Of a stretch of 64,000 bases of DNA, positions 1 through 64,000 are shown one piece after another. The stretch is from Desulfonatronospira thiodismutans ASO3-1 (GTDB lineage Bacteria; Desulfobacterota; Desulfovibrionia; Desulfovibrionales; Desulfonatronovibrionaceae). Numbering within the stretch: position 1 is the first letter of the stretch; every line of letters begins with the position of its first letter. The translations under genes were made by a program, and so were the position numbers. The notes under the pieces are model-generated. The model did not search any database and was not told where the DNA came from. It saw nothing but the letters and a program-made list of their open reading frames with translations. The stretch spans positions 1-64,000 of the forward strand of contig NZ_ACJN02000002.1 in assembly GCF_000174435.1 (NCBI RefSeq). The letters are read 5' to 3'.

Positions 1-297
1 GATATAGCGTAGCAGCTGCAAAGGCAAGTCAGGATCAGAAAAACTCTTATGTTCGAAAAGGAAATACACCTTCACTGACTCGTCTGAATCCACCAAGGGG
101 ATGGTGACCAGGAGGTCTGAGTAGTAGCCTTTCAGGTGTTTTTGAACAAAGGTGTCCTTTTCATAGACCATCTGCTTAAGGTCCAGGCGGTTCAGAATAT
201 TTGCAGGCAGAAAGTTTCCCAGAAGATTCAGGGCGTTTTTTCTGTCTGAAAAAACATTCTTGAATATCTTGTCGTGAGCTTGCTTAATTTTAGACAT
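1..297 (-). CDS. Rpn/transposase_31-family nuclease, N-terminal part (runs off left edge)
   Basis: Reading the minus strand from the ATG at 297 gives 99 uninterrupted codons up to the window edge, starting MSKIKQAHDKIFKNVFSD. The pattern is that of the Rpn (recombination-promoting nuclease, PD-(D/E)XK fold) family: a start of the form HDKIFK, then an aspartate in YYSDLLVTI, then the E-x-K element in FLFEHKS. These Asp and Glu/Lys residues are the expected metal-binding and catalytic positions. Family members cut DNA and promote RecA-independent recombination. The C-terminal two thirds lie outside the window, so intactness cannot be judged. No strong ribosome-binding site precedes the ATG. It lies 70 bp downstream of a RAYT gene on the same strand and is one of three Rpn-type loci in the first 3.5 kb. 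Confidence 0.8.
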   Translation of the reverse strand, partial: MSKIKQAHDKIFKNVFSDRKNALNLLGNFLPANILNRLDLKQMVYEKDTFVQKHLKGYYSDLLVTIPLVDSDESVKVYFLFEHKSFSDPDLPLQLLRYI

Positions 298-367
298 GTT
301 TTGATAATACAGCTCAAGGTGCTTGGCAAGGACAATCTGGAAATGCCAACTTTACAAAAAGTTGAGC

Positions 368-1288
368 TCAAGATTCACCAAGCCGCTTCATAGAATACAA
401 ACCCTCCACACCACCAACGGGAGTAAATTTGCGTTCATCCTTGGAACCCAGCAAGTGCTTGACCTGGTCGAATACCTCCTGCACAAAATCCTTCCCGCCG
501 ATAACACCGGAATCGGTAAAATACCGGCATCTGTATCTGAAACGCTCTACTCGGGATATCTTGTAGCCTTTTTTCCTGGCTTTTTCCACAACCTTTTGAT
601 CAATGGTTTTGCCTTTTCCGGCATCCACAGCGCCGGTTTCATACACAAACTGCCTGTATTTGCGGACAATCTCTTTGGGGTCCTGCTCGTTCCACTCCTT
701 GAGCCCGAAATCTATGGATAAGAAACCATCTTTATTGCCGGTCTGGGTATGGTAACCAAGTGAACTCCAGCGGTAGTCTTCCGGCTTTTTGACTATTCCG
801 GCCCGTATAGGATTCAAGTCTATGTAGGCCAGCATGTTCACCAGGGTGCTGCCTTCCTGTACGATCATGCTTTTAAATCGCTCACCCCAGAAGAAGCCCC
901 GTCTGTTATGCCTCTTGTTGTAATACCTGGAAAAGGTCTGCTTGATCTCTCGGACGAACTCGGAAAGATCTGTCCATTTCTTGCTGAACTTTTCCATCTC
1001 CTGGTCACCAAAATGAACATCCTCTCCATAGCGCTTGACAAATCTTTCCTGGACCTCCTGCCTGGTAGCGTAGTCCCTGGGATAAATCTTTACTGCCAGG
1101 TGCCAGTGGTTGCCCATAATACAAAAACCGAGCACTTCCACAAAATAAATGCTGCTGAAATACTTGATAATCTCCAGAAGGCGGTTCTTTTCGATATCGC
1201 CCAAAGGCAAGCCTGGCAGAGCTGTCCGGGATATCACATGGTATACAGTGGGCCTGTGAGGCAGAGTGAATCTGGCGTTTCTTGGCAT
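368..1288 (-). CDS. REP-associated tyrosine transposase (RAYT, Y1_Tnp), copy 1
   Basis: This 306-aa protein belongs to the HUH/Y1 transposase family (IS200-like, RAYT subgroup), which nicks single-stranded DNA at REP-type hairpins. The HUH motif is in MGNHWHLAV (near residue 82). The likely catalytic tyrosine is in the helix reading FSRYYNKRHNRRGFFWGERF. A basic C-terminal domain of about 80 residues ends in GGVEGLYSMKRLG. The ATG at 1288 is chosen over an upstream one at 1399 because AAGGAGG sits just before it and the other copies here start with the same MPRNARFTLP. A CGTCTGTCCC element lies at 1365-1374, 77 bp upstream of the start, as at the other RAYT genes of this window. The gene is intact. 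Confidence 0.93.
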   Translation of the reverse strand: MPRNARFTLPHRPTVYHVISRTALPGLPLGDIEKNRLLEIIKYFSSIYFVEVLGFCIMGNHWHLAVKIYPRDYATRQEVQERFVKRYGEDVHFGDQEMEKFSKKWTDLSEFVREIKQTFSRYYNKRHNRRGFFWGERFKSMIVQEGSTLVNMLAYIDLNPIRAGIVKKPEDYRWSSLGYHTQTGNKDGFLSIDFGLKEWNEQDPKEIVRKYRQFVYETGAVDAGKGKTIDQKVVEKARKKGYKISRVERFRYRCRYFTDSGVIGGKDFVQEVFDQVKHLLGSKDERKFTPVGGVEGLYSMKRLGES

Positions 1289-1447
1289 GGTGAACCTCCT
1301 TGGGTGAGGGTTGATGTCTATGGAAAAAAAATAGCCGAAATGAGAATAAAAGTCCAGTATTTTTCGTCTGTCCCGTTTATTCAGTTTATTCACTGCCACC
1401 TATAAATTCTCCTTGCCTACCTGAAGACTATGCTTTATTCTTCCCTT

Positions 1448-2449
1448 ATGAGTGATACAAGCAAATACCACGATCACACTTTCAGGGCGATACTGGGGCG
1501 AGAACCCGTGGCAAGGGATTTCGTGAGGTATCATCTGCCGGAAGAGATAACCAGGGACATGAACCTGGATACTGTCAAGGTATCCTCCAGGTCATATGTC
1601 AGCGACAATCTCAAAGAGAGCATGACCGATATCGTGATCACCCTGAAGCTCAATACTGGAGAGCCCGCTGAAATATACATATTGGTAGAGCACAAGAGTG
1701 ATCTGGATGCCTGGACCAAGATCCAGCTATTCAAATACATGAACGAAGTCTGGCAGAGCTTTATCCAGAAGAAAACCGGAACTCTGCCGATCATAGTTCC
1801 CCTGGTTTTTTATCACGGAACAGCCAGGTGGAATTATAGCCTGGAGTTTTCTGACCTCTTTAATCTACCGTCTGAGCATTACAGGAAATATATTCCGAAG
1901 TTTGAACATCTCCTGCATGAAGTCCCGGAAATCAATAAGAAGAAGGCCAAGACCTCCATTACCCTTGAGGTTTTTCACCTGGTCCTTGAATACATATTTT
2001 ATCCGGAAAAAAGAGATCAGATATATGAAGCTTTAGAGCTGTTGTTTAAAGGTTTGGATGCCAAAGAGGCTCATGAAATCTTTGCAATTTTGATCAAGTA
2101 TTTGCTTATAGCCACAGATGAAACGCCCGAAGAGGCAGAAGAGAAGGTTAAACATCTTCCCAAAGGAGGAGAAACCGTGAGAACCACAGCAGAAGTATTG
2201 GAAGAACGAGGTTACAATAAGGCCATTAAGGAAAAACCTATATGGGAAAGACAGGCAGAGCTAAAAAACGCTAAAGAAACCCTCATAGATGTAGCTGGAG
2301 ACTGCCACGGCCCATTACCGAATTCTCTCCAGGATAAAATCAAGTCCATAGAGTCCATTGATAACCTGCGGACCTTAACCAGAAAGGTTTACAAAACCCA
2401 ATCCCTCGAAGAATTTACCGAGCTCGTAAACAGAGCAGCGCATAACTAA
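1448..2449 (+). CDS. Rpn family recombination-promoting nuclease / putative transposase
   Basis: This 333-aa protein matches the Rpn/YhgA-like (transposase_31, PD-(D/E)XK) family: an N-terminal SDTSKYHDHTFRAILG, then a catalytic Asp in ESMTDIVITL, then the E-x-K element in ILVEHKSD and a Gln in WTKIQLFKYM. These are DNA endonucleases that raise recombination. The C-terminal ~130 residues are helical and charged. An in-frame ATG at 1430 adds six residues (MLYSSL), but family members start at the MSDTSKY position; neither has a clear Shine-Dalgarno, so the start is uncertain by six codons. It is the only intact plus-strand gene in the first 31 kb and is followed by a strong terminator. Its C-terminal part has a degraded relative at 3239-3440. 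Confidence 0.88.
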   Translation: MSDTSKYHDHTFRAILGREPVARDFVRYHLPEEITRDMNLDTVKVSSRSYVSDNLKESMTDIVITLKLNTGEPAEIYILVEHKSDLDAWTKIQLFKYMNEVWQSFIQKKTGTLPIIVPLVFYHGTARWNYSLEFSDLFNLPSEHYRKYIPKFEHLLHEVPEINKKKAKTSITLEVFHLVLEYIFYPEKRDQIYEALELLFKGLDAKEAHEIFAILIKYLLIATDETPEEAEEKVKHLPKGGETVRTTAEVLEERGYNKAIKEKPIWERQAELKNAKETLIDVAGDCHGPLPNSLQDKIKSIESIDNLRTLTRKVYKTQSLEEFTELVNRAAHN

Positions 2450-2474
2450 CCTCGAACATCCCTAATTCACCAAC

Positions 2475-2510
2475 AGGCCACGCTGATTAAGTCGGTGTGG
2501 CCTTTTTTTT
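2475..2510 (+). terminator. Rho-independent terminator after the Rpn gene
   Basis: Arms AGGCCAC (2475-2481) and GTGGCCT (2497-2503) are followed by a run of eight T. It starts 26 bp after the Rpn stop codon and is oriented to end that transcript. Confidence 0.85.
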
Positions 2511-2560
2511 GTCCCTCCAAATAATCTTCCTGAATCGATTTTTTCGATGCCATGCCTTAG

Positions 2561-2680
2561 CCCCAGGACACAGTTGGAGCCGGTGAGACCGATGCTCTGA
2601 CAGTGGCAGAGGGTGAGTCTGAAGCCACCTATGAAATAGAAGACCTTGATCCCGGTGATTATGACGTATCCGCAGAAACA
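2561..2680 (+). pseudogene. fragment of a CARDB-like surface-protein domain
   Basis: The plus strand reads in one frame GAGETDALTVAEGESEATYE and continues IEDLDPGDYDVSAETT. This is the sort of beta-sandwich (CARDB/Ig-like) sequence seen in the surface proteins elsewhere in the window. There is no start codon, and a stop lies directly upstream at 2558-2560. At its 3' end it runs straight into the antisense 5' end of a RAYT remnant, so the junction was probably made by transposition. No parent gene is visible in the window. This is a remnant without likely function. Confidence 0.45.
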
Positions 2681-2733
2681 ACATGGTATACTGTGGGACG
2701 ATCATTGCAGATAAAGCCGGCTATTCGGGACAT
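2676..2733 (-). pseudogene. RAYT 5'-end remnant
   Basis: The minus strand from the ATG at 2733 reads MSRIAGFICNDRPTVYHVVS, an evident match to the MPRNARFTLPDRPTVYHVIS start of the RAYT genes, with AAGGAGGTG just before the ATG. Homology stops after about 19 codons, where the sequence changes into the antisense of the surface-protein fragment, and the frame then closes. Upstream, GCCTGTCCCC at 2808-2817 sits 75 bp from the start, matching the upstream element of the intact RAYTs. The flank most resembles that of the RAYT at 17916-18836. Confidence 0.7.
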
Positions 2734-2817
2734 GGAACACCTCCTTCAAGGCTTACGGTTAAGCTGTTGAAACAACATACATCGAAAACCAGCTAAGTTG
2801 TCAACTAGCCTGTCCCC

Positions 2818-3238
2818 GTCCCCACTATTTACGGTCTCACCATTAGGATTTACACCAAGGCCTGCATCGAAGGTGTCATTGTTTTCTGTACCTACAAAGT
2901 CCTCTCCACGGTCGGCACCTTCAGTCAGGGTGAAAAATGCAACTTATTGAAAATGCCCGTGTTTCCTGGGCTGAAAGTGGTTATTTTGGTAGGAGATAAA
3001 AAAGAGGTCTCAACATGCCCTCAAAGCAGAAGCAAAAAAAGTAGGGAATTTTGTCTATAACTCAAAAATAATACTATTATTTCAGATAGTTAATGATAAA
3101 GAGAGGGCCATTTTCTGCCCTCAACATGCCCTCATACAGAAACCATTTTCTCAAAGGTAGCATACACCAGCTTTCTTTTTTCAAAAAGCCAGAAATATAG
3201 GTGGCCATCCTTTTGGTTAAGGACAGCCACCTTGGCAG
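2818..3238. other. gene-free stretch
   Basis: I see no supported gene here. It is moderately AT-rich, and the phrase 'tgccctca' occurs twice about 100 bp apart (near 3013 and 3124). It separates the RAYT remnant from the Rpn remnant. Confidence 0.5.
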
Positions 3239-3440
3239 TTAATGTTGAGTAGCCCGATTTACGAGCTCGGTAAACTCTTCAAGGAATTGGGTTCTGACCA
3301 CCTTTCTGTTCAGTGCGCTTTTAAGTTCTCCAGAGATTGAATGGACTTGATTTTCTCGTGGAGCATATCGGGTAGAGGACCGTATGCTTCTGTGGCTACG
3401 TCTATAAGGGTTTCTTGGGCCTATTTTAGTTCAGCTTATT
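3239..3440 (-). pseudogene. Rpn nuclease C-terminal remnant
   Basis: The minus strand contains AQETLIDVATEAYGPLPDML, then HEKIKSIQSLENLK, and, after a frameshift, RKVVRTQFLEEFTELVNRAT ending at the TAA at 3239. These align with the C-terminus of the intact Rpn protein at 1448-2449 (KETLIDVAGDCHGPLPNSLQ ... SLEEFTELVNRAAHN). An in-frame TAG replaces the residue before AQET, and the frame shifts between LENLK and RKVV, so this is a decayed copy on the opposite strand. The N-terminal nuclease domain is absent. Confidence 0.75.
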
Positions 3441-3448
3441 TTTCCCAT

Positions 3449-3680
3449 TTATCCTTTTTCTGCTTGTGGTTCTTCCTCTATGGCCTTTTTCAACCTGCTA
3501 TCCAACTCCTTCAGACTATTCGCCAGGCCATTCAGGATGTTACTGGTTTGAGAAGTCGGAATAATCAGGGTTCCTGCATCTACGCTCTCGCTGCACAGCT
3601 CCACGATGGGTCAGCTTAATACGCAGGTTTCCATTCGACAAAGTCACTTTACTGATTCCGCCTGTGAATACATGCATCAT
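3449..3680 (-). pseudogene. ~70-aa small-protein family member, frameshifted
   Basis: The minus strand begins MHVFTGGISKVTLSNGNLRI at 3677 and in another frame continues AGTLIIPTSQTSNILNGLAN. It matches the intact 70-77-aa proteins at 12689, 12946, 15588 and 34466. A one-base insertion after THRGA breaks the frame. An ATG at 3680 overlaps the TGA of the lipoprotein gene (ATGA), so it was translationally coupled to that gene. It shows that the small gene normally sits last in surface-protein operons. Confidence 0.8.
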
Positions 3681-4258
3681 TTTACTCCTTTATCTCGTAC
3701 ATATAAAACAGGTTCGGAATTATCCTGATATATTGAGTCCGTTGTGGTAATTTTATCTTCGCTATAAACTGCTCCACCTCTCCAGCGGGCCTGGTTATGC
3801 TCAAAACGGCTTCTTTGTATATCTACCCTTCCTCCAGCATACACGGCTCCACCAAATTCAGCTGCGTTATCTAAAAATTTGCAGTCATTAATCACCAGGT
3901 CTCCCAGATGGTAAACCGCACCGCCACGTTCTGAGCCTACACCAGTGCGCCCACCTGAAAAAGTCAAATTCTCAAGGGTAATTTTTGCCTTAGAATCACT
4001 GCGCAGCAAGTGGTTGCGACCATGACTGGTTAGTTCTGCTGGAGCACCGGTAAGGCGTAAATCACTGGAACCATCATACACAAAGGGACGGCCAATGTCT
4101 GAAATGGAAGACGCAATTCTAATTACAAGTTCTTTACCAGCCAGATTATCCGGGTCTTCAAGGGCATAGCGCAACTCTTCCTTGTCATGGACCCGGTAAT
4201 GAGCAGTAGTACATCCCACGAGACTAAGCAGCAAAATAGAAATCATCCATCTCTTCAT
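3677..4258 (-). CDS. lipoprotein with a right-handed beta-helix (polymorphic outer-membrane-protein-like repeats)
   Basis: This 193-aa protein starts MKRWMISILLLSLVGCTTA: a short basic N-terminus, a hydrophobic core and a lipobox LVGC, so Cys16 is the predicted lipidation site and export is by Sec and signal peptidase II. The rest has beta-helix features, with recurring GGAVY (four GGAV/GGAVY-type turns) and FxxNxA/FxDN steps, and resembles the beta-helix segment near residues 345-470 of the 1571-aa protein encoded just upstream (both have the pattern ELxxALEDxDxLxGxEL). Its start lies 35 bp inside the 3' end of that gene, indicating one operon and probable translational coupling. A role in anchoring or assembling the large partner on the cell surface is inference. 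Confidence 0.8.
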   Translation of the reverse strand: MKRWMISILLLSLVGCTTAHYRVHDKEELRYALEDPDNLAGKELVIRIASSISDIGRPFVYDGSSDLRLTGAPAELTSHGRNHLLRSDSKAKITLENLTFSGGRTGVGSERGGAVYHLGDLVINDCKFLDNAAEFGGAVYAGGRVDIQRSRFEHNQARWRGGAVYSEDKITTTDSIYQDNSEPVLYVRDKGVK

Positions 4259-7200
4259 CTCTAATTCCCTGGATTGACACCTCAGCTGGTACTGCTTCGG
4301 CTACATCGGTTTCAAAACCCTCATTCAGGTTTAGAGCCTTATCCAGTCCCATATCCCGTGGACCTTCCACATAGTCCAGTTCTGTGAGATAGCCGTAATC
4401 CTGTACAATGTCTAAGGCCCAATCGTAGGCAGCAGGGTCCAGAGTCGCTGCTACTGGGTCTGCTCCACTATGACCTACATAAGATCCAACAAACTGGTAA
4501 TCGTTATCTTCATTTTGGTAAATAATTGGAGAACCGCTGGCCCCGCCTGTAGAGGACAAGGACTGAGTAAAACTTAGCCCCCCGCTTTCTTCGCCATACC
4601 CATCATAACCCCAGATATAGTCGGTTACTGTACCTTCCGAAGTCCATTGGAAATACGTAGAATTTCCAATATGATCTGTTCCCTGATCAAGGTCTCTGGA
4701 AGGGTATCCCGAAAGAAATACTGGTTCACCAGTCAAATCACGTTCGCTACCCCTGGCATTCCAGAACCAGTCGAAGTGTCCGTCTACTTCCCTATCTAGA
4801 GTGACTATAGCCATATCCGTATCCGGCCATTTGTCTCCCCATTCATCTTTTTGCAGGTAAGCGTGCTCCCCCCTCAACAAGTTACCATCCTGCTCTTCGG
4901 TGATTGTTCCACCATTTCGACCCAAGTAAAAATCAACAGAGTTCAGTTCAGACAAATCAGAATGCCAATCTTCTTCCGACAACACGTGGGCATTAGTCAT
5001 AATATGTCTGGGGCTAATCATAAAGCCGGTTCCAGTGCCTAATGTTCCTGGATCAAGCCCATCATGGTCAACAATGGTATGCCCAATCATATCAAAAGGA
5101 GGCTTGTCAGTGTCAGCCCACTGCCACTGGAATTCCCGGTTTTTTTCGTCTTCATACAGGCCGAAAGTCTTAGTATCAGATTCTACCTCTGCACCTTCAA
5201 CCACCCTTACCTCTAAGTACACAGCTCCGGGTTCAAAACCCAAGGTGCTATCAAAAATGCCTGTGACCTCTTCCACAGAAGGAGTGTCTTTCTCAAGATC
5301 TACAGTAACAGTCGCGTTTGCCCCATTCTGGCTGATTGTAAACTCAACCTCTTCTGCGTCCCTGGTATGCTCGACTATAGCATCTATCTGAACACTGGAA
5401 CCTACCTCTCCTGCGGTGATTATGTCTATAGACTGGATGGCGAGTTCTTCAGGGGCAGACCCAGCAAAAGGACTGAAACTATCCCCATCCTTAAAATCAA
5501 CCAGGTCAACAGTAGGATCCACGTAGTGCGTGCCGTAGTACTCGGACACGAACCGATAACCGTAGTCAATTCCGGTATCCCCGCCAAGAGTCACGTCCAG
5601 CCTACCGTTGGGCAACTCAGGGAAGGCATCCAGATCCACCCTCTCCATTTCATAATCTTCCATTTCGCCTTCCAGCAAAACTGTATCATAACCTTCTGTA
5701 GAGCCAATGAGCACATTGGTGCCCCTGTAGCCAAACAGGGTATTGTCGCCTTCATAGCCCCAGAGGATGTTGTTGAGGCGATTGCCCGTGATCTGGTCAT
5801 CACCCTGCGTGCCCACAACCGTCTGAATGGCCGGCTGGTCTATGGTACCAATGGCTTCCAGGATTGCAGCGGTCACATCGTCTGTCCTGCCGGCCAGAGG
5901 TACTATGCTGCCCCGGCCTATATAATCCAGGAGCTCTTCATAGTCGTCTCGATACCAGTCATAATTCTGGAGCAGGATCACGGGGTAGATGTCAGCCCCA
6001 TCCAGAGCCTCCTTGACCTGCGTCCGGGTGGGGAAGTCCTCACCTGTCCCTGGAGGGCCAATGACGTCCGGAGGATTGTCTTCATCGCCTTTCCAGCGCC
6101 TAAGAGTCGTGGTGCCGTCATTGGGCGGAATCTCCTGTTCGAGTGTCTCATTCATGATTGGGCCTTCATGGAAATCAACATCTGTTGCGATGATAGCAAC
6201 CTTGGTCGCACCTGCCCTGAACCCGATACTGTTTTCATAGGTATCATCATACGGATTACCCCGAAGGCCGATCTGCTGCAGGGCGGAGAGCTGTGATTCG
6301 GGGGCATCACCCCCCCACCGCACTTCCATAAGTTCGTCGTCAAAGACTGCTTCCACAAAACGGTCTGCATTGCTGGTCATGTCCAGCTTTTCTTCAAAGG
6401 GGTATTCGGGGGTGTCGCCCCCGCCGCCCCCCAGTGTGGTATCAAATACATCCTGCAGGGGCTTATCAATGAAGCCACTCAGGCCGAAGTTTGTGTTGGG
6501 CTGTACTTCTCGAAGCTGCTCCATGAGACTTGGATCATCGCCATCAGGGTCCACATGACTGCGCAGAGTGGCGACATCCGTTCCAAATGAGCCGGACAGG
6601 TCCTGGGACAGATGCACATCCAACGCACCCCGCCCAGCAGCTTCGCCGCCCACCACTACAGTGATGCCAACAGCTTCGTCTTCTCCAGTGCCTCCCTCTC
6701 TCAGGTCCAGGGCGACTCCCTCGGAAATAAGGCTCAAATCCAGTATATCATCTGATGGAGATGCATGGATGGTATTATCGCTGCCCTCTTCAAGGCGGTA
6801 TATATTCTGGCCGCCACCGCCCTCGATTACGTTGCTTCCGCCGCCGGGAAGAAAAAGCTGGTCGCTTGTATTACCCACAAGGTAATCATCCCCAGGACCA
6901 CCTTCTATAACGTCAGCATCCCTGTCGCTATCCCTGACTTCATCAACTTCTCGAACTCCGCTTCTATCCGAGTCCGCACCGTCTGCATCCTTAAGGCCCA
7001 GACCTCGCTCCACCACCATACCTTCACGAAGATCAAGGGCTCCCTCCCGGGCCGCAATGGTCCCTGTACCTGAAAGCGACCGAACTCCGCCCAGACTGGA
7101 TATGGATGCACTCACACCCTCTGCTACATGCAGGCGGGAAACCCCAGAAAATTCACTGAGATCAATTTCAACTGCTTCACCGGAAACCACGCGCAAAGTA

Positions 7201-8939
7201 CTGCCACCGTCACCTTTTATGAAATCCATGCCCTCTATATCTGAGGCATCCGCAGTAACATCGGAGTTAATCTCAAGAAAATTGACATTTTCCAGCTCAA
7301 AGTTGCTGATATCAGCCACACCATAAACATGCAGGGTATTGGTGCCGCCTGCTCCGTTTATGACCTGAGCGGAACCACCTGCGTCTTCATCAAAATTATA
7401 ACCAACCAGGTCAGTCAACTGTGTCCCTAAAAGAGCAGTATGCTCAGGCTCGTTGGTTTTGCTGGCGCCTCGAAGGTCTCCCACAACCACAAAATGATCA
7501 TCCCCGTCTGTACCCATGAAGGTATTTACTTCATCGTTGCCGCGCACGGCAATATTGCCTGTGTTGTCCACAAAAACAGATTCCTCCACATCCAGACTCG
7601 AGACATGAGCCCATATAGCGCCGCCGGGTAACCCGTCCTCATGGTTGCCCCCGGACAGGGTCAAGTCATCAATGGTTATATTGTGATCAGGGGCATCCAG
7701 TTCGAATATGCGGGAGTGATCCTCCGCATCCAGGGTAACATCCCCGGTAATGGTCAAATCATGGTCCAGATCATAGCTCAGGGGACCATGCGACTCAAAA
7801 CCCTCTCCTCCAATATCTGCCTGAACATGAATGATCAGCTCTCCTTCCGGTCCCAATAAATCATCGCTGTCTTCCAAGGCTTTTTGCAATTCCTCATAAG
7901 TACTTACTTCGTATCCATCCGGGCTCACCTCAAAATCCAGTTCATATTCGGCGTCTGCTTGCCACCACCATTCACCGGTTTCATTGTTCACCCGTACATA
8001 ATATTCCCCGGGGGCCAGTTCTGTCTGGATTAAGTTTTTATCTGCCTTCACGGTTTGCAGAGAGTCCCCTTCATCACCCTCGCGCAAAAGATCCAGGGAA
8101 ACATTTCCCGTGGCTTTGAGTCCTACTTCGGCATCTACGTCCAGCTCAAATTTATAGAAATGGTCTTCACCTGCAGGGACTTCTTCCTGGAAAGTTTTGC
8201 CTTCTTCACTGACAGCCTCCCAGATATCTATAACCCTGGCTGCATCAGGGTCTTGGCCCGGCTCATCCGGGCGTCCCGCTTCAGCAGTGTTCAGGCCCAG
8301 GCTGTATTCGGTCTTATCCTGCCACCACCACCTGCTATCCTGGTGCTCCACTACTACCTTGTACTCGCCGGCATCAAGTGAATCTTTTTGAAGAAAATCT
8401 TCACCTTCCTGCAACTTTTCGCCCTGGCTATCTTTGAGCGTTAAAGAGACACTGCCGGTTGCTTCAATATCAATTGCCCGGGCTTCATCCAGTTCAAACT
8501 GGTAATAATGACTGCCATCCCCGGGTTGAAGGGTAGCCTCCCTGTCTTCTTCAAGGACAAGCTCAACTGCTTCATCAGGATCATCGGCAGGCAAGAAATC
8601 CAAAGGGGTAATATCCAGGTGGTATTCGGTCTTATCCTGCCACCACCAACTGCCGGCTTCATTTTCCACCTGGATGTAGTAACTCCTGCCTTCTTCAAGA
8701 CCCCCGTAACGTATCCCCTGATCTCCACTTGCCAGAGTATTACCATCTTCATCCTGAAGCTCTACAGAGACATCGCCCTTGGTTACATGGATCTCCATAG
8801 CGGATTGATCGGCATCAAACTGGTAGTAATGGTACTCTTGAGGCGAGAGATGAAAAGCAAAGGACTTTTCCTGGGTTAATTCAATCAATCTGGCCTCATC
8901 TCGAGTGCCACCAGGATAATTCGTACCATCAGAACTCAT
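4224..8939 (-). CDS. giant exported serine protease with PPC-like, beta-helix and RTX-like domains
   Basis: 1571 aa; the start at 8939 is preceded by AAAGGAGGT. Three pre-peptidase-C-like beta domains occupy about residues 12-335, each ending near WWWQ(D/A). A beta-helix follows (~340-475), then RTX-like Gly/Asp repeats (GGPGDDYLVGN near 683; GTQGDDQITGN near 1043). Between them a segment containing VAIIATDVDFHEG (~918) resembles a von Willebrand A/integrin-type domain, less certainly. The C-terminal ~240 residues form a trypsin-like (S1) protease with all three catalytic elements: His in MTNAHV (~1316), Asp in DTDMAIV (~1374) and Ser in GGASGSP (~1467). The tail VSIQGIRDEEMDDFYFAA fits a type I secretion signal, and there is no N-terminal signal peptide. 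The protease module is paralogous to that at 53294-55915. The protein is strongly acidic. Confidence 0.88.
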   Translation of the reverse strand: MSSDGTNYPGGTRDEARLIELTQEKSFAFHLSPQEYHYYQFDADQSAMEIHVTKGDVSVELQDEDGNTLASGDQGIRYGGLEEGRSYYIQVENEAGSWWWQDKTEYHLDITPLDFLPADDPDEAVELVLEEDREATLQPGDGSHYYQFELDEARAIDIEATGSVSLTLKDSQGEKLQEGEDFLQKDSLDAGEYKVVVEHQDSRWWWQDKTEYSLGLNTAEAGRPDEPGQDPDAARVIDIWEAVSEEGKTFQEEVPAGEDHFYKFELDVDAEVGLKATGNVSLDLLREGDEGDSLQTVKADKNLIQTELAPGEYYVRVNNETGEWWWQADAEYELDFEVSPDGYEVSTYEELQKALEDSDDLLGPEGELIIHVQADIGGEGFESHGPLSYDLDHDLTITGDVTLDAEDHSRIFELDAPDHNITIDDLTLSGGNHEDGLPGGAIWAHVSSLDVEESVFVDNTGNIAVRGNDEVNTFMGTDGDDHFVVVGDLRGASKTNEPEHTALLGTQLTDLVGYNFDEDAGGSAQVINGAGGTNTLHVYGVADISNFELENVNFLEINSDVTADASDIEGMDFIKGDGGSTLRVVSGEAVEIDLSEFSGVSRLHVAEGVSASISSLGGVRSLSGTGTIAAREGALDLREGMVVERGLGLKDADGADSDRSGVREVDEVRDSDRDADVIEGGPGDDYLVGNTSDQLFLPGGGSNVIEGGGGQNIYRLEEGSDNTIHASPSDDILDLSLISEGVALDLREGGTGEDEAVGITVVVGGEAAGRGALDVHLSQDLSGSFGTDVATLRSHVDPDGDDPSLMEQLREVQPNTNFGLSGFIDKPLQDVFDTTLGGGGGDTPEYPFEEKLDMTSNADRFVEAVFDDELMEVRWGGDAPESQLSALQQIGLRGNPYDDTYENSIGFRAGATKVAIIATDVDFHEGPIMNETLEQEIPPNDGTTTLRRWKGDEDNPPDVIGPPGTGEDFPTRTQVKEALDGADIYPVILLQNYDWYRDDYEELLDYIGRGSIVPLAGRTDDVTAAILEAIGTIDQPAIQTVVGTQGDDQITGNRLNNILWGYEGDNTLFGYRGTNVLIGSTEGYDTVLLEGEMEDYEMERVDLDAFPELPNGRLDVTLGGDTGIDYGYRFVSEYYGTHYVDPTVDLVDFKDGDSFSPFAGSAPEELAIQSIDIITAGEVGSSVQIDAIVEHTRDAEEVEFTISQNGANATVTVDLEKDTPSVEEVTGIFDSTLGFEPGAVYLEVRVVEGAEVESDTKTFGLYEDEKNREFQWQWADTDKPPFDMIGHTIVDHDGLDPGTLGTGTGFMISPRHIMTNAHVLSEEDWHSDLSELNSVDFYLGRNGGTITEEQDGNLLRGEHAYLQKDEWGDKWPDTDMAIVTLDREVDGHFDWFWNARGSERDLTGEPVFLSGYPSRDLDQGTDHIGNSTYFQWTSEGTVTDYIWGYDGYGEESGGLSFTQSLSSTGGASGSPIIYQNEDNDYQFVGSYVGHSGADPVAATLDPAAYDWALDIVQDYGYLTELDYVEGPRDMGLDKALNLNEGFETDVAEAVPAEVSIQGIRDEEMDDFYFAA

Positions 8940-8982
8940 GCTTACCTCCTTTAAGTTAGTGAATAGAATTGTGGCTTCAAAA

Positions 8983-9025
8983 ATAAAAAAAGCCCGTCTC
9001 CGCCATCAAAGGCAGAAACGGGCTT
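8983..9025 (-). terminator. Rho-independent terminator, minus strand
   Basis: Arms AAGCCCGT (8990-8997) and ACGGGCTT (9018-9025). Read on the minus strand the hairpin is followed by a T-rich run (the complement of 8983-8990). It would stop minus-strand transcription arriving from the 779-aa gene before the 1571-aa gene. Confidence 0.8.
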
Positions 9026-9706
9026 ACAAGTCTGTGTATGTCACAGGCTGATTGACAGATCCAGGGCCTGGTGCAGGGACCAGCTCTGCTCTATATGGCG
9101 GATTAGAAACATGAAAATCATATAGTTCCCCTTTTGCTTAAAGCCTCCCGTACTTTAACTGCACGTAAAGTGCAATATTTTTTTACGATAAATCGGCTGA
9201 CTGGAAATTCCCAGTTGTCTGGCTGCCTCTGCAAGGAAGGGATCTCATATAACCACCCCCGGGCCTTAAGAAGTATGGGAGTATGGGCGTCAAGATATCT
9301 TCACGCCCACGCAAAATGACCGCAGGAGCGGTCGAAAAAAGTTCCCACGCAGAGCGTGGGAACGTAACCATTCAGGGGAAGCCTCAATCGGCCTGGGGAC
9401 AGTCCCCGCGACACTTTTCTGCACCAAATTCAAAAATTGCAAACGCAAAGTTTTGTGAACCTGCACATTTAGTACTTAGCGAGGGACAGTCCCCAGGCTT
9501 AGTGCCAGTAATCGACACCGAGGACCCCCTGAATGGTTACGTGGGAACGATAATATACCCCCATACACCCAAACTTTCTTCCTGAAGGAAGGGATTTCAT
9601 ACAACCTCCCCCGGCCCCTCCTTGGCTAAGGAGGGGAGTTTACCGCGGAAAAAGAGGCCCCTACGGGACAACATCAGAAAGTGGTGTATTGGAGTATTGT
9701 GTCAGC
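9026..9706. repeat. intergenic cluster of palindromic repeats
   Basis: There is no convincing gene in these 680 bp. A 26-codon minus-strand ORF (start MIFMFLIRH, near 9118) is too short to support. A ~33-bp direct repeat (AAGGAAGGGATxTCATA ... CCCCCGG) occurs near 9233 and 9584. A hairpin CCCCTCCTT/AAGGAGGGG lies at 9615-9636. Between the direct repeats sits the nested palindrome described separately (9341-9547). Confidence 0.6.
9341..9547. repeat. nested REP/long palindrome
   Basis: The outer arms are GTTCCCAC at 9341-9348 and GTGGGAAC at 9540-9547, continuing inward as CGTAACCATTCAGGGG (9363-9378) and CCCCTGAATGGTTACG (9526-9541). The left arm is interrupted by a complete REP-type hairpin (stem GTTCCCACGC, loop AGA, 9341-9363). 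Further in are GCCTGGGGACAGTCCCC (9391-9407) and its mirror copy AGGGACAGTCCCCAGGC (9482-9498). The GGGGACAGTCCCC motif resembles the GTCTGTCCC element upstream of each RAYT gene. Confidence 0.75.
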
Positions 9707-12046
9707 TTAGACAAACTCACTCACTCCAAAGGTGTCATCTTCCTTTTCTACTCCCATAAACTGTATTTCCTGGATGGAGGGTTCAGAAGATTCAGTCCGG
9801 TTTTGTAAATCATCAGGCTCCAGTACCAGATCCACCAGGACATTTTCATCGGGCATGGTAAAATCCATTTCCACTTTTTCTTCAAATTTATCATGGTTAA
9901 AGGTAAGCAGATAATCTCCAGGTTCAAGCTGCATGGCATAACCACCGGAATCCCAGGTAGTAGTACCCTGTCCTCCAACCTGAATCTGGACATCTCCCAG
10001 ACCTTCTCCCGGCTTGTATGCCCCTGAATCATCAAGATCCTGAAACACAGTACCGGTTAGAAAAGGCGTATCACTGGTATGAGCAAATTTGACAGTTGAC
10101 ATGTATACAGTATTGTTAGCATAGTCTCCAAGCAGAGAGCCCACGCCGACTTCCATAAATGACTCGCTCATGGTGTTTTCACGATGACCAGATGAAAGAA
10201 ACAGGTTTTCATGCTTTTGAGCGATGAGTTCATCCATACCCTCTGTGTAGCCCGTTAAAGCCAGATTTTCACCCCAGCCCCAGGGCGGATCGGTATTGTA
10301 GTCCGTATCCTTTATGCGATCCTCCACGGAGCTGCCTCCTTCACCGGTGTGATCAAAAGTATCGTTATCCAGCATCCACTGTGAATGTTCTCTGGCTGCC
10401 TGCGTCAAATCCGGGTTGAAGGCCAGGGGCTGCTTCATGTCTGGAGATATTTCATCTTCAGGAGAAATGTCCTGATTGAGATCTATACCAAACAGATCGG
10501 CCTCGGCTTCCGGATCCAGTCTGGCCCGGTTTATAAGAGTTATCATGTACTGTTCGTAGTCTGTCGGAAAATGACTTTCGACTTCTTGCGTTGAAACCGA
10601 CAGGGGTTGCGTTTCTGCAGTCTTCTCTGTCGGAGTATGTTCCACTTTTATGGTCTGATCGTCATTACCAAGAGTAAGCTCTGTTCCCTGCGCCAAATCA
10701 ACCACCAGGCCGTAGTCTGCAAAATCTGAGAAGGAAACTACCTGATCCTCTGCCACCTGGTAGCTCTTGGTTACCTCCAGATCACTCAGATCCAGTTCCT
10801 GGCCTTCTATGTACTCCAGGTCCGGCTGGGTGGTTATTTCTATTCCAACGACAAAGTCCTCAATGGAAACATTTAGCGTGCTCTGCGATGAAACAATATC
10901 CGCATTGTCCGCATCAGCTGTCACGTCTATGGTGTATTCTCCGGCATCCTCTATCACCAGGTCTTCAAATGTAACCGTGGTCTCTGTTCCTTGGAGAGAG
11001 TCTACATCTATGGTCTCTTCTATCTCAGTACCAGCTATCGTCAGGTCCACAGTCAGGTTTTCAGTCTCAACATCTGCCAGTTCCTCTATATTCACATCTA
11101 CTGAGAATTCCTGGCCTGGCTCCGGCTCTTCCGGGGTAATGTTCATAAAATTAATCTTTAACTCGGCAGCAGACTCACCTTGCACTGTCCACTCCTGGCT
11201 GAGACCTTCCTGCAATGCACCATCAAAAAAAGGAGTAACCCCCAACTCTTTACCGCCACGTTCCGCCGTAAAATACTCATCCCCCAGCCTGTCTCCACGG
11301 ACCCAGCCGTTGCCCACAGCGGTGTCAACGGGCTCTTCGTCCACCTTGACCTGGAACCAGATAGTATCCGCAGTGACTCCGGTTGGAAGGTTGTAGCTGA
11401 ACATTTCGCTCAAAGGGGTATCTTCTTCCACGTAAGCTTTGTCTATGCTTAATTCATAATGCTCGGCCCTATCCACCATTTGAGTCTGAGCTTTATCTGT
11501 ATGCAGCTCGCCTGCGTAGAACGGAGTAACCTCCAATTCTTTACCGGCATGTTTTGCTGGAAAATACTCACCCCCCAGCCTGTCTCCACGGACCCAGCCA
11601 TTGCCCACAGTGGTGTCAATGGGCTCTCCCTCAACCTTGACCTGAAACCAGACCTCACTGCTGCTGACAGGGGTATCGAAGCTGAACATATCACTGAGCA
11701 AAGTGTCTTCAGAAACCACATCCTTTTCAATTGCCAGCTCAAAAGTAATTTCCTCGGGAAAACTCATTTCCGTTGAGTGCTCCCAGGAGTTCAGCTCATC
11801 AGTATAGGTCTGCACATACAAGGTGTTATGCCCTGCCTGGTCTACTCCAACGGTAAGATCATCAAGACCGTCTTTTGATACCCAGCCGTCGCCTACCATA
11901 GCTCCCCGGACTACCTCACCTTCATTATCCAGTTTACCGGTCCACAATCTGTACCAGGAAGTCTGTTCCTCATCCGTGTTGGCGAATAGATCTGTAAATG
12001 GTGTACCAAGGGTTATTTCTAAGTCTTGGTTAAACTGAATAGACAT
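9707..12046 (-). CDS. CAP (SCP/PR-1)-domain surface protein with WTG and CARDB-like domains
   Basis: 779 aa, GAAGGAG before the ATG. Residues 1-100 are a WTG repeat domain (SWYRLWTGKLDNEGEV ... GWVSKDGLDDL ... GHNTLYVQTY). Two shorter variants follow (~110-185 and ~195-275; WFQVKV ... GNGWVRGDRL). A CARDB-like beta-sandwich (~290-395) and an Ig-like segment (~395-490) come next. A CAP domain lies at ~500-670, with the conserved His in AREHSQWML, Glu in WGENLAL and His in GHRENTM. Then there is an SdrD-B-like domain (TGTVFQDLDDSGAYKPGEGL, ~675-745) and a tail with FMGVEKEDDTFGVSEFV. CAP domains in bacterial exoproteins often bind or cut surface partners; the specific role is unknown. The SdrD-B and CARDB modules are almost identical to those in the partial gene at the right edge of the window. 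Confidence 0.88.
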   Translation of the reverse strand: MSIQFNQDLEITLGTPFTDLFANTDEEQTSWYRLWTGKLDNEGEVVRGAMVGDGWVSKDGLDDLTVGVDQAGHNTLYVQTYTDELNSWEHSTEMSFPEEITFELAIEKDVVSEDTLLSDMFSFDTPVSSSEVWFQVKVEGEPIDTTVGNGWVRGDRLGGEYFPAKHAGKELEVTPFYAGELHTDKAQTQMVDRAEHYELSIDKAYVEEDTPLSEMFSYNLPTGVTADTIWFQVKVDEEPVDTAVGNGWVRGDRLGDEYFTAERGGKELGVTPFFDGALQEGLSQEWTVQGESAAELKINFMNITPEEPEPGQEFSVDVNIEELADVETENLTVDLTIAGTEIEETIDVDSLQGTETTVTFEDLVIEDAGEYTIDVTADADNADIVSSQSTLNVSIEDFVVGIEITTQPDLEYIEGQELDLSDLEVTKSYQVAEDQVVSFSDFADYGLVVDLAQGTELTLGNDDQTIKVEHTPTEKTAETQPLSVSTQEVESHFPTDYEQYMITLINRARLDPEAEADLFGIDLNQDISPEDEISPDMKQPLAFNPDLTQAAREHSQWMLDNDTFDHTGEGGSSVEDRIKDTDYNTDPPWGWGENLALTGYTEGMDELIAQKHENLFLSSGHRENTMSESFMEVGVGSLLGDYANNTVYMSTVKFAHTSDTPFLTGTVFQDLDDSGAYKPGEGLGDVQIQVGGQGTTTWDSGGYAMQLEPGDYLLTFNHDKFEEKVEMDFTMPDENVLVDLVLEPDDLQNRTESSEPSIQEIQFMGVEKEDDTFGVSEFV

Positions 12047-12587
12047 AAGTCACTCCTTCAAAAATTTGTTGAAGCGGAAACCGGTAATTCCAAGCCAAGC
12101 GCTTCTCCCCTTTAAAAGGGGCAACCGTCAACTCTTCATAACCTTTAGGAAGCAAGTAATAACAACCTAATGCGGGCTTTGCCCGCAACCCAAGAAACAA
12201 AGAAACCTTAACCGCCCGTTCGAAGACTCACTAAAGACGCAAAGGTCGCAAAGGAAGGCAGGAAGATTTTTTTCATTTGCCGGGTGTACCCCGGTTAAAC
12301 AGGCTTCGCTTTTAACGGGGCAGGCGGCAAATGAAAAGGCAGCCTTGTCCAAAACCGTGTCCCGGTTTTGGACAATACACCTGCTTCGCGTCTTTAACTT
12401 TGCGTACTTAGCGTCTTTGCGGTTCAAAGGCCTGCCACGCTTCTTAGCGTGGTTCTTGTTTTTTATGACAGGGTTTCAGGAGTAAGCCACTATACGTTGT
12501 CTTTCCCACGCTCTGCCTGGAAAAAATCTTCGGACGCTCCGTGTCCAAAAGAAGAATTGAAAAAAATAGCAAACGGGGCTCTATCAA
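12047..12587. repeat. intergenic palindromic repeats
   Basis: There is no gene. Nested inverted repeats occupy about 12227-12425. The outer ends read GACGCAAAGG ... CTTTGCG. Next are CATTTGCCG (12274-12282) with CGGCAAATG (12325-12333). A perfect 13-bp hairpin, TTGTCCAAAACCG/CGGTTTTGGACAA, lies at 12345-12375. A degraded copy of the CCCACGC-type REP lies near 12500. Confidence 0.65.
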
Positions 12588-12632
12588 TTACTTAGTCTGC
12601 TGCTCCCGGGCATCTTTCAACCTGCTATAGTC
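12588..12632 (-). pseudogene. C-terminal scrap of the small-protein family
   Basis: The minus strand reads YSRLKDAREQQTK and then a stop at 12588, matching the C-terminus (LDSKLKEAREQQ) of the intact small proteins. Nothing upstream is recognisable apart from a degraded GCCAGCAG hairpin. It is the remains of one more copy. Confidence 0.6.
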
Positions 12633-12688
12633 CTTGAGGGTGTGAGAGTAAAAAGCCAGCAGAGTCATCCCCCACTGGCCTACATAGA

Positions 12689-12922
12689 TCAACTAAGCTC
12701 TTCGATCTCTTCTGGCTCTTCCTCTCTGGCGGCCTTGAGCTTTTCATCCAGCTCCCTGAGACTGCTTGCCAGACCGTTCAGGAAGTTACTGGCTTGAGAA
12801 GCTGGAATAATCATGGTTCCGGCTTCCACCTGGGAATCATCTGCACCACGCTGGGTCAACATAATTCTCAGATTTCCATTGGACAGCGTCACTTTACTGA
12901 TTCCGTCTGCAAATACGTGCAT
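12689..12922 (-). CDS. small protein of unrecognised family (77 aa)
   Basis: It starts MHVFADGISKVTLSNGNLRI. The first ~45 residues look like short beta strands, and the rest is a charged helix (NFLNGLASSLRELDEKLKAA). The extreme C-terminus is acidic (EEPEEIEELS). It has no signal peptide or Cys, so it is likely cytoplasmic. Four more members and remnants lie in this window, always as the last gene behind a surface-protein or sapC/NYN operon. The layout (strands, then IIPASQAxxFxNxLxxSL) recalls DUF3467-type proteins, but I cannot confirm a relationship. It lies 23 bp downstream of a paralogue and is probably co-transcribed with it. Confidence 0.75.
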   Translation of the reverse strand: MHVFADGISKVTLSNGNLRIMLTQRGADDSQVEAGTMIIPASQASNFLNGLASSLRELDEKLKAAREEEPEEIEELS

Positions 12923-12945
12923 TGCAAATCCTTTTATTTTGAGGG

Positions 12946-13164
12946 TTACTGCTGAGTCTGCTGCTCCCTGGCCTCTTTCAGCTTGCTATCCAATTCCTTG
13001 AGACTGTTCGCCAGACCGTTTACAAAGTTGTTGGCCTGACTCGCCGGAATAATCAGGGTTCCGGCCTCTACTGTTGACTCGTCTGCTCCACGCTGGGTCA
13101 GCTGAATACGCAGGTTGTTATTTGACAAAGTCACTTTACTGATTCCATCTGCAAATACGTGCAT
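12946..13164 (-). CDS. small protein of unrecognised family (72 aa)
   Basis: A paralogue of the neighbouring 77-aa protein, beginning MHVFADGISKVTLSNNNLRI and ending KLKEAREQQTQQ. The ATG is preceded by AAAGGAGAG. It follows the 605-aa surface-protein gene by 87 bp on the same strand, so the three genes probably form one operon. The tandem pair differs mainly at the C-terminus (acidic against Gln-rich). The function is not known. Confidence 0.78.
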   Translation of the reverse strand: MHVFADGISKVTLSNNNLRIQLTQRGADESTVEAGTLIIPASQANNFVNGLANSLKELDSKLKEAREQQTQQ

Positions 13165-13251
13165 CTTGACTCTCCTTTGTTTTTTGTTGACTGTTGACGG
13201 TTGATGGCTTGAAAAGTGTTGGGGGAAAGCCGCTTCCGGGGCTTAAGTTGT

Positions 13252-15069
13252 TCAACTCATTTCCATTTCATTCCGGGCATTATCATCAGAGACACCCAGG
13301 GTATGAATGTGGTCATCAGAGGCAGCCTCGGGGGCTTTGACATCGAAGGTCCTGAAATTGTCAACAGTATCGACATTGTCCGCATCTGCAACTATCTTCA
13401 GTGTATAATACGGATGTTGTCCGGGATCATAGTCGTATTCAGAGGTCCAGCTGAGTTCGAACTCATGGGAATCGCCCGGCTTCATATCTCCAACAGTATA
13501 CCCTTCAACAGACACGTCGCTTCTAGCGCCTCCTGTAATTACCAGGTTCAGTTCAACGTCCTCAGCATTTTCTCTATAGCCCTCAAGGGCAGCAAGTTTG
13601 CCGGACACTGTCAATTCTTCGCCCACTTCCAGGCCATGATTGGTATTAAATTTTTTACCGTTACTTGTCCATTCCAGCTCCTGGAACCGGAGCCCGGGCT
13701 CTTGGTGTTCCACCGTAAAATGCTCACTGATCTGAACTGATCGTGCATTGTCTGCGCTGGATGTTACTTCAGCAGTGTAGTCTCCTGGCTCTTCAATATA
13801 CCAGGCATAATTAAAGTCTACAGACCTGCCCGCAGGAATGAAATCATCATCTTCACTTATGGTAAACTCATGCTCCACCTCACCATCGGCATCAAGGATT
13901 ACCAGGCTGAAATCAACATCCTCAGCATCAGCCAAACCATCGTTTAAAGCCGCCAGCGTCCCGGTTACATTCAGCTTCTCCCCGGCTGCCACCTCCACCG
14001 GCACCGTACAAAAATCTATACCCTGGCATTTCCAGCGCAAGCCCTGCAGCTCAAGCTCAGCATTAAGCAGATCTATTGTAAAAGGTTTGTCGGGATCATT
14101 AAATTGCATGTCTCTAATTCCATGTTCTTCACTCCAGGCTTTAACGCCCAGTGAGTTATGATCGACATGAGCAGCGGTAACCTTCAGGGTCTCCAGGTCC
14201 GATGCCTCGATCCAGCCTCTTCCTGCCGGGGTGTCAACAAAAGAACCCTTAATAAATTCTCCTTCTGCATCAATCTTGCCTGTCCACAATTGATACCATA
14301 CTACGCTTTCATCCGGATCAGTGAACAACTCATCAAAAGTGGTGACACCAGCGGTAACATTCAAGTCTGTGTTGAATTCTATGTCAGGATTGGCTTGCAT
14401 GACTTGAGACGGAAAACTATGCAGAACTGCTTCTGGAAATTCTGGGGAATCAAAATACCGGCTCTCTTGCCAGTCATTGTGCTGCCAGTCACCTTTCCCC
14501 TGTTCAGGGCTGTAAGACTGGACGTAAACAGTGTTGTGCCCGTCTTGATCCGCAGTGAACAGGAGATTGTTCAGGTCTTCAGCCCGGACCCAGCCGCCGC
14601 CTTCTTCAGTATCCACCAGAGAACCCTGGACCACACCCTCCTCGTCCATCTCACCGGTCCATATCTGGTACCAGGTTGAAGTGTCGTCTTCATCGGTGAA
14701 GAGATCGGCAAAAGAGGTTTCCAGGGATATATCTACGTCAGTATGAAATTCGATTTCCGGGGGACCAGGAAAATCAAAATAATCGCCATCCTTCCAGTCA
14801 TTGTGATGCCAGTCCCCTGTACCGGTTTCATCTTCCCAGCCCCGGACATACATGGCGTTATGGTTGATCTGATCATAACCGACCCGTACATCGGCAAGAT
14901 CCTCAATGGACAGCCTGCCAAGAAAATTACCATCAACAACTTCGCCATCTTCCTGGATATGACCGGTCCACACCTCATAATGGGTATAGAGTTCTTCAGT
15001 GTCCGTAAACAATTCGTTGTACCGGGTGTCTACGGAGATATCAAGATGGGTATGAAATTCGAATGACAT
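13252..15069 (-). CDS. surface protein with three WTG domains and two CARDB-like domains
   Basis: 605 aa, with AAGGAGGG before the ATG. Residues ~1-100, ~105-210 and ~215-325 are three WTG domains. The second is the clearest: LFTD, then WYQIWTGEMDEEGVVQGS, GGGWVRAEDL and GHNTVYVQSY. Two beta-sandwich domains (~340-455 and ~460-580) of CARDB type follow; each contains a GEELxVSGxLAAL-like strand and a DADNxxTVD or SADNARSVQ end. The C-terminal tail reads IHTLGVSDDNARNEMEMS, the weakest version of the shared tail. There is no N-terminal signal peptide and the protein is acidic. It is probably an exported adhesin-like or matrix protein; the ligand is unknown. It is followed by two small-protein genes. 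Confidence 0.82.
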   Translation of the reverse strand: MSFEFHTHLDISVDTRYNELFTDTEELYTHYEVWTGHIQEDGEVVDGNFLGRLSIEDLADVRVGYDQINHNAMYVRGWEDETGTGDWHHNDWKDGDYFDFPGPPEIEFHTDVDISLETSFADLFTDEDDTSTWYQIWTGEMDEEGVVQGSLVDTEEGGGWVRAEDLNNLLFTADQDGHNTVYVQSYSPEQGKGDWQHNDWQESRYFDSPEFPEAVLHSFPSQVMQANPDIEFNTDLNVTAGVTTFDELFTDPDESVVWYQLWTGKIDAEGEFIKGSFVDTPAGRGWIEASDLETLKVTAAHVDHNSLGVKAWSEEHGIRDMQFNDPDKPFTIDLLNAELELQGLRWKCQGIDFCTVPVEVAAGEKLNVTGTLAALNDGLADAEDVDFSLVILDADGEVEHEFTISEDDDFIPAGRSVDFNYAWYIEEPGDYTAEVTSSADNARSVQISEHFTVEHQEPGLRFQELEWTSNGKKFNTNHGLEVGEELTVSGKLAALEGYRENAEDVELNLVITGGARSDVSVEGYTVGDMKPGDSHEFELSWTSEYDYDPGQHPYYTLKIVADADNVDTVDNFRTFDVKAPEAASDDHIHTLGVSDDNARNEMEMS

Positions 15070-15158
15070 ACCATCCCTCCTTATAGTTTTCTGCCAGCAG
15101 TATCTCCTTTACAAGCTGGGTGTCAACAGGAAAAAGTCTGTTTTTTCACACAGGTTTT

Positions 15159-15218
15159 CTCCCGGGCCTGTTCAAGCCCCAGGCTGTCGGTAGAGCCAAG
15201 CCTTGCCCTGCCTGATCC
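15159..15218 (-). pseudogene. fragment of integrase N-terminus at the duplication edge
   Basis: The minus strand reads GSGRARLGSTDSLGLEQARE, identical to the N-terminal part of the broken integrase at 33626-34096. The homology to that locus begins at about 15159 and runs to about 17184, so this scrap was carried along at one end of a 2-kb duplicated segment. Confidence 0.6.
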
Positions 15219-15333
15219 GGCTGGATTTATCCCGGCAACGCAGGTAATACGTGGCCCTGCCGGATAAGGTGAGGCCAAGGTTGCTGGAAGCTCTGTGTGA
15301 AGCTGTGAAGGCCATTCTTGAGGGTGTGAGGGT

Positions 15334-15364
15334 AAAAAGCCAGCAGGGGATATCCCCTGCTGGC
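15334..15364 (-). terminator. terminator of the sapC-NYN-small operon
   Basis: A perfect palindrome (arms GCCAGCAGGGGAT, 15339-15364) has A5 on its left side, which gives T5 after the hairpin on the minus strand. It lies downstream of the small gene at 15588. The same hairpin occurs at 34217-34242 in the duplicated segment. Confidence 0.75.
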
Positions 15365-15429
15365 TTATAAAAATCATCGTAGGGTTTGTCATAAAATAAG
15401 TGTTACATAATGCTTGCATAATCTGGGGG

Positions 15430-15542
15430 TTTATCGCTCCCACGCTCTGTCCCGCCAGGGCGGGAGAGCGTAGCCCGACCGCTCCTGCGGTCATTGTGGA
15501 CGCTGAGCGTCCAGGGAATGTTCCCACGCAGAGCGTGGGAAC
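15430..15542. repeat. REP hairpin cluster
   Basis: Three hairpins lie in series. Near 15431-15466 there is a CCCACGCTCTGTCCCGCC / GGGCGGGAGAGCG unit. At about 15499-15513 is GGACGCTGAGCGTCC. At 15520-15542 is the REP with stem GTTCCCACGC and loop AGA. The same REP occurs at 9341, 34398 and 48658, so it is a dispersed family. Confidence 0.75.
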
Positions 15543-15587
15543 AATAAGACAAATATAACACTTATATCGTGACAGATCCTTAGCTCT

Positions 15588-15800
15588 CTATTGCTGCTGC
15601 TCCCTGGCCTCTTTCAGCTTACTATCCAGCTCCTTCAGACTGTTCGCCAGACCATTCATAAAGTTATTAGCCTGACTCGCCGGAATAATCAGGGTTCCGG
15701 CTTCAACTGTGGAATCATCTGCTCCACGCTGGGTCAGCATAATCCTCAGGTTGCCATTGGACAAAGTCACTTTACTGATTCCGTCTGCAAATACGTGCAT
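15588..15800 (-). CDS. small protein of unrecognised family (70 aa), cassette copy A
   Basis: MHVFADGISKVTLSNGNLRI start, C-terminal helix LANSLKELDSKLKEAREQQQ. One base separates its ATG from the stop of the NYN gene, and the AAGGAGAG ribosome-binding site lies inside the end of that gene, so expression is coupled. Its protein is identical to the copy at 34466. Location behind a NYN nuclease and a SapC-family gene suggests it serves the same process, but no function is known. Confidence 0.8.
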   Translation of the reverse strand: MHVFADGISKVTLSNGNLRIMLTQRGADDSTVEAGTLIIPASQANNFMNGLANSLKELDSKLKEAREQQQ

Positions 15801-15801
15801 C

Positions 15802-16443
15802 TTAACTCTCCTTATTGTTTAATTGGGTACTTATAAAATCCGCCTGCTCCGAAAGCTCTATTGAGACAGGAGCATGCATATTATCCAGGCATACCTGCAC
15901 CCCTTCTTGCCGAACCATCTCCATTGCCGGAACCAGGTCTGTTCTGTCAGTGATCAGAACAAACATATCCCCGGCTTTTCTGGCTGCAAGGGTGATCATA
16001 TCCAGGGCCATCTTTACGCTTATCTGGGTAGTCTCGCTTCCCGGTCGGATATCGCTGTCTGACAGGTCATCCACAGTTATCTCCTTCTTCAAAAGCGGAG
16101 ACACCTTGGAGCCGACAACATTCCAGTCCCTGCCGTTCCACTCCATGCTTCCAAGCCTCAAACAGAAATTTGGTGCATGGCGCAGGCCCTCGAACAGCTG
16201 GTGTCTTAGCCTTGCACTCTCCAGCCTGGAAAAGTCTATCTCCTTACCATTCAAGGGAGATGTTCCCCTGGCCTGCAAGGGCTTACAGTCATAATAATAA
16301 ATACGCACCAGGTAGTCGTTTGGTCTCAGGTGCTTCTGGCAGTATTCCCGGATCTCTCTTGGCTTGTACAGAAAGTGGTTTCTCTCCAGCACCCGGCGGC
16401 GCATGAACATGCCGTCTGTGAAAATGATTACTTTGCGTGTCAT
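15802..16443 (-). CDS. NYN-domain (PIN-like, LabA/DUF88-type) protein
   Basis: 213 aa. It starts MTRKVIIFTDGMFMRRRVL; the first strand with an Asp (FTDG) is typical of the NYN domain. Two later acidic motifs, KMALDM and ITDRTDLVPAMEMVRQEG, correspond to the conserved metal-site aspartates and the G-x-V-x-V strand of LabA-like proteins. NYN domains are predicted Mg-dependent RNases. The start overlaps the sapC stop (ATGA) and the stop abuts the small gene, a tightly coupled three-gene operon. Its target is unknown. Confidence 0.8.
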   Translation of the reverse strand: MTRKVIIFTDGMFMRRRVLERNHFLYKPREIREYCQKHLRPNDYLVRIYYYDCKPLQARGTSPLNGKEIDFSRLESARLRHQLFEGLRHAPNFCLRLGSMEWNGRDWNVVGSKVSPLLKKEITVDDLSDSDIRPGSETTQISVKMALDMITLAARKAGDMFVLITDRTDLVPAMEMVRQEGVQVCLDNMHAPVSIELSEQADFISTQLNNKES

Positions 16444-17150
16444 ATTTTTATCTTCTCAAAATCCAGTTCTTCCATACTCTCCCAATCCGGCTCCTTATCC
16501 TGTTCAGCCAGTTTCTTAAGCCTTGCCATCTGAGTCAAGGAATAAAGCTGCCCGTACATAACCTTCAATCCGCCGGTATCCCTGAGCTTCACAAAGGCTT
16601 CTCCACTCAGGTCTTTCAACTTGGCTTCGCTCACTTTATACAGGCCACCGTACCCTTCCCAGGGCTCGATCACACCAAACTCAGCAAGCGCAGCACAGGC
16701 CCTGTCAGTTATAGCCCTCTCCCTGGCAATCTTTTCCAGAAAGTCTATTATCTGCTGCATCTTCTGGGTGGGCTTACCCTCTTCTCCGAACATTTGCTCA
16801 CCATCTGGGCCATCCGTAATCAGATCAGAATTCTCGTCTACGCAGACTACTTGTTTTCCTTCCTGAGATTCCGCTAGGTAAAAGGGATGGCCTCTCAGAT
16901 ATGCCGGGATATAGCTGGTCTGCCACTTGCCTTCCTGGGTGACAAACAGGTTCTGTTCTGGTTTTAAGCCCATCACAGCACTCAGTACGTACTTGTTCCT
17001 GGAATAGGTAAAGGCTATTGGAAATGCCGGTACTGCTCTGGGTAATTCAGAGATAACCATGGGAACAGTGGTGCGGGTTTTGGCGTGTTGGTAGTTCTTT
17101 GCCGGATGGAAACTTTTGCCAGCGTGTGTTGTTTTGGATAAGGGTTGCAT
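16440..17150 (-). CDS. SapC-family protein
   Basis: 236 aa. The N-terminal pattern is that of the SapC family (PF07277-type): a VP ... ELPRAVPAFPIAF block, NLFVTQEGKWQTSYIPAYLR and HPFYLAESQEG. The family is named after a gene of the Campylobacter fetus S-layer locus, and members often sit near S-layer or type I secretion genes; its biochemical role is not established. There is no signal peptide. The C-terminal helix-rich part ends MEELDFEKIKI. It is the first gene of the sapC-NYN-small operon; its stop overlaps the next start. The second copy in the window (35318-36027) is frameshifted, and a different SapC subfamily is present as fragments at 26.9-29.7 kb. Confidence 0.82.
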   Translation of the reverse strand: MQPLSKTTHAGKSFHPAKNYQHAKTRTTVPMVISELPRAVPAFPIAFTYSRNKYVLSAVMGLKPEQNLFVTQEGKWQTSYIPAYLRGHPFYLAESQEGKQVVCVDENSDLITDGPDGEQMFGEEGKPTQKMQQIIDFLEKIARERAITDRACAALAEFGVIEPWEGYGGLYKVSEAKLKDLSGEAFVKLRDTGGLKVMYGQLYSLTQMARLKKLAEQDKEPDWESMEELDFEKIKI

Positions 17151-17166
17151 TTGGGTTTTGTAAATG

Positions 17167-17203
17167 AAAAACCCCGCCCTGGCAAGTTGCCGGAGGGCGG
17201 GGT
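17167..17203 (-). terminator. terminator after hicAB
   Basis: Arms ACCCCGCCCT (17171-17180) and AGGGCGGGGT (17194-17203) with an A-run on the left, so T-run on the minus strand. It lies 26 bp after the hicB stop. The left half (AACCCCGCCCTGGCAAG) is also present at 36048-36064, where the duplicated segment ends. Confidence 0.85.
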
Positions 17204-17228
17204 ATTAATCTTAAATGACGTAACCTGC

Positions 17229-17444
17229 CTACTTAAAAACCCACTCAGGTTCAGGGACTTCCACTTTTTCCATCTCAAAACCTGGCTCGAAAGGGACCTC
17301 TGTTTCCAGCATGTCCCTTGCCCCTTCTCTCAAGGACTCAAGCAATTCTTCCCTGGTTCTCTCTTGAGCGTTTACGCCAGGCAGATCAACCAGCCAACCT
17401 ATCCACCAGTCATCGGTCCTCTTTATTACTGCTCTGTAATGCAT
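17229..17444 (-). CDS. hicB: HicB-family antitoxin
   Basis: 71 aa, start MHYRAVIKRTDDWWIGWLVD; the strand-strand-helix pattern with WWIGWLVDLPGVNAQ and then TREELLESLREGARDML is the partial RNase-H-like fold of HicB antitoxins. It is a short form without an evident C-terminal DNA-binding domain. It starts 3 bp after the hicA stop, in the usual toxin-first order of hicAB, and should bind and neutralise HicA. It lies between a terminator and the toxin. Confidence 0.85.
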   Translation of the reverse strand: MHYRAVIKRTDDWWIGWLVDLPGVNAQERTREELLESLREGARDMLETEVPFEPGFEMEKVEVPEPEWVFK

Positions 17445-17447
17445 TAT

Positions 17448-17630
17448 CTACCTCACAAAAGGAATATTCAGATCTTTACAAATTTTTCGGGCCAAATCAT
17501 CTACTATCTCGTTATGCCTTGGGACCTGAGTCTTCTTTCGATCCAGCTGATATATACTGTGTTTGCTTCCCTCTCGCAAAAGATAAGCGCCATGTACCTG
17601 CAAATGTTTGATCAACTGATGTCTTTTCAT
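17448..17630 (-). CDS. hicA: HicA-family mRNA interferase toxin
   Basis: 60 aa from the ATG at 17630 (MKRHQLIKHLQVHGAYLLRE). An ATG ten codons upstream is possible but would lengthen the protein beyond the family norm. The dsRBD-like fold is indicated by GSKHSIYQL, whose His is the conserved catalytic residue, and by VPRHNEIVDDLARKICKDL. HicA cleaves mRNA when free of HicB. The gene pair may stabilise this accessory region. Confidence 0.85.
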   Translation of the reverse strand: MKRHQLIKHLQVHGAYLLREGSKHSIYQLDRKKTQVPRHNEIVDDLARKICKDLNIPFVR

Positions 17631-17675
17631 TAACTTACATTTTATGCATTCTTCCGGCAATTGGCAAGGAGCCGC

Positions 17676-17822
17676 TTACTCCCTCCTTATTTCATAGTCA
17701 GGATCAGCCCAGGGAGTTTTGCCGGTAATCGCATTCCAGAGCATACGCAAGGCTCCGGTGTTCTCATGGTAATGCTCATAGCAGGCCTGCAGCTCATGGA
17801 TAAGACCTGTCAGGCCATCCAT
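17676..17822 (-). CDS. possible short ORF or gene remnant
   Basis: The minus strand from the ATG at 17822 encodes 48 aa: MDGLTGLIHELQACYEHYHE, then NTGALRMLWNAITGKTPWAD and PDYEIRRE. The frame is open a further 16 codons upstream (GGAILIIVGRTFAP). The composition looks protein-coding, but I recognise no family. It may be a remnant whose 5' part was lost when the neighbouring RAYT inserted. Confidence 0.35.
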   Translation of the reverse strand: MDGLTGLIHELQACYEHYHENTGALRMLWNAITGKTPWADPDYEIRRE

Positions 17823-17915
17823 TGGCGCAAAGGTCCGGCCAACAATAATGAGGATCGCTCCGCCAAAATCAGATCAGGGCATACCCTGTCAGTGAACATG
17901 CTTGGAGCAGTAAAC

Positions 17916-18836
17916 TCAAGTCTGCCCCAGGCGCTTCATAGAGTACAAACCCTCGACACCGCCAACCGGAGTAAATTTCCTTGTATCCTTGGACCCCAGT
18001 AAATGCTTGACCTGGTCAAAGACTTCCTGAACAAAATCCTTTCCGCCGATAACCCCGGAATCAGTAAAATACCGGCATCTGTATCTGAAGCGCTCTACCC
18101 TGGATATTTTGTAGCCTTTTTTCCTGGCTTTTTCCACAACCTTTTGATCAATGGTCTTGCCTTTGCCGGCGTCTACTGCTCCGGTCTCGTAAACAAACTG
18201 CCTGTACTTGCGGACAATCTCTTTGGGGTCCAGCTCGTTCCATTCCTTGAGGCCAAAATCAATGTCCAGCAGGCCGTCTTTATTGCCGGTCTGGGTATGG
18301 TAGCCAAGTGAGCTCCAGCGGTAATTCTCCGGTTTCTTCACAATACCTGCACGGATAGGGTTTAAATCCACATAGGCCAGCAAATTAACAAGAGTACTGC
18401 CTTCCTGGACAATCATACTCTTAAACCGGCCACCCCAGAAAAAACCCTGCCGCCTGTGCTTCTTATTATAATACCGGGTAAAATTCTGCTTGATGTCCTT
18501 CACATAGGCCCCAAGGCTGCAAAGCCTCTTCTTGACCTCAGCCATCCGGTCAGTAGGCATCTCGACCTTGTCACCATAATAGTCCTGCCATCTCTTGATG
18601 ATATCTGAATTGGAAATCTCATCCTCAGGGTGCATCCGGGCTACCAGGTGGAAATGATTCCCCATAACTGCGAAACCCAGCACGTCAACAAAGTAAAGCC
18701 TGCTCAGTCTTTTGATAAGCCCCAACAGATAATCCTTGTCAGTGTCTTTAATGGGCAGACCTGACAGAGCAGTACGGGATATGACGTGGTAGACGGTGGC
18801 TTGGTCACTACGGATAAAACGGGCTATGCGGGGCAT
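17916..18836 (-). CDS. REP-associated tyrosine transposase (RAYT), copy 2
   Basis: 306 aa, start MPRIARFIRSDQATVYHVIS with AAAGGAGGT upstream. The HUH motif is GNHFHLVA and the catalytic Tyr lies in FTRYYNKKHRRQGFFWGGRF. The C-terminal half is nearly identical to that of copy 1 (KHLLGSKDTRKFTPVGGVEG), whereas the N-terminal half differs, so the gene looks mosaic. GACTGTCCCC sits at 18913-18922, 77 bp upstream of the start. It should cut single-stranded REP DNA. Confidence 0.92.
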   Translation of the reverse strand: MPRIARFIRSDQATVYHVISRTALSGLPIKDTDKDYLLGLIKRLSRLYFVDVLGFAVMGNHFHLVARMHPEDEISNSDIIKRWQDYYGDKVEMPTDRMAEVKKRLCSLGAYVKDIKQNFTRYYNKKHRRQGFFWGGRFKSMIVQEGSTLVNLLAYVDLNPIRAGIVKKPENYRWSSLGYHTQTGNKDGLLDIDFGLKEWNELDPKEIVRKYRQFVYETGAVDAGKGKTIDQKVVEKARKKGYKISRVERFRYRCRYFTDSGVIGGKDFVQEVFDQVKHLLGSKDTRKFTPVGGVEGLYSMKRLGQT

Positions 18837-18922
18837 GAATTACCTCCTTTAAGGCTGGTGGTTGAGCTGTTGGAAGAATGGATAGCATAAGCTGAAATAA
18901 AACGCAAGAAGAGACTGTCCCC

Positions 18923-19441
18923 TTCTTCCTTTGGCCCCGGCAGAACCAGATGCAAGCATGGCCATATTCCGGAAAATCGAACCCGAATGGCTCTTGCTGT
19001 TCCATCTGGCCATAATGCCGTTGGTGAACCGGCTGAATCTGGATGTTTCTGGGGTTGTTGGCTGCATGATTTTATTTTCTGCACGTTTCGCGTCAAGCGC
19101 GTTTCGTGCAATTAAATCCCACTTTTTGCACGTTTCGCGTCAAACGCAAATCGTGCAATTTCATCCAATATTTTCCTTCCCCGCAATCCACCGCTAAAAA
19201 CTGTCCCCGGCGCCACCACAGCCACATTCCGCACAAACCTGCTCTTCCAGGTGCGGTTTATGAATCCCTGCATCCCGTTCAAGGACCAGGGCTTTTCAGT
19301 AGTCACCGGCTCCGCCATCCCATCATCCTAATTTTATAAAACCGACTTGCTGCACGTTTCGCGTCAAACGCGTTTCGTGCAATTAAATCCCACCTTTTGC
19401 ACGTTTCGGGCCTGCCCAGTGAACAAAGAGAACTTTGGAAC
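18923..19441. repeat. gene-free stretch with GCACG-type hairpins
   Basis: Hairpins of the form GCACG-TTT-CGCGT-CAA-ACGCG-TTT-CGTGC occur at 19081-19109, 19128-19156 (partly degraded) and 19352-19380, with a half-unit at 19400. AATTAAATCCCAC follows the first and third. These are a second REP family, next to the RAYT at 17916 and the IS200-like element at 19442. A 68-aa minus ORF at 19112-19318 overlaps one hairpin and is not supported as a gene. Confidence 0.7.
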
Positions 19442-20377
19442 TTTGGGGGTCGGACCTAACCATCATACTTAAATATCAGGATAAATGTCCCAAAACAGCC
19501 TATTTTCAGACCTTAGAAGCCCCATTTCACCCCCAAAAACATCATTGTAAGCCGATACAGGTTCTTTCAGTGCATATGATCCGGTCTTGTCTACTTCATG
19601 AACCCTGCGGCCGCAAGCTTTTCCGCCGAGCAATTCCTTGATCTTTTCTACAAAAACCTTACAGCCCACGGCAACACTTTCAGTCCAGCCTGGTTGCCTG
19701 GGAGTACGCTCATCTACTGCTGCCTGGACCCATCCAGAGTATACCTTGGATAAATCATCGTCTATATCCAGCAGTCTTTTCAAAAGATCCCTGCTGATAA
19801 TTCGGTATCTTTGCTGCGGCTTGACTATTTCAGGGTATCCCCCATGGCTCCACTCTTTGGGATGCTTAACCACTCTGGCCCTGACCATGTTCATGTCTAT
19901 GTAGACCAGGCACTTTACCAGGTGCTCATCAACATCCACTGCTGTAGCGTGATACCTGTCTTCCCAGAAAGCACCTTTCCGCTTTTTTCTTTGATTGTAT
20001 TCCTGGCCGGTTCTGCCAGCCACCAATTGTAAGGACCTGGGTATAACATCTTTGTCTTCATGGCCGTGTACCAGCAAGTGAATATGATTCGAGGTAACCG
20101 TATAGTTCAATACCTGTAGCCCGTATCTCTTTTTCGCTTCAAATAACCATTTAATCCAAGTTGATCGGTCCTTGGCAAATTTCAGCAGGAATTCCTTTTT
20201 ATGGCATCTATGGGTTATATGCCACAAATGATCAGGCAAAAAATATCTGTTGGCTCTGGGCATATTTGCTTACAACTGGTTTTTGATTATTAAAAAGGGC
20301 ATTCTAAGGCCAATTTTGGGCTCTGTAAAGGCCATTTATTCAATCAATTTAGAACTTTAATTAGGTCCGACCCCAAA
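19442..20377. mobile_element. IS200-like element with inverted ends
   Basis: The left end TTTGGGGGTCGGACCTAA (19442-19459) and right end TTAGGTCCGACCCCAAA (20361-20377) are near-perfect inverted copies and bracket a single Y1 transposase gene. True IS200 elements use subterminal hairpins, so these ends may instead be flanking REP-type sites of a RAYT. Confidence 0.75.
19469..20263 (-). CDS. Y1 (HUH) transposase of the IS200/RAYT type
   Basis: 264 aa, start MPRANRYFLPDHLWHITHRC. It has the HUH motif in SNHIHLLVHG and a candidate catalytic Tyr in EYNQRKKRKGAFWEDRYHAT, then YIDMNMVRARVVKHPKEWSH, the conserved block of Y1 transposases. It differs from the six 304-306-aa RAYTs of this window in sequence and lacks their C-terminal KFTPVGGVEG segment. 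It lies within a pair of inverted GGTCGGACCTAA ends. It probably mobilises this element through single-stranded DNA. Confidence 0.88.
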   Translation of the reverse strand: MPRANRYFLPDHLWHITHRCHKKEFLLKFAKDRSTWIKWLFEAKKRYGLQVLNYTVTSNHIHLLVHGHEDKDVIPRSLQLVAGRTGQEYNQRKKRKGAFWEDRYHATAVDVDEHLVKCLVYIDMNMVRARVVKHPKEWSHGGYPEIVKPQQRYRIISRDLLKRLLDIDDDLSKVYSGWVQAAVDERTPRQPGWTESVAVGCKVFVEKIKELLGGKACGRRVHEVDKTGSYALKEPVSAYNDVFGGEMGLLRSENRLFWDIYPDI

Positions 20378-20623
20378 CCTAGTAGATCTACTTTAGGCAT
20401 GGTACTGCTCCTTTTTTGTAGGTTATAAATTGGTTTCCCCAATTCTTATAACGTAAAGGAGGACAGTTTTTTGAATTGACAGGGCAGTACAGTGAAAAGC
20501 TAAGCCGTATAAGGCCTATTTTGGGCTTTCAGGGGTGCTTTTTGATGTCAGGCATGCGAAGATGAATAAAAGCCAGCAGGATGGGCGTGAGGGGCCTTAA
20601 ATTGGAAATGGGTGTTTGGGCAT
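20378..20623. other. gene-free stretch
   Basis: No gene or clear repeat is visible between the right end of the IS200-like element and the terminator at 20624. Confidence 0.5.
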
Positions 20624-20655
20624 AAAAAAAAGCCTACCAGCATAAGCCAGTAGGC
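20624..20655 (-). terminator. Rho-independent terminator, minus strand
   Basis: Arms GCCTAC (20632-20637) and GTAGGC (20650-20655) with an A8 run at 20624-20631, giving T8 on the minus strand. It lies about 60 bp downstream of the glycosyltransferase remnant. Confidence 0.8.
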
Positions 20656-20716
20656 AATAAATAAAAAAAGCCAGCGTACTTCACCCCGCCAAGCCGTTTA
20701 ATCTGCGGCACTGAGG

Positions 20717-21046
20717 CTAACTGGTTTCAACCATGGCCTTTTCCAACCCGGCTGTAAACCCGTCAATATCCATAAGCACAGACCTCTGCATTCTGCTTCG
20801 CATGGTGCGTCTGAGATCAGCCAGTCTATCTGTATCAGCAGCCAGTTCAGCGGCAATCCGCACATACTCATCCTCACTCCCAGCCCCGAACTCACTAAGC
20901 CCAACAGTCCCAAGAAAAGCATAGCTCTGCCTGCTTACAACCCTGTCCATAGGCATGGTAACTACAGGTACACCCATCCACAGGGCCTCGCAGCTGGTAA
21001 GACCGCCGGTAAAGGGGAAGGGATCTAACAACTTAAAGAATCTGTC
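20717..21046 (-). pseudogene. C-terminal remnant of a SPINDLY/OGT-type (GT41) glycosyltransferase
   Basis: The minus strand reads DRFFKLLDPFPFTGGLTSCE, then ALWMGVPVVTMPMDRVVSRQ and YVRIAAELAADTDRLADLRR. This is the UDP-GlcNAc-binding C-terminal part of GT41 enzymes (DxFPxxGxTTxxEALWMGVPVV). The TPR region and the first half of the catalytic domain are missing; homology stops about 60 bp before the left end of the recombinase module. A complete protein would glycosylate Ser/Thr residues. The remnant was most likely cut by insertion of that module. Confidence 0.8.
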
Positions 21047-21107
21047 CCTTATGTTGCGAGTTCTCGTAACAGGCTGATATGCATGTAAATAAACCGGATT
21101 TGGCGGG

Positions 21108-21146
21108 GTCTTCATATCTTCATGGATACCAGGGGGATATGAAGAC
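21108..21146. repeat. inverted repeat near left end of RIT-like element
   Basis: GTCTTCATATC (21108-21118) and GATATGAAGAC (21136-21146) form an 11-bp inverted repeat with a 17-bp loop, directly next to a GGCGGGGT octamer (21102-21109). It may be a recombinase-binding site. Confidence 0.6.
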
Positions 21147-21233
21147 ATGCAGCATAATTATTTTGGGCTGGCAACATAATTTTTGGCCTTGGAATATAGT
21201 ACCACTTGTTTGGACTCAGCCTGCATATGGGCC

Positions 21234-22250
21234 TTACAGGCTGTCCAGCCAGTCCAGAGTCTCCTGCTCTTTTTCCCAGTCCAGAAGTTCATCCAGTTTG
21301 GGGTCCTGGGTCTGGTTCTGGGTGTATTCAATGAACTTCTGCTGCAGCTCTCGTTTGCGATTCAGACTCAGCTTGAGATAGACCATGGTGGATTGCAGGT
21401 TTTCATGTCCCAGGTGGTTTTTGATGTCTGTCAGGCTGAAGCCGGTCCCGAGCATGTTGATGGCACATGAATGCCTGAAGCAATGCACCGGATTCAATCC
21501 CTGGAATCGGTTTTCTTCAAACACCAGGCTCAGATATTTCCTGCATAACCGGTAGATGCCGTTTCTGGTAAAGCCTTGCCTGCGCTGATTTAAAAACAGG
21601 GTGTTCTGATGCAAGGGTTTGGGCCTGGGGCGGTATTTCTGGATATACATGGACATGAGCTGGACTGTCTTGGGCCAGAGCTCGATTTGGCGGTAGCGGT
21701 TGCCCTTGCCCAGGATGGCCAGGGTTTTCTTGTGCGGGTCAAAGTAGTCCAGACGTAGCGAGGCTGATTCCTCGGCCCTGGCCCCGGAGTTGTAGAGCAG
21801 GTGGATGATGGTATAATCCCGGAAAGCTCCGCTTTTCTTGAGATTTATACTATCCAGGACCAGCAAAACCTCTTCATGGGTGAGAAAGGCAGCCAGTTTT
21901 TTGGGGAAGCGCTTCTGAGGGATGGAGATAATCCGGTCTGCCAGCAGTTTATGTTCGGGATAGAGAAAACGGATCATTCTGGCCAGGGACTTGAATACCG
22001 CCAGTCTGTGGCCTCTGGTGCGAGCACTGTTATTTCTGCCGCTCTCCAGATGGTCTAAAAAATCCAGGATGAGCTGGGTGCTTAAATGCTCAATCTCCAG
22101 GGAGTTGATATCCCGGCCAAGGGTTTTGGAGGCAAAGGGCAAAAACAGGCTGAAGGTATGGCGGTAGGCCAGGATGGTGTTGGAGCTGACGCCCTTGGTT
22201 CTTGGCAGGTACTGATCAAAGAAGGTATGCAGACAGGAGCCCAGATTCAT
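21234..22250 (-). CDS. tyrosine recombinase, third of the trio
   Basis: 338 aa. The catalytic elements are an Arg in NSGARAEESASLRL, a Lys in ILGKGNRYRQIEL, His-x-x-Arg in HCFRHSCAINML, a His in LGHENLQSTM and the nucleophile Tyr in MVYLKLSL. The start ATG overlaps the stop of the previous recombinase (4 bp) with GGAGG five bases upstream. An N-terminal SAM-like core-binding domain spans about residues 5-100. It acts with its two partners in site-specific recombination. Confidence 0.9.
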   Translation of the reverse strand: MNLGSCLHTFFDQYLPRTKGVSSNTILAYRHTFSLFLPFASKTLGRDINSLEIEHLSTQLILDFLDHLESGRNNSARTRGHRLAVFKSLARMIRFLYPEHKLLADRIISIPQKRFPKKLAAFLTHEEVLLVLDSINLKKSGAFRDYTIIHLLYNSGARAEESASLRLDYFDPHKKTLAILGKGNRYRQIELWPKTVQLMSMYIQKYRPRPKPLHQNTLFLNQRRQGFTRNGIYRLCRKYLSLVFEENRFQGLNPVHCFRHSCAINMLGTGFSLTDIKNHLGHENLQSTMVYLKLSLNRKRELQQKFIEYTQNQTQDPKLDELLDWEKEQETLDWLDSL

Positions 22251-23215
22251 ATGTCCTCCAGTCGCGAGATGGCAAAGTCCACAAATCCCTGGCGCTTCTC
22301 GGCGTCCATGACCTTGAGATACAGGGCGGTGTAGCGGTACTTGCTGTGGCCCATATACGCGGATAGTACTGGCAGAACAGCCTGGGGGTCCCGGCCCCGG
22401 TCCCGGGCCGCCTTGAGGGTGTTGACTGCAAAGGAATGCCTCAGGCTGTGCGGAGTGGGATGGCCAAAGACCATGTTGGCTATAATTCTTCTTGGGGCAT
22501 GGATTCCCGTTTCCCGCACAGCCCTGTGAAAGACGGGATACACCTGATTGGTTCTCAGGGCGTTTTTAAATCCTGGCAGGAGATAAGGGCTTGTGCAGCA
22601 CAGGGCGTCTCGAAGACTCAGGAAGTTATCCAGTTCTTTTTGGGCCTCCCAAGGAATGGGAATCAAGCGGTCCTTATGGAACTTGGTCTTTTGGATATAG
22701 ATAGTGCCTTGCACAGGATCAAAATGTTCAAGCCCCAGGTTGAGTGGTTCGGACATGCGCAGCCCGCACCTGGCCTGCAACATTAGAGCTATGTATATGC
22801 CCATATCCACCAGGAAGCACTTTTCCCTGCTGCGCCGGATCTGACTTTGCACCCCCTGCAGGAGCTGCTCCACCTGCTCCGGGGAGAAAATGAAAGGGAT
22901 AAAGGCGTTTTCAGTCTTGGCCGGGAGATCCTGGACCGGATTATGTTCACAGCAGCCTGTCCGGTGCAGATAAGCAAAGAAGTTGCGTGTGGCCTGAATG
23001 ACATTGTTGACGGTTGCAGGCGAGCCCTTGATTCCATCACGGAAGCCCAGAAAAAAGGCAGGCGTGAGGTCTTCCCACCCCCGGGCATTATCCCGGACAT
23101 AATAATCCAGTGCTCTCAGCTGGTTTGCCAGGCTCTTGTTCACATATCCAAGTTCCTTGCGGTACTGGATAAAATCATTTAGATGTCCGGCCAGAAAGCT
23201 CTCAAACTTTTTCAT
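22247..23215 (-). CDS. tyrosine recombinase, second of the trio
   Basis: 322 aa from the ATG at 23215 (MKKFESFLAGHLNDFIQYRK); a GTG five codons earlier is possible. Catalytic residues are seen in QARCGLRMSEPLNL, HSLRHSFAVNTL, MGHSKYRYTALYLKV. The start lies 14 bp inside the end of the preceding recombinase gene, so the three are translated together. The N-terminal domain is of the SAM-like type. All active-site elements are intact. Confidence 0.9.
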   Translation of the reverse strand: MKKFESFLAGHLNDFIQYRKELGYVNKSLANQLRALDYYVRDNARGWEDLTPAFFLGFRDGIKGSPATVNNVIQATRNFFAYLHRTGCCEHNPVQDLPAKTENAFIPFIFSPEQVEQLLQGVQSQIRRSREKCFLVDMGIYIALMLQARCGLRMSEPLNLGLEHFDPVQGTIYIQKTKFHKDRLIPIPWEAQKELDNFLSLRDALCCTSPYLLPGFKNALRTNQVYPVFHRAVRETGIHAPRRIIANMVFGHPTPHSLRHSFAVNTLKAARDRGRDPQAVLPVLSAYMGHSKYRYTALYLKVMDAEKRQGFVDFAISRLEDI

Positions 23216-24386
23216 TGAACAATACCTCACGCATCAGTCTGGTGTGTACATGCAGATATCTCTTGCTGGTCTTGATGATGTCATGACCCAGCATCTCTTT
23301 GATTTCAAAGATGGACGCCTCCGCCTGCAACAGGTTCTGGGCATAGGTATGGCGCAGCCAGTAGGCAGATCCTTTGATCCCGGCCCGGCGGAAGCAGGCG
23401 CTGATATTCTGGCTCACGGTCAAAGGAGTGAGTGGTCCGTAAGGTGTCCTGGTATTGCAAAGAAGAAACCTGTGCCCGGGATCCATTGGTCTATTCCAGG
23501 CAAGGTATGCGGCCAGAGCCCTGAGTGCCCCCTGAGGCAGGGGAAGTTTGGCTGGAGAAGAGTTTTTTCTGTCCGGCAGGTATATCAGCTTGTCCCGGAA
23601 TAAAATGTCATCCAGGGTCACCCGGCAGATTTCCCCCGGCCGAAGCCCCAGGGAGTAGGCCAGATGGATCATGGCATAAGACCGCAGTCCCCCGGGGCGA
23701 TCCTTGTCAATGCTTTGAAACAGGGTCTTTATTTGTTCCAAAGTAAGAAACCTGGGTGGTCTGCTCTGGGCATACACCGGCGGCCCCTGGATCAAAGCGC
23801 TCAAATCTTTCTTCAGGATTTGTCTTTCCAGGTACAGGTAGCGTAAAAAACCTCTAAGGCCTGATCGTTCATGTATTCTGGTTTCAGGGGCGTATTTCCT
23901 GTTTCTCTCAGCCAGAAAAGCATCCATATGTAAGACATCCAGGTCTTTAAGCTCCATGCCCTGGTTTTGCAGGTAGTCATTAAGTGCGGATAGAGTCCCC
24001 CGGACCCGGTAGATCTGAACATGTCCCACCTGGCGGGTTTGGGTGTAGAATTGGAGATACTCTTCATAAAGCCTGGGCAGCTGGGCTCTTTGGAGCTTGC
24101 TCCTGCCTCTGCCTTCAGGCAAAGCACCCGGCGGCAAGCAGATTATGCCATTCTGGTGCAGGTAGCGCATGAATCCGCGCAGGACAAACCCGGCATACTT
24201 AACCTGGACATGGTCCTTAAATGCCTGCAAGGTATCCCGGGCAAAGGTACGCTCCCAGGGGATGCTATTTAGCACCACAAAGTCCAGCAGCCGGTTTAGA
24301 ATTTGGCTGTGTTGGGCCATTGTCCATGGAGCATACCCGGCATTGTTCATCCATTCCAGGTAGTCCTGGATCTGCCTGTCCAGCAT
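23202..24386 (-). CDS. tyrosine recombinase, first of the trio
   Basis: 394 aa. The active site is visible as LGLRPGEICRVTLDD (Arg), YWLRHTYAQNLL (His/Arg), LGHDIIKTSKRYLHV (His, Tyr). The N-terminal half is longer than in its partners and holds two core-binding-like segments (~5-90 and ~125-200). It begins 5 bp after the CHC2 gene stop. With the two following genes it makes the recombinase trio. Confidence 0.9.
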   Translation of the reverse strand: MLDRQIQDYLEWMNNAGYAPWTMAQHSQILNRLLDFVVLNSIPWERTFARDTLQAFKDHVQVKYAGFVLRGFMRYLHQNGIICLPPGALPEGRGRSKLQRAQLPRLYEEYLQFYTQTRQVGHVQIYRVRGTLSALNDYLQNQGMELKDLDVLHMDAFLAERNRKYAPETRIHERSGLRGFLRYLYLERQILKKDLSALIQGPPVYAQSRPPRFLTLEQIKTLFQSIDKDRPGGLRSYAMIHLAYSLGLRPGEICRVTLDDILFRDKLIYLPDRKNSSPAKLPLPQGALRALAAYLAWNRPMDPGHRFLLCNTRTPYGPLTPLTVSQNISACFRRAGIKGSAYWLRHTYAQNLLQAEASIFEIKEMLGHDIIKTSKRYLHVHTRLMREVLFNEKV

Positions 24387-24391
24387 AACCT

Positions 24392-24688
24392 CTACCTGCC
24401 CAGCCTTTGTTCCATGTCCTGCAAAAACTCCACTGCCTCCCGGAAATTTAAGCCCTTGACCACCATGACCAGGTCAATGGGGTTGAAATTTCTTTCGCAA
24501 CGAAAACACCTGGCCAGGTTGGTTCTGGGATTACAGGCGGTCAAAAACTCGGAGCAAAGCGGGCACAGAAAGCGCAAGTATCCGTCCCTGACTTTGGAGG
24601 GCATATCCAGGATATGGACAATAACGTCATTGACCAAAACCTTGTTTCGCAACCGCTGCAGTTCCTCTCTGGAATATCTTTGGGCCAT
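24392..24688 (-). CDS. CHC2-type zinc-finger protein (primase-like)
   Basis: 98 aa, start MAQRYSREELQRLRNKVLVN with GAGGAGGAAATC upstream. The C-P-L-C ... C-F-R-C pattern with FNPIDLVMVVKGLNFREAVE following is the zinc-binding domain of DnaG-type primases, here standing alone without the TOPRIM catalytic domain. Stand-alone CHC2 proteins probably bind single-stranded DNA. It is coupled to the recombinase trio (5-bp gap), which suggests a role in recombination or element replication. Confidence 0.82.
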   Translation of the reverse strand: MAQRYSREELQRLRNKVLVNDVIVHILDMPSKVRDGYLRFLCPLCSEFLTACNPRTNLARCFRCERNFNPIDLVMVVKGLNFREAVEFLQDMEQRLGR

Positions 24689-24790
24689 GATTTCCTCCTC
24701 GAGATAAGTGTCAGTGATTAAGATTTGACTTCCCTATCACCACCCCGGCAGTGGAGGCTATCGAGTCCTACCTTTGCAATCAGGACCAAA

Positions 24791-25237
24791 TCATGCGCAA
24801 CCCATTGATACTTCTGTGATTTTTACGATTTTCGCGTCCATCTTTGCAATCAGCAGATCCTGGACAGAAATCATGGCGTAAGTTCCTGATATGTCACTGT
24901 TTTCAGCTGATAACGCGTCCAGCTTTGCAATTTCGCTGGAAATGGATTCGATGGCCCTCCTGCGCCGGTTTCTATATCGCTGTTTTTCCCGGTTGCTTCG
25001 GGTATAGCCAGGGTTGTTTTCCCTGTAGTTATTCCAGTAGTCAGGGTTCCTGGCACTCCAGCGTTGGTCTGAAGCCCTTTTATTGAGCCTGTAGGCCTGG
25101 TCCACCTGCATTTTCTTTCTTTGCCACCGGCGCTTGCGCGCTCTCTGGCAATCAGGCTTGGAGCAATACTTCTGGTCGGGGTTACGTTTGGTAAGGGGAA
25201 AAAGACACCGGCAGTATCTGCAGCGTTTTTTGGACAT
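24791..25237 (-). CDS. Cys-rich basic DNA-binding-like protein of the RIT-like element
   Basis: 148 aa. The N-terminus MSKKRCRYCRCLFPLTKRNP followed by KYCSKPDCQRARKRRWQRKK gives a CxxC ... CxxxxC zinc-finger-like motif and then a strongly basic helix with repeated W-x-x-x-NPDYW / NPGY steps. The C-terminal third is a helix ending VQDLLIAKMDAKIVKITEVS. I recognise it as a type often found next to mobile-element recombinases but cannot name a family. A hairpin masks its ribosome-binding site (25238-25271). A 102-bp gap separates it from the CHC2 gene. Confidence 0.65.
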   Translation of the reverse strand: MSKKRCRYCRCLFPLTKRNPDQKYCSKPDCQRARKRRWQRKKMQVDQAYRLNKRASDQRWSARNPDYWNNYRENNPGYTRSNREKQRYRNRRRRAIESISSEIAKLDALSAENSDISGTYAMISVQDLLIAKMDAKIVKITEVSMGCA

Positions 25238-25271
25238 ACAACCTCCAGGAGCAGTTACTCCAAGAGGTTGT
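25238..25271 (-). promoter_or_regulatory. hairpin sequestering the RBS of the Cys-rich gene
   Basis: ACAACCTC (25238-25245) pairs with GAGGTTGT (25264-25271). On the minus-strand transcript the 3' arm contains GGAGGTTGT, the Shine-Dalgarno sequence, which is immediately followed by the ATG at 25237. The structure would block ribosome binding, so entry into the element's operon may be controlled at translation. Confidence 0.55.
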
Positions 25272-25308
25272 AGTTTTGGAAAGAAGAAAAATGAATGAAA
25301 AGAATTCA

Positions 25309-25516
25309 GGCGGGGTCAAGAAAAAATCAGGGATCAGTGCTGAGTACTGGAGTCTGACCACTGAACATTCCGGGAACTGCCTCAAGGGCGGGGTATATGT
25401 CTATACCTGGTGAGGCGGGGTGGATTAATTCTGTTGAGCCGAAACTTCCCTTAGGGCATTCAATCAGGGCGGGGTATGCAGGGTATGTTAAAAAAAATAC
25501 TAAAGGCAGGCGGGGT
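25309..25516. repeat. five spaced GGCGGGGT octamers
   Basis: Exact copies start at 25309, 25387, 25414, 25468 and 25509, three of them followed by AT (GGCGGGGTAT); a sixth copy is at 21102 on the other side of the element. Their position between the first gene and the right boundary suggests recombinase-binding sites. Confidence 0.65.
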
Positions 25517-25539
25517 ATAGCGGGATACTGGCAACATAA

Positions 25540-25872
25540 CTAAACTCGCAACATAATGTCCCTACTTTCTTTCTGTCCTACCCCTGCTGGGATGTCCTCG
25601 TTTTTGCTGTGTGCATCGATAGCCATCCACTGGATCTCATCTAAATTAATTCCAGTACCAATACCAGGCAGGGCAAGATATCTGTATGGTGCGCCACGGG
25701 ATACCAGTTCGGCCAAGGTCTGATTGAAACTTATGGCTGGTTTTTTGTTTGCGTTTTGGACATAGAAGCCAACAGCTCCGCCGTGTGCAAGTAGAGTCAA
25801 AGACTGCAAAAGTGATCCGAGACTTAGATCCGGCAAAGCTTTGTTTAAATCTGCTATTTTAACTGGACCATT
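25540..25872 (-). pseudogene. C-terminal remnant, possibly of a methyltransferase-regulatory-domain protein
   Basis: The minus strand is open from about 25872 and reads NNGPVKIADLNKALPDLSLG, SLLQSLTLLAHGGAVGFYVQ and YRYLALPGIGTGINLDEIQW. The ALPGxGTGIxLDE end resembles the C-terminus of proteins with the methyltransferase regulatory domain, but I am not sure. No start codon fits: the frame runs into the end of the RAYT at 25874. The 3' end coincides with the right boundary of the RIT-like element, so it has been cut on both sides. Confidence 0.5.
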
Positions 25873-25873
25873 A

Positions 25874-26794
25874 TTAAGTTTGTCCCAATCGCTTCATAGA
25901 ATACAAACCCTCAACACCACCAACGGGAGTAAACTTCCGTTCATCCTTGGAGCCCAGCAAGTGCTTGACCTGGTCGAATACTTCCTGAACAAAATCTTTC
26001 CCGCCGATCACCCCGGAGTCAGTAAAATACCGGCATCTGTACCTGAACCGATCAGACCTGGATATCTTATAGTTCTTCTTTCTGGCTTTTTCCACGATCT
26101 TTTTATCCATGACCTTGCCTTTACCCGCATCCACAGCTCCGGTTTCGTATACGAATTGTCTGTACTTGCGAACTATCTCTGATGGATTGAACTCATTCCA
26201 TTCTTTCATCCCAAAGTCTATGGACAGAAGGCCGTCCTTATTCCCAGTCTGGGTATGGTAGCCCAGGGAACACCAGCGGTAGTCTTCCGGCTTCTTTACT
26301 ATCCCTGCCCTTATGGGGTTCAAATCGATATAGGCCAGCATATTCACCAGGGTATGGCCTTCCTGAACAATCATAGACTTAAACCGCTCACCCCAGAAAA
26401 AGCCGCGCCTGTTATGCCTCTTATTGTAATACCGGGAAAAGGTCTGCTTGATTTCCCGCACAAACTCAGAAAGGTCAGTCCATTTTTTGCTGAACTTTTC
26501 CATATCCTGATCCCCAAAATGGACATCCTCTCCGTATCGTCTGGCAAATCTTTCTTTGACTTCATCTCTGTAAGCATACTCATGAGGATAGACTTTTACA
26601 GCCAGGTGCCAGTGGTTCCCCATAATTGCGAAACCAAGGATATCCACAAAATAGATCCTGCTGAAATATCTGATTATATCCAGCAGCTTGTCTTTCTCAA
26701 TATCGCCAAGTGGAAAGCCGGATAGGGCGGTTCGGGATATGATGTGGTAAATAGCCGGTCTGTCCGGCAGAGTGAATCTGGCATTTCTGGGCAT
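25874..26794 (-). CDS. REP-associated tyrosine transposase (RAYT), copy 3
   Basis: 306 aa, start MPRNARFTLPDRPAIYHIIS, with AAGGAGGTAAGCC before the ATG. HUH motif GNHWHLAV; Tyr region FSRYYNKRHNRRGFFWGERF. CGTCTGTCCC lies at 26874-26883, 80 bp upstream. Through about residue 200 it is identical to copy 5 (28500-29414). Beyond that it diverges (NEFNPSEIV here, NEFDPKEIV there) and shares its NEFNPSEIV sequence with copy 4, a sign of gene conversion. The gene is intact. Confidence 0.92.
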   Translation of the reverse strand: MPRNARFTLPDRPAIYHIISRTALSGFPLGDIEKDKLLDIIRYFSRIYFVDILGFAIMGNHWHLAVKVYPHEYAYRDEVKERFARRYGEDVHFGDQDMEKFSKKWTDLSEFVREIKQTFSRYYNKRHNRRGFFWGERFKSMIVQEGHTLVNMLAYIDLNPIRAGIVKKPEDYRWCSLGYHTQTGNKDGLLSIDFGMKEWNEFNPSEIVRKYRQFVYETGAVDAGKGKVMDKKIVEKARKKNYKISRSDRFRYRCRYFTDSGVIGGKDFVQEVFDQVKHLLGSKDERKFTPVGGVEGLYSMKRLGQT

Positions 26795-26909
26795 GGCTTA
26801 CCTCCTTGAGATGAGGGATTGGTGTTGATGGAAGGATACTTACCCGAGATGGAATCAAAAGTAAAGTATATTTCGTCTGTCCCTTTTCTTTTCTCTTTCT
26901 TTTCTCCTC

Positions 26910-27038
26910 CCTTACTATTTGGGGCAGCTCCTGGAGGAATACCGGGCAGAAGTTCTCTTTGGCTGCAAAGTGGTAGTTACTTACCTGAGTGAATTTTATG
27001 TCCTGGGATTTGTCCAGGGCCTGGGTGTTTTGGTACAT
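26910..27038 (-). pseudogene. sapC N-terminal fragment (short), copy 1
   Basis: From the ATG at 27038 the minus strand reads MYQNTQALDKSQDIKFTQVS, NYHFAAKENFCPVFLQELPQ, IVRE, and then passes into the upstream flank of the RAYT at 25874. The longer fragment at 28126-28435 shows how the gene should continue (VREYFICFPNNQ). The gene was cut after about 43 codons. The frame stays open into the RAYT flank, giving a meaningless 137-codon ORF (26697-27110). Confidence 0.75.
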
Positions 27039-27102
27039 GCCACGGGCTCCATATTGTTGTTGAATGAATGAGATTATTACTACATGAGCTTGGAAGAGAT
27101 GT

Positions 27103-28017
27103 CTATCCAAGCCGCTTCATGGAATAAACCCCATCCACCCCGCCTACGGGAGTAAATTTCCGCTCATCCTTCGACCCCAGCAAGTGCTTAACCTGGTCGA
27201 ATACTTCCTGAACAAAATCTTTCCCGCCTATCACCCCGGAATCAGTAAAATACCGGCATTTGTACCTGAACCGGTCGGTCCTGGATATTTTGTAGCCTTT
27301 CTTACGGGCTTTTTCCACGATCTTTCTGTCCATGACTTTGCCTTTACCCGCATCCACAGCTCCGGTTTCGTAAACAAACTGCCTGTACTTGCGAACTATC
27401 TCTGATGGATTGAATTCATTCCATTCCTTCATGCCAAAATCTATGGACAGAAGGCCGTCCTTATTCCCAGTCTGGGTATGGTAGCCCAGGGAACACCAGC
27501 GGTAATCCTCCGGCTTCTTTACTATTCCAGCCCTTATGGGGTTCAAATCGATATAAGCCAACATATTAACCAGAGTCCTTCCCTCCTGTACTATCATGGA
27601 TTTAAACCGCTCACCCCAGAAAAAGCCGCGCCTGCTATGCCTCTTATTATAATACCTGGAAAAACTTTGCTTGATCTCCCGTACAAACTCAGAAAGGTCA
27701 GTCCATTTTTTGCTGCACTTTTCATATTCTTTGTCGCCAAAGTAAATATCATCACCGTATCGGTCTGAAAACCTTTCCTTTACTTCATCTCTTTCGGCGT
27801 ATTCTTGGGGGTATACTCTTACAGCTAAGTGCCAATGATTCCCCATAACTGCGAATCCCAGCACGTCTACAAAATAGATCTTACTGAAATATCTTATTAT
27901 ATCCAGCAGCTTGTCTTTTTCAATATCTCCAAGCGGAAAGCCGGGCAGGGCGGTTCTGGAAATTACGTGATATACAGTAGGTCTGTCAGGCAGTGTGAAT
28001 CTGGCGTTTCTGGGCAT
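27103..28017 (-). CDS. REP-associated tyrosine transposase (RAYT), copy 4
   Basis: 304 aa, MPRNARFTLPDRPTVYHVIS. HUH motif GNHWHLAVRVYP; Tyr in FSRYYNKRHSRRGFFWGERF. The C-terminus ends GGVDGVYSMKRLG. GTCTGTCCC lies at 28110-28118, 93 bp upstream. The protein is identical to copy 6 at 29723-30637. Its stop is about 65 bp from the start of the short sapC fragment lying downstream on the same strand. It should recognise REP-type DNA. The unusual point is that RAYTs are usually single-copy. Confidence 0.92.
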   Translation of the reverse strand: MPRNARFTLPDRPTVYHVISRTALPGFPLGDIEKDKLLDIIRYFSKIYFVDVLGFAVMGNHWHLAVRVYPQEYAERDEVKERFSDRYGDDIYFGDKEYEKCSKKWTDLSEFVREIKQSFSRYYNKRHSRRGFFWGERFKSMIVQEGRTLVNMLAYIDLNPIRAGIVKKPEDYRWCSLGYHTQTGNKDGLLSIDFGMKEWNEFNPSEIVRKYRQFVYETGAVDAGKGKVMDRKIVEKARKKGYKISRTDRFRYKCRYFTDSGVIGGKDFVQEVFDQVKHLLGSKDERKFTPVGGVDGVYSMKRLG

Positions 28018-28125
28018 TGTTGGCCTCCAATGGTCAGAGGTTTAAGTTGTGAACTAAGACAAAAGGTATGATCCCTGGTTGTGGGCTGTCAAGAAATAAT
28101 GTAGATTTTGTCTGTCCCTAATTCT

Positions 28126-28435
28126 TTTCTCCTTGAGCAGAGTCTTCCTTTTTGGCCAGTATAAACGGGTATCTTCTTATGTATGCTGGGATGTATTCAG
28201 CTTGCCAGCTTCCGTCTTCTGATACGTACTGGTTAGTGTTCTGCTGAAAGCCCAAGAGGGCGTGGGGCAGGTCTGTCTGATTATTTGGGAAGCAGATAAA
28301 GTATTCCCTTACTACCTGGGGCAGCTCCTGGAGGAAGACCGGGCAGAAGTTTTCTTTGGCTGCAAAGTGGTAGTTACTTACCTGAGTGAATTTTATGTCC
28401 TGGGATTTGTCCAGGGCCTGGGTGTTTTGGTACAT
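28126..28435 (-). pseudogene. sapC N-terminal fragment (long)
   Basis: From the ATG at 28435 the minus strand gives about 103 codons of SapC-family sequence: LQELPQVVREYFICFPNNQT, LPHALLGFQQNTNQYVSEDG and WQAEYIPAYIRRYPFILAKK. It then reads EDSAQGEKN and stops inside the upstream flank of RAYT copy 4. The last ~130 residues of a normal SapC are missing. It belongs to a different SapC subfamily from the genes at 16440 and 35318. The 5' region is shared exactly with the two short fragments. Confidence 0.82.
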
Positions 28436-28499
28436 GCCACGGGCTCCATATTGTTGTTGAATGAATGAGATTATTACTACATGAGCTTGGAAGAGATGT

Positions 28500-29414
28500 C
28501 TATCCAAGCCGCTTCATGGAATAAGTTCCCTCAACCCCGCCTACGGGAGTAAATTTCCTTGTATCCTTAGACCCCAGCAGGTGTTTGACCTGATCAAATA
28601 CCTCCTGAACAAAGTCTTTCCCGCCGATCACCCCGGAGTCAGTAAAATACCGGCATCTGTACCTGAACCGGTCAGACCTGGATATTTTAAAGCCTTTCTT
28701 CCGGGCTTTTTCCACGATCTTCTTATCCATGACCTTGCCCTTCCCCGCATCCACAGCGCCTGTTTCATATACAAACTGTCTGTACTTGCGGACAATCTCC
28801 TTGGGATCAAACTCGTTCCATTCCTTCATGCCGAAATCTATGGACAGAAGGCCGTCCTTATTCCCAGTCTGGGTATGGTAGCCCAGGGAACACCAGCGGT
28901 AATCCTCCGGCTTCTTTACTATCCCGGCCCTTATGGGGTTCAAATCGATATAGGCCAGCATATTCACCAGGGTATGGCCTTCCTGAACAATCATAGACTT
29001 AAACCGCTCACCCCAGAAAAAGCCGCGCCTGTTATGCCTCTTATTGTAATACCGGGAAAAGGTCTGCTTGATTTCCCGCACAAACTCAGAAAGGTCAGTC
29101 CATTTTTTGCTGAACTTTTCCATATCCTGATCCCCAAAATGGACATCCTCTCCGTATCGTCTGGCAAATCTTTCTTTGACTTCATCTCTGTAAGCATACT
29201 CATGAGGATAGACTTTTACAGCCAGGTGCCAGTGGTTCCCCATAATTGCGAAACCAAGGATATCCACAAAATAGATCCTGCTGAAATATCTGATTATATC
29301 CAGCAGCTTGTCTTTCTCAATATCGCCAAGTGGAAAGCCGGATAGGGCGGTTCGGGATATGATGTGGTAAATAGCCGGTCTGTCCGGCAGAGTGAATCTG
29401 GCATTTCTGGGCAT
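28500..29414 (-). CDS. REP-associated tyrosine transposase (RAYT), copy 5
   Basis: 304 aa, MPRNARFTLPDRPAIYHIIS start. Identical to copy 3 for roughly the first 200 residues. The C-terminal part (NEFDPKEIV ... KKGFKISRSDRF ... KDTRKFTPVGGVEGTYSMKR) instead matches the older copies at 368 and 17916 in several positions, so it is a mosaic. HUH motif GNHWHLAV and Tyr region YYNKRHNRRG are intact. CGTCTGTCCC is at 29494-29503, 80 bp from the start. Confidence 0.92.
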   Translation of the reverse strand: MPRNARFTLPDRPAIYHIISRTALSGFPLGDIEKDKLLDIIRYFSRIYFVDILGFAIMGNHWHLAVKVYPHEYAYRDEVKERFARRYGEDVHFGDQDMEKFSKKWTDLSEFVREIKQTFSRYYNKRHNRRGFFWGERFKSMIVQEGHTLVNMLAYIDLNPIRAGIVKKPEDYRWCSLGYHTQTGNKDGLLSIDFGMKEWNEFDPKEIVRKYRQFVYETGAVDAGKGKVMDKKIVEKARKKGFKISRSDRFRYRCRYFTDSGVIGGKDFVQEVFDQVKHLLGSKDTRKFTPVGGVEGTYSMKRLG

Positions 29415-29529
29415 GGCTTACCTCCTTGAGATGAGGGATTGGTGTTGATGGAAGGATACTTACCCGAGATGGAATCAAAAGTAAAGTATATTTCGTCTGT
29501 CCCTTTTCTTTTCTCTTTCTTTTCTCCTC

Positions 29530-29658
29530 CCTTACTATTTGGGGCAGCTCCTGGAGGAATACCGGGCAGAAGTTCTCTTTGGCTGCAAAGTGGTAGTTAC
29601 TTACCTGAGTGAATTTTATGTCCTGGGATTTGTCCAGGGCCTGGGTGTTTTGGTACAT
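29530..29658 (-). pseudogene. sapC N-terminal fragment (short), copy 2
   Basis: An exact repeat of the fragment at 26910-27038, 2,620 bp further on: MYQNTQ start at 29658, SapC-like to ELPQIVRE, then the flank of RAYT copy 5. Part of the tandem duplication. Confidence 0.75.
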
Positions 29659-29722
29659 GCCACGGGCTCCATATTGTTGTTGAATGAATGAGATTATTAC
29701 TACATGAGCTTGGAAGAGATGT

Positions 29723-30637
29723 CTATCCAAGCCGCTTCATGGAATAAACCCCATCCACCCCGCCTACGGGAGTAAATTTCCGCTCATCCTTCGACCCCAG
29801 CAAGTGCTTAACCTGGTCGAATACTTCCTGAACAAAATCTTTCCCGCCTATCACCCCGGAATCAGTAAAATACCGGCATTTGTACCTGAACCGGTCGGTC
29901 CTGGATATTTTGTAGCCTTTCTTACGGGCTTTTTCCACGATCTTTCTGTCCATGACTTTGCCTTTACCCGCATCCACAGCTCCGGTTTCGTAAACAAACT
30001 GCCTGTACTTGCGAACTATCTCTGATGGATTGAATTCATTCCATTCCTTCATGCCAAAATCTATGGACAGAAGGCCGTCCTTATTCCCAGTCTGGGTATG
30101 GTAGCCCAGGGAACACCAGCGGTAATCCTCCGGCTTCTTTACTATTCCAGCCCTTATGGGGTTCAAATCGATATAAGCCAACATATTAACCAGAGTCCTT
30201 CCCTCCTGTACTATCATGGATTTAAACCGCTCACCCCAGAAAAAGCCGCGCCTGCTATGCCTCTTATTATAATACCTGGAAAAACTTTGCTTGATCTCCC
30301 GTACAAACTCAGAAAGGTCAGTCCATTTTTTGCTGCACTTTTCATATTCTTTGTCGCCAAAGTAAATATCATCACCGTATCGGTCTGAAAACCTTTCCTT
30401 TACTTCATCTCTTTCGGCGTATTCTTGGGGGTATACTCTTACAGCTAAGTGCCAATGATTCCCCATAACTGCGAATCCCAGCACGTCTACAAAATAGATC
30501 TTACTGAAATATCTTATTATATCCAGCAGCTTGTCTTTTTCAATATCTCCAAGCGGAAAGCCGGGCAGGGCGGTTCTGGAAATTACGTGATATACAGTAG
30601 GTCTGTCAGGCAGTGTGAATCTGGCGTTTCTGGGCAT
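29723..30637 (-). CDS. REP-associated tyrosine transposase (RAYT), copy 6
   Basis: 304 aa with the same protein sequence as copy 4. HUH motif GNHWHLAVRVYP and Tyr region YYNKRHSRRG are intact. GTCTGTCCC is at 30730-30738, 93 bp upstream, and the flank ends at about 30751, where a truncated integrase begins. The perfect identity with copy 4 points to a very recent duplication. Confidence 0.92.
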   Translation of the reverse strand: MPRNARFTLPDRPTVYHVISRTALPGFPLGDIEKDKLLDIIRYFSKIYFVDVLGFAVMGNHWHLAVRVYPQEYAERDEVKERFSDRYGDDIYFGDKEYEKCSKKWTDLSEFVREIKQSFSRYYNKRHSRRGFFWGERFKSMIVQEGRTLVNMLAYIDLNPIRAGIVKKPEDYRWCSLGYHTQTGNKDGLLSIDFGMKEWNEFNPSEIVRKYRQFVYETGAVDAGKGKVMDRKIVEKARKKGYKISRTDRFRYKCRYFTDSGVIGGKDFVQEVFDQVKHLLGSKDERKFTPVGGVDGVYSMKRLG

Positions 30638-30751
30638 TGTTGGCCTCCAATGGTCAGAGGTTTAAGTTGTGAACTAAGACAAAAGGTATGATCCCTGGTT
30701 GTGGGCTGTCAAGAAATAATGTAGATTTTGTCTGTCCCTAATTCTTTTCTC

Positions 30752-30901
30752 CAGCATCCAGATCCACTTCGGACCAAGGCAGGTTTACAGCCTCGGATTT
30801 CCTGGCTCCGGTCATGATCAGGAACCTGATAATATCCGGCACCACTGGGCTGTTGCAGTTATTCAACTCATCCAGAACCCTTTCCAGCTCTTCCGGGTGC
30901 G
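30752..30901 (-). pseudogene. integrase (tyrosine recombinase), middle fragment
   Basis: The minus strand reads HPEELERVLDELNNCNSPVV, then PDIIRFLIMTGARKSEAVNL and PWSEVDLDAG. GARKSEAVNLPWSEVDL is the box-I region with the first catalytic Arg of tyrosine recombinases. The left side is cut by the RAYT copy 6 flank, so the HxxR and Tyr regions are lost. The right side is cut by the IS21 element; the rest of the gene lies at 33626-34096. Confidence 0.82.
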
Positions 30902-31030
30902 TATTTCACGGGAAAACGGACAGCATTCCACAGCAAAGTGGACAGTGTTCCATGGGAAAAAGGACAGCATTCCATGCTCATGATGGACAGTCATTCCACG
31001 GCAAGGTGGACAGCATTCCACGGGAAGATG
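30902..31030. repeat. left terminal repeats of the IS21 element
   Basis: About five units of ATTCCAxxGxxAAxxTGGACAG-like sequence (for example GGACAGCATTCCA near 30938, 30970 and 31009) in direct array. Inverted relatives lie at 33510-33625. They should be transposase-binding sites. Confidence 0.75.
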
Positions 31031-31141
31031 GACACCTTCACAATGAACTCGCCGCTCTAAGGAGCACCTCTTCTTTTTAAGTTTGACGCGGGATAACCTG
31101 TCAATCATGTACCTCCAAACAAATTCAAACGGGAGGTACAA

Positions 31142-32689
31142 ATGCCACAGGAGAGGTTATCCATGCGAAAAATTTCTGAAATCCTGCGTTTAAAATACGG
31201 ACAAGGCTTCAGCACCCGCCAGATTGCCAAGTGCTGCGATATAGGCAAGTCCACAGTTGCCACCTATATATCCAGAGCAAAAAATGCCGGGATTTTCTGG
31301 CCGCTGCCTGAGAATATGACAGAGGAGAGGCTTCACGAGCTTCTGTTTCCTCCGCAGCAAAATGAGCATAAAGTATCTACCCCAGTACCGGACTGGAACC
31401 TGGTGCATCAGGAAATGCAAAAAAAGGGTGTGACCAAGTTTTTGCTCTGGGAAGAATACAAAGAGGCCAACCCAGACGGCTTCGAGTACAGCTGGTTCTG
31501 CCGGGAATACAGAGCATGGCGCGGCAAGCTTGATCTGGTCATGCGCCACAACCACAGGGCCGGCGAAAAGCTCTTCGTTGATTATGCCGGCCATACTGTA
31601 CCGGTTACGGATCCGGGAACAGGAGAAATAAGCCAGGCCCAGATCTTTGTAGCTGTCATGGGTGCAAGCAACTACACCTATGCGGAAGCCACCTGGAGCC
31701 AGAACCTCTGGGACTGGATCAACTCCCATGTCCGGACCTTCAAGTTTCTACAGGGAGTCCCCTTGATTACAATCCCGGACAATCTCAAGTCCGGAGTCAA
31801 TAAACCCCATATATATGAGCCGGATCTGAACCCCACCTATCAAGACATGGCCCTGCACTACAATACGGCGGTCATCCCTGCCAGGAGAAAAAAGCCAAAG
31901 GACAAGGCCAAAGCCGAAAGCGGTGTGCTTCTTGTCTCCAGGTGGATTCTGGCCAGGCTCAGAAATCAGCAGTTTTTCTCCCTGTGGGAGTTAAACCTGG
32001 AAATCAGGAAGCTGCTGGAAAAGCTAAACGACAAGCCTTTCAAAAAACTGCCAGGGAGCAGGAAGTCGCTCTTTGAAGAAATAGACAGACCTGCTCTGCA
32101 GCCGCTTCCGGCCACACATTATGAATATGCCCTCTGGAAGAAGGTTAAGGTGAACATAGACTATCACGTGGAGATTGACCGGCATTACTACTCAGTTCCC
32201 CATCACCTGGTCAAAAAAAGGCTTGATGCCAGGTACACGGAAAACACTGTGGAGCTGTTCCACAAGAACTCCCGGGTGGCCAGCCATAAAAGATCCTATA
32301 ACAAAAGGAGCTATACCACGGTCAAAGAACATATGCCCAAGGCTCACAGGGAGCATGATTACTGGAATCCGGAGCGGCTGATAAACTGGGCCAGCAAGAC
32401 TGGACCTGCCACGGCCAAGCTGATCAAAACCATCATGGGCAAAAGGATCCATCCCCAGCAGGGCTTTAGGCCTTGCCTGGGCGTCATGCGCCTGGGCAAG
32501 CAATATGGAGAAGAAAGGCTTGAATCTGCCTGTTTAAGAGCCCTGACCCTGGGATCGACAAACTACAAGAGCGTAGAATCCATCCTGAAGAACAACCTGG
32601 ACAAACAGCCTTTACCAAGTCCGTCCGAGAATTCTGAAGCTCCGGTGCTGGAGCATGACAACATCCGGGGCGCAAACTACTATCATTAA
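31142..32689 (+). CDS. istA: IS21 transposase IstA
   Basis: 515 aa. MPQERLSMRKISEILRLKYG start with GGGAGGT before the ATG; the N-terminal helix-turn-helix is FSTRQIAKCCDIGKSTVATY. The DDE residues are Asp in LFVDYAGHTVPV (~147), Asp in LITIPDNLKSG (~211) and Glu in KAKAESGVL. An Mu-type C-terminal domain follows, with HYYSVPHHLVKKRLDARYTE. An ATG seven codons later also has a ribosome-binding site, but the longer start fits the family. It forms the IS21 transposase and needs IstB. Confidence 0.93.
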   Translation: MPQERLSMRKISEILRLKYGQGFSTRQIAKCCDIGKSTVATYISRAKNAGIFWPLPENMTEERLHELLFPPQQNEHKVSTPVPDWNLVHQEMQKKGVTKFLLWEEYKEANPDGFEYSWFCREYRAWRGKLDLVMRHNHRAGEKLFVDYAGHTVPVTDPGTGEISQAQIFVAVMGASNYTYAEATWSQNLWDWINSHVRTFKFLQGVPLITIPDNLKSGVNKPHIYEPDLNPTYQDMALHYNTAVIPARRKKPKDKAKAESGVLLVSRWILARLRNQQFFSLWELNLEIRKLLEKLNDKPFKKLPGSRKSLFEEIDRPALQPLPATHYEYALWKKVKVNIDYHVEIDRHYYSVPHHLVKKRLDARYTENTVELFHKNSRVASHKRSYNKRSYTTVKEHMPKAHREHDYWNPERLINWASKTGPATAKLIKTIMGKRIHPQQGFRPCLGVMRLGKQYGEERLESACLRALTLGSTNYKSVESILKNNLDKQPLPSPSENSEAPVLEHDNIRGANYYH

Positions 32690-32701
32690 AAGGAGGACAA
32701 A

Positions 32702-33457
32702 ATGTTAAACCACCCCACTCTTGAAAAACTACAAACCATGCGACTGACAGGCATGCTTAAGGCCCTGCAGGAACAGCAGGAAACCAGGGAAATTGAGGCC
32801 CTGTCCTTTGAAGAAAGACTGGGCCTGCTCCTGGACCGGGAGATGACGGAAAGAGAATCCAAACGTCTGCAAACAAGGCTCAAAAAAGCCAAGCTGAGGC
32901 ACAGGGCTGTGGTTGAAGACATTAACTACCGTCATCCCAGAAGACTGGACAAGTCACAAGTCTTCAAGCTTTGTGACTGCCAGTGGATAAAAGAGCATCA
33001 AAACCTGATTATTACAGGACCCACAGGGATAGGCAAAAGCTGGCTGGCCTGTGCCCTGGCCCAAAAAGCCTGCAGAGAGGGATACAGCGCCCTCTATACC
33101 CGCATGCCCCGTCTCTTGCAGGATGTGGGCATATCCAGAGGTGACGGGCGTTACCCCAAAGTCATGAAAGAGCTGGCCAAAACAGATCTGCTGGTCCTGG
33201 ATGACTGGGGCATAAGCCCGCTTAAAGCTGAACAGCTAAGAGATCTACTGGAGATCCTTGAGGACCGGCACGGGCTGCGCTCCACCCTGGTTACAAGCCA
33301 GCTCTCAATCCAAAAATGGCACGAGTATCTGGGTGATCCCACCCTGGCTGACGCTGTCCTGGATCGCCTGATCCACAATGCACACCGAATGGATCTTTGG
33401 GGAGATTCCATGCGCGAACTGGAAGCATCGTTGACTTCAAAGAACAGTTTCGATTAA
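32702..33457 (+). CDS. istB: IS21 ATP-binding helper IstB
   Basis: 251 aa, 12 bp after istA, AGGAGG before the ATG. DnaC-like AAA+ ATPase: Walker A GPTGIGKSWLA (~105), Walker B TDLLVLDDWG (~165), with TSQLSIQKWHEYLGDPTLAD, then AVLDRLIHNAHRMDLWGDSM. It selects target DNA and stimulates IstA. Intact, so the element may be active. Confidence 0.94.
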   Translation: MLNHPTLEKLQTMRLTGMLKALQEQQETREIEALSFEERLGLLLDREMTERESKRLQTRLKKAKLRHRAVVEDINYRHPRRLDKSQVFKLCDCQWIKEHQNLIITGPTGIGKSWLACALAQKACREGYSALYTRMPRLLQDVGISRGDGRYPKVMKELAKTDLLVLDDWGISPLKAEQLRDLLEILEDRHGLRSTLVTSQLSIQKWHEYLGDPTLADAVLDRLIHNAHRMDLWGDSMRELEASLTSKNSFD

Positions 33458-33509
33458 AACAAGGCATCCCGCGTCGCTTCGCTCCGATAAGCGCTTTGTT
33501 CTGTGAATG

Positions 33510-33625
33510 ACATCTGTCCACCATCAGCGTGGAACACTGTCCACTTTCCCATGGAATGCTGTCCACCATCAGTGTGGAACACTGTCCATCATGCCGTGTA
33601 CTGACTGTCCACTTTGCGTGGAATA
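33510..33625. repeat. right terminal repeats of the IS21 element
   Basis: At least five CTGTCCA units with intervening GTGGAA(C/T) occur here, inverted relative to those at the left end. They end at CGTGGAATA (33625). Confidence 0.75.
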
Positions 33626-34096
33626 CGCATCCGGGCTTAGAAACCTCTCCTGACGTCCTGCATCGTGCATCCTGGAAACCTTGCGCGTCGGAGAGCTATC
33701 GATGTAATCCCACTTTTCAGCCGTGTTCAAAATGTGCTTGATTATCGCCATATACCGGTTTACCGTACCCGGCTTAAAGCCTTGGTTAACCATAGCGCTC
33801 TGGAAATCAATCAGATCGCCAGGTTTGAACTCGTTTAGCTTCTTGTGGCCCCAGATGCGTATCATACGCTTTTCGATGGTATGCTGGTCAAACTCCCAGC
33901 TGCGTTTGTAGCTTTTCACATACGGGATGTATTTTTCCCGTACGAACTTTTTGAAGGTGGGTGTGCTCTTTACCTTTTCCAGCTGTTCCAGAGGATTGAA
34001 GCCCATCTGGGCCTGGCTGCGCATAACACTGGCTTTCTCCCGGGCCTGTTCAAGCCCCAGGCTGTCGGTAGAGCCAAGCCTTGCCCTGCCTGATCC
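33626..34096 (-). pseudogene. integrase (tyrosine recombinase), N-terminal fragment
   Basis: The minus strand encodes GSGRARLGSTDSLGLEQARE, TFKKFVREKYIPYVKSYKRS, then FKPGTVNRYMAIIKHILNTA and RQERFLSPDA. This is the arm and SAM-like core-binding region of a phage-type integrase. It is interrupted by the IS21 element at exactly the codon before HPEELERVL of the fragment at 30752-30901. A start codon is unclear: the open frame extends to 34405 through REP sequences, which are unlikely to be coding. Confidence 0.82.
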
Positions 34097-34216
34097 GGCT
34101 GGATTTATCCCGGCAACGCAGGTAATACGTGGCCCTGCCGGATAAGGTGAGGCCAAGGTTGCTGGAAGCTCTGTGTGAAGCTGTGAAGGCCATTCTTGAG
34201 GGTGTGAGGGTAAAAA

Positions 34217-34242
34217 GCCAGCAGGGGATATCCCCTGCTGGC
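34217..34242 (-). terminator. terminator of the duplicated cassette, copy B
   Basis: The same 26-bp palindrome (arms GCCAGCAGGGGAT) and A5 run as at 15334-15364. Confidence 0.7.
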
Positions 34243-34307
34243 TTATAAAAATCATCGTAGGGTTTGTCATAAAATAAGTGTTACATAATGCTTGCATAAT
34301 CTGGGGG

Positions 34308-34420
34308 TTTATCGCTCCCACGCTCTGTCCCGCCAGGGCGGGAGAGCGTAGCCCGACCGCTCCTGCGGTCATTGTGGACGCTGAGCGTCCAGGGAATGTT
34401 CCCACGCAGAGCGTGGGAAC
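34308..34420. repeat. REP hairpin cluster, copy B
   Basis: Exact counterpart of 15430-15542, with the GTTCCCACGC-stem REP at 34398-34420. Confidence 0.75.
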
Positions 34421-34465
34421 AATAAGACAAATATAACACTTATATCGTGACAGATCCTTAGCTCT

Positions 34466-34678
34466 CTATTGCTGCTGCTCCCTGGCCTCTTTCAGCTTAC
34501 TATCCAGCTCCTTCAGACTGTTCGCCAGACCATTCATAAAGTTATTAGCCTGACTCGCCGGAATAATCAGGGTTCCGGCTTCAACTGTGGAATCATCTGC
34601 TCCACGCTGGGTGAGCATAATCCTCAGGTTGCCATTGGACAAAGTCACTTTACTGATTCCGTCTGCAAATACGTGCAT
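34466..34678 (-). CDS. small protein of unrecognised family (70 aa), cassette copy B
   Basis: Protein identical to that at 15588-15800. The ATG lies one base after the NYN stop, with AAGGAGAG upstream. The identity of the two copies, while sapC beside them decays, may mean only that the duplication is recent. Confidence 0.8.
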   Translation of the reverse strand: MHVFADGISKVTLSNGNLRIMLTQRGADDSTVEAGTLIIPASQANNFMNGLANSLKELDSKLKEAREQQQ

Positions 34679-34679
34679 C

Positions 34680-35321
34680 TTAACTCTCCTTATTGTTTAA
34701 TTGGGTACTTATAAAATCCGCCTGCTCCGAAAGCTCTATTGAGACAGGAGCATGCATATTATCCAGGCATACCTGCACCCCTTCTTGCCGAACCATCTCC
34801 ATTGCCGGAACCAGGTCTGTTCTGTCAGTGATCAGAACAAACATATCCCCGGCTTTTCTGGCTGCAAGGGTAACCATATCCAGGGCCATTTTTACGCTTA
34901 TCTGGGTGGTTTCGCTTCCTGGGCGGATATCGCTGTCTGACAGGTCATCCACGGTTATCTCCTTTTTAAGAAGTGGAGACACTTTAGAGCCGACAATATT
35001 CCAGTCCCTGCCGTTCCAATCCATATTTCCCAGTCTCAGACAGAAATTTGGAGCATGGCGCAGACCCTCAAACAGCTGGTGTCTTAACCTTGCACTCTCC
35101 AGCCTGGAGAAGTCTATCTCCTTACCGTTTAAGGGAGATGTTCCCCTGGCCTGCAAGGGACGGCAGTCGTAATAATAGATGCGCACCAGGTAGTCGTTTG
35201 GTCTCAGGTGCTTCTGGCAGTACTCCCGGATCTCTCTTGGCTTGTATAGAAAATGGTTTCTCTCCAGCACCCTGCGGCGCATGAACATTCCGTCTGTGAA
35301 AATGATTACTTTGCGGGTCAT
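34680..35321 (-). CDS. NYN-domain (LabA/DUF88-type) protein, cassette copy B
   Basis: 213 aa, differing from the 15802-16443 protein at only a handful of residues (for example GNMDWNGRDWNIV against GSMEWNGRDWNVV). FTDG, KMALDM and TDRTDLVP, the predicted metal-site motifs, are all kept. The start overlaps the sapC stop by four bases. A predicted RNase of unknown target. Confidence 0.8.
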   Translation of the reverse strand: MTRKVIIFTDGMFMRRRVLERNHFLYKPREIREYCQKHLRPNDYLVRIYYYDCRPLQARGTSPLNGKEIDFSRLESARLRHQLFEGLRHAPNFCLRLGNMDWNGRDWNIVGSKVSPLLKKEITVDDLSDSDIRPGSETTQISVKMALDMVTLAARKAGDMFVLITDRTDLVPAMEMVRQEGVQVCLDNMHAPVSIELSEQADFISTQLNNKES

Positions 35322-36027
35322 ATCTTTATCCTATCAAAATCCAGCTCTTCCATACTCTCCCAATCCGGCTCCTTATCCTGTTCAGCCAGTTTCTTCAACC
35401 TTGCCATCTGAGTCAAGGAATAAAGCTGCCCGTACATCACTTTCAACGCGCCTTTATCCCTGACCTGCACAAAGGCCTCTCCACTCAGATCTTTCAGCTT
35501 ACCCTCGCTGATTTTATACAGACCACCGTATCCCTCTCCCAGGGCTCTATCATTCCAAGCTCACTTAGCGTAGCACAGGCCCTGTCAGTAACAGCCCTCT
35601 CTTTGGCAATCTTTTCCAGAAAGTCGATTATCTGCTGCATCTTCTGGGTGGGTTTGTCGTCTTCACCAAACATTGGCTCTCCGCCAATATCCGTGATTAA
35701 CCCGGAGTTCTCGTCTACGCAGACCACCTGCTTACCTTCCTGGGATTCCACCAGGTAGAAGGGATGTGCTCTTAGATAAGCTGGGATATAGCTTGTTCGC
35801 CACTTGCCTTCCTGGGTGACATACAGGTTCTGTTCAGGTTTTAAGTCCATCAGAGCAGAAAGGATGTATTTGTCTCTGGATACGGTGAAGGCTATTGGGA
35901 AAGCCGGCACTGCTCTGGGTAGTTCAGAGATAACCAATGGCACAGTAGTGCGGGTTTTGGCGTGTTGGTGATTTTGAGCAGGATAGAAGCTTTTGCCTGC
36001 GTGTCTGGTCGTGGATAGTGGTTGCAT
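35318..36027 (-). pseudogene. SapC-family gene, frameshifted (cassette copy B)
   Basis: From the ATG at 36027 (MQPLSTTRHAGKSFYPAQNH) the SapC reading frame is intact to IEPWE. There two bases have been gained relative to copy A (GGGAGAGGGATACGG against GGGAAGGGTACGG), which shifts the frame to a stop at 35494. The normal C-terminus (KLKDLSGEAFVQVRD ... MEELDFDRIKI) is still readable in another frame and ends at the ATGA overlap with the NYN gene. It otherwise resembles the intact copy at 16440-17150. Confidence 0.85.
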
Positions 36028-36121
36028 GGGTAGGTTGTAAATGAAAAACCCCGCCCTGGCAAGTCTCGCAGAATAAGCATAAAGGCCTTGCCTGTCAGGT
36101 TCCAATCGTAGTCAACATCCC

Positions 36122-36164
36122 AAAAAAAAATACCCCCGACTCCAACCATGTGGAGCCGGGGGTA
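36122..36164 (-). terminator. terminator of the 3984-aa gene
   Basis: Arms TACCCCCGACTCCA (36131-36144) and TGGAGCCGGGGGTA (36151-36164), one mismatch, with A9 at 36122-36130 giving T9 on the minus strand. It lies about 40 bp past the stop. Confidence 0.9.
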
Positions 36165-36202
36165 TGGTTATTTTCAGCTGTGACAGTTGAAGTGGTTAGC
36201 GT

Positions 36203-39200
36203 TTAACCATTCCAAACCAGGGAACCGTTTTCTACATCAAGGTCATCACCGTCAACTCCTACCAGCTTTACCATCAGGTCATCGCTGGAGACTGTGTCTT
36301 CGTCGCCCAGGTTACCGTAGATGTAGGTGTCACCTTCCAATTCGAAGAAGCCAAACATCTTGTCATCATCATCCTCCAACTCAGTCGCGGCAATATGTGC
36401 AGCTTCGTAGGGGGACTCTACATCGCCGATTTCTATAGCTTCATCAAGCCAGTTGTCCTCAGTCAGTCCAAGATCGCTGAAGTCAAGGGAATCACCTTCT
36501 TCAAATCCTTTTACTTTATCGTTGTAGTAAAAGGCAAATGGTGCATCGTATCCGTCTGCCATTTCAATAGAATGGCCCACATCCTCAAGTGTGAGGGTCA
36601 ACTCGCCTTCGTCCTCATCATAAGCATCTTCAAAGTCAATAGTTTGATCGAAAGGTGAAACACCGTCGTCCCAGTTATGATCTGCAATCAATTCAAGGTA
36701 GAGCTTCTCTACATCGTCGACATTCTCAAAGAAGCCGGGCAAGTAATCGTCGACACGCTGGAAGCCTTCACCGTCATCCTCATTAATCTGGAAGTTGAGA
36801 CCATTAATCTTCTCTGCAGCGTCATCATCGATGGAGATCACGATAGACCCGCCCTCTTCATCAGCCGCAGATTGGATTTCCTCACCGACGTCTTCGCCTT
36901 CTTCGCCCGGATTTTGGATGTAATCCTCGTTATCCTGTTCCTCATTAAGATCGTTTTTAATTTCAAGGTCAACGGTGAAGGTTTGGTCCTCACCCTCTTC
37001 ACGACCGATGATTCTGAGCTGACCTTGAGCGGCCGTAGTCTCAGCTTCATAGTCAGCACTGAAATCACCATCATTATTAAGTTCATCTCGGATCTGCGCT
37101 ACGACAGCAGCACGGTCACTTGGGTCAACGAGTGTAACTGGTACAGTCACATCATTAACACCCGAGTCCTCGCCCGCGATAATATTAAAGGTATACTCCC
37201 AGTCGTTCTGTTCATCCCAATCTACTTCTGGATCAGTGAGGAACGTCAGTTGGGTGATCTGAGCTTGCTGATCAGCTCCAGGAGAAACACGCTCTACCTC
37301 GCCCAAACTCTCAACAACAAGGCTCTGCTCAGCATCATCATAGACCACAGTGTCTTCACCATCTCCGAGTACGAAGGTGTCTGCGCCGGTGTTGGCGTTC
37401 AGGATATCTCCCTCATTTCCGGCCTCTACGGTCTGGTTGTAGTCTGCCACGGTGAATACGTTTTCCTCTCCTTTATCGAGGATGTATCTGTGGACTCCTT
37501 CCAGACCTTCGGTATCCACACCACCTACTATTTCGATAGTCAGCTCGCCTTCACCGGTGACCTCATCCAGCTCGTCGTGCTGATCAGCGGTCATGGTGAC
37601 TCTAGTTTCACCTTCTGGGATATCCAGAATGGTGATGCCGCCAAAGTCGTCACCTTCATTAACCTCTGTCAGAATTATGTCGCTGGAAACCTGCAGCACA
37701 TCGTTATCTTCCTCAAAGCCGGTCCAGGTAGTTTCACTGAGAAACCCGCTCAGACCAGTCAGAGTTACCACATGGTCATCATCACCTTCGCGGGTCAGGT
37801 TGGGGTTCTGACCATCAAAGTCAAAGGTAATGTCGTCATCTACCTCGTCAGTATCCAGGATGTAGTGACCAATGCCATCACGTGCTGTGATTTCATCGTC
37901 TACCTGGCGGAGTTTGCCTTCCTCTACATCCTCGTCTTCAACAGGTCCTGATGTCTCATACTCACTGAACTGATTAAGTATCTCTCTGTCAGCAGTAAGG
38001 ACAGATGCGTAATTAATGGTTAATTTATCTTGGCTGCCTTCAAAGCTATCCAGATCAGTCAGATCAACTTCACCATCAACCAACAAGTCGCCTTCAATGG
38101 TAAGATCGCCACCGTTGGAGAGGTCTGTGGAACCGGTAATTCTAACTTCGCCTGTATCCTGGAAAGTCCACTCGCCGTCAGCATCAAGCTCAACGTCGAG
38201 CAATACAACTTCAACATTACCATCACCACTCAAGTTGAACTCTTCGCTATTGATGTTCTCAAAAAAGAGTCTGGATTCTTCAGCATCACCAACTGTCACC
38301 TCGGTGAGATTACCGGCATCAATACCGTATGCCTGGTCAGCTCCGACGTTATAGAAATCATCATTCACCGTTTGAACAGAATCCCAGTCAGGGCTTCCGA
38401 TTGTTACATTACCTTCAATAGTCAGACTCTCCAGGTTGTCACCGGTCAGAGCAGCGCTGCCGCCGATTACATGCAGATGTGCATCTGTGTTGTATATTTC
38501 ATACTCTTCGATGTTATCACCCAGTTCGATAGATTTTACATAAGCAACGTTTGCCATATCAGTATTCAGGATTGCCGTGGCTCCTTCCTCGGCAGCATCC
38601 ATTTCTATGACTGTGTCGGTTATGATTTCTTCTTCTTCGTCATCGTACTTACCAAGATAGCCAGTACCGTCAATATCAAAAACCACTTCGTATACGTCAT
38701 CGCTTACTTCGTTAGTCAGGGAATCATCGGTGAGGACCAGCCTGTCTATGAAGACTTCAGCATCCTCTGAACCGCTTATAGTAAGGCTGGCATTGTCATC
38801 ATCATCCTCTGCACGGTCAAAAGTAATGTCTCCAACGTACAGAGGAACTGGATCAACGACATCTCCATCTTCATCTTTCGCGATCGGCGTTGTCTCCAGC
38901 ACCACGTTAAGCAGGTTCAGTCCATCGCCGCTGCTGATATTGCCTATGGTGTTGGCTCCAGGGAGAACAAGCGGATTTCCGTCTTCTCCTAAAGGATTGT
39001 CATCATCATCAAAGCCACCAGCGGCCCAGTCTTCGGGAGCAAAAACGTTGTCGAAACGGTCAAATACTCTTCCAGTATCAAATTTACCAGAGGTAATAGT
39101 CAGAGTTTCGAAGACAGCTTCTTCAGGATTCCGGACCTCTGTAGGGTCTATAAAGGAATTCAGTGTAAGGTCTTCGATCTCAACGCTTCCACCCATCTGG

Positions 39201-42200
39201 ACATCTACGTTTTTATAGAATTGCTTATCCTCGCCTTCCAGCAGATCAAGCCCACTTTCGAGTTGAGTGAACCCGGCCACTTCGAAAATACGGTCAACAG
39301 GTCTCACTACATCCAGAGTTTCTTCCAGGTCTCCTGTATACTGGATGTTAATGATCTCAATTCCACGATTCAACCCTTCCCAGTATCCTTCAACTTCGGG
39401 ATCATCAGTTACCAGCTCGTCCCTGACAAACAGTCTCTTGATATCACCGCTGTAGCCAGAAGCATCTATGGGCTTGTCAGTGATGGTATCAAAGAGCCAA
39501 GCGATGGCGTTTGAATCGCCTACTGGATCACCATTGTCTTTAAGAACAATGACTTCCCTTCCATCAGCCTGCTCCTCAGTAGCAAAACCGATTACCTGGG
39601 AGAAGTCATCCAGTCGACCCAATACTACAGTGAAGTCACCCAAGTCTGTGTCCTCATGCAGCTCAACTACATCACTGTCAAGTGTTGCCTCACCAGCAAT
39701 ATTATCAGCTATGCCGCTAAGATCGGTTTCAGCTTCACCAAGGTCTTGGATATTGACAGTGCCACTACCACCTATGTTTAACCCGTCGGCCTGGGCAGCA
39801 GTCAGGGTCAACTCAGCGCCATTAAGATCAATCTCCTGATTCTGGTCGATATCCAGACGGTTTAAAACGGTCCAGTCAGTATCTTCGCTGATCCTAAGCA
39901 CAGTTTCATCGCCAAGATCAATGTTTAGAACACTACCGGCGATCCAAGCATTAGCACCTATCTCAAATACGCTATTCTCAGCAGCATCGCTGAAGTCGAA
40001 GCTCCAGACACCATCAAGTTCGTTACCATTCAACTCCATCTCGGTCTGACCGGTTCCTGCTGTAAAGGTGAAGTCTTCACTGTTGATGTTCTTTACCTCA
40101 CCCAGGTCCAGATCACCGGCATAATCAGAAGCATCAATCTCTTCAAGATCGTCTCCGCCATCTACTGTGTCCAGCACAATGGAGGCTTCTTCTTCCCCAC
40201 CGGTGAAGGTCAAGGTCTCGGTATTAGCCATCTCCAGAGAATCTGATCCACCGGGGATGTTCAAGGTACCGGTATAGTCATCCGTATCAATCACGAGGTG
40301 ATCGATGGCCGAGTCTGTGGTATCCAGCCCCTTGATATCTACGTTGGCGTCTCCGGTAAGGGTCAAGGTTGCTGTAGCTTCATCTACATTTTCTGCACTG
40401 AATACGATTTGACCTTCTATCTCCAAGTCCACATCTACAGCATTAATGGTTATATCCAGCAGATCGCCTTCTTCACCAGACTTATCTCCATCAGTCTCGA
40501 TATTACCGGCAATAACTACTGGATCGCCTGTTAGAGCCTGGGCTCCTGAGATATCCTCTGTATTGATGGTCAGCATGGTGTATTGATCACGATGCACACC
40601 ATCATTAATTACGACAGGTCCATTAACTGTTGCAGCATCTTCACCATCAGCCTGCAGGGTCAGGACTACCTCACGTACCTCTTCAACATTCTCGCCATCT
40701 GCACCATCGTACTTGCCAGCACTGAATGTCAGTCCGTCAGGCACTGCATCCGGTTCAACCACAACATCGCGGAACCTGGCATATGGTATCTCCTCAGGAG
40801 GTACACTTTCTATGTTCAGTATGGAAGCGTTTTCCAGATTTTCCAGGAGGTCTTCAATAGCCTGGCTATCACTGAAGTTGTTGATCAGTTCGTCACGGAT
40901 TTTGAGATCCACCAAGTGATAATGGCCTACATCAATGGTATCTTCAAAGTCTGGCTGTTCAATAAACTTAAACCACACCAGAGGCTTATCAGTAGCACCT
41001 TCTTCGCCCTCGATCTTCAGGCCATCAGCAAGGTCGAAGTTTTCAATGCCTATAGTCTGACCATCACTAAGAACTATAGTGAAGGATCCATCACCAACAT
41101 CCAGATTGCTCAGACCAAGATCTTCCGGAATGCTCACGTCACCATCAAATGTGATCGTACCCGGTGTTATGTCGTCGCCGATGTTAAGTTCAGCATCATT
41201 GTCCAAGGCATCTACTGCTTCATCCAGCTGATCCTGAGTAATACCTTCGATGTTCAAGGCACCGTCACCTTCTACAGCAGCTCCGCTCTTAAACAGCTCT
41301 AAAAGCTGCTGACCGCTGATCGTCAGCTCGGAATCTTCGGGGATAACCAGCTTATCCACACCGGTCAGAACGGTATCTGTATCCAGTGCGCCTACGTAAC
41401 CCTCAAGTATGGTGACTGTGCCAATATTGACGCCTTCACCAACACCCATATCAGAGAAGTCCACCTGCTCATCGCTGAAGTCAGCAACGTTCAGGGTAGC
41501 TTCGTCATCGTCTTCGTCCTGCACAGTAATGTTCTGCGGCTCGATTGCCTGAATCTGATCCATGGTCAAAGTCAGATCAGAACCGTCTTCCATAACTATG
41601 GCATCGATGTCTGTCAGCTCAGTGCTGGAGAAGTCGACTCCAGGTGCTTCATCTGCATCCTGTACCACCAGGGTCATATACCCATCTACGTCGCTGGCAT
41701 CGATGGACTTCAGCACGGAATTGTAATGGTGCACATCCAGAGTGACATCATAGTCGCTGCTGAATGTTACGTCTTCGAGGCCTGCAAAGTCATCTTCGCC
41801 AATATCAACGCCTTCATTTACACCAAAGATGCTGCCGATTTGAGCATTGCCGTCCTCAACATTCACATCAAGGCTCTTGGCATTATTCATTTCAATGCCA
41901 TCAACCACCAGTGCCCTGGCTTCATCTTCGGAAGTCACTCCCAGTTCCTGGCCCTGGTTGTTGATATTTACAACTGCAGGTGCACCTTCATGGAAGAAAT
42001 CGGCCTTCAAAGTACCAATGTTGGACTGATTGGGATTGCCATCAGCCTTGGGTAAGTCGTTCCAGTTCTCAGCACCGTCGCCTTCCATAAGGAAGTTTAC
42101 ACCCCAGTTGACCTGCTGAAAATGAATGGTGTCTCCACCGTTCTTCTGCAGACCCAGGGTTTGCAGGTCCTTGGTCAGGTCGCAGACGTAGAAGTTATGC

Positions 42201-45200
42201 GATACACCATCATTGTCTTCTTCGCTGAGGTCTGTCATAACGTATGTGTGTACGCCGCTGGATTTCAGGCCGTTTTCCATGCCTGCCTCAGCAACATCAC
42301 CTTTAAGCTCAACATTAAGCCTGGTGTATTCTTCGTTGCCGATAACCTCTGCAACATTTTCGAAGTTGGAGATAGTCACATAGCTGGCTCCACGGTCATC
42401 GTCAGCATCCCAGCCCAGCTTGCTTTCCAGTCCGGAGAAGTCCAGAGTGAAGTCTTCACCCAGGAAGTTAATGGGTTCGACAATGGACAGATCCTGATCA
42501 CCGGTGATTACCAGCTTGTCATAATCTTCTGCACCATTCAGGTGTGTGGGATCAATCTCGGCTACCTCGGTGTAATCAAGGCCGTCGGAGAAGATATTAA
42601 GTACGCTTATTTCCTCGCCATCTTCAACCTCTTCTGTTGAATCCCATACCCAGACACCAGGAGCATCCATAACTATCCCAGACTCGTAGATCTCGGATAG
42701 ATCTGCATAGAACACCTGATCTTCATAATCTGCAATATTAATGGTCGCAGATACGTCTTCAGCCGTGCTGAACTCGGCTCCAGCTTCTGTAAACGCCTGC
42801 AGCTGATCTGCGGTTACAGCAAACTCGCCGTCAGATGCAAAGTGGATTTCCAGATTTTGTGGAGCGTAGAGGTTATCTTCCTCAACATTGGTAATGTCGT
42901 TGTCACCTGAGAGCTCAAAGCGCACATCAGGGCGATCATCAGCGTCCATACCATCACCAAAATTTATTATTTTGGTGCCTTCCTCTCCCTGGAAGTTATC
43001 CAGCTGCATAACCAGTTTGTCGGTCTCAACTCCGCCTAAATCCAGAGGATCACCACCGAAGTCATTGCTCAGGCTGGTAAGTACCAGAGTGGAAGTATAG
43101 TATCTTCCTGTAGAGGGGTCTCTTTCTGCGTTATCGCTATGCACTCTGGCCATGTCATAGCCTTCATCCTCAGCTGCATACTTCAACTGCAGGAACTGCT
43201 CCTGAGTCATCTCCAGAATAGTATCGCTTTCTTTGGCTTCGATTTCCACCTCTTCAGGCCTACCAAGATTGGTATTCTCATTCAGGGTGATCACGTCGCC
43301 GTCAGCAATGGTCACTGTGCCGATGTTATCCACATCAATGGCTGAGAGGTCAATTTCCTGATCGGAGAGACCGGTGACGTTAAGCTTACCTTCGCCGGAG
43401 ATATCGTCTACCGTGATATCCACTATCTGGTCAGCAGTCAGGGTAAGTTCGGTACCCTCTTCCAATACTACTTTGTCAATACCGGTAAGATCTGTTTCGG
43501 AAAAGTTGACTGCTCCTAATTCCACTCCTCTAAATTCCTTGCCAATCACAAGGGTCATATCGCCATCTACATCGCTGGCATCCAGAGATTCCAGCATAGA
43601 ATTGAAATGATAAACATTGAGGGTAACATCATTATCACTGGTAAATGTGACGTCTGTGAGGCCTGCTAAGTTGTCCGGATGGAATTCTCTAAAATCCTCA
43701 AAGATTTCTTCGTTTAATCCTACCAGACCCTCAATAACCGTATCACCGCCAGTTACGTTAACTGTGGCATTGTCGCCGTTGTTAAGCATAATGCCGGCAA
43801 CTTTCATTACCTCGCCTTGAGGCAGGTCAACACCTTCGGCAAGCTCTACGTTTACTACTGCATCAGCTCCGGAACGAGCATAATTTCCTATCAGGGTGCC
43901 CACGCTGTATCCGTCATACTTATCCAGATCGACTTCCATGAGGAAATCTACTCCGCGCTCAACATTATGATAGACGAGATATTGCTCATAGTTGCCGCTA
44001 AGACCCAGTGTCTCTACATCTCTGGTGACTTCTGAGGTAAAAACAAAGCGGTCTTTTCCGTCCATATCGGTAACAACGTAAGTCTCAACTCCGGATGTGA
44101 CCAGGGGATCATCTTCATCTCCAACATTGCCATCCAGCTCAAGATCAATGCGGGTATCGCTGCTGTTTCCGATTATTTCTTTGATGGTACGGGTTCCGCC
44201 GATCTCTGCCAGGGTCAGGCCTTCCATGTTGCCCTGCAAACCAGAGAAATCCAGGGTAAAGCCGTCTTTGGCGTTGGTAGTCATATTTACCACTGCGCCA
44301 TCATCGAAGACCATGTCTTGGTCACCAACAATTTCTAAGGTCTGAGCCAACGTGGTGAAGTCTTCGGAAATGGGGCTTACTTCGTCGCTTACCAGAGTCA
44401 AAGTATCCTCTGTGTCACTTACGCCAGGACGCTCAAAGTCACCATCTCGAATAACTGTCACGTTTCCGGATCCATCAAAGTCACTGGAGAGGGAGCCACC
44501 AAAATCGTAGTCTGACTCAAATCCAGTATAGGGATCGAATGTAGGCCCAGCTCCAACGATTTTGACGGAACCTAAGAGATCATTTCCTACTGTATCTTTC
44601 TCACTTTCAATTTCATCTACGTGATAGTGCAGCTGCTCGGCAGTCAGAGTTAACTCTGCACCCTTTGTGATGAGAAAATTCAGTTCGATTCCGGATGCCT
44701 GTGCTACCTCACCTCCAACATGGAAATTGAAGTCACGCAGAGAAGACAAATCTACACCGCTTAGATCTGTGTCGTCCTTTACAATCAGGTTCAGGGTTTG
44801 TTCTGCCCCAAACACCTCACGATAGGCTTCAAAACCCTCTGGTCCGATTTCCAAAAACTGCTCAACAGTAAGGGTCAACTCATCATTCATGACCACTGAG
44901 TTGATACCATCCAACTCAGCTGCACGCAGATCGCTTGCTTCCAGAACGGTCAAAGCAACATCGTCGCCGGTTATGGAAGAGCCTTCCAGAGCGGTTACGC
45001 CAGCATCGCCGCCTTCTCGGTCATCGTCTGGATGACCCAGAATGACGTCATTGCTGCCGTCTTCTGTGAACTCGATATTAATCAAGGCACCGTTAGTAAA
45101 CTCACCATATCCAAGGCCATCAGATTCATAAGAACCATTCAGGAAGACATTATTGCCATCCCCAGCAAGGGATACGGAGATATCTTCGCCATAAAGGTCT

Positions 45201-48157
45201 ACTGTATTGTCACCGCCAAAAGCTTCTACTTTGGCTTCTGTGACTTCTTCTGCATATACCTGACCATTTCCACCTTCCAGGGTAACATTCAGGGTCTCGA
45301 CTTCGCCGTCAATATCTACAACGCCATAATCGCCACCCAGAACGATGTCAGCCAGCTCAATGTCGCCTTCTATCTCTACGTCATTGTGATCACCTGCCAG
45401 GTATATATCTACTTTCTCGGCTTCGCTCCCGTTTTCTTCTGGTGTGTTAACATACAGCTCAAGCTCATTAGAGCCATCACCTTCAGCTGAAACCAGGACG
45501 TGTCCGCCTTCTGTTGTGGTCAGGTCATACTTGTTGTTGCCGGTCTCGTCTGTGATATCGATTAGCAGCTTACTGTGTCCGTCTTCATAAGCATCAGCGT
45601 TGCTCTCAACAATATAGCGATTTGATCCAGCTGCATTATTAACTATCACTTCACGAGTATTTTCGGCAGTAAACTCATCATCAGCCTGGGAACCAGTAAA
45701 AACGATGCGCTCCTGGCCATCAAAATTGATGTCTACACCGCCCTCATTCTCAGAGGCATTGAATGTAGCCGGACGATCATCGCGGAAGATATTATTCAGA
45801 TCTCCGGAAATGTGCAGATGCGCAGAGCCGGTGACGTTGATGGTGGTCAGGGTAGCGTTATACAGGCTGGAGATATTGCCCAGATGGTTGTCTCCGCCCT
45901 GGGAGTCGAAGTTGAAGGTATTGGCATTGTGGGCGATGTTGAAGCCAAGTGCTCCATCAGGCCCTTCTTCAGCAGCATCGCCAGAAGGATTAAAATCGAC
46001 ATTGTGCAGAACAATGTCTATGCCATCACCAGTGTTGTCCCGGCCATAATGCAGGTTCAGGTGGTTGTTGAAACCGCCCTGCAGGTGCAGTTCAGCTGCG
46101 TTACGAATGCCGGATACAGTCAGATTGCCAGCATTGAGATTTTCATCATCAAAAAGACCCTGATAACCGCCTTCGGTAATAGTCAGCTTCTCAAGATCCA
46201 GTGCCCGGGCGAGATCGAGGATGGAGTTCTGGTTGTCGCTTAAGCCATAACCAGGATCCGGAAAATCACCGTCACCATCACGCCCATAATTGAAGTCGTC
46301 TCCAATATTGTCAGCGTCTACATCATCATAAGTATAGATGTTGGGCAGGTTTTCAATGCTTACATGCTGAATGTTCATCATCTGCAGCGGCTGTGCGAAA
46401 TGACCTTTGGCGTCTACTTCCAGGGTATTGTAACCGCCACCGCCGTCAATATAAGCCTGGTGCAACAGATCAAGGCGACCAGCCTCTATCAGGGTATCGT
46501 TGTCACTGGTGTTGCCTTCTTCTATGGTGCCACCATTGTTGGTGTCAGGAGTAAGTACGATGGGCTTAAAGTACTTGCCGCCTTCTACCTTGACCTCATG
46601 GAGGTCTACCATAATGTCTTGATCCGCATCTTCGCCATATTTTGTAATTTCAGCATCAGGATAAAGTTCACTCAGCTTAACCTGAGGCATATATGTTACT
46701 TCTTTTTCGAACAGGCGCGAGTAGCCGTCCTCGTCAAAGAGCAGATTGTGCAGAAAATTAAAAGCCTCAAGCTTCAAGGTCACTTCACCATCTACCACAT
46801 CAGCGCTATCTATATTTAGTACTATTTCATAGTTACCTGTGTAGTCGCCTTCTTTACCCTGAACCTGCTCAACAACTACTGTGCCATCATCTTCGAAGAA
46901 GATTATATTTGAATCGCCTTCCACCACCTGAACATTATCATTCTCTTCTCCGATAGCTCCGGCACCCTGCAGATCGTCCAGTACTCCAGCCTCGGTGATT
47001 GCTTTGATTTGATCAAGAATGGGCTGGAAGCTTTCAATTTTCATTGGCTCCCCGAATCCAAAAATGCCGTCTAAGGCTCCTAGAATACCATCTCCGTCTT
47101 CTCCGCCCAAACTTTGGAACAGGCGAGTCAATGAAATGCCCTTGGGGTCATCGCAGTCGCTGCACAGGGAATACCCCCAGTAAATATGTGTCTCAGTAAT
47201 CGGGTCTACATCGACATATACGTCCTCTTTTTCGCCGATAGCTTCAGTGAGGGTGAACTTCTGGGTAGGAAGTACAGGCTCTACATCATGAGAGTACCAC
47301 TCCGAGATGTCTTGCCCGTCATAGTACTGGTAGCTTATAGGAACACCATCACGTGCCTGATTTAAAGTATAGGTGTAACTGCTCAATGTATCGGCTCTAA
47401 ACCATTTGCCGTTATTCAGCTCGTTATCGCCTATGGTGATTTTGAACCACTCTACATCCTGGGTATAGGTAAACATCTGATCCAGGGTGGTATTTCTATC
47501 AATACTATCAAGAACGCTAACTTTATCTGACTGTTCCTCTGCCTGAATATCTACTGTAGGAAAATCATCAGAGGCGGGAGAGTCACCATTAAACTGTTTG
47601 AAATCAACAGCGTGATTGCTCCAGTCACCTGTAGTTCCATCATCGTAATGGGCCTGAACATAGAGAGAATTGTGATTGGCTGCGATGGAAGATAAATCCA
47701 AGCTTTTAAGATCTTCTACGCTAAACCAGCCACGCCCTAAACCTGATGTAGACTCGACAACTGAACCGTCAATTACATCATTACCATTCATTTCTCCTGT
47801 CCAGAGGCGAACATGAGTTACATCTGTGGAATAATCTATCAGATCTTCAAAGGTGTAACTATCAGCGGAATCATCAGAAGCTGGAGTATTTCCAATTGTC
47901 TGACTTTGCCACTCCTCAGTAGTTCCGTCTTCAAAATGAAACTGGGAATAGAGTTTGTTGTGACCTGAAGGAATATCACTGAGACTGATTTTGTCCAGGT
48001 CGTTGACATTAAACCAGCCACGTCCAAGGCTCATATCTGACTCTACAGCTGAGCCACCGAGAAGATTTTCGCCTTCCATTTCACCTGTCCAAAGGCGAAC
48101 GTGGGTAACCCCCTCCGGAAATTCAAAAAGATCAGAAAAAAATTCATGGGTAGCCAT
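36203..48157 (-). CDS. 3984-aa giant acidic surface protein with N-terminal WTG domains
   Basis: AAGGAGGAAG precedes the ATG. Residues ~1-90 and ~95-190 are WTG domains (VTHVRLWTGEM ... GRGWFNVNDLDKI ... GHNKLY), and a variant follows at ~225-300. A Cys pair (YSLCSDCDD) near 335 is rare for these proteins. The bulk (~400-3700) is a long beta-rich solenoid. A motif of the type ELTLTADQ[IL] recurs at least nine times, often before ISGEGKLNVTG-like strands. The last ~140 residues (DSLDFSDLGL, GFFELEGDTYIYGNLGDEDT, DLMVKLVGVDGDDLDVENGS) resemble the C-termini of type I-secreted S-layer and RTX proteins. It is extremely rich in Asp and Glu. No signal peptide. I take it for a type I-secreted adhesin or S-layer-like protein; the function is inferred. 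Confidence 0.85.
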   Translation of the reverse strand: MATHEFFSDLFEFPEGVTHVRLWTGEMEGENLLGGSAVESDMSLGRGWFNVNDLDKISLSDIPSGHNKLYSQFHFEDGTTEEWQSQTIGNTPASDDSADSYTFEDLIDYSTDVTHVRLWTGEMNGNDVIDGSVVESTSGLGRGWFSVEDLKSLDLSSIAANHNSLYVQAHYDDGTTGDWSNHAVDFKQFNGDSPASDDFPTVDIQAEEQSDKVSVLDSIDRNTTLDQMFTYTQDVEWFKITIGDNELNNGKWFRADTLSSYTYTLNQARDGVPISYQYYDGQDISEWYSHDVEPVLPTQKFTLTEAIGEKEDVYVDVDPITETHIYWGYSLCSDCDDPKGISLTRLFQSLGGEDGDGILGALDGIFGFGEPMKIESFQPILDQIKAITEAGVLDDLQGAGAIGEENDNVQVVEGDSNIIFFEDDGTVVVEQVQGKEGDYTGNYEIVLNIDSADVVDGEVTLKLEAFNFLHNLLFDEDGYSRLFEKEVTYMPQVKLSELYPDAEITKYGEDADQDIMVDLHEVKVEGGKYFKPIVLTPDTNNGGTIEEGNTSDNDTLIEAGRLDLLHQAYIDGGGGYNTLEVDAKGHFAQPLQMMNIQHVSIENLPNIYTYDDVDADNIGDDFNYGRDGDGDFPDPGYGLSDNQNSILDLARALDLEKLTITEGGYQGLFDDENLNAGNLTVSGIRNAAELHLQGGFNNHLNLHYGRDNTGDGIDIVLHNVDFNPSGDAAEEGPDGALGFNIAHNANTFNFDSQGGDNHLGNISSLYNATLTTINVTGSAHLHISGDLNNIFRDDRPATFNASENEGGVDINFDGQERIVFTGSQADDEFTAENTREVIVNNAAGSNRYIVESNADAYEDGHSKLLIDITDETGNNKYDLTTTEGGHVLVSAEGDGSNELELYVNTPEENGSEAEKVDIYLAGDHNDVEIEGDIELADIVLGGDYGVVDIDGEVETLNVTLEGGNGQVYAEEVTEAKVEAFGGDNTVDLYGEDISVSLAGDGNNVFLNGSYESDGLGYGEFTNGALINIEFTEDGSNDVILGHPDDDREGGDAGVTALEGSSITGDDVALTVLEASDLRAAELDGINSVVMNDELTLTVEQFLEIGPEGFEAYREVFGAEQTLNLIVKDDTDLSGVDLSSLRDFNFHVGGEVAQASGIELNFLITKGAELTLTAEQLHYHVDEIESEKDTVGNDLLGSVKIVGAGPTFDPYTGFESDYDFGGSLSSDFDGSGNVTVIRDGDFERPGVSDTEDTLTLVSDEVSPISEDFTTLAQTLEIVGDQDMVFDDGAVVNMTTNAKDGFTLDFSGLQGNMEGLTLAEIGGTRTIKEIIGNSSDTRIDLELDGNVGDEDDPLVTSGVETYVVTDMDGKDRFVFTSEVTRDVETLGLSGNYEQYLVYHNVERGVDFLMEVDLDKYDGYSVGTLIGNYARSGADAVVNVELAEGVDLPQGEVMKVAGIMLNNGDNATVNVTGGDTVIEGLVGLNEEIFEDFREFHPDNLAGLTDVTFTSDNDVTLNVYHFNSMLESLDASDVDGDMTLVIGKEFRGVELGAVNFSETDLTGIDKVVLEEGTELTLTADQIVDITVDDISGEGKLNVTGLSDQEIDLSAIDVDNIGTVTIADGDVITLNENTNLGRPEEVEIEAKESDTILEMTQEQFLQLKYAAEDEGYDMARVHSDNAERDPSTGRYYTSTLVLTSLSNDFGGDPLDLGGVETDKLVMQLDNFQGEEGTKIINFGDGMDADDRPDVRFELSGDNDITNVEEDNLYAPQNLEIHFASDGEFAVTADQLQAFTEAGAEFSTAEDVSATINIADYEDQVFYADLSEIYESGIVMDAPGVWVWDSTEEVEDGEEISVLNIFSDGLDYTEVAEIDPTHLNGAEDYDKLVITGDQDLSIVEPINFLGEDFTLDFSGLESKLGWDADDDRGASYVTISNFENVAEVIGNEEYTRLNVELKGDVAEAGMENGLKSSGVHTYVMTDLSEEDNDGVSHNFYVCDLTKDLQTLGLQKNGGDTIHFQQVNWGVNFLMEGDGAENWNDLPKADGNPNQSNIGTLKADFFHEGAPAVVNINNQGQELGVTSEDEARALVVDGIEMNNAKSLDVNVEDGNAQIGSIFGVNEGVDIGEDDFAGLEDVTFSSDYDVTLDVHHYNSVLKSIDASDVDGYMTLVVQDADEAPGVDFSSTELTDIDAIVMEDGSDLTLTMDQIQAIEPQNITVQDEDDDEATLNVADFSDEQVDFSDMGVGEGVNIGTVTILEGYVGALDTDTVLTGVDKLVIPEDSELTISGQQLLELFKSGAAVEGDGALNIEGITQDQLDEAVDALDNDAELNIGDDITPGTITFDGDVSIPEDLGLSNLDVGDGSFTIVLSDGQTIGIENFDLADGLKIEGEEGATDKPLVWFKFIEQPDFEDTIDVGHYHLVDLKIRDELINNFSDSQAIEDLLENLENASILNIESVPPEEIPYARFRDVVVEPDAVPDGLTFSAGKYDGADGENVEEVREVVLTLQADGEDAATVNGPVVINDGVHRDQYTMLTINTEDISGAQALTGDPVVIAGNIETDGDKSGEEGDLLDITINAVDVDLEIEGQIVFSAENVDEATATLTLTGDANVDIKGLDTTDSAIDHLVIDTDDYTGTLNIPGGSDSLEMANTETLTFTGGEEEASIVLDTVDGGDDLEEIDASDYAGDLDLGEVKNINSEDFTFTAGTGQTEMELNGNELDGVWSFDFSDAAENSVFEIGANAWIAGSVLNIDLGDETVLRISEDTDWTVLNRLDIDQNQEIDLNGAELTLTAAQADGLNIGGSGTVNIQDLGEAETDLSGIADNIAGEATLDSDVVELHEDTDLGDFTVVLGRLDDFSQVIGFATEEQADGREVIVLKDNGDPVGDSNAIAWLFDTITDKPIDASGYSGDIKRLFVRDELVTDDPEVEGYWEGLNRGIEIINIQYTGDLEETLDVVRPVDRIFEVAGFTQLESGLDLLEGEDKQFYKNVDVQMGGSVEIEDLTLNSFIDPTEVRNPEEAVFETLTITSGKFDTGRVFDRFDNVFAPEDWAAGGFDDDDNPLGEDGNPLVLPGANTIGNISSGDGLNLLNVVLETTPIAKDEDGDVVDPVPLYVGDITFDRAEDDDDNASLTISGSEDAEVFIDRLVLTDDSLTNEVSDDVYEVVFDIDGTGYLGKYDDEEEEIITDTVIEMDAAEEGATAILNTDMANVAYVKSIELGDNIEEYEIYNTDAHLHVIGGSAALTGDNLESLTIEGNVTIGSPDWDSVQTVNDDFYNVGADQAYGIDAGNLTEVTVGDAEESRLFFENINSEEFNLSGDGNVEVVLLDVELDADGEWTFQDTGEVRITGSTDLSNGGDLTIEGDLLVDGEVDLTDLDSFEGSQDKLTINYASVLTADREILNQFSEYETSGPVEDEDVEEGKLRQVDDEITARDGIGHYILDTDEVDDDITFDFDGQNPNLTREGDDDHVVTLTGLSGFLSETTWTGFEEDNDVLQVSSDIILTEVNEGDDFGGITILDIPEGETRVTMTADQHDELDEVTGEGELTIEIVGGVDTEGLEGVHRYILDKGEENVFTVADYNQTVEAGNEGDILNANTGADTFVLGDGEDTVVYDDAEQSLVVESLGEVERVSPGADQQAQITQLTFLTDPEVDWDEQNDWEYTFNIIAGEDSGVNDVTVPVTLVDPSDRAAVVAQIRDELNNDGDFSADYEAETTAAQGQLRIIGREEGEDQTFTVDLEIKNDLNEEQDNEDYIQNPGEEGEDVGEEIQSAADEEGGSIVISIDDDAAEKINGLNFQINEDDGEGFQRVDDYLPGFFENVDDVEKLYLELIADHNWDDGVSPFDQTIDFEDAYDEDEGELTLTLEDVGHSIEMADGYDAPFAFYYNDKVKGFEEGDSLDFSDLGLTEDNWLDEAIEIGDVESPYEAAHIAATELEDDDDKMFGFFELEGDTYIYGNLGDEDTVSSDDLMVKLVGVDGDDLDVENGSLVWNG

Positions 48158-48630
48158 ACCTAGCTTCCTCCTTGCTAAGGTTACAAAATCGAATTTATAT
48201 ATTTAACAGACTTAAAGACTTAAGAGCTTGCGAGTTAAGTGTTTTTGAAAAGTCAAATAGATACGGCCTTAATATTGATCACTTGAGAACTGAAATTAAA
48301 GTTAATTGTTAACATATTAAAACAATCCTTATGATTGCAGGCAGTTGGACCTAAAACAAATCTGGACAGTTGTGATGTCGAAACATGCGATAGAACCTGA
48401 ACCTTGTGCGATAATTTTTTTGACTATAAACTTGGGCAGAACAATTACCTATTTATAAAATTAGCTTTAATATTGCAATACAAAATGGTTACCCGGTAAG
48501 TAGCCAAAATCATTGAATCTTAACCTGATAAATAATTCAACTAACCTGAAGTGATCAGATGTTTAAACAATCAATTAACCTGGAAAGGCTTGCCATGTCA
48601 ACCTTTAATTACCTCACTCAAGTAAAAAAA
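48158..48630. other. AT-rich upstream region of the giant gene
   Basis: There is no gene in these ~470 bp. The high AT content fits a promoter and leader region for the minus-strand giant gene. I see no specific operator. Confidence 0.5.
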
Positions 48631-48678
48631 GCGTGGACGCGGAGCGTCCGGAAGATATTCCCACGCAGAGCGTGGGAA
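48631..48678. repeat. REP hairpins
   Basis: GGACGCGGAGCGTCC (near 48635) is followed by the REP with arms TTCCCACGC/GCGTGGGAA (48658-48678). Same family as at 9341, 15520 and 34398. Confidence 0.75.
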
Positions 48679-48900
48679 CAATAAATCAATAAAAATGAGC
48701 TTTGGGCCTGGCTTTCCGCCTGTCCCGTTTTACCCGGTTAAACACGGCTATGCCGTAGACCAGAGGTCTGTTTAACTGGGTGAATTGCTCTCAGAGCAAG
48801 CCCGAAGGGCATTAAACCGGGAGTCAGGGAGTCAGGACAAAATGTTTTTTTTCTTTATCCATCTATTAACCCTGGTAATCCTTCAAATATCTCTTTTCTT
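48679..48900. other. gene-free stretch
   Basis: No gene supported. ACCCGGTTAAACA (near 48733) and TGTTTAACTGGGT (48769-48781) form an imperfect inverted repeat. Confidence 0.5.
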
Positions 48901-49035
48901 AACCATTCAGGGGATGCCGGAATCATGCCTCTGGAGTGACTGGGGACAGTCCCCGCACTTATTTTTCTGATAAATAATTTTCAGATGTAAGATTTAGAAA
49001 AATAAGTGCGAGACAGGCCGCAGGCCTGGGGACAA
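48901..49035. repeat. long palindrome with GGGGACAGTCCCC core
   Basis: AACCATTCAGGGG (48901-48913) and ACTGGGGACAGTCCCC (48939-48954) match the left side of the palindrome at 9341-9547. A perfect 15-bp inverted repeat CGCACTTATTTTTCT/AGAAAAATAAGTGCG spans 48954-49010. GCCTGGGGACA (49024-49034) closes it. It is a RAYT-type REP or MITE-like element between two surface-protein genes. Confidence 0.75.
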
Positions 49036-49075
49036 CAACTACAACTGAGTATCTTTCAGGATGCTTACGAAAGAG

Positions 49076-52000
49076 TTATGCAGCAAGGACCTCCTGGAGG
49101 ATATACTGCTCGATACCCATGGCCTCGACTGTTGCACTTTCCTCCACCACAAACCTGACATCCTCGATATCCTCGATTGACCATACAAAGGGAGGGTCCT
49201 GGGAGTCAACACGGGTACCGTCGATCTGCAACCATTGCTCTGGGTCACCTGGAGAGTTAATAAAATTAATCAGAGCCCCTTCATCACTGTCCTGGATACT
49301 GTCAGCCTCAAATTCCTGAGTACTGCTCCAGTTGTTGTCTTCATCGAGCAAAAGAATATAATCTCCCTCATCATGGCTGTAATCCCCTATGTTGACCTGA
49401 CCGAAATCTGCCTGCGCCCGGTCCGGACTGGAGCCAAATTCAAGCACGTAAAAATCCCGCATGCCTGGATCACCGTAAATGGTCTCCTGCCGCTCAGGAT
49501 CACTTTCTATCTCGACCACATTGAACACAGCTTCTTCCATTTCCAGATCTATCTGCTTGTCGTCACCGTCAACTTCAAAGCTTCCTTCATAGTAGTCATA
49601 ACCGGGCAGTCTCGCGGTAAAATTATATTGACCGTCAGTTATTTTCTGCTCTGCATAACCATGCTCATCAGTTACGACCTGATAGCTGTCTGAATTTTCA
49701 ATCACAAGGTTTACATTTTCGAGGGATTCATCATTATCATCGGTAATGTTGAATGAGACAGTGTGTTGTTCAGGATACAGAATGTTTCTGATATATTCTT
49801 CCATACCTGATTGCTGAACAACCTCCGTATGTTCAACTTCTATATGCACATCCTTAATGTCATCAAGATAGGACCAGGGGACCCTTTCATCCAGCTCAGC
49901 ATCTTCAATAAATATTTGATTCGAAAAAGGCGGTACCAGAGAAAAGCTGATCTCGACACCATCATCACGACTGGATAAAATATCATAATCATTAAAGTCA
50001 CTGGAAGCGTTCCAGATATTTTCCTGGTCTAAGAACAAGATGAGATCATCTGGCTGGTAGTTTTCAATAAGAACATCTCCAAAATCCGCCAGGGGACCAT
50101 CCTGGGAAGAATCGAATTCGAATACAAAGGCATTCTGACTTTCTGTATCACCAGCAAGAGTCTGCTCATCTACACCACTTTCAGCCTGCAGTATATTGAC
50201 AGGCCGCTCAAATACATTCAACAAGGCATTGCTGGTGGCATCCTCTGTATCCAGACCGAGGGTATACTCGCCAGTATCAAGCATATCGCCTTGCACATCG
50301 GAAGAATCCAGCTCAAAAGCAAACTCAGCGGATTCTCCACCTTCAAGAGTCATCTCAAAGCTTTCCAGCTCGATATCATCAAGGTAGAGCATGACCTGCC
50401 TGTTTGCCTGTACATCGCCGGTATTGTGGATATCCGCTGATATTGCCACTGTCTGACCACGTGCAACTTCAACGTCCACAAAGTCCATTATATCAAAATA
50501 AGGCTCAGCAAGTACAGTGAAATCACGTTCCTGACTGTCCTGATCAGTACTAAGGGCCAGCTGATAATCTCCTGGCTGCAGTTCAAGATCCGAGGTATCC
50601 AGGTTGTATGCAAACTCCTTTGAGTCGCCTCCACCCAGCATCATCTCCTGGCTTGCGATCTGGTCACCGTCAAGTTCAAGAATGATATCCTGGGTGTCCT
50701 GGAGCTCACCAGTATTCAATATGTCGGCGGTAACCTCCAGAATGTCTCCTTCCAGGACAGGATCAAGCTCAAAGCTCTGGACAACGAAACGGGCAGACTC
50801 AGGTACCCTGACCTCACTGGAATCTAGCTCTTCTGAAAGTTCTGAATCCTCATAAATGCCTACTGTTAAAGTTTCTTTTGCCATCAAGGGCTCAAAAAGT
50901 TCAAAGCTGAAGGTCTCGCTTTCTAAGTCCTCATCTATCCTTTTCTCATCAGATAGTACCTGTCCGGCATCGTCTGTCACTGCAACAAATACATCGCCCT
51001 GAAATTCATGAATATTGTCCACTGTAAAGACTGCTGTCACTTCCTGGCTGCCCTCGAAAACAGGGTCTACCGCCTCCACTGATGCCCATGCCTGGTCCGG
51101 GTCACGGACTAAAAGTGCGCTGGGCACTGTTATTTGCTCATCTTCAGTGCTGAGTTGGAAATCATAACTGCCCTGTGTCAAATCCTCAATGCCCGATATT
51201 TCAAAATGAGCCGTTTTCGTCTCTCCGGCCTGTAAATTAAAATCCTCCAGCACTTCAACGAGATCATCCTGGTCTTCCCGGACAATGACAAGCTCAATGT
51301 CTTGTTTACCGGACACCTCTCCAGAGTTGGATACATCAAAAGAAAAGTCGGCCTGTTGTTGCCCCTCTTTTATCACCAGGTCCTTTATGGAATCCTCATC
51401 TATTGAAAAATAAGCCGGGGCAAGAATATTAAGGTGATCACCAAATTTTTTTTCGTCGTTATCAGTTATAACCAGCAGATCGTAGCTTCCCGCCTCAAGG
51501 CCATGCAAGTCCAGTCCGGTGAACTGAACTTCGCCGGCCTCTTGCCCTGCCAGTTCCAGGGGTTCATCAGACGGGAATTCAAGCTCCTCTCCATCTGGGT
51601 CGACAACAAGGAGTATGTCCTGTGAACCAGGCAGATCCCCGGTGTTTTTAATATCAACAGAAACAGAGGCATGCTCTCCCTGAACAACATCAGGAGCATC
51701 CACCTCCTGGACACTGAAAAAAGCCGGTGCAGGATCCAGGACCTCAAAATCAAATTCTGCGTTCAAACTGTCGGCATTGAGGGCGTCCACAGTTACAGAA
51801 GCGGTGTATTCACCTTCAATGGCATCATCCCAGGTCTCAAACTCAAAATTATAAGAGTCTTCCTGTATCTGAAAGGAAGCAGACACTTCATCAGAATGGA
51901 CTGTCTGGCCCTGCCCATTGTATACAGTAAGTTCAGCCCACAGCTCTACTGTTTCAACCCCGTCTGTTTCAAAGACCTGAGAAGAAAAGGTAATATCATC

Positions 52001-52942
52001 ACCAACTTCAGGGCTTTCAGGACTGATTAAAACAGCATCTTCAGCAAAGCCGAGCTCTGCCGGCCTGTCAGTAACCAGCCACTTCACCTGTTCGTTTTCC
52101 TGAAAATCGCCAGCATAATAAGGTACAACGCTTATCTCTTTGCCAGCATCCGCTCGAGGGAGTATCTCTTCATCAAGGCGATCACCCCGGACCCAGCCAT
52201 GGCCCACCTGGGTGTCAAGAGGTTCACCGCCTGCTGTCACCTGAAACCAGATAGAGTCAGCTTCAAAGCCGGTGGGAGAAATAAAACTGAACAAGTCGTT
52301 TAAAGAAGTGTCCTGGGTCAGATAATATCTGTCAATAAAGAATTCAAACTCCTGCTCCCTGGCTACATTCCATGACTTTTTCTCCTGAGTCTGAATATCT
52401 CCGGCATAATAAGGAAGAACCGAGATCTCGCTCCCGGCGGCCTGAGCCGGGAAAAGCTCTTCGTCCAAGTGATCGCCCCGAACCCAGCCACGACCCAGCC
52501 GGGTATCAAGATGTTCGCCGTCTACAGTCACCTGAAACCAGATCTGGTCCTCTGGAATGACGGCTTCATAGCTGAACATGTCACTTAAAGGAGTATCTTC
52601 GCCTACAACATTTGTCTCTTCCTGCAATTCTATTGAAATCTCTGAAGGAAAGGGTACGTCATCTCTTTTTGCCCAGTCACCGACTTCAGTAGAATAATTG
52701 CGTACATAAAGGGTGTTGTGCTCCAGCTGATTAATACCTACAGACATGTTGTCCAGCTCTTCGACCGGAATCCAGGGTGAACCATCCGCAGCTCTCAAGG
52801 TAAATCCCTTCTTTACTTCACCATCTTCAATCAAACCTGTCCATAACTGATAATGTGTAGCTTCAGGGTCAGTATCCTGGAAAAGTTCAGAAAAAGGCAG
52901 ACCTAACTCAACCTGACCTACAGGTGGAAAAATGATGGACAT
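49076..52942 (-). CDS. surface protein with WTG domains and CARDB-like repeats (1288 aa)
   Basis: The ATG at 52942 has GAGGAG six bases upstream; a TTG two codons earlier is less likely. Residues ~1-95 are a WTG domain (THYQLWTGLIEDGEV ... EHNTLYVRNY), and ~105-190 and ~195-275 are the shorter variant (WFQVTV ... GRGWVRGDHL). About six CARDB/Ig-like beta-sandwiches follow (~285-940), with recurring ADIxNTGExQ and LxxGGxSxEFAYxLDxSD. Two similar domains with ADFG and ILFLDQENIW or ILLLDEDNNW (~960-1080 and ~1165-1270) flank a carboxypeptidase-regulatory-like domain (~1105-1160). The tail is VEAMGIEQYILQEVLAA. Acidic, no Cys-rich motif, no signal peptide. Probably an extended adhesin or stalk; the function is inferred. 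Confidence 0.85.
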   Translation of the reverse strand: MSIIFPPVGQVELGLPFSELFQDTDPEATHYQLWTGLIEDGEVKKGFTLRAADGSPWIPVEELDNMSVGINQLEHNTLYVRNYSTEVGDWAKRDDVPFPSEISIELQEETNVVGEDTPLSDMFSYEAVIPEDQIWFQVTVDGEHLDTRLGRGWVRGDHLDEELFPAQAAGSEISVLPYYAGDIQTQEKKSWNVAREQEFEFFIDRYYLTQDTSLNDLFSFISPTGFEADSIWFQVTAGGEPLDTQVGHGWVRGDRLDEEILPRADAGKEISVVPYYAGDFQENEQVKWLVTDRPAELGFAEDAVLISPESPEVGDDITFSSQVFETDGVETVELWAELTVYNGQGQTVHSDEVSASFQIQEDSYNFEFETWDDAIEGEYTASVTVDALNADSLNAEFDFEVLDPAPAFFSVQEVDAPDVVQGEHASVSVDIKNTGDLPGSQDILLVVDPDGEELEFPSDEPLELAGQEAGEVQFTGLDLHGLEAGSYDLLVITDNDEKKFGDHLNILAPAYFSIDEDSIKDLVIKEGQQQADFSFDVSNSGEVSGKQDIELVIVREDQDDLVEVLEDFNLQAGETKTAHFEISGIEDLTQGSYDFQLSTEDEQITVPSALLVRDPDQAWASVEAVDPVFEGSQEVTAVFTVDNIHEFQGDVFVAVTDDAGQVLSDEKRIDEDLESETFSFELFEPLMAKETLTVGIYEDSELSEELDSSEVRVPESARFVVQSFELDPVLEGDILEVTADILNTGELQDTQDIILELDGDQIASQEMMLGGGDSKEFAYNLDTSDLELQPGDYQLALSTDQDSQERDFTVLAEPYFDIMDFVDVEVARGQTVAISADIHNTGDVQANRQVMLYLDDIELESFEMTLEGGESAEFAFELDSSDVQGDMLDTGEYTLGLDTEDATSNALLNVFERPVNILQAESGVDEQTLAGDTESQNAFVFEFDSSQDGPLADFGDVLIENYQPDDLILFLDQENIWNASSDFNDYDILSSRDDGVEISFSLVPPFSNQIFIEDAELDERVPWSYLDDIKDVHIEVEHTEVVQQSGMEEYIRNILYPEQHTVSFNITDDNDESLENVNLVIENSDSYQVVTDEHGYAEQKITDGQYNFTARLPGYDYYEGSFEVDGDDKQIDLEMEEAVFNVVEIESDPERQETIYGDPGMRDFYVLEFGSSPDRAQADFGQVNIGDYSHDEGDYILLLDEDNNWSSTQEFEADSIQDSDEGALINFINSPGDPEQWLQIDGTRVDSQDPPFVWSIEDIEDVRFVVEESATVEAMGIEQYILQEVLAA

Positions 52943-53293
52943 ATACAACTCCTCTATCTGTTAATTGTTATCTGGACTTGCTACATGAAACCCAAGGACA
53001 TACTTTCCAGGCAGGATAAGTTTAAGCTATCAGTTATCAGTTGTTGGTTGCAAGCAAAAAATTATCAGTTATCAGTAAATAGTCAAAGAAATAAAACCTT
53101 ATGATCTCAAATATTTATATCGTAAACACATCGGGACTTTAAAACAATATAGAAAAAACGTAATAAATTCAGAGTATTGTGCGAGAGATTTTGACTGTCC
53201 TGATAAAGCAACAGCGAAAATTTCAAATTAACTGAAGAGAAAAGCTTCATGATTCCGCCTGTTCGTTGCCGGGCCGCCAGGATAAAGCAGCTT
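52943..53293. other. gene-free stretch
   Basis: No gene is supported. TATCAGTTATCAGT occurs twice (near 53028 and 53064), a short direct repeat. A 75-aa minus ORF at 53107-53334 overlaps the protease gene and lacks coding character. Confidence 0.5.
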
Positions 53294-55915
53294 CTAAACA
53301 AAGCAAGAGTCGGGAAGACCCCCTGGTTCTTCATGGACCCCCATCAGGTCAACTTCAGTATTTTCCCTGTGCTGTTCACCTTGATTTAATGAATCCAGCT
53401 GGACAGGAGAAGGTCCGCTGCTCATGTCCTCCAGCAACTCCTTCTCAAGAAAATAGCCATCTTTTTGCACTATGGACAAAGCCCAGTTATAAGCTGCCTT
53501 ATCAAGGGCAGAAACCAGTGGGGCTTTGCTGCTGCCGCTTCCGGCATAAACTCCTGCAAAGTAATAATCTCCAGAATCTTCCTGAAAAAAAACAGGGGAA
53601 CCGCTTGCCCCCCGGGATCCGTACATATCCGGAGCAAGCTTAAAACCCCCGCTCTGGGCACCATAATCCGGATGGCCGATGCGATAGCTGTCTACTTCAC
53701 CTTGCGATGACCACTGAAAATAGAGCCCTTCACCATCATCCTCGCCCTGATGAACTCCTCTGGCAGGGTATCCGGACCAGGTGACTTCCTTTCCACGCAG
53801 ATCACGCTCTTCATCGTCCGCACTGGTCCAGAACCACTGAAAATGTCCCTGGCCGTCATTTTGATCGACTTCCCGGTCCAGTGTAATTATCGCCATATCA
53901 GTATCGGGCCAGTGATCATCCCACTTGTATCTCTGCATGTGCGCCTGCACAGCCTGATAGAGGTTGTCCTCCTGTTCCTGACTTGCAGTGGCTCCCTGGC
54001 GGCCAAGATAAAATTCAGCCGCCTTGAGTTCACTCAAATCGCTTTCCCAGCTGTTGCTGGAAAGAACATGGGCATTGGTCATTACGTGCCTGGGAGAAAT
54101 GAGAAAACCGGTTCCCATGCTGGTTTTATCACTGTCCTCCAGTCTGACCAGCATATGTCCGATCAAGTCATAGGGCTGCTGCTCAACATCGGCCCACTGC
54201 CAGTTGAATTCCTCCTCGTGCTGGTATAGTGCAAAATCCTGGGAAGCACTGAAACTTCTTCCACTATCGCTGAGACTGACAGTCATGTTTACCGGGCCAG
54301 GATTTAACGAAGATGTGTCATTGAAAGTAAATGACAGTGGCTTGCTTATAGGCTGTTCCCATTGCAGCGGGATGGTTTCACTGTGGGAGAAGTCTCCCTG
54401 ATGCAGGGTAAATACGGCTTGACCATTTCTGCCGAGGTGAGAGGCCCAGGCCTGAACCTCAATCTCGCTCCCCACGCGACCGGCGGAAATATGTTCGATA
54501 CTTACCTCACGTCGTCCGGAAAACTCCTGGGCAGCTATGGTGATATCCTGGCTGAACTCTGCTTCCTGTGCATTGTCTGCAAAGGCCTGAGCCTGGACAT
54601 TGTATATACCTGGCTCCTGGATTAAAAGATCTTCAAACACTATAGTCCGGGTATTCCCGTCCAGCCCGGACCATCTGGGATCTCCTGCTTCGACAACCTT
54701 GTCAATCAAACCTGCTATCCTGAAATGGACAGCAAGGTTCTCTATCTCTGCACCCGTTGACTCCGAAACCTCCAGCTCCAGAGAAAACTCCTGCCCGGCA
54801 TGAAATAATTCTGAACCTGTAAAGCCTGCCTCCAATTGAGGCTGGAGTTGATCAGCAGTAAAGGCAACATCTCTTTCCTTCCACTCACCGTCAGCAGGCT
54901 TTATACGGACCAGATCATGATCAAGTCTGTCTGCATCGACTTCAATTAACTTAAGATCGCTCAGAAGAATCCAGCCAGGTTCACCATGATCGTAAAGATG
55001 GCCGGTATCAACAAAAGAACCGGTAAGCTCGTCATCACTTCTGTTGCCGGTCCATATCCGCACCCATCCCGGAGCATGGGTAAAAAGCCGGGCAAAACTA
55101 AGACCTGTATCTTGGGGTCCGATGGATACAGATTGCCACTTACCATTTTGCGGTTTCCACCACAAGGTATCATGAGAAGAGTGCTCTGCTGACAGAGTAA
55201 GTTCTGCCAGCTCCCCGGCCTGGATCCATCCATTGGCAAGCCCGGTCTGCACCGGAACAGCACCATGTTCATCCCCTGTATATATCCGGTACCATTCAGA
55301 GGCAAAGGGTTTAAAATCCAGCAGGTCAGCGTATGAGTGTTCCATTATATTTATTTGCTGTAATGAACTGAAGTCCACAGGATAAATAAAATCAATATCT
55401 GCACTCTGCCATTCCCCACCGGCAGGCTTGACCCAGATCTCATTGTGATCCAGACGGGAGACATCGGTTTTAAGTTTTCTTAGATCCTCCGTCTTGATCC
55501 AGCCCGGAGCTGCATCAGGGCCGTATATGTGACCGACATCAACCAGGGATCCCTTCAAGCCATCGCCGTCGTTGCGACCGGTCCAGATGCGAAGCCAGGC
55601 CGGTTCATGGGAAAAAAGATCGCTTACATAACTGTCGTAATCACCAGGGGCTATGTTTACAGAGTTCCATCTGCCGGACACTTCCCTCCACCACAGGATA
55701 TCGTATTGTGCATTGTCATGCTCAAGACGCAGGGAAAAAAGATCCCGGGCCTCAACCCATCCATTGTTTTCAGAGATCAGGGGTTTTTTCTCTTTGTTGT
55801 CCTTTGTAGAAAGCCATAACTGATACCAGGGGGCTGAAAAACGTCCTGGAGAGAGAAAATCCGCATAGGACTGACCGAGAAAAAGGTGACGCAGATGCTG
55901 GTCAAAATGAATCAT
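53294..55915 (-). CDS. exported trypsin-like serine protease with four WTG domains (873 aa)
   Basis: The ATG at 55915 (MIHFDQHLRHLFLGQSYADF) is chosen because the start then matches the first strand of WTG domains elsewhere; an upstream ATG at 56038 would add 41 residues of repeat-derived sequence. Four WTG domains fill ~1-355 (for example WLRIWTGRNDGDGLKGSLVD, PGWVRIWTG). A CARDB-like domain (~365-470) and an Ig-like domain (~480-570) lead to an S1 protease: His in MTNAHV (~614), Asp in DTDMAII (~671) and Ser in GASGSP (~770). The tail is VDLMGVHEEPGGLPDSCFV. The protease is a paralogue of that in the 1571-aa protein, attached to a different N-terminus. It might process surface proteins. Confidence 0.86.
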   Translation of the reverse strand: MIHFDQHLRHLFLGQSYADFLSPGRFSAPWYQLWLSTKDNKEKKPLISENNGWVEARDLFSLRLEHDNAQYDILWWREVSGRWNSVNIAPGDYDSYVSDLFSHEPAWLRIWTGRNDGDGLKGSLVDVGHIYGPDAAPGWIKTEDLRKLKTDVSRLDHNEIWVKPAGGEWQSADIDFIYPVDFSSLQQINIMEHSYADLLDFKPFASEWYRIYTGDEHGAVPVQTGLANGWIQAGELAELTLSAEHSSHDTLWWKPQNGKWQSVSIGPQDTGLSFARLFTHAPGWVRIWTGNRSDDELTGSFVDTGHLYDHGEPGWILLSDLKLIEVDADRLDHDLVRIKPADGEWKERDVAFTADQLQPQLEAGFTGSELFHAGQEFSLELEVSESTGAEIENLAVHFRIAGLIDKVVEAGDPRWSGLDGNTRTIVFEDLLIQEPGIYNVQAQAFADNAQEAEFSQDITIAAQEFSGRREVSIEHISAGRVGSEIEVQAWASHLGRNGQAVFTLHQGDFSHSETIPLQWEQPISKPLSFTFNDTSSLNPGPVNMTVSLSDSGRSFSASQDFALYQHEEEFNWQWADVEQQPYDLIGHMLVRLEDSDKTSMGTGFLISPRHVMTNAHVLSSNSWESDLSELKAAEFYLGRQGATASQEQEDNLYQAVQAHMQRYKWDDHWPDTDMAIITLDREVDQNDGQGHFQWFWTSADDEERDLRGKEVTWSGYPARGVHQGEDDGEGLYFQWSSQGEVDSYRIGHPDYGAQSGGFKLAPDMYGSRGASGSPVFFQEDSGDYYFAGVYAGSGSSKAPLVSALDKAAYNWALSIVQKDGYFLEKELLEDMSSGPSPVQLDSLNQGEQHRENTEVDLMGVHEEPGGLPDSCFV

Positions 55916-56046
55916 TTGTGATCCAGGATGCTTATGCAAAAAGTCTCTTTTGCAGACGCAGTTGACGGTTGATGGTTGACGGCTTTGCGGTCTTAGCACC
56001 TTTGCGTGAAAAAAATTGGGGGTGGGCATAGCCCGCATCAGGGAAA

Positions 56047-59000
56047 CTAACTAAACAAATCGCCGGAATCCTGCTCATCCTGCACTCCCTGCAGGGCAAG
56101 GCTGCCGGAATCATCTGAATTAACATAATCTGCAACTGCAACAGGTAAATCGGCCACATTTCCTTTGGAACCATCGTCCAGATGGACGATCAGCTTATGC
56201 TGTGCTGCCAGTTCATAGCCCCAGGGCTCTGGAAATCCGAAATATTCCTGATTCTGCCAGTCATTGGACTGCCAGTCACGCATTCCCAGCTCGGGACTGT
56301 AAGCCTGGACATAAATGGTGTTGTGCCCGGCCTGGTCTCCGGTGACCTGAAGCCCGTTTAGATCTTCAGCCCGGACCCAGCCGCCGCCGGCTTCAGTATC
56401 CACCACTGAACCCTGGACCACCCCTTCCTGGTCCAGCTCGCCTGTCCACAACTGATACCAGGTCGTAGTGTCGTCCTGGTCTGTGAACAGCTCGGAAAAG
56501 GAAGTGCCTACAGAGATGTCTGAGTCAACGTTGAACTCGATTTCCGGGGGACCAGGAAAATCAAAATAATCCCCATCCCTCCAGGCATTGCTGTGCCAGC
56601 CCCCTGGCGGGGCTCCCTGTTTCCATCCCTGGACATACAAAGTGTTGTGCTCTAAGTTTTCATAACCAACGCTATAATCATCAAGATGCTCAGCAGGTAT
56701 CCAGCCTGAAGAGTTGCCGTCTAAAACAATACCATCCTCAATTCGCCCAGTCCAGACCTGGTAATGGGTATACATGGCCTGCACATCCGTAAACAGCTCC
56801 GAGAAAGGGGAGCCCACGGCAATATCCACTTGTGTATGAAACTCAAAATCCTGCAGCAAGGGGTCGTCATCATCATCTTGTTCTTCTTCCGATGCCGGAA
56901 AAAGCCCGTACAGTATTTGATTGCGGGACGGGTCGGCGTCGTAAACTGCAGCCTGAACCTGGGCCTGCAGCGGAACCGCAGGATCCTCAAAATCGGCCGG
57001 TATTAGAAACTCGAAATCAGCGCTGTCACCAGCTGCTATATTTTCAAAATTTACTTCAGTCACCTTGTCAGTAAATGACTGAAACTCAGAATCTGGCTGA
57101 TAGCCCACAAGGGACTCGGGAACATCTATGGACAGAATACCGGACCCTGAATCCCGCTCACCCTCGTTGCTCACTGTAAAGGTCAAAAGAAATGTTTCCT
57201 CTATGGGCCCCTTTTCCTGTTCCACAGAGAGCACGAGATCTGCGCTGCCAACAACTTCCACAGGCTCATCAGAAAAGGCATGGTCCGGAGCCAGACCTTC
57301 GGCTGTGGTCACGGCGTTCACATAGTAAGTCCCAGGAGCCATTTCCCGGTAATCCCAGACATATTCCTGCTGCCCCTGAACAACTTCAATGGCATCAGTG
57401 GTAATGCGCCGGCCCAGTTCGTCCACAGTTTCAGGGCTCAGGCTTGCATACAGCTGCACCACCCCGCTGTCTGCATCCTGAAGCTCGGTGTCGAACACTA
57501 TATGCACCTGATCGCTCCCGGCATCAACCTCCACGCTCAAAATCTCTGTACTCGGCCCCTGAAACATCTCGCTGGCATCGTAGGTCACCTCGCCCAGGCC
57601 GCTCTCATCGCTCAGGCGAAGGTCCCAGGTGCCACGGGCGGGATTCTGCAGGGCCACGGCCCGCCCGTAATCGTCGGAGAGCTCCTGAACCAGGACAATA
57701 TCCTCGTGATCCGACCACTCAGCCTCGCCGAGCACGGTCTCATCAGGGGTAATGAGCTCCAGAGTGCGGTCCGTGGCCGCCTCCTCCCAGCGGGCGGTGA
57801 GCACGACCACACTTAGATCCTCGTGCAGCTCCCAGCTGCCAATCTCCTCAATCTGTCGCTGACCAAGAAGCTCAACATTGCCGGCGAAATCAGCCCGCAA
57901 CCCGACACCGGTCTTGAGGCCGAAGGGCAGGTCTATGGTACGCCAGGCCGCAACGCTGCTGTTTTGACCATTACCGTCCCCGACGTACTCCAGCATAGCC
58001 GTTCCGGAAGTACCGCGTCCGCCAATGAGCGGAACCGCTTCCGGCATGTGCAGAGTAGCTACCATGGAGGCGTCCACATGGCTGATATCCCCCCGGGTGT
58101 AGAGCTCCAGCTGGGCCTGGGCGCTGACCACGCCTTCCAGCAGCTCAATTCCCAGTGAGGTCTGAATGTCTCCGTAAGCCAGGTCGTATTCTATATCACC
58201 CGTGGCCTCCAGCAGGGTGAAGTCGTTGATACGCGCAGGATTCACACCAAACCAGCGCACCAGGGGATCGGTGAAGCTCTGCACCACACCAGGTACAAAG
58301 TAGCCCACCTTGGAATCGATTTTAAAATCCAGACCAATGTCCCCGGTGGTGAACTCGCCGCCAAGACTTCCGTGCAGGGGCGATGGAGTAACCGTGGTAT
58401 CCGGACCCAGGGTGGTCTTGATCCTGCCCTGATAACTCAGAGCACTCTCCTCATCCCGGCCGGACAAGCCATCCACGCCAAGCTCACCGCCCTGAATAAA
58501 AAACGGTGTGGAGCCCAGAGGAGCATTCAGACCGTCCAGGCCCAGCTTGAGCTTCTCCAGTTCTATGGGATCCCAGAAGGCCCCCAGCTCAATCTCCAGC
58601 TCCACTCCGGAAGCCAGAAACGGAGCCTGGCCCTTAATGTTGCCACCAAAGCTGGACTCTGTAGTATCCAGTTCCAGACCAAGCTCTGAAATCAAAGGAC
58701 GGGTGGTTTCCACATAGCCAGGGACAGACTTGGCGGAATAGCTTATGGATCCGGACACGTCCCAGGACCACGGCTCTTCCTCACTGCCAGGGGAAAAACG
58801 CAGAAAATTCTCTCCCCGGGTGAACAGCCCAGCATCATCGTCAACTGCATCTCCGGCCAGATCCAGCTCCATGCTGCGGGCAGTATCCACGCCTATGACC
58901 CGGAACTGGTCCTGAACCTTGCCCCCCCAGCTGAGCTCGGCTTTGCCGCTGAAGTCGAAGGTGTCCTCTACAGCATCGTAGTACACCCCGAAATTAGAGA

Positions 59001-61527
59001 GTTCCAGGGAAAGAGAGCCCCCGGGAACACTCAGATTCAGGGCATCATCATCCTTAAACCAGCGTCCTGTTCCCACTCCAGCCATACGGGGTGAAAACAT
59101 AGGCCCCTCAGGCAAGGTGCTCAGCAATAGCGGCGTTCCATCGGTATCCAGGGTGACAAAGCCTTCACCAAAGCGCAGGTCTGTATCAAAAAGCAGTTCA
59201 TCAGGGCGGATAGTAAGGTCTGCGAACTCCAGGCCAATCATTTGCGCCACCAGGCGATAGCTGTCCGGACTGTTAGTGTCCTCGAACTCTGATACCTCAA
59301 GGCTCTGCATATCTACATTAAAGCTACCTTCCATAAGCGGACTGTCCAGATTCAGGGTTTCTGACCAGAACTGCCCATCCATGATCTCCAAGGTGCCATC
59401 CTCAATGGCTACTCGCCCTTCCTCCAGTCGTAGCAGCCAGCCATCGCCATCCTTGTGGCCTACAAGGATGGTGCTGCCCAGTTCCGAATAAATCGGACCG
59501 TCTTCCTGGGGTATCAACCAATCACCTGTAGAGTCAATCAGCAACTGACCGGTATCCACTACGGTCCAGTCAAACTCGTCAGTCACGCTGTCACCTTGTG
59601 GGTTGGCTGCGGTTACCGTGATGGTATGCTCTCCGGGGGCAATGCCCTCAAGAGTGGTGACGGCACGGGAATCGGCGTCGTACTGCATGCCTTCCGGCAG
59701 TCCACCGACCTGGTAGTCCAGTTCCTCCCCCAGAGGGTCAAAGAAGAATTCATCCAATGCCAGGGTAGATACCATGCCCTCCAGACTGAATCGCAGTGGT
59801 GGCAAGATGTTGTCAATGGCACTTGAATCGAGCCTCATGAAGAGCGCTCTGGTTCCCCATCCGTCGGGATTGATTTCACTGATCAGGTTGAAGCTACCGG
59901 TCCCGGTATCCATCAGGAAAGGTTCAGTGGTCATGCCGACCTCGGGGGTTGCATAGGGCACAATGTAGCGGCCGCCGCCCAGTTCCACTGAATGAACGTT
60001 TTCTTCCAGGTAGCTCAACAAATCGCGGATCTGGAAAGGCTCGTATTCCTCAATCAACTGGTATGTTCCATCCCCCGTACCGTCCGTACTCCAGAGTGAC
60101 GAATCCGTGCCTGTAAAAAGAACAGTACCGTCCGGCAAAGAAAGTCTAACACCTCTTGAGTCATCCCGCAACTGCTCCGTTCCCGCAATGGTGCCATCGG
60201 TGACCCACAAATGTTCCCCGGTACGGAAAAGAATCCGGTTGTCACCGAGATGAGTAGGCCTAAAATGGGTGCCCGAAAGGTCGAAGACCCCTTCTGCGAG
60301 CTTCTGCATAACGTTGGTCGTGGTGTCCGTGACCCATAACCCTCCATCGCTGCCACCTTCAACGGCGAAGAGTGTGCTGCCGTCGTCCAGTGTGAAGAAG
60401 TCGCGTGGTCGACCATCGAACAACCGCACCAGATCGGTTCCGGACTCGGTGCCGTCGGTAAGCCACAACCCGTTACCACCATATATGAAATTGCCCTCAG
60501 CACTAATTTCTTGGGTTCGCGCTGAATAAAGGGTCAAATGGTCAGTGACCGCATGGGAATAAAAAATTTGTGAAGGATATGGGCCTTCGCCTCCACCGCG
60601 AAAGAAGGTGATGGGCTCCGGGCCCTCATCTGTAAGACCCGGGGCAGAGCCCATAACACGGGTTCCTGCGTTAGTACCGTCGGTGAGGTTCCACTGCCCG
60701 TTACTCCAGAAACTTACCCGGCCGTCGGGTTCTGCATAGGTATGGAACCTGCTCCCCGGCTGTAATCCGAAGTCACCCAGCGGCACTGTCCCGGCAATGG
60801 TGCCATCCGTAACCCAATAAGACGTACCGTCCTCATCCGTTGATAGGCACTGGAACAGGAGCTTGTCCGTGCCGATGGATCTGGGAGAAAACATGTAAAA
60901 TGTATCAGAATCCAGAAGACGAATAGTGCCGCCCTGGGTGCCATCGGTGGCCCACAAGCTTCGATTGGCTGCCATGTCTCCTTCGTCGATGGCAGAAAAC
61001 AAGACCTGGTCTCCAAGGCGATGGAAGTGCAGGGGGCGGCTGCCCAGCGCGTTGCCTTCGTTATCTTTCGTGGGATTGATCTCCTTTAGAAGCCTTGTGC
61101 CTCCGGGGGTACCGTCCGATACCCATAATTCCCGGACAAGATACGGTTCACCCCTAGATCTCGCAGAAAAGACAACAATCCCGTCAGTGACTTGGGTCAG
61201 GTCCGCAGGCTCCAATGGGCCGGAATCATAAGTAATGCCCGGGTCGAAGACCGGACGGGTTCCATCCTGTGTCCCGTTGGTAATCCACAGACCCCGGGTT
61301 CCGGCGTCAAACAGGACCTGGCCGTCTGTTAGCAGCTCCATCGAAAAAATCCTAGTGTAGCTGTCCTGGTCGGAGGCTTTCACCAGCTCGGTACCGGCCT
61401 CAGTACCGTCAGTAAGCCATAAAGCATGGCCATCTTGGCCATCATTGCCAACAAAAACAAAACGGGGGGATTGGTTGTTTGCAGAGCTTACCTGAAATAC
61501 AGAGTTTTGTTGTGTTGAATTGCTCAT
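56047..61527 (-). CDS. ELWxTDGT-repeat surface protein with C-terminal WTG domains (1826 aa)
   Basis: GAAGGAGGCTATA precedes the ATG. About twelve or more repeats with LW[VL]TDGTxxGT (~35-520) resemble ELWxTDGT propeller repeats. A putative-Ig (He_PIG-type) domain follows (~575-665; LPEGMQYDADSRAVTTLEGI). A long beta-rich part of unknown type (~670-1350) has no family I recognise. A CARDB-like domain (~1490-1590) and two WTG domains (~1610-1700 and ~1705-1790; HYQVWTGRIEDG, WYQLWTGELDQEGVVQGS) lead to the tail LALQGVQDEQDSGDLFS. The C-terminal WTG pair is close to those of the 605-aa protein. Acidic, no signal peptide. Likely a cell-surface or matrix protein. Confidence 0.85.
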   Translation of the reverse strand: MSNSTQQNSVFQVSSANNQSPRFVFVGNDGQDGHALWLTDGTEAGTELVKASDQDSYTRIFSMELLTDGQVLFDAGTRGLWITNGTQDGTRPVFDPGITYDSGPLEPADLTQVTDGIVVFSARSRGEPYLVRELWVSDGTPGGTRLLKEINPTKDNEGNALGSRPLHFHRLGDQVLFSAIDEGDMAANRSLWATDGTQGGTIRLLDSDTFYMFSPRSIGTDKLLFQCLSTDEDGTSYWVTDGTIAGTVPLGDFGLQPGSRFHTYAEPDGRVSFWSNGQWNLTDGTNAGTRVMGSAPGLTDEGPEPITFFRGGGEGPYPSQIFYSHAVTDHLTLYSARTQEISAEGNFIYGGNGLWLTDGTESGTDLVRLFDGRPRDFFTLDDGSTLFAVEGGSDGGLWVTDTTTNVMQKLAEGVFDLSGTHFRPTHLGDNRILFRTGEHLWVTDGTIAGTEQLRDDSRGVRLSLPDGTVLFTGTDSSLWSTDGTGDGTYQLIEEYEPFQIRDLLSYLEENVHSVELGGGRYIVPYATPEVGMTTEPFLMDTGTGSFNLISEINPDGWGTRALFMRLDSSAIDNILPPLRFSLEGMVSTLALDEFFFDPLGEELDYQVGGLPEGMQYDADSRAVTTLEGIAPGEHTITVTAANPQGDSVTDEFDWTVVDTGQLLIDSTGDWLIPQEDGPIYSELGSTILVGHKDGDGWLLRLEEGRVAIEDGTLEIMDGQFWSETLNLDSPLMEGSFNVDMQSLEVSEFEDTNSPDSYRLVAQMIGLEFADLTIRPDELLFDTDLRFGEGFVTLDTDGTPLLLSTLPEGPMFSPRMAGVGTGRWFKDDDALNLSVPGGSLSLELSNFGVYYDAVEDTFDFSGKAELSWGGKVQDQFRVIGVDTARSMELDLAGDAVDDDAGLFTRGENFLRFSPGSEEEPWSWDVSGSISYSAKSVPGYVETTRPLISELGLELDTTESSFGGNIKGQAPFLASGVELEIELGAFWDPIELEKLKLGLDGLNAPLGSTPFFIQGGELGVDGLSGRDEESALSYQGRIKTTLGPDTTVTPSPLHGSLGGEFTTGDIGLDFKIDSKVGYFVPGVVQSFTDPLVRWFGVNPARINDFTLLEATGDIEYDLAYGDIQTSLGIELLEGVVSAQAQLELYTRGDISHVDASMVATLHMPEAVPLIGGRGTSGTAMLEYVGDGNGQNSSVAAWRTIDLPFGLKTGVGLRADFAGNVELLGQRQIEEIGSWELHEDLSVVVLTARWEEAATDRTLELITPDETVLGEAEWSDHEDIVLVQELSDDYGRAVALQNPARGTWDLRLSDESGLGEVTYDASEMFQGPSTEILSVEVDAGSDQVHIVFDTELQDADSGVVQLYASLSPETVDELGRRITTDAIEVVQGQQEYVWDYREMAPGTYYVNAVTTAEGLAPDHAFSDEPVEVVGSADLVLSVEQEKGPIEETFLLTFTVSNEGERDSGSGILSIDVPESLVGYQPDSEFQSFTDKVTEVNFENIAAGDSADFEFLIPADFEDPAVPLQAQVQAAVYDADPSRNQILYGLFPASEEEQDDDDDPLLQDFEFHTQVDIAVGSPFSELFTDVQAMYTHYQVWTGRIEDGIVLDGNSSGWIPAEHLDDYSVGYENLEHNTLYVQGWKQGAPPGGWHSNAWRDGDYFDFPGPPEIEFNVDSDISVGTSFSELFTDQDDTTTWYQLWTGELDQEGVVQGSVVDTEAGGGWVRAEDLNGLQVTGDQAGHNTIYVQAYSPELGMRDWQSNDWQNQEYFGFPEPWGYELAAQHKLIVHLDDGSKGNVADLPVAVADYVNSDDSGSLALQGVQDEQDSGDLFS

Positions 61528-61542
61528 TATAGCCTCCTTCTT

Positions 61543-61773
61543 TTAAAGCTGAATGTCCTTGAGCAGGCCGGTGCCTTCGTAAGTGCCGTCGGAAATCCAT
61601 AGTTCCCGACCGTATCCGGAATCATAAGCTGCAAACACAACCCGTCCTGAAGAGACCCCGGTCTGTCCGGAATCCACTTTGCTGTGCTGGGCAATTGAAT
61701 CTGACTGACTTACCAGGGCATCTGTCTGGCTTTTATCCACAGGATCTTGCTTATAATTGGCTGAGGAGGGCAT
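61543..61773 (-). CDS. short ELWxTDGT protein (76 aa), possible truncated paralogue
   Basis: A good ribosome-binding site (GAGAGGTG) precedes the ATG. The N-terminal half is polar and Ser-rich; the C-terminal half has a single repeat (YGRELWISDGTYEGTGLLKD). The stop is 15 bp before the start of the 1826-aa gene, so they share a transcript. It may be a decayed N-terminus of a former larger repeat protein. I am not sure it is functional. Confidence 0.5.
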   Translation of the reverse strand: MPSSANYKQDPVDKSQTDALVSQSDSIAQHSKVDSGQTGVSSGRVVFAAYDSGYGRELWISDGTYEGTGLLKDIQL

Positions 61774-61872
61774 AATTCACCTCTCTTGAGCAATGGCAGT
61801 GAGAATTGCTCGGTTCAGGTATGAACAAAAGAAGATGACCTGAAAAGATGTTTTAAGACTTGAGTATTCTTG

Positions 61873-62136
61873 CTACAAGGAGATCATAATGGATTTCAAC
61901 CAGGAAGTCATCTTTTTTTTGCCTTGGTTATTTTTTTCAGGGTGAAAGAAGCTTCCAGGCAGCCCATAAAATGGGCATTTCGAGGGGCGTGTTACCCAAA
62001 ATATGCCATTCATGAAATGGAGGTCGACCTCTTTGTTGAAGTCGTCCTGGTCGGAGAGGTTGCCGTTCTGGTAGTCCACTGACGCTCGGAAATCATTCAG
62101 GGAGTCGGCAGTAAGCTCCCAATCCTGGTTGGACAT
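61873..62136 (-). pseudogene. N-terminal remnant, unrecognised
   Basis: The minus strand starts MSNQDWELTADSLNDFRASV and continues DYQNGNLSDQDDFNKEVDLH, typical of the acidic proteins here, then becomes IFWVTRPSKCPFYGLPGSFF, which looks non-coding. It is probably the first ~45 codons of a lost gene. The gap from 62137 to 62278 holds no gene. Confidence 0.4.
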
Positions 62137-62278
62137 CACGTATTCGCTGTTCTATGCTACCCTGGTCTCCTAAGTCAGCTGTTCCGGTCTTTGCTGCTCA
62201 AATCACACCAGGTGACCCCGGCTCCAGTATAATTATCACCGGGGTCAGGCCTGTGGTGTATTGGAATATTGTGTTTGT

Positions 62279-64000
62279 TTAGATAAACTCACCGTCTCCA
62301 AGGATGTCTTTTTCCTTTTCTAATCCCATGAACTCTATTGCCTGGGAATTACCCTCGTCATCCTCGTCACCCCAGGGATGAAGGTGCTCATTTTCCGCCA
62401 AAGGAGAACCGCCTGCAAATCCAAATGGTTCCTCGGGGATATGGGGAACATGCCATCCGGATATATCTTGGTAAAAGGAAGAGGCGCCGGCGAACATCAT
62501 GTTCATATCCTGCACGTTTGAGACGTCCCAGTCACCAATATTCTGATTAAAGGACTTGGCTCCATCGAACATGGATCTCATATCATCCACGTTTGAGACG
62601 TCCCAGCCCCCTATACCCTGGTTAAAGGACTCAGGGTTAAAGGACTCAGCACTCCGGAACATATAACTCATATCCTGTACGCTGGATGTTTCCCACTCAC
62701 CAATATCCTGATCAAAGGTCTCGGCTCCCCAGAACATGGCTCTCATATCCTGCACTTTGAAAACATCCCAGCGTACTATATCCTGATCAAAGGATTCAGC
62801 ATCCTGGAACATATAACTCATATCCTGTACGCTGGATGTTTCCCAGTCGCCTAAATCCTGGTTGAAGGACCCGGCGTTTTCGAACAACTTTTTCATGTTT
62901 GTCACATTGGACACCTCCCAGTCGCCTATGTCCTGATTAAAGGCTTCGGCACCCAGGAACATGGCCTTCATATCATCTACGTTGGAGACGTCCCAGTCAC
63001 CTATGTTCTGATTAAAATTACGGGCACCCACGAACATAGAACTCATATCCTGCACGTTTGGTGCAACCCAGTCGCCTATATCTTGATTGAAGGACCCGGC
63101 TTCCGAGAACATAGAACTCATACTCTGCACGTTTGAGACGTCCCAGTCGCCTATGTCCTGATTAAAGGATTCGGCCAGGAAAAACATTGACCTCATATCA
63201 TCTACGTTTGAGACGTCCCAGTAACCAATATCCCCGTTAAAGTCCGTACCAGCGAAAATCCCGGACATATCAGCAACCTGAGAGGTATCAATATTATATT
63301 CGGAATCCTCAAAGGTATACTCAATATCTTCATGTACTATGGCAAAAGACCCATCCCCGTCTATTAGGCCGGAGGCAGCCCCTCGGAGCTGTTCTTCCGT
63401 GACTGTCAGGAATTGAGAGGCGTCTTCTTCTAAAATCGCAAACTCTTTAGTTTGTGTTGCCTGGGAAGCATTATCCGCATCAGTCGTAACCTCAATGATA
63501 TATTCCCCGACCTCATAAATCACCAGATCTTCGAAACTGACAGTGGTCTCAGTTTCCTGCAGCGGGTCTACGTATTTGGTCTCGTCTATATCCGTATCAT
63601 TTATCTCCAGGTTAACAGTCAGGTTCTCAGTCTCTACACCTGCCAGTTCTTCTATGCTTACATCTACTGTGAATTCCTGGCCTGCCTCTGGCTCTTCAGG
63701 GGTTATGACTATGGACTGGATGGAGAGGTCAGAAGAGTCAGTCTGATTTTGTAAATCATCTGGCTCTAGTACCAGATCCACCAGGACATTTTCATCGGGC
63801 ATGGTAAAATCCATTTCCACTTTTTCTTCAAATTCATCATGATTAAAGGTAAGCAGATAATCTCCAGGTTCAAGCTGCATGGCATAACCACCGGAATCCC
63901 AGGTAGCAGTGACCTGTTCTCCAGCCTGAACCTGGACATCTCCCAGACCTTCTCCGGGCTTGTATGCCCCTGAACCATCAAGATCCTGAAACACAGTACC
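62279..64000 (-). CDS. BspA-type (DUF285) repeat surface protein, C-terminal part (runs off right edge)
   Basis: The frame is open to the window edge (preceding residues G-T-V-F-Q-D), so the true start is beyond 64000. It begins inside an SdrD-B-like domain (DLDGSGAYKPGEGLGDVQVQ) almost identical to that of the 779-aa CAP protein, then a CARDB-like domain. Eleven 25-residue repeats of the BspA/DUF285 type follow (MxxMFxxAxSFNQDIGDWDV and SNVxD). One repeat carries a 5-residue insertion (FNPES). The tail IEFMGLEKEKDILGDGEFI is the conserved C-terminal tail. BspA-type repeats are leucine-rich-repeat-like and mediate adhesion. A CAP domain may lie upstream, outside the window. Confidence 0.85.
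   Translation of the reverse strand, partial: GTVFQDLDGSGAYKPGEGLGDVQVQAGEQVTATWDSGGYAMQLEPGDYLLTFNHDEFEEKVEMDFTMPDENVLVDLVLEPDDLQNQTDSSDLSIQSIVITPEEPEAGQEFTVDVSIEELAGVETENLTVNLEINDTDIDETKYVDPLQETETTVSFEDLVIYEVGEYIIEVTTDADNASQATQTKEFAILEEDASQFLTVTEEQLRGAASGLIDGDGSFAIVHEDIEYTFEDSEYNIDTSQVADMSGIFAGTDFNGDIGYWDVSNVDDMRSMFFLAESFNQDIGDWDVSNVQSMSSMFSEAGSFNQDIGDWVAPNVQDMSSMFVGARNFNQNIGDWDVSNVDDMKAMFLGAEAFNQDIGDWEVSNVTNMKKLFENAGSFNQDLGDWETSSVQDMSYMFQDAESFDQDIVRWDVFKVQDMRAMFWGAETFDQDIGEWETSSVQDMSYMFRSAESFNPESFNQGIGGWDVSNVDDMRSMFDGAKSFNQNIGDWDVSNVQDMNMMFAGASSFYQDISGWHVPHIPEEPFGFAGGSPLAENEHLHPWGDEDDEGNSQAIEFMGLEKEKDILGDGEFI

Follow-up and report, generated by a model that had tools for sequence, protein, structure and literature searches.

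Introduction

SapC takes its name from a surface-layer locus. In Campylobacter fetus, this conserved locus combines the gene for SapC with transport genes for surface-layer proteins, which themselves come in several variable copies (PMC4943207, PMC3887049), and SapDEF is described as a type I system (PMC6374484). In the sections that we consulted, these three papers on surface layers assign no molecular role to SapC. Nucleases with the NYN fold are also relevant here. In the NYN nuclease of B. fragilis, D13, D118, and D143 are reported to be conserved without exception, and the D13A variant failed to cleave (PMC11346440, consulted in part). In MARF1, the aspartate patch is formed by D358, D426, D427, and D452, and mutating both D426 and D427 greatly lowered the RNase activity (PMC6294520, also consulted in part).

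We analyzed a stretch of 64,000 nucleotides from Desulfonatronospira thiodismutans ASO3-1 (positions 1 to 64,000 of contig NZ_ACJN02000002.1; hereafter, the window) in which a SapC-family gene is joined to an NYN gene and to a gene for a protein of 70 amino acids. A search of the open-access literature found no published report of this trio. The trio has SapC and a suggested association with surface proteins in common with the sapCDEF surface-layer locus of C. fetus, as that locus is described in the sections consulted. However, it lacks sapDEF-like genes, has the NYN and 70-amino-acid genes in addition, and is a cassette with multiple copies.

Results

Three coupled genes on the minus strand

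The three genes are coupled and all lie on the minus strand, and the coordinates given in the first-pass annotation are exact. The first gene (16440–17150) encodes a SapC-family protein of 236 amino acids that matches PF07277 across the entire profile (positions 1–220 of 220; E = 1.2e-57; 195.5 bits versus a cut-off of 28.9). Its stop codon overlaps the start codon of the second gene in an ATGA (16440–16443). The second gene (15802–16443) encodes a protein of 213 amino acids with the NYN fold (PF01936, E = 1.2e-7; 32.8 bits versus a curated cut-off of 24.2). A single base (15801) lies between the NYN stop codon and the ATG of the third gene (15588–15800), which encodes the 70-amino-acid protein (the small protein), and a ribosome-site-like AAGGAG for this gene sits within the NYN reading frame. 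Thus, the overlapping start and stop codons and the 1-bp gap that had been noticed at first pass were confirmed. This gene order is not due to chance, as the same order recurs at other places in the genome (see below).

SapC had no match in NCBIfam or, by sequence, in the PDB, and an AF2 model from three window sequences was not used (pLDDT of 46). Just upstream of SapC, at 17229–17660 on the minus strand, there is a HicA-like gene (PF07927, E = 1.3e-7) along with a HicB/UPF0150-like gene whose match was weak (E = 0.029, below the cut-off); the copy of the trio on contig C3 has this stretch as well. The next gene downstream of the trio (13252–15069, minus strand) encodes an acidic, exoprotein-like protein of 605 amino acids with CARDB. 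The trio neither contains nor adjoins genes for type I secretion, which a SapC of the C. fetus type would have in its operon. The genome’s ABC-ABC-HlyD-OEP set is at C2:110–118 kb, beside another copy of the small gene.

Replaced aspartates in the NYN protein

The first-pass annotation described the middle protein as a predicted RNase. The protein does retain the first aspartate (D10), but residues 142 and 167 are serine and arginine in each of the genome’s four copies, whereas both are aspartate in 17 of the 17 relatives that cover these positions. The cluster of conserved catalytic aspartates that is typical of NYN/PIN ribonucleases is therefore incomplete, and with both residues replaced in every copy, the prediction of RNase activity is not supported. 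The 17 relatives comprise 11 genome loci, G081, L029, and four phage-borne proteins; seven of them are looser relatives (L118–L124), and in two of these seven, L120 and L122, the open frame is truncated or offset. The match in G090 stops before positions 142 and 167, so it is outside this set. Four of 15 phage records entered the alignment, and the other 11, like the relatives on plasmids, were left out of it.

The spacing from residue 142 to residue 167 is 25 residues, which is the same as from D118 to D143 in the NYN nuclease of B. fragilis, as numbered in the part of the report that we consulted. We mapped these two positions to the published catalytic residues by motif and spacing, and not by structural alignment, because sequence searches of the PDB gave no NYN structure to align. 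(The NYN protein had one chance-level match, with E = 0.55; a LabA-like relative had none; and an NYN profile had nine scattered matches, none of which is NYN by name and the best of which, with E = 0.005, is a de novo design.)

Despite these losses, the four NYN copies are under purifying selection, and so are the SapC copies. For the six pairs of NYN copies, dN/dS was 0.05–0.12 (dS of 0.08–0.41). Given both the selection and the lost aspartates, it seems that a non-cleaving role has been kept. The protein is probably not an RNase; selection keeps it, though scarcely in the capacity of an ordinary nuclease.

Almost all of the NYN protein can be aligned with relatives in phages and in other Desulfobacterota (29%–40% identity to eight aligned relatives), and tblastn found relatives on plasmids as well. 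Among three annotated phage-borne relatives, two adjoin regulator genes and one adjoins a terminase gene. A fragment that is 85% identical is present in a contig from a Desulfonatronospira metagenome assembly. In its alignment over nearly the whole length and its first aspartate, the protein resembles the LabA/VPA0982-type NYN proteins, including those borne by phages, but it has serine and arginine at two aspartates that are invariant in its relatives, and it is coupled to SapC.

The small protein and control at the RNA level

The small protein has no family above the cut-off in Pfam and no match in NCBIfam or PADLOC. An alignment of its family includes 21 sequences and has 16 invariant positions. 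With a threshold of E = 0.001, the family was found in 10 of 100 relatives (in one case as a fragment). It was also found in 10 of another 347 genomes from the class (the same 10 genomes) and, in a sample of 394 further genomes from the phylum, in 5. Neither viral contigs nor plasmids contained a relative. Overall, this is a patchy, unnamed family.

Another family, of about 172–209 amino acids, recurs in the vicinity of the small gene or of SapC, and the two members that we scanned had no match in Pfam. Its members are at L024:9250–9768, L056:5071–5595, L057:5364–5897, L058:6547–7137, L090:12837–13451, L091:825–1385, and L093:1086–1715. A comparison of the profiles of the small family and this neighboring family (A1 versus A2) found no relation.

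AF2 predicts, from three window copies, that the small protein forms three strands followed by a long helix (mean pLDDT of 88). Borrelia Pur-alpha was the best match for this model in both structural comparisons, with weak scores (Foldseek E = 0.026 and probability 1.00; VIA Z = 6.1 and rmsd = 4.5 across 61 aligned residues), and was followed by COMMD domains (Z = 5.3–5.6) and PC4. The predicted arrangement of sheet plus helix is similar to that of the PUR domain, but the scores are below the level at which a relation would be safe, and the small protein is three-stranded, while PUR domains usually have four strands. Nor was there sequence similarity in the PDB, where a profile of the small family had one chance-level match (E = 0.7).

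The first-pass annotation suggested that the linkage reflects control of surface-protein production at the RNA level. This could only operate by binding without cleavage: the degraded NYN protein and the Pur-like small protein would bind the long mRNAs of exoproteins and tune their translation or stability. The tight coupling of the genes, the basic NYN protein (pI of 8.3) with its fold that acts on nucleic acids, and the fold matches of the small protein to Pur-alpha and, at lower scores, to PC4, both of which bind nucleic acids, are consistent with this view; but the fold match is weak, with COMMD domains scoring almost as high, the small protein is not basic (pI of 5.6), and the regions upstream of 12 giant genes share no element except among three recent duplicates. 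We regard such control as possible but rather unlikely.

Copies within the genome

In this genome of 4.1 Mb, there are four copies of the NYN protein, ten matches to PF07277 (counting fragments), and nine intact copies of the small protein, plus fragments. The order of the trio is found at four places: 17150–15588 and 36105–34466 in the window, C3:16.0–17.6 kb, and C1:455–457 kb, where a nucleotidyltransferase gene lies between SapC and NYN. The description of the trio as part of a duplicated segment is thus borne out.

The second trio in the window is also on the minus strand. Its small gene (34466–34678) encodes an identical protein (100%), and its NYN gene (34680–35321) encodes a protein that is 98% identical and has the same substitutions to serine and arginine, but its SapC gene (35396–36105) is split by a frameshift (the N-terminal part is at 35494–36105 and the match to the C-terminal part is at 35396–35530). 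Directly upstream of this trio is an acidic exoprotein-like gene of 3,984 amino acids (36203–48157, minus strand). The window contains three further copies of the small gene, all on the minus strand. Two of these (12946–13164, whose protein is 94% identical, and 12689–12922, at 86%–88%) share an interval between two acidic exoprotein genes, and a broken copy (3464–3677) is downstream of an exoprotein gene of 1,571 amino acids. On contig C3, at 35 and 39 kb, broken copies of the small gene (L022:7185–7390 and 11276–11506) are located upstream of, and between, two exoprotein-like genes that share an identical upstream stretch of 134 bases.

At C5:75.7 kb, the small gene comes immediately after SapC, with a clean junction and no NYN gene between the two. 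The DNA match between C5 and the window ends at the end of SapC and restarts 16 bases before the small gene, which implies that the NYN gene is an optional insert. On C3, the SapC–NYN side matches the first window copy at 97% identity for 3.3 kb, as far as a point within the small gene, and the small gene and the gene after it match a locus of G002, starting 16 bases upstream of the small gene’s start. (SapC was not found in G002.) From these match boundaries on C3 and C5, the small gene looks like an anchor at which cassettes recombine.

Other repeats in the window include five related frames of about 305 amino acids (17916–30637, minus strand), which are direct repeats that are 83%–87% identical to a reference copy over 300 nucleotides. 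We judged them to be transposase-like by eye, and we take them to be probably REP-associated (RAYT). Between these repeated frames, there is a diverged fragment of SapC (28118–28507, minus strand) that is 33% identical to the SapC of the trio. There is also a direct repeat of 62 nucleotides (19076–19137 and 19347–19408, 95% alike), with a third copy at 19123 (69%).

Gene order in other genomes

Among 101 genomes that we searched with both proteins, SapC and the NYN protein were found together only in D. thiodismutans itself. Other genomes with NYN matches (G006, in which the first 74 residues match, G081, and G090) had no match to SapC, and the four best relatives of the NYN protein from the phylum (L128–L131) had neither SapC nor the small gene nearby, according to blastp. 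Adjacent SapC and small genes were found in G054, which belongs to another family, as well as on C5 of this genome. The small gene and SapC are present in 10 and 12 of 100 relatives, respectively, and they co-occur in four (P = 0.017; this count takes in the fragments in G015 and G031). The first-pass annotation had staked its reading on the order not being unique to the duplicated segment: across the 101 genomes, the pairing of SapC with NYN is indeed unique to it, but the pairing of SapC with the small gene is not.

The trio might also be chiefly a passenger, spread by repeats, transposase-like genes, and gene conversion, with no joint function for the three products. The several broken small genes, the optional NYN gene, the patchy distribution, and the shared region upstream of the first window copy and the C3 copy, in which a transposase-like gene and the HicAB-like pair are common to both (97% over 3.3 kb), would fit with this. 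We consider it unlikely, given that the NYN and SapC copies are under purifying selection and that SapC and the small gene are adjacent in another family (G054).

Secretion genes and giant exoproteins near SapC and the small gene

In some genomes, the neighbors of these genes are involved in secretion. The small gene follows an ABC-ABC-HlyD-OEP set in G006, which is listed under the same genus (64 bases 3′ of the OEP gene), and at C2:118 kb in D. thiodismutans (about 0.8 kb 3′ of the OEP gene); OEP was identified with Pfam, and ABC and HlyD were recognized by eye. In G227, the small gene comes after the gene for a VWA/DUF4214 protein of 4,079 amino acids. In G413, it comes after a ShlB/FhaC gene (identified with Pfam) that itself comes after a frame of at least 2,452 amino acids, and in G430 it comes after a gene that is very similar to the ShlB/FhaC gene of G413, in a similar arrangement. 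In G045, SapC, the small gene, and a type I transporter set are all within about 14 kb. In G074 and G029, SapC adjoins genes of a type I transporter; in G025, G047, G029, and G065, it is beside exoprotein-like genes.

We saw no secretion neighbor of the small gene in G002, G003, G005, G010, G017, G273, or G466, or at the second place in G006, and some of these contigs are short. The neighbors are a gene of the 172-amino-acid family in G005, NfeD-stomatin-like genes in G010 and G017, and SGNH-hydrolase-like genes in G273 and G466. At L108:8529–9507 and L111:8347–9322, in two genomes from another family, the small gene is directly 3′ of an SGNH-hydrolase-like gene (TesA-like, by eye).

As a strict rule for proximity, we required a frame of at least 400 amino acids with a pI under 4.4 within 3 kb. 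In D. thiodismutans, there is an exoprotein-like gene within 3 kb of 9 of the 12 small-gene places, but three of the 12 are broken, and the places are not independent because the copies are duplicates. Under the strict rule, the relatives had such a gene near the small gene at 4 of 17 places and near SapC at 4 of 20, versus 6 of 64 and 6 of 74 for control genes. Neither result is significant (for the small gene, Fisher P = 0.21 with the first control set and 0.08 with both sets pooled; for SapC, P = 0.12 with both sets pooled). Several fragments did not serve as anchors: for the small gene, two short ones on C5 (at 62.4 and 105 kb) and those in G015 and at G003:C195, G006:C90, and G006:C354, and for SapC, the one in G031.

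Because strict proximity is not significant in the relatives, the link to secretion is suggestive only; it is strongest in specific operons and is not proven statistically. The connection to surface proteins that was proposed at first pass is supported in part, in that very acidic giant genes adjoin SapC and the small gene here, and secretion genes do so in some relatives, but it does not extend to the strict proximity test. Two exoprotein-like genes in the window (4224–8939 and 53294–56038, minus strand) encode trypsin-like domains, and the former also encodes RTX repeats and an integrin-beta-type VWA domain.

Discussion

There is perhaps an even chance that the three genes form a mobile accessory cassette, present in multiple copies, for the giant secreted surface proteins of this genome, with a catalytically degraded NYN protein. 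The middle protein looks like an RNA-cutting enzyme whose active site is missing key residues, and yet it is preserved, so the trio more likely assists in the production of surface proteins than serves as a nuclease, toxin, or defense system. A toxin or defense role, which was also raised in the first-pass annotation, is unlikely for the trio, and it is very improbable that the NYN protein is an active RNase in such a module: beyond the name of the NYN family and weak PADLOC matches (to an NYN model, E = 3e-6, and to HEC-09, E = 8.5e-4), one can cite phage regulators and, by eye, a HipA-like gene next to NYN relatives and the HicA-like gene that is upstream of, but outside, the trio, but both aspartates are lost in all four copies, none of the three genes was identified by PADLOC as a known partner in defense or in a toxin-antitoxin pair (there was no match for SapC or for the small protein), and the PADLOC match of the HicB-like gene is at chance level.

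If the trio is a helper cassette for surface proteins, then SapC and the small protein, neither of which has an obvious signal peptide (judged by eye), would act in the cytoplasm, where they would maintain the long chains of exoproteins, or the mRNAs for them, in a state fit for export. The NYN protein, whose type is also found on phages and plasmids, would have been captured and then kept for binding rather than cutting, and the copies would have spread by recombination, with the small gene as the homologous anchor. SecB is known to help the type I secretion of HasA. As a cytoplasmic factor by which a protein destined for export stays unfolded, SecB may offer a parallel in concept (PMC4257090, consulted in part), but this is by analogy only, as the trio’s proteins have no sequence relation or detected fold relation to SecB.

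A more specific and quite speculative proposal is that a disarmed and domesticated phage-type NYN protein and a Pur-like protein of 70 amino acids form a non-cleaving cytoplasmic factor that acts on the messages or nascent chains of giant exoproteins, and that the 70-amino-acid family serves type I and two-partner secretion in several lineages of Desulfobacterota. A small partner protein whose gene is found repeatedly next to genes for type I secretion, two-partner secretion, and giant exoproteins, together with an optional pseudo-nuclease that is under selection, would provide a defined set of parts with which to study the production and export of bacterial proteins that are thousands of residues long.

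Follow-up and report, generated by a model that had tools for sequence, protein, structure and literature searches.

Tandem RAYT genes in Desulfonatronospira thiodismutans as a probable product of mobile-unit insertion and later homologous exchange

RAYTs, enzymes that cut DNA, are commonly given as examples of domesticated transposases, and evidence that their genes move is reported to be lacking (PMC8266576). The genome of Desulfonatronospira thiodismutans ASO3-1 (G000; 5 contigs, 4.1 Mb) raises the question of why such a gene should stand four times in a row. In the window, the first 64,000 nucleotides of contig NZ_ACJN02000002.1, the open reading frame list places four intact RAYT genes (c3 to c6) of 304-306 aa on the minus strand, arranged head to tail over 25874-30637, as a sequence-only reading of this DNA had stated. 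The array and its internal duplication are far beyond chance. Our analysis suggests that the array would exist because the RAYT gene here behaves as a compact mobile element whose ends are fixed, one that copies itself into new places, also beside itself, and then recombines with its sisters.

All parts of the array lie on the minus strand, and each gene is preceded by a leader with the left-end motif GGGACAG. RAYT c6 (304 aa, 29723-30637) has its leader at 30638-30752 (GGGACAG at 30732-30738), which forms the outer 5' end of the duplication and adjoins a fragment of an integrase (tyrosine-recombinase) gene at 30753-30895, limits approximate. The leader of c5 (304 aa, 28500-29414) occupies 29415-29528 (GGGACAG at 29497-29503) and is followed by ~codons 1-44 of sapC at 29529-29722. 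The leader of c4 (304 aa, 27103-28017) lies at 28018-28132 (GGGACAG at 28112-28118) and adjoins a sapC gene truncated after ~codon 101 (28133-28499), while that of c3 (306 aa, 25874-26794) lies at 26795-26908 (GGGACAG at 26877-26883) and adjoins one truncated after ~codon 44, which retains the upstream region of sapC (26909-27102). The inter-gene spaces of the array are thus truncated sapC (PF07277, Pfam). The longer fragment is identical to an intact sapC that sits, with the same upstream sequence, 3' of another RAYT at G000:C3:25498-26409. On its right, c3 is flanked by an unrelated gene fragment and then the end of an RIT element (25540-25873).

Nucleotide alignment bore out the 2.6-kb direct duplication: 25890-28132 and 28510-30752 are offset by 2,620 bp and are 97.7% identical over 2,243 aligned bp. 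The mismatch map revealed no difference in 1,826 bp (30752-28927 against 28132-26307), followed by 52 differences within the final 417 bp, in c3/c5, beyond which the right flanks are unrelated. The outer border of the duplicated block (30752) and its inner border (28132) both coincide exactly with a RAYT left end. Copies c4 and c6 are identical, as had been noted, and the identity includes leader and right flank. The reported identity of c3 and c5 over ~200 residues holds for the protein, to ~residue 203, but the DNA is identical only to codon 163; c3 equals c5 up to +487 and at +488 switches to the 3' half and flank of another RAYT. Since the right flank moves along with the switch, the gene conversion proposed for this pair is only partly borne out, and a crossover-like exchange with another RAYT copy fits better; on the sequence evidence, the switch would be a recombination with exchange of flank and not a two-sided conversion. 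A separate duplicated block in the window (15148-17187 and 34026-36064, 92% identical) contains sapC and a gene with an NYN domain, next to giant secreted proteins rich in repeats.

The proteins belong to the RAYT fold. In an alignment of 20 family members, H61/H63 and Tyr155 (YIDLNP) are invariant, the tyrosine standing in a Y---NP context. The Pfam match to PF01797 is above the cut-off and is split where extra helices lie, while the score for the NCBIfam equivalog REP_Tyr_transpos (57.8-63.6 bits) is below the cut-off of 80, as for a divergent long form. A PDB sequence search gave no match; in a fold search, the AlphaFold model (pLDDT 80) had the RAYT-REP complex 4ER8 as its best PDB match (E 1.3e-6, TM 0.73 over the target). 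Following the HUH strand 61-68, the model has two additional helices (76-87 and 95-104), an insertion between beta3 and alphaC as in TnpAREP subclass 2.3. It also has an 8-residue loop (23-30) that may correspond to the 10-aa insertion of that subclass between beta1 and alphaA. A C-terminal tail of ~140 residues follows the Tyr helix. These features fit subclass 2.3, which the accessible passages of Quentin et al. 2018 (PMC6006769) place mainly in Chromatiales and Alteromonadales and describe as multicopy, its spread being already suspected. The family here shares with that description the class 2 Y---NP motif, the additional helices that separate the HUH strand from the following helix of the core, the long tail, the absence of GTAG REPs and the many copies per genome. 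In contrast to it, copies here reach 94-100% identity, and we did not find element ends, unit size, junctions or tandem arrays described in those passages. The view that RAYTs are usually single applies to the classical groups but not to subclass 2.3, known from the same passages to be multicopy.

A genome-wide search of the 5 contigs found 20 full-length family members and ~35 partial matches. The two further copies noted in the first 19 kb are present on the minus strand, c1 at 368-1399 (GGGACAG left end at 1368-1374) and c2 at 17916-18836 (left end at 18915-18921; the c2 unit occurs again at G000:C3:14342), but the full-length total is 20 and not six. At 19469-20263 there is a further RAYT, from a different subfamily. 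Paralogs have a dN/dS of 0.03-0.08, and by this measure the family is under strong purifying selection. Pairwise comparison revealed right-flank types common to copies with different 5' halves.

Several further observations concern these genes and their surroundings. Among distant relatives (family alignment A1), synonymous codon identity at RAYT residues 106-125 is 0.53-0.58 against a mean of 0.40, near the point of 5'/3' shuffling. RAYT pseudogenes at six loci (L053, L054, L042, L044, L045 and L052) carry nested palindromes of 35-270 bp (CCGGTTAAAC...GTTTAACCGG and related ones), which recur at a small set of positions (~+360, +772, +794, +813 and +850) with differing contents, for example at G000:C1:11686-11769, C3:300021-300124 and C4:52984-53087. 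The RAYTs of L072, L074 and L075, 70-88% identical to c5, come from short contigs whose bins are assigned to Bacteroidales, Halanaerobiaceae and Thermoplasmata, which may reflect mis-binning or horizontal transfer. At 9396-9500, and also at L040, L041 and L052, pairs of GGGGACAGTCCCC-like palindromes ~87-90 bp apart lie near large secreted-protein genes.

The copies share a bounded unit. Wherever flanks differ, pairwise homology begins at -92..-115 from the ATG and ends at +902..+912, which defines a unit of ~1.0 kb with its left end ~100 bp 5' of the ATG and its right end at or just past the last codons (...YSMKRLG). In the pairs L016/L019, L017/L019, c2/L014 and L011/L020, the ORF is 94-97% and the leader 93-98% identical, and both flanks are at 13-32%, the random level. 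Genes this similar between flanks at random level on both sides indicate that neutral flank decay cannot be the cause. The unit also occurs beyond this genome: between G020:C9 and G025:C1:2812584, which come from two species in a different family within the order, -102..+915 is shared at 93% with unrelated flanks.

GGGACAG is found at all left ends in G000, ~85-110 bp 5' of the ATG, in most cases after a short purine-rich stretch. Exact signatures of the left-end types number 29 in the genome against 0-1 for a reversed control pattern, and ~13 of the 29 are solo or short. The most frequent leader 7-mer in relatives with 47-88% protein identity is GGGACAG (13 of 19 loci), which also precedes the gene in most fetched relatives. 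An inverted right terminal repeat (CTGTCCC/CTGCCCC/CTGCACC) at +946 was seen only in L014, L017 and L020 among the 20 own copies. Two candidate signals were rejected: a conserved left-end hairpin with compensatory arms, plausible on visual inspection, was dropped, since only type 2 copies folded into a clear stem and z-scores against shuffles were not significant; and synonymous-codon conservation is not raised at the coding end, as a DNA signal for the right end within it would require.

A 292-bp repeat, X, which starts with GGGACATCCATG and ends with GTCCC, was found at L059 (3261-3546), L119 (827-1121), L115 and L117. It is preceded by GGGCAAAAA, as are some RAYT left ends, is cut by RAYT left ends in G020 and G025, and is possibly a non-autonomous relative. 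L059 also carries a ~155-bp long-hairpin repeat (4771-4923), of which some 100 are listed across genomes of that locus's genus.

Left ends join the interiors of sapC, an IS21 transposase, an RIT recombinase, a T1SS gene and others, of which intact twins exist elsewhere at up to 100% identity. The bases beside the left end differ at every junction, indicating that there is no fixed target. In eight copies the interrupted sequence has an intact twin, and among the matches listed none showed that sequence continuing beyond the right end of the copy. Nor did target duplications, clean empty sites or excised circles come to light; a clean empty site proposed from G020 against G025 was discarded, as synteny there is broken by other fragments. 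In the cluster at C3:275.8-288 kb, five copies that are 98-100% identical share the same left end and terminate 3' at +181, +226, +1038 and +1371, the +181 and +226 ends being followed immediately by a further left end. Five 3'-truncated RAYT fragments in the fetched loci adjoin a left end (in G000, G020 and G029), and a right end adjoining a 5'-truncated RAYT fragment was found in 0 cases. Copies c2 and L011 have 3.3 kb of downstream DNA in common. A tally of which end the fragments had lost gave no tidy pattern, the fragments being degraded on both sides.

The left ends also receive another element. At 21042-25562 (minus strand), an RIT element consisting of three tyrosine recombinases in a row and two small ORFs, with TTATGTTGCGAGTT ends, is inserted at a GGGACA left-end site. 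RIT ends number 23 genome-wide, and RIT copies sit at GGGACA sites, many of which are RAYT left ends; the RIT element thus appears to use the RAYT end as a target. The sequence AACTCGCAACATAA, considered as a RAYT target, was ruled out, being the end of an RIT element inserted at GGGACA. Because of this origin, four more pairs of a truncated fragment and a left end, which are RIT ends, were left out of the polarity count.

Taken together, we consider it probable that the array formed by mobile-unit insertion and later homologous exchange. The HUH/Tyr enzyme would cut at the unit ends and insert the unit with low specificity for the target. Starting from an ancestral pair of RAYT and sapC, more RAYT left ends would have arrived inside sapC, at ~codons 44 and 101. 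RecA-type exchange between near-identical genes would then have duplicated the block and given c3 a different 3' half together with its right flank. The junctions of sapC codon ~44 and ~101 with a left end are impossible by homologous exchange, so that an end-specific joining step is needed, whereas the block doubling and the c3 switch with its flank fit exchange between near-identical RAYT genes. However, insertion predicts that the target resumes at the right end, and its failure to appear among the matches listed argues against simple insertion. Copying that is one-ended and led by the left end, on the model of IS91/ISCR or Helitrons, would explain the missing right targets, the solo ends and the variable 3' ends in one step: the enzyme would fix and nick the left end, and the displaced strand would be copied over a variable length (20 nt to >3 kb) and joined to arbitrary DNA, the right end being only a frequent stop or closed by homology in a resident RAYT sister. 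The precise left ends with varying 3' ends in one cluster, the downstream DNA common to c2 and L011, the one-way order of truncated unit and left end, and the truncated repeat X in G020 and G025 all agree with such copying. We nevertheless place it second, as a tentative and rather unlikely mode for this lineage, because right ends recur at +902..+915 in copies with unrelated flanks and because the polarity counts are low and in part not independent; in addition, 5'-truncated fragments exist too, and the right remainder of RAYT-in-RAYT insertions could go by ordinary direct-repeat recombination.

Two other explanations are less probable. Spread and stacking without recent transposition, solely by RecA-type unequal exchange and segmental duplication in repeat-rich islands, would account for the mosaic 5'/3' halves, the c3/c5 switch and the shared right flanks, and it agrees with islands rich in duplicated fragments and with tandem units in G025 that begin and end within RAYT genes. 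It seems improbable to us, since exchange cannot repeatedly join sapC codon 44/101, IS21, RIT and RAYT interiors to one left-end position, nor move an exact-ended unit between unrelated flanks or species. That the assembler made the second unit is more improbable still. The 1,826 bp of complete identity between units and the contig ends in or near RAYT copies (C3 begins inside one) had given reason for this worry, which is weakened by the 52 base differences in c3/c5, by outer flanks and junctions that differ, and by the one-contig relative G025, which has a RAYT tandem duplication of its own (2,065 bp, 97.8%). Returning to insertion followed by exchange, the 20 full-length copies, the bounded unit in unrelated flanks, the low dN/dS and the dispersal between species uphold the suggestion that the family still spreads; as judged from sequence, it appears to be, or recently to have been, a mobile element and not a domesticated gene.

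The classical REPtron, E. coli TnpAREP (4ER8), has the same catalytic fold and HUH-Tyr core, but is a single copy with GTAG-tagged hairpins on its flanks, and evidence that this gene moves is reported to be absent (PMC8266576). In the present genome there are 20 copies of a dispersed unit; GT[AG]G-tagged REP palindromes were not found at the flanks, and the left ends are GGGACAG without a significant hairpin. TIRYT/TIRtron (Di Nocera et al. 2013, PMC3733652) resembles the family in a terminal motif of the GGGGWSAS type close 5' of a RAYT-like gene, here GGGGACAG/AGGGACAG; GGGGACAG fits GGGGWSAS in type 2 and some gamma copies, and alpha/beta copies have one mismatch. In contrast to TIRtrons, the inverted right-end copy was seen in only 3 of the 20 own copies, and the whole gene unit is dispersed. 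IS200/IS605 elements are likewise small multicopy units with a Y1 HUH transposase only, from which the family differs in having no Y---Q motif, tnpB or fixed left-junction target sequence, and in end hairpins that are weak or absent. IS91/ISCR and Helitrons are alike in pattern only (a precise leading end, a variable far end and captured neighbours); they belong to another HUH subfamily, and the likeness to rolling-circle transposition seen here is the polarity pattern. Multicopy spread of subclass 2.3 was proposed earlier (PMC6006769). Relative to open-access PMC text, we regard as new the precise unit with its mapped ends, found dispersed between species and between flanks that are not related. 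New on the same basis are the structure of the array with its sapC pieces, the exchange of 3' halves that yields mosaic genes and the polarity of the truncations, although earlier reports elsewhere are possible.

This study also bears on the RAYT enzyme group. With its mapped ends, its 20 copies and its recent local duplications, the lineage is a natural substrate for testing RAYT cutting and joining, and offers a route to test how solo RAYT ends could become REP-like repeats. One-ended movement, if true, would stitch together captured gene fragments and tandem arrays and leave isolated left ends behind as REP-like repeats. Should assays confirm the polar arrays, these would point to a transposition mode not described for the RAYT enzyme group.
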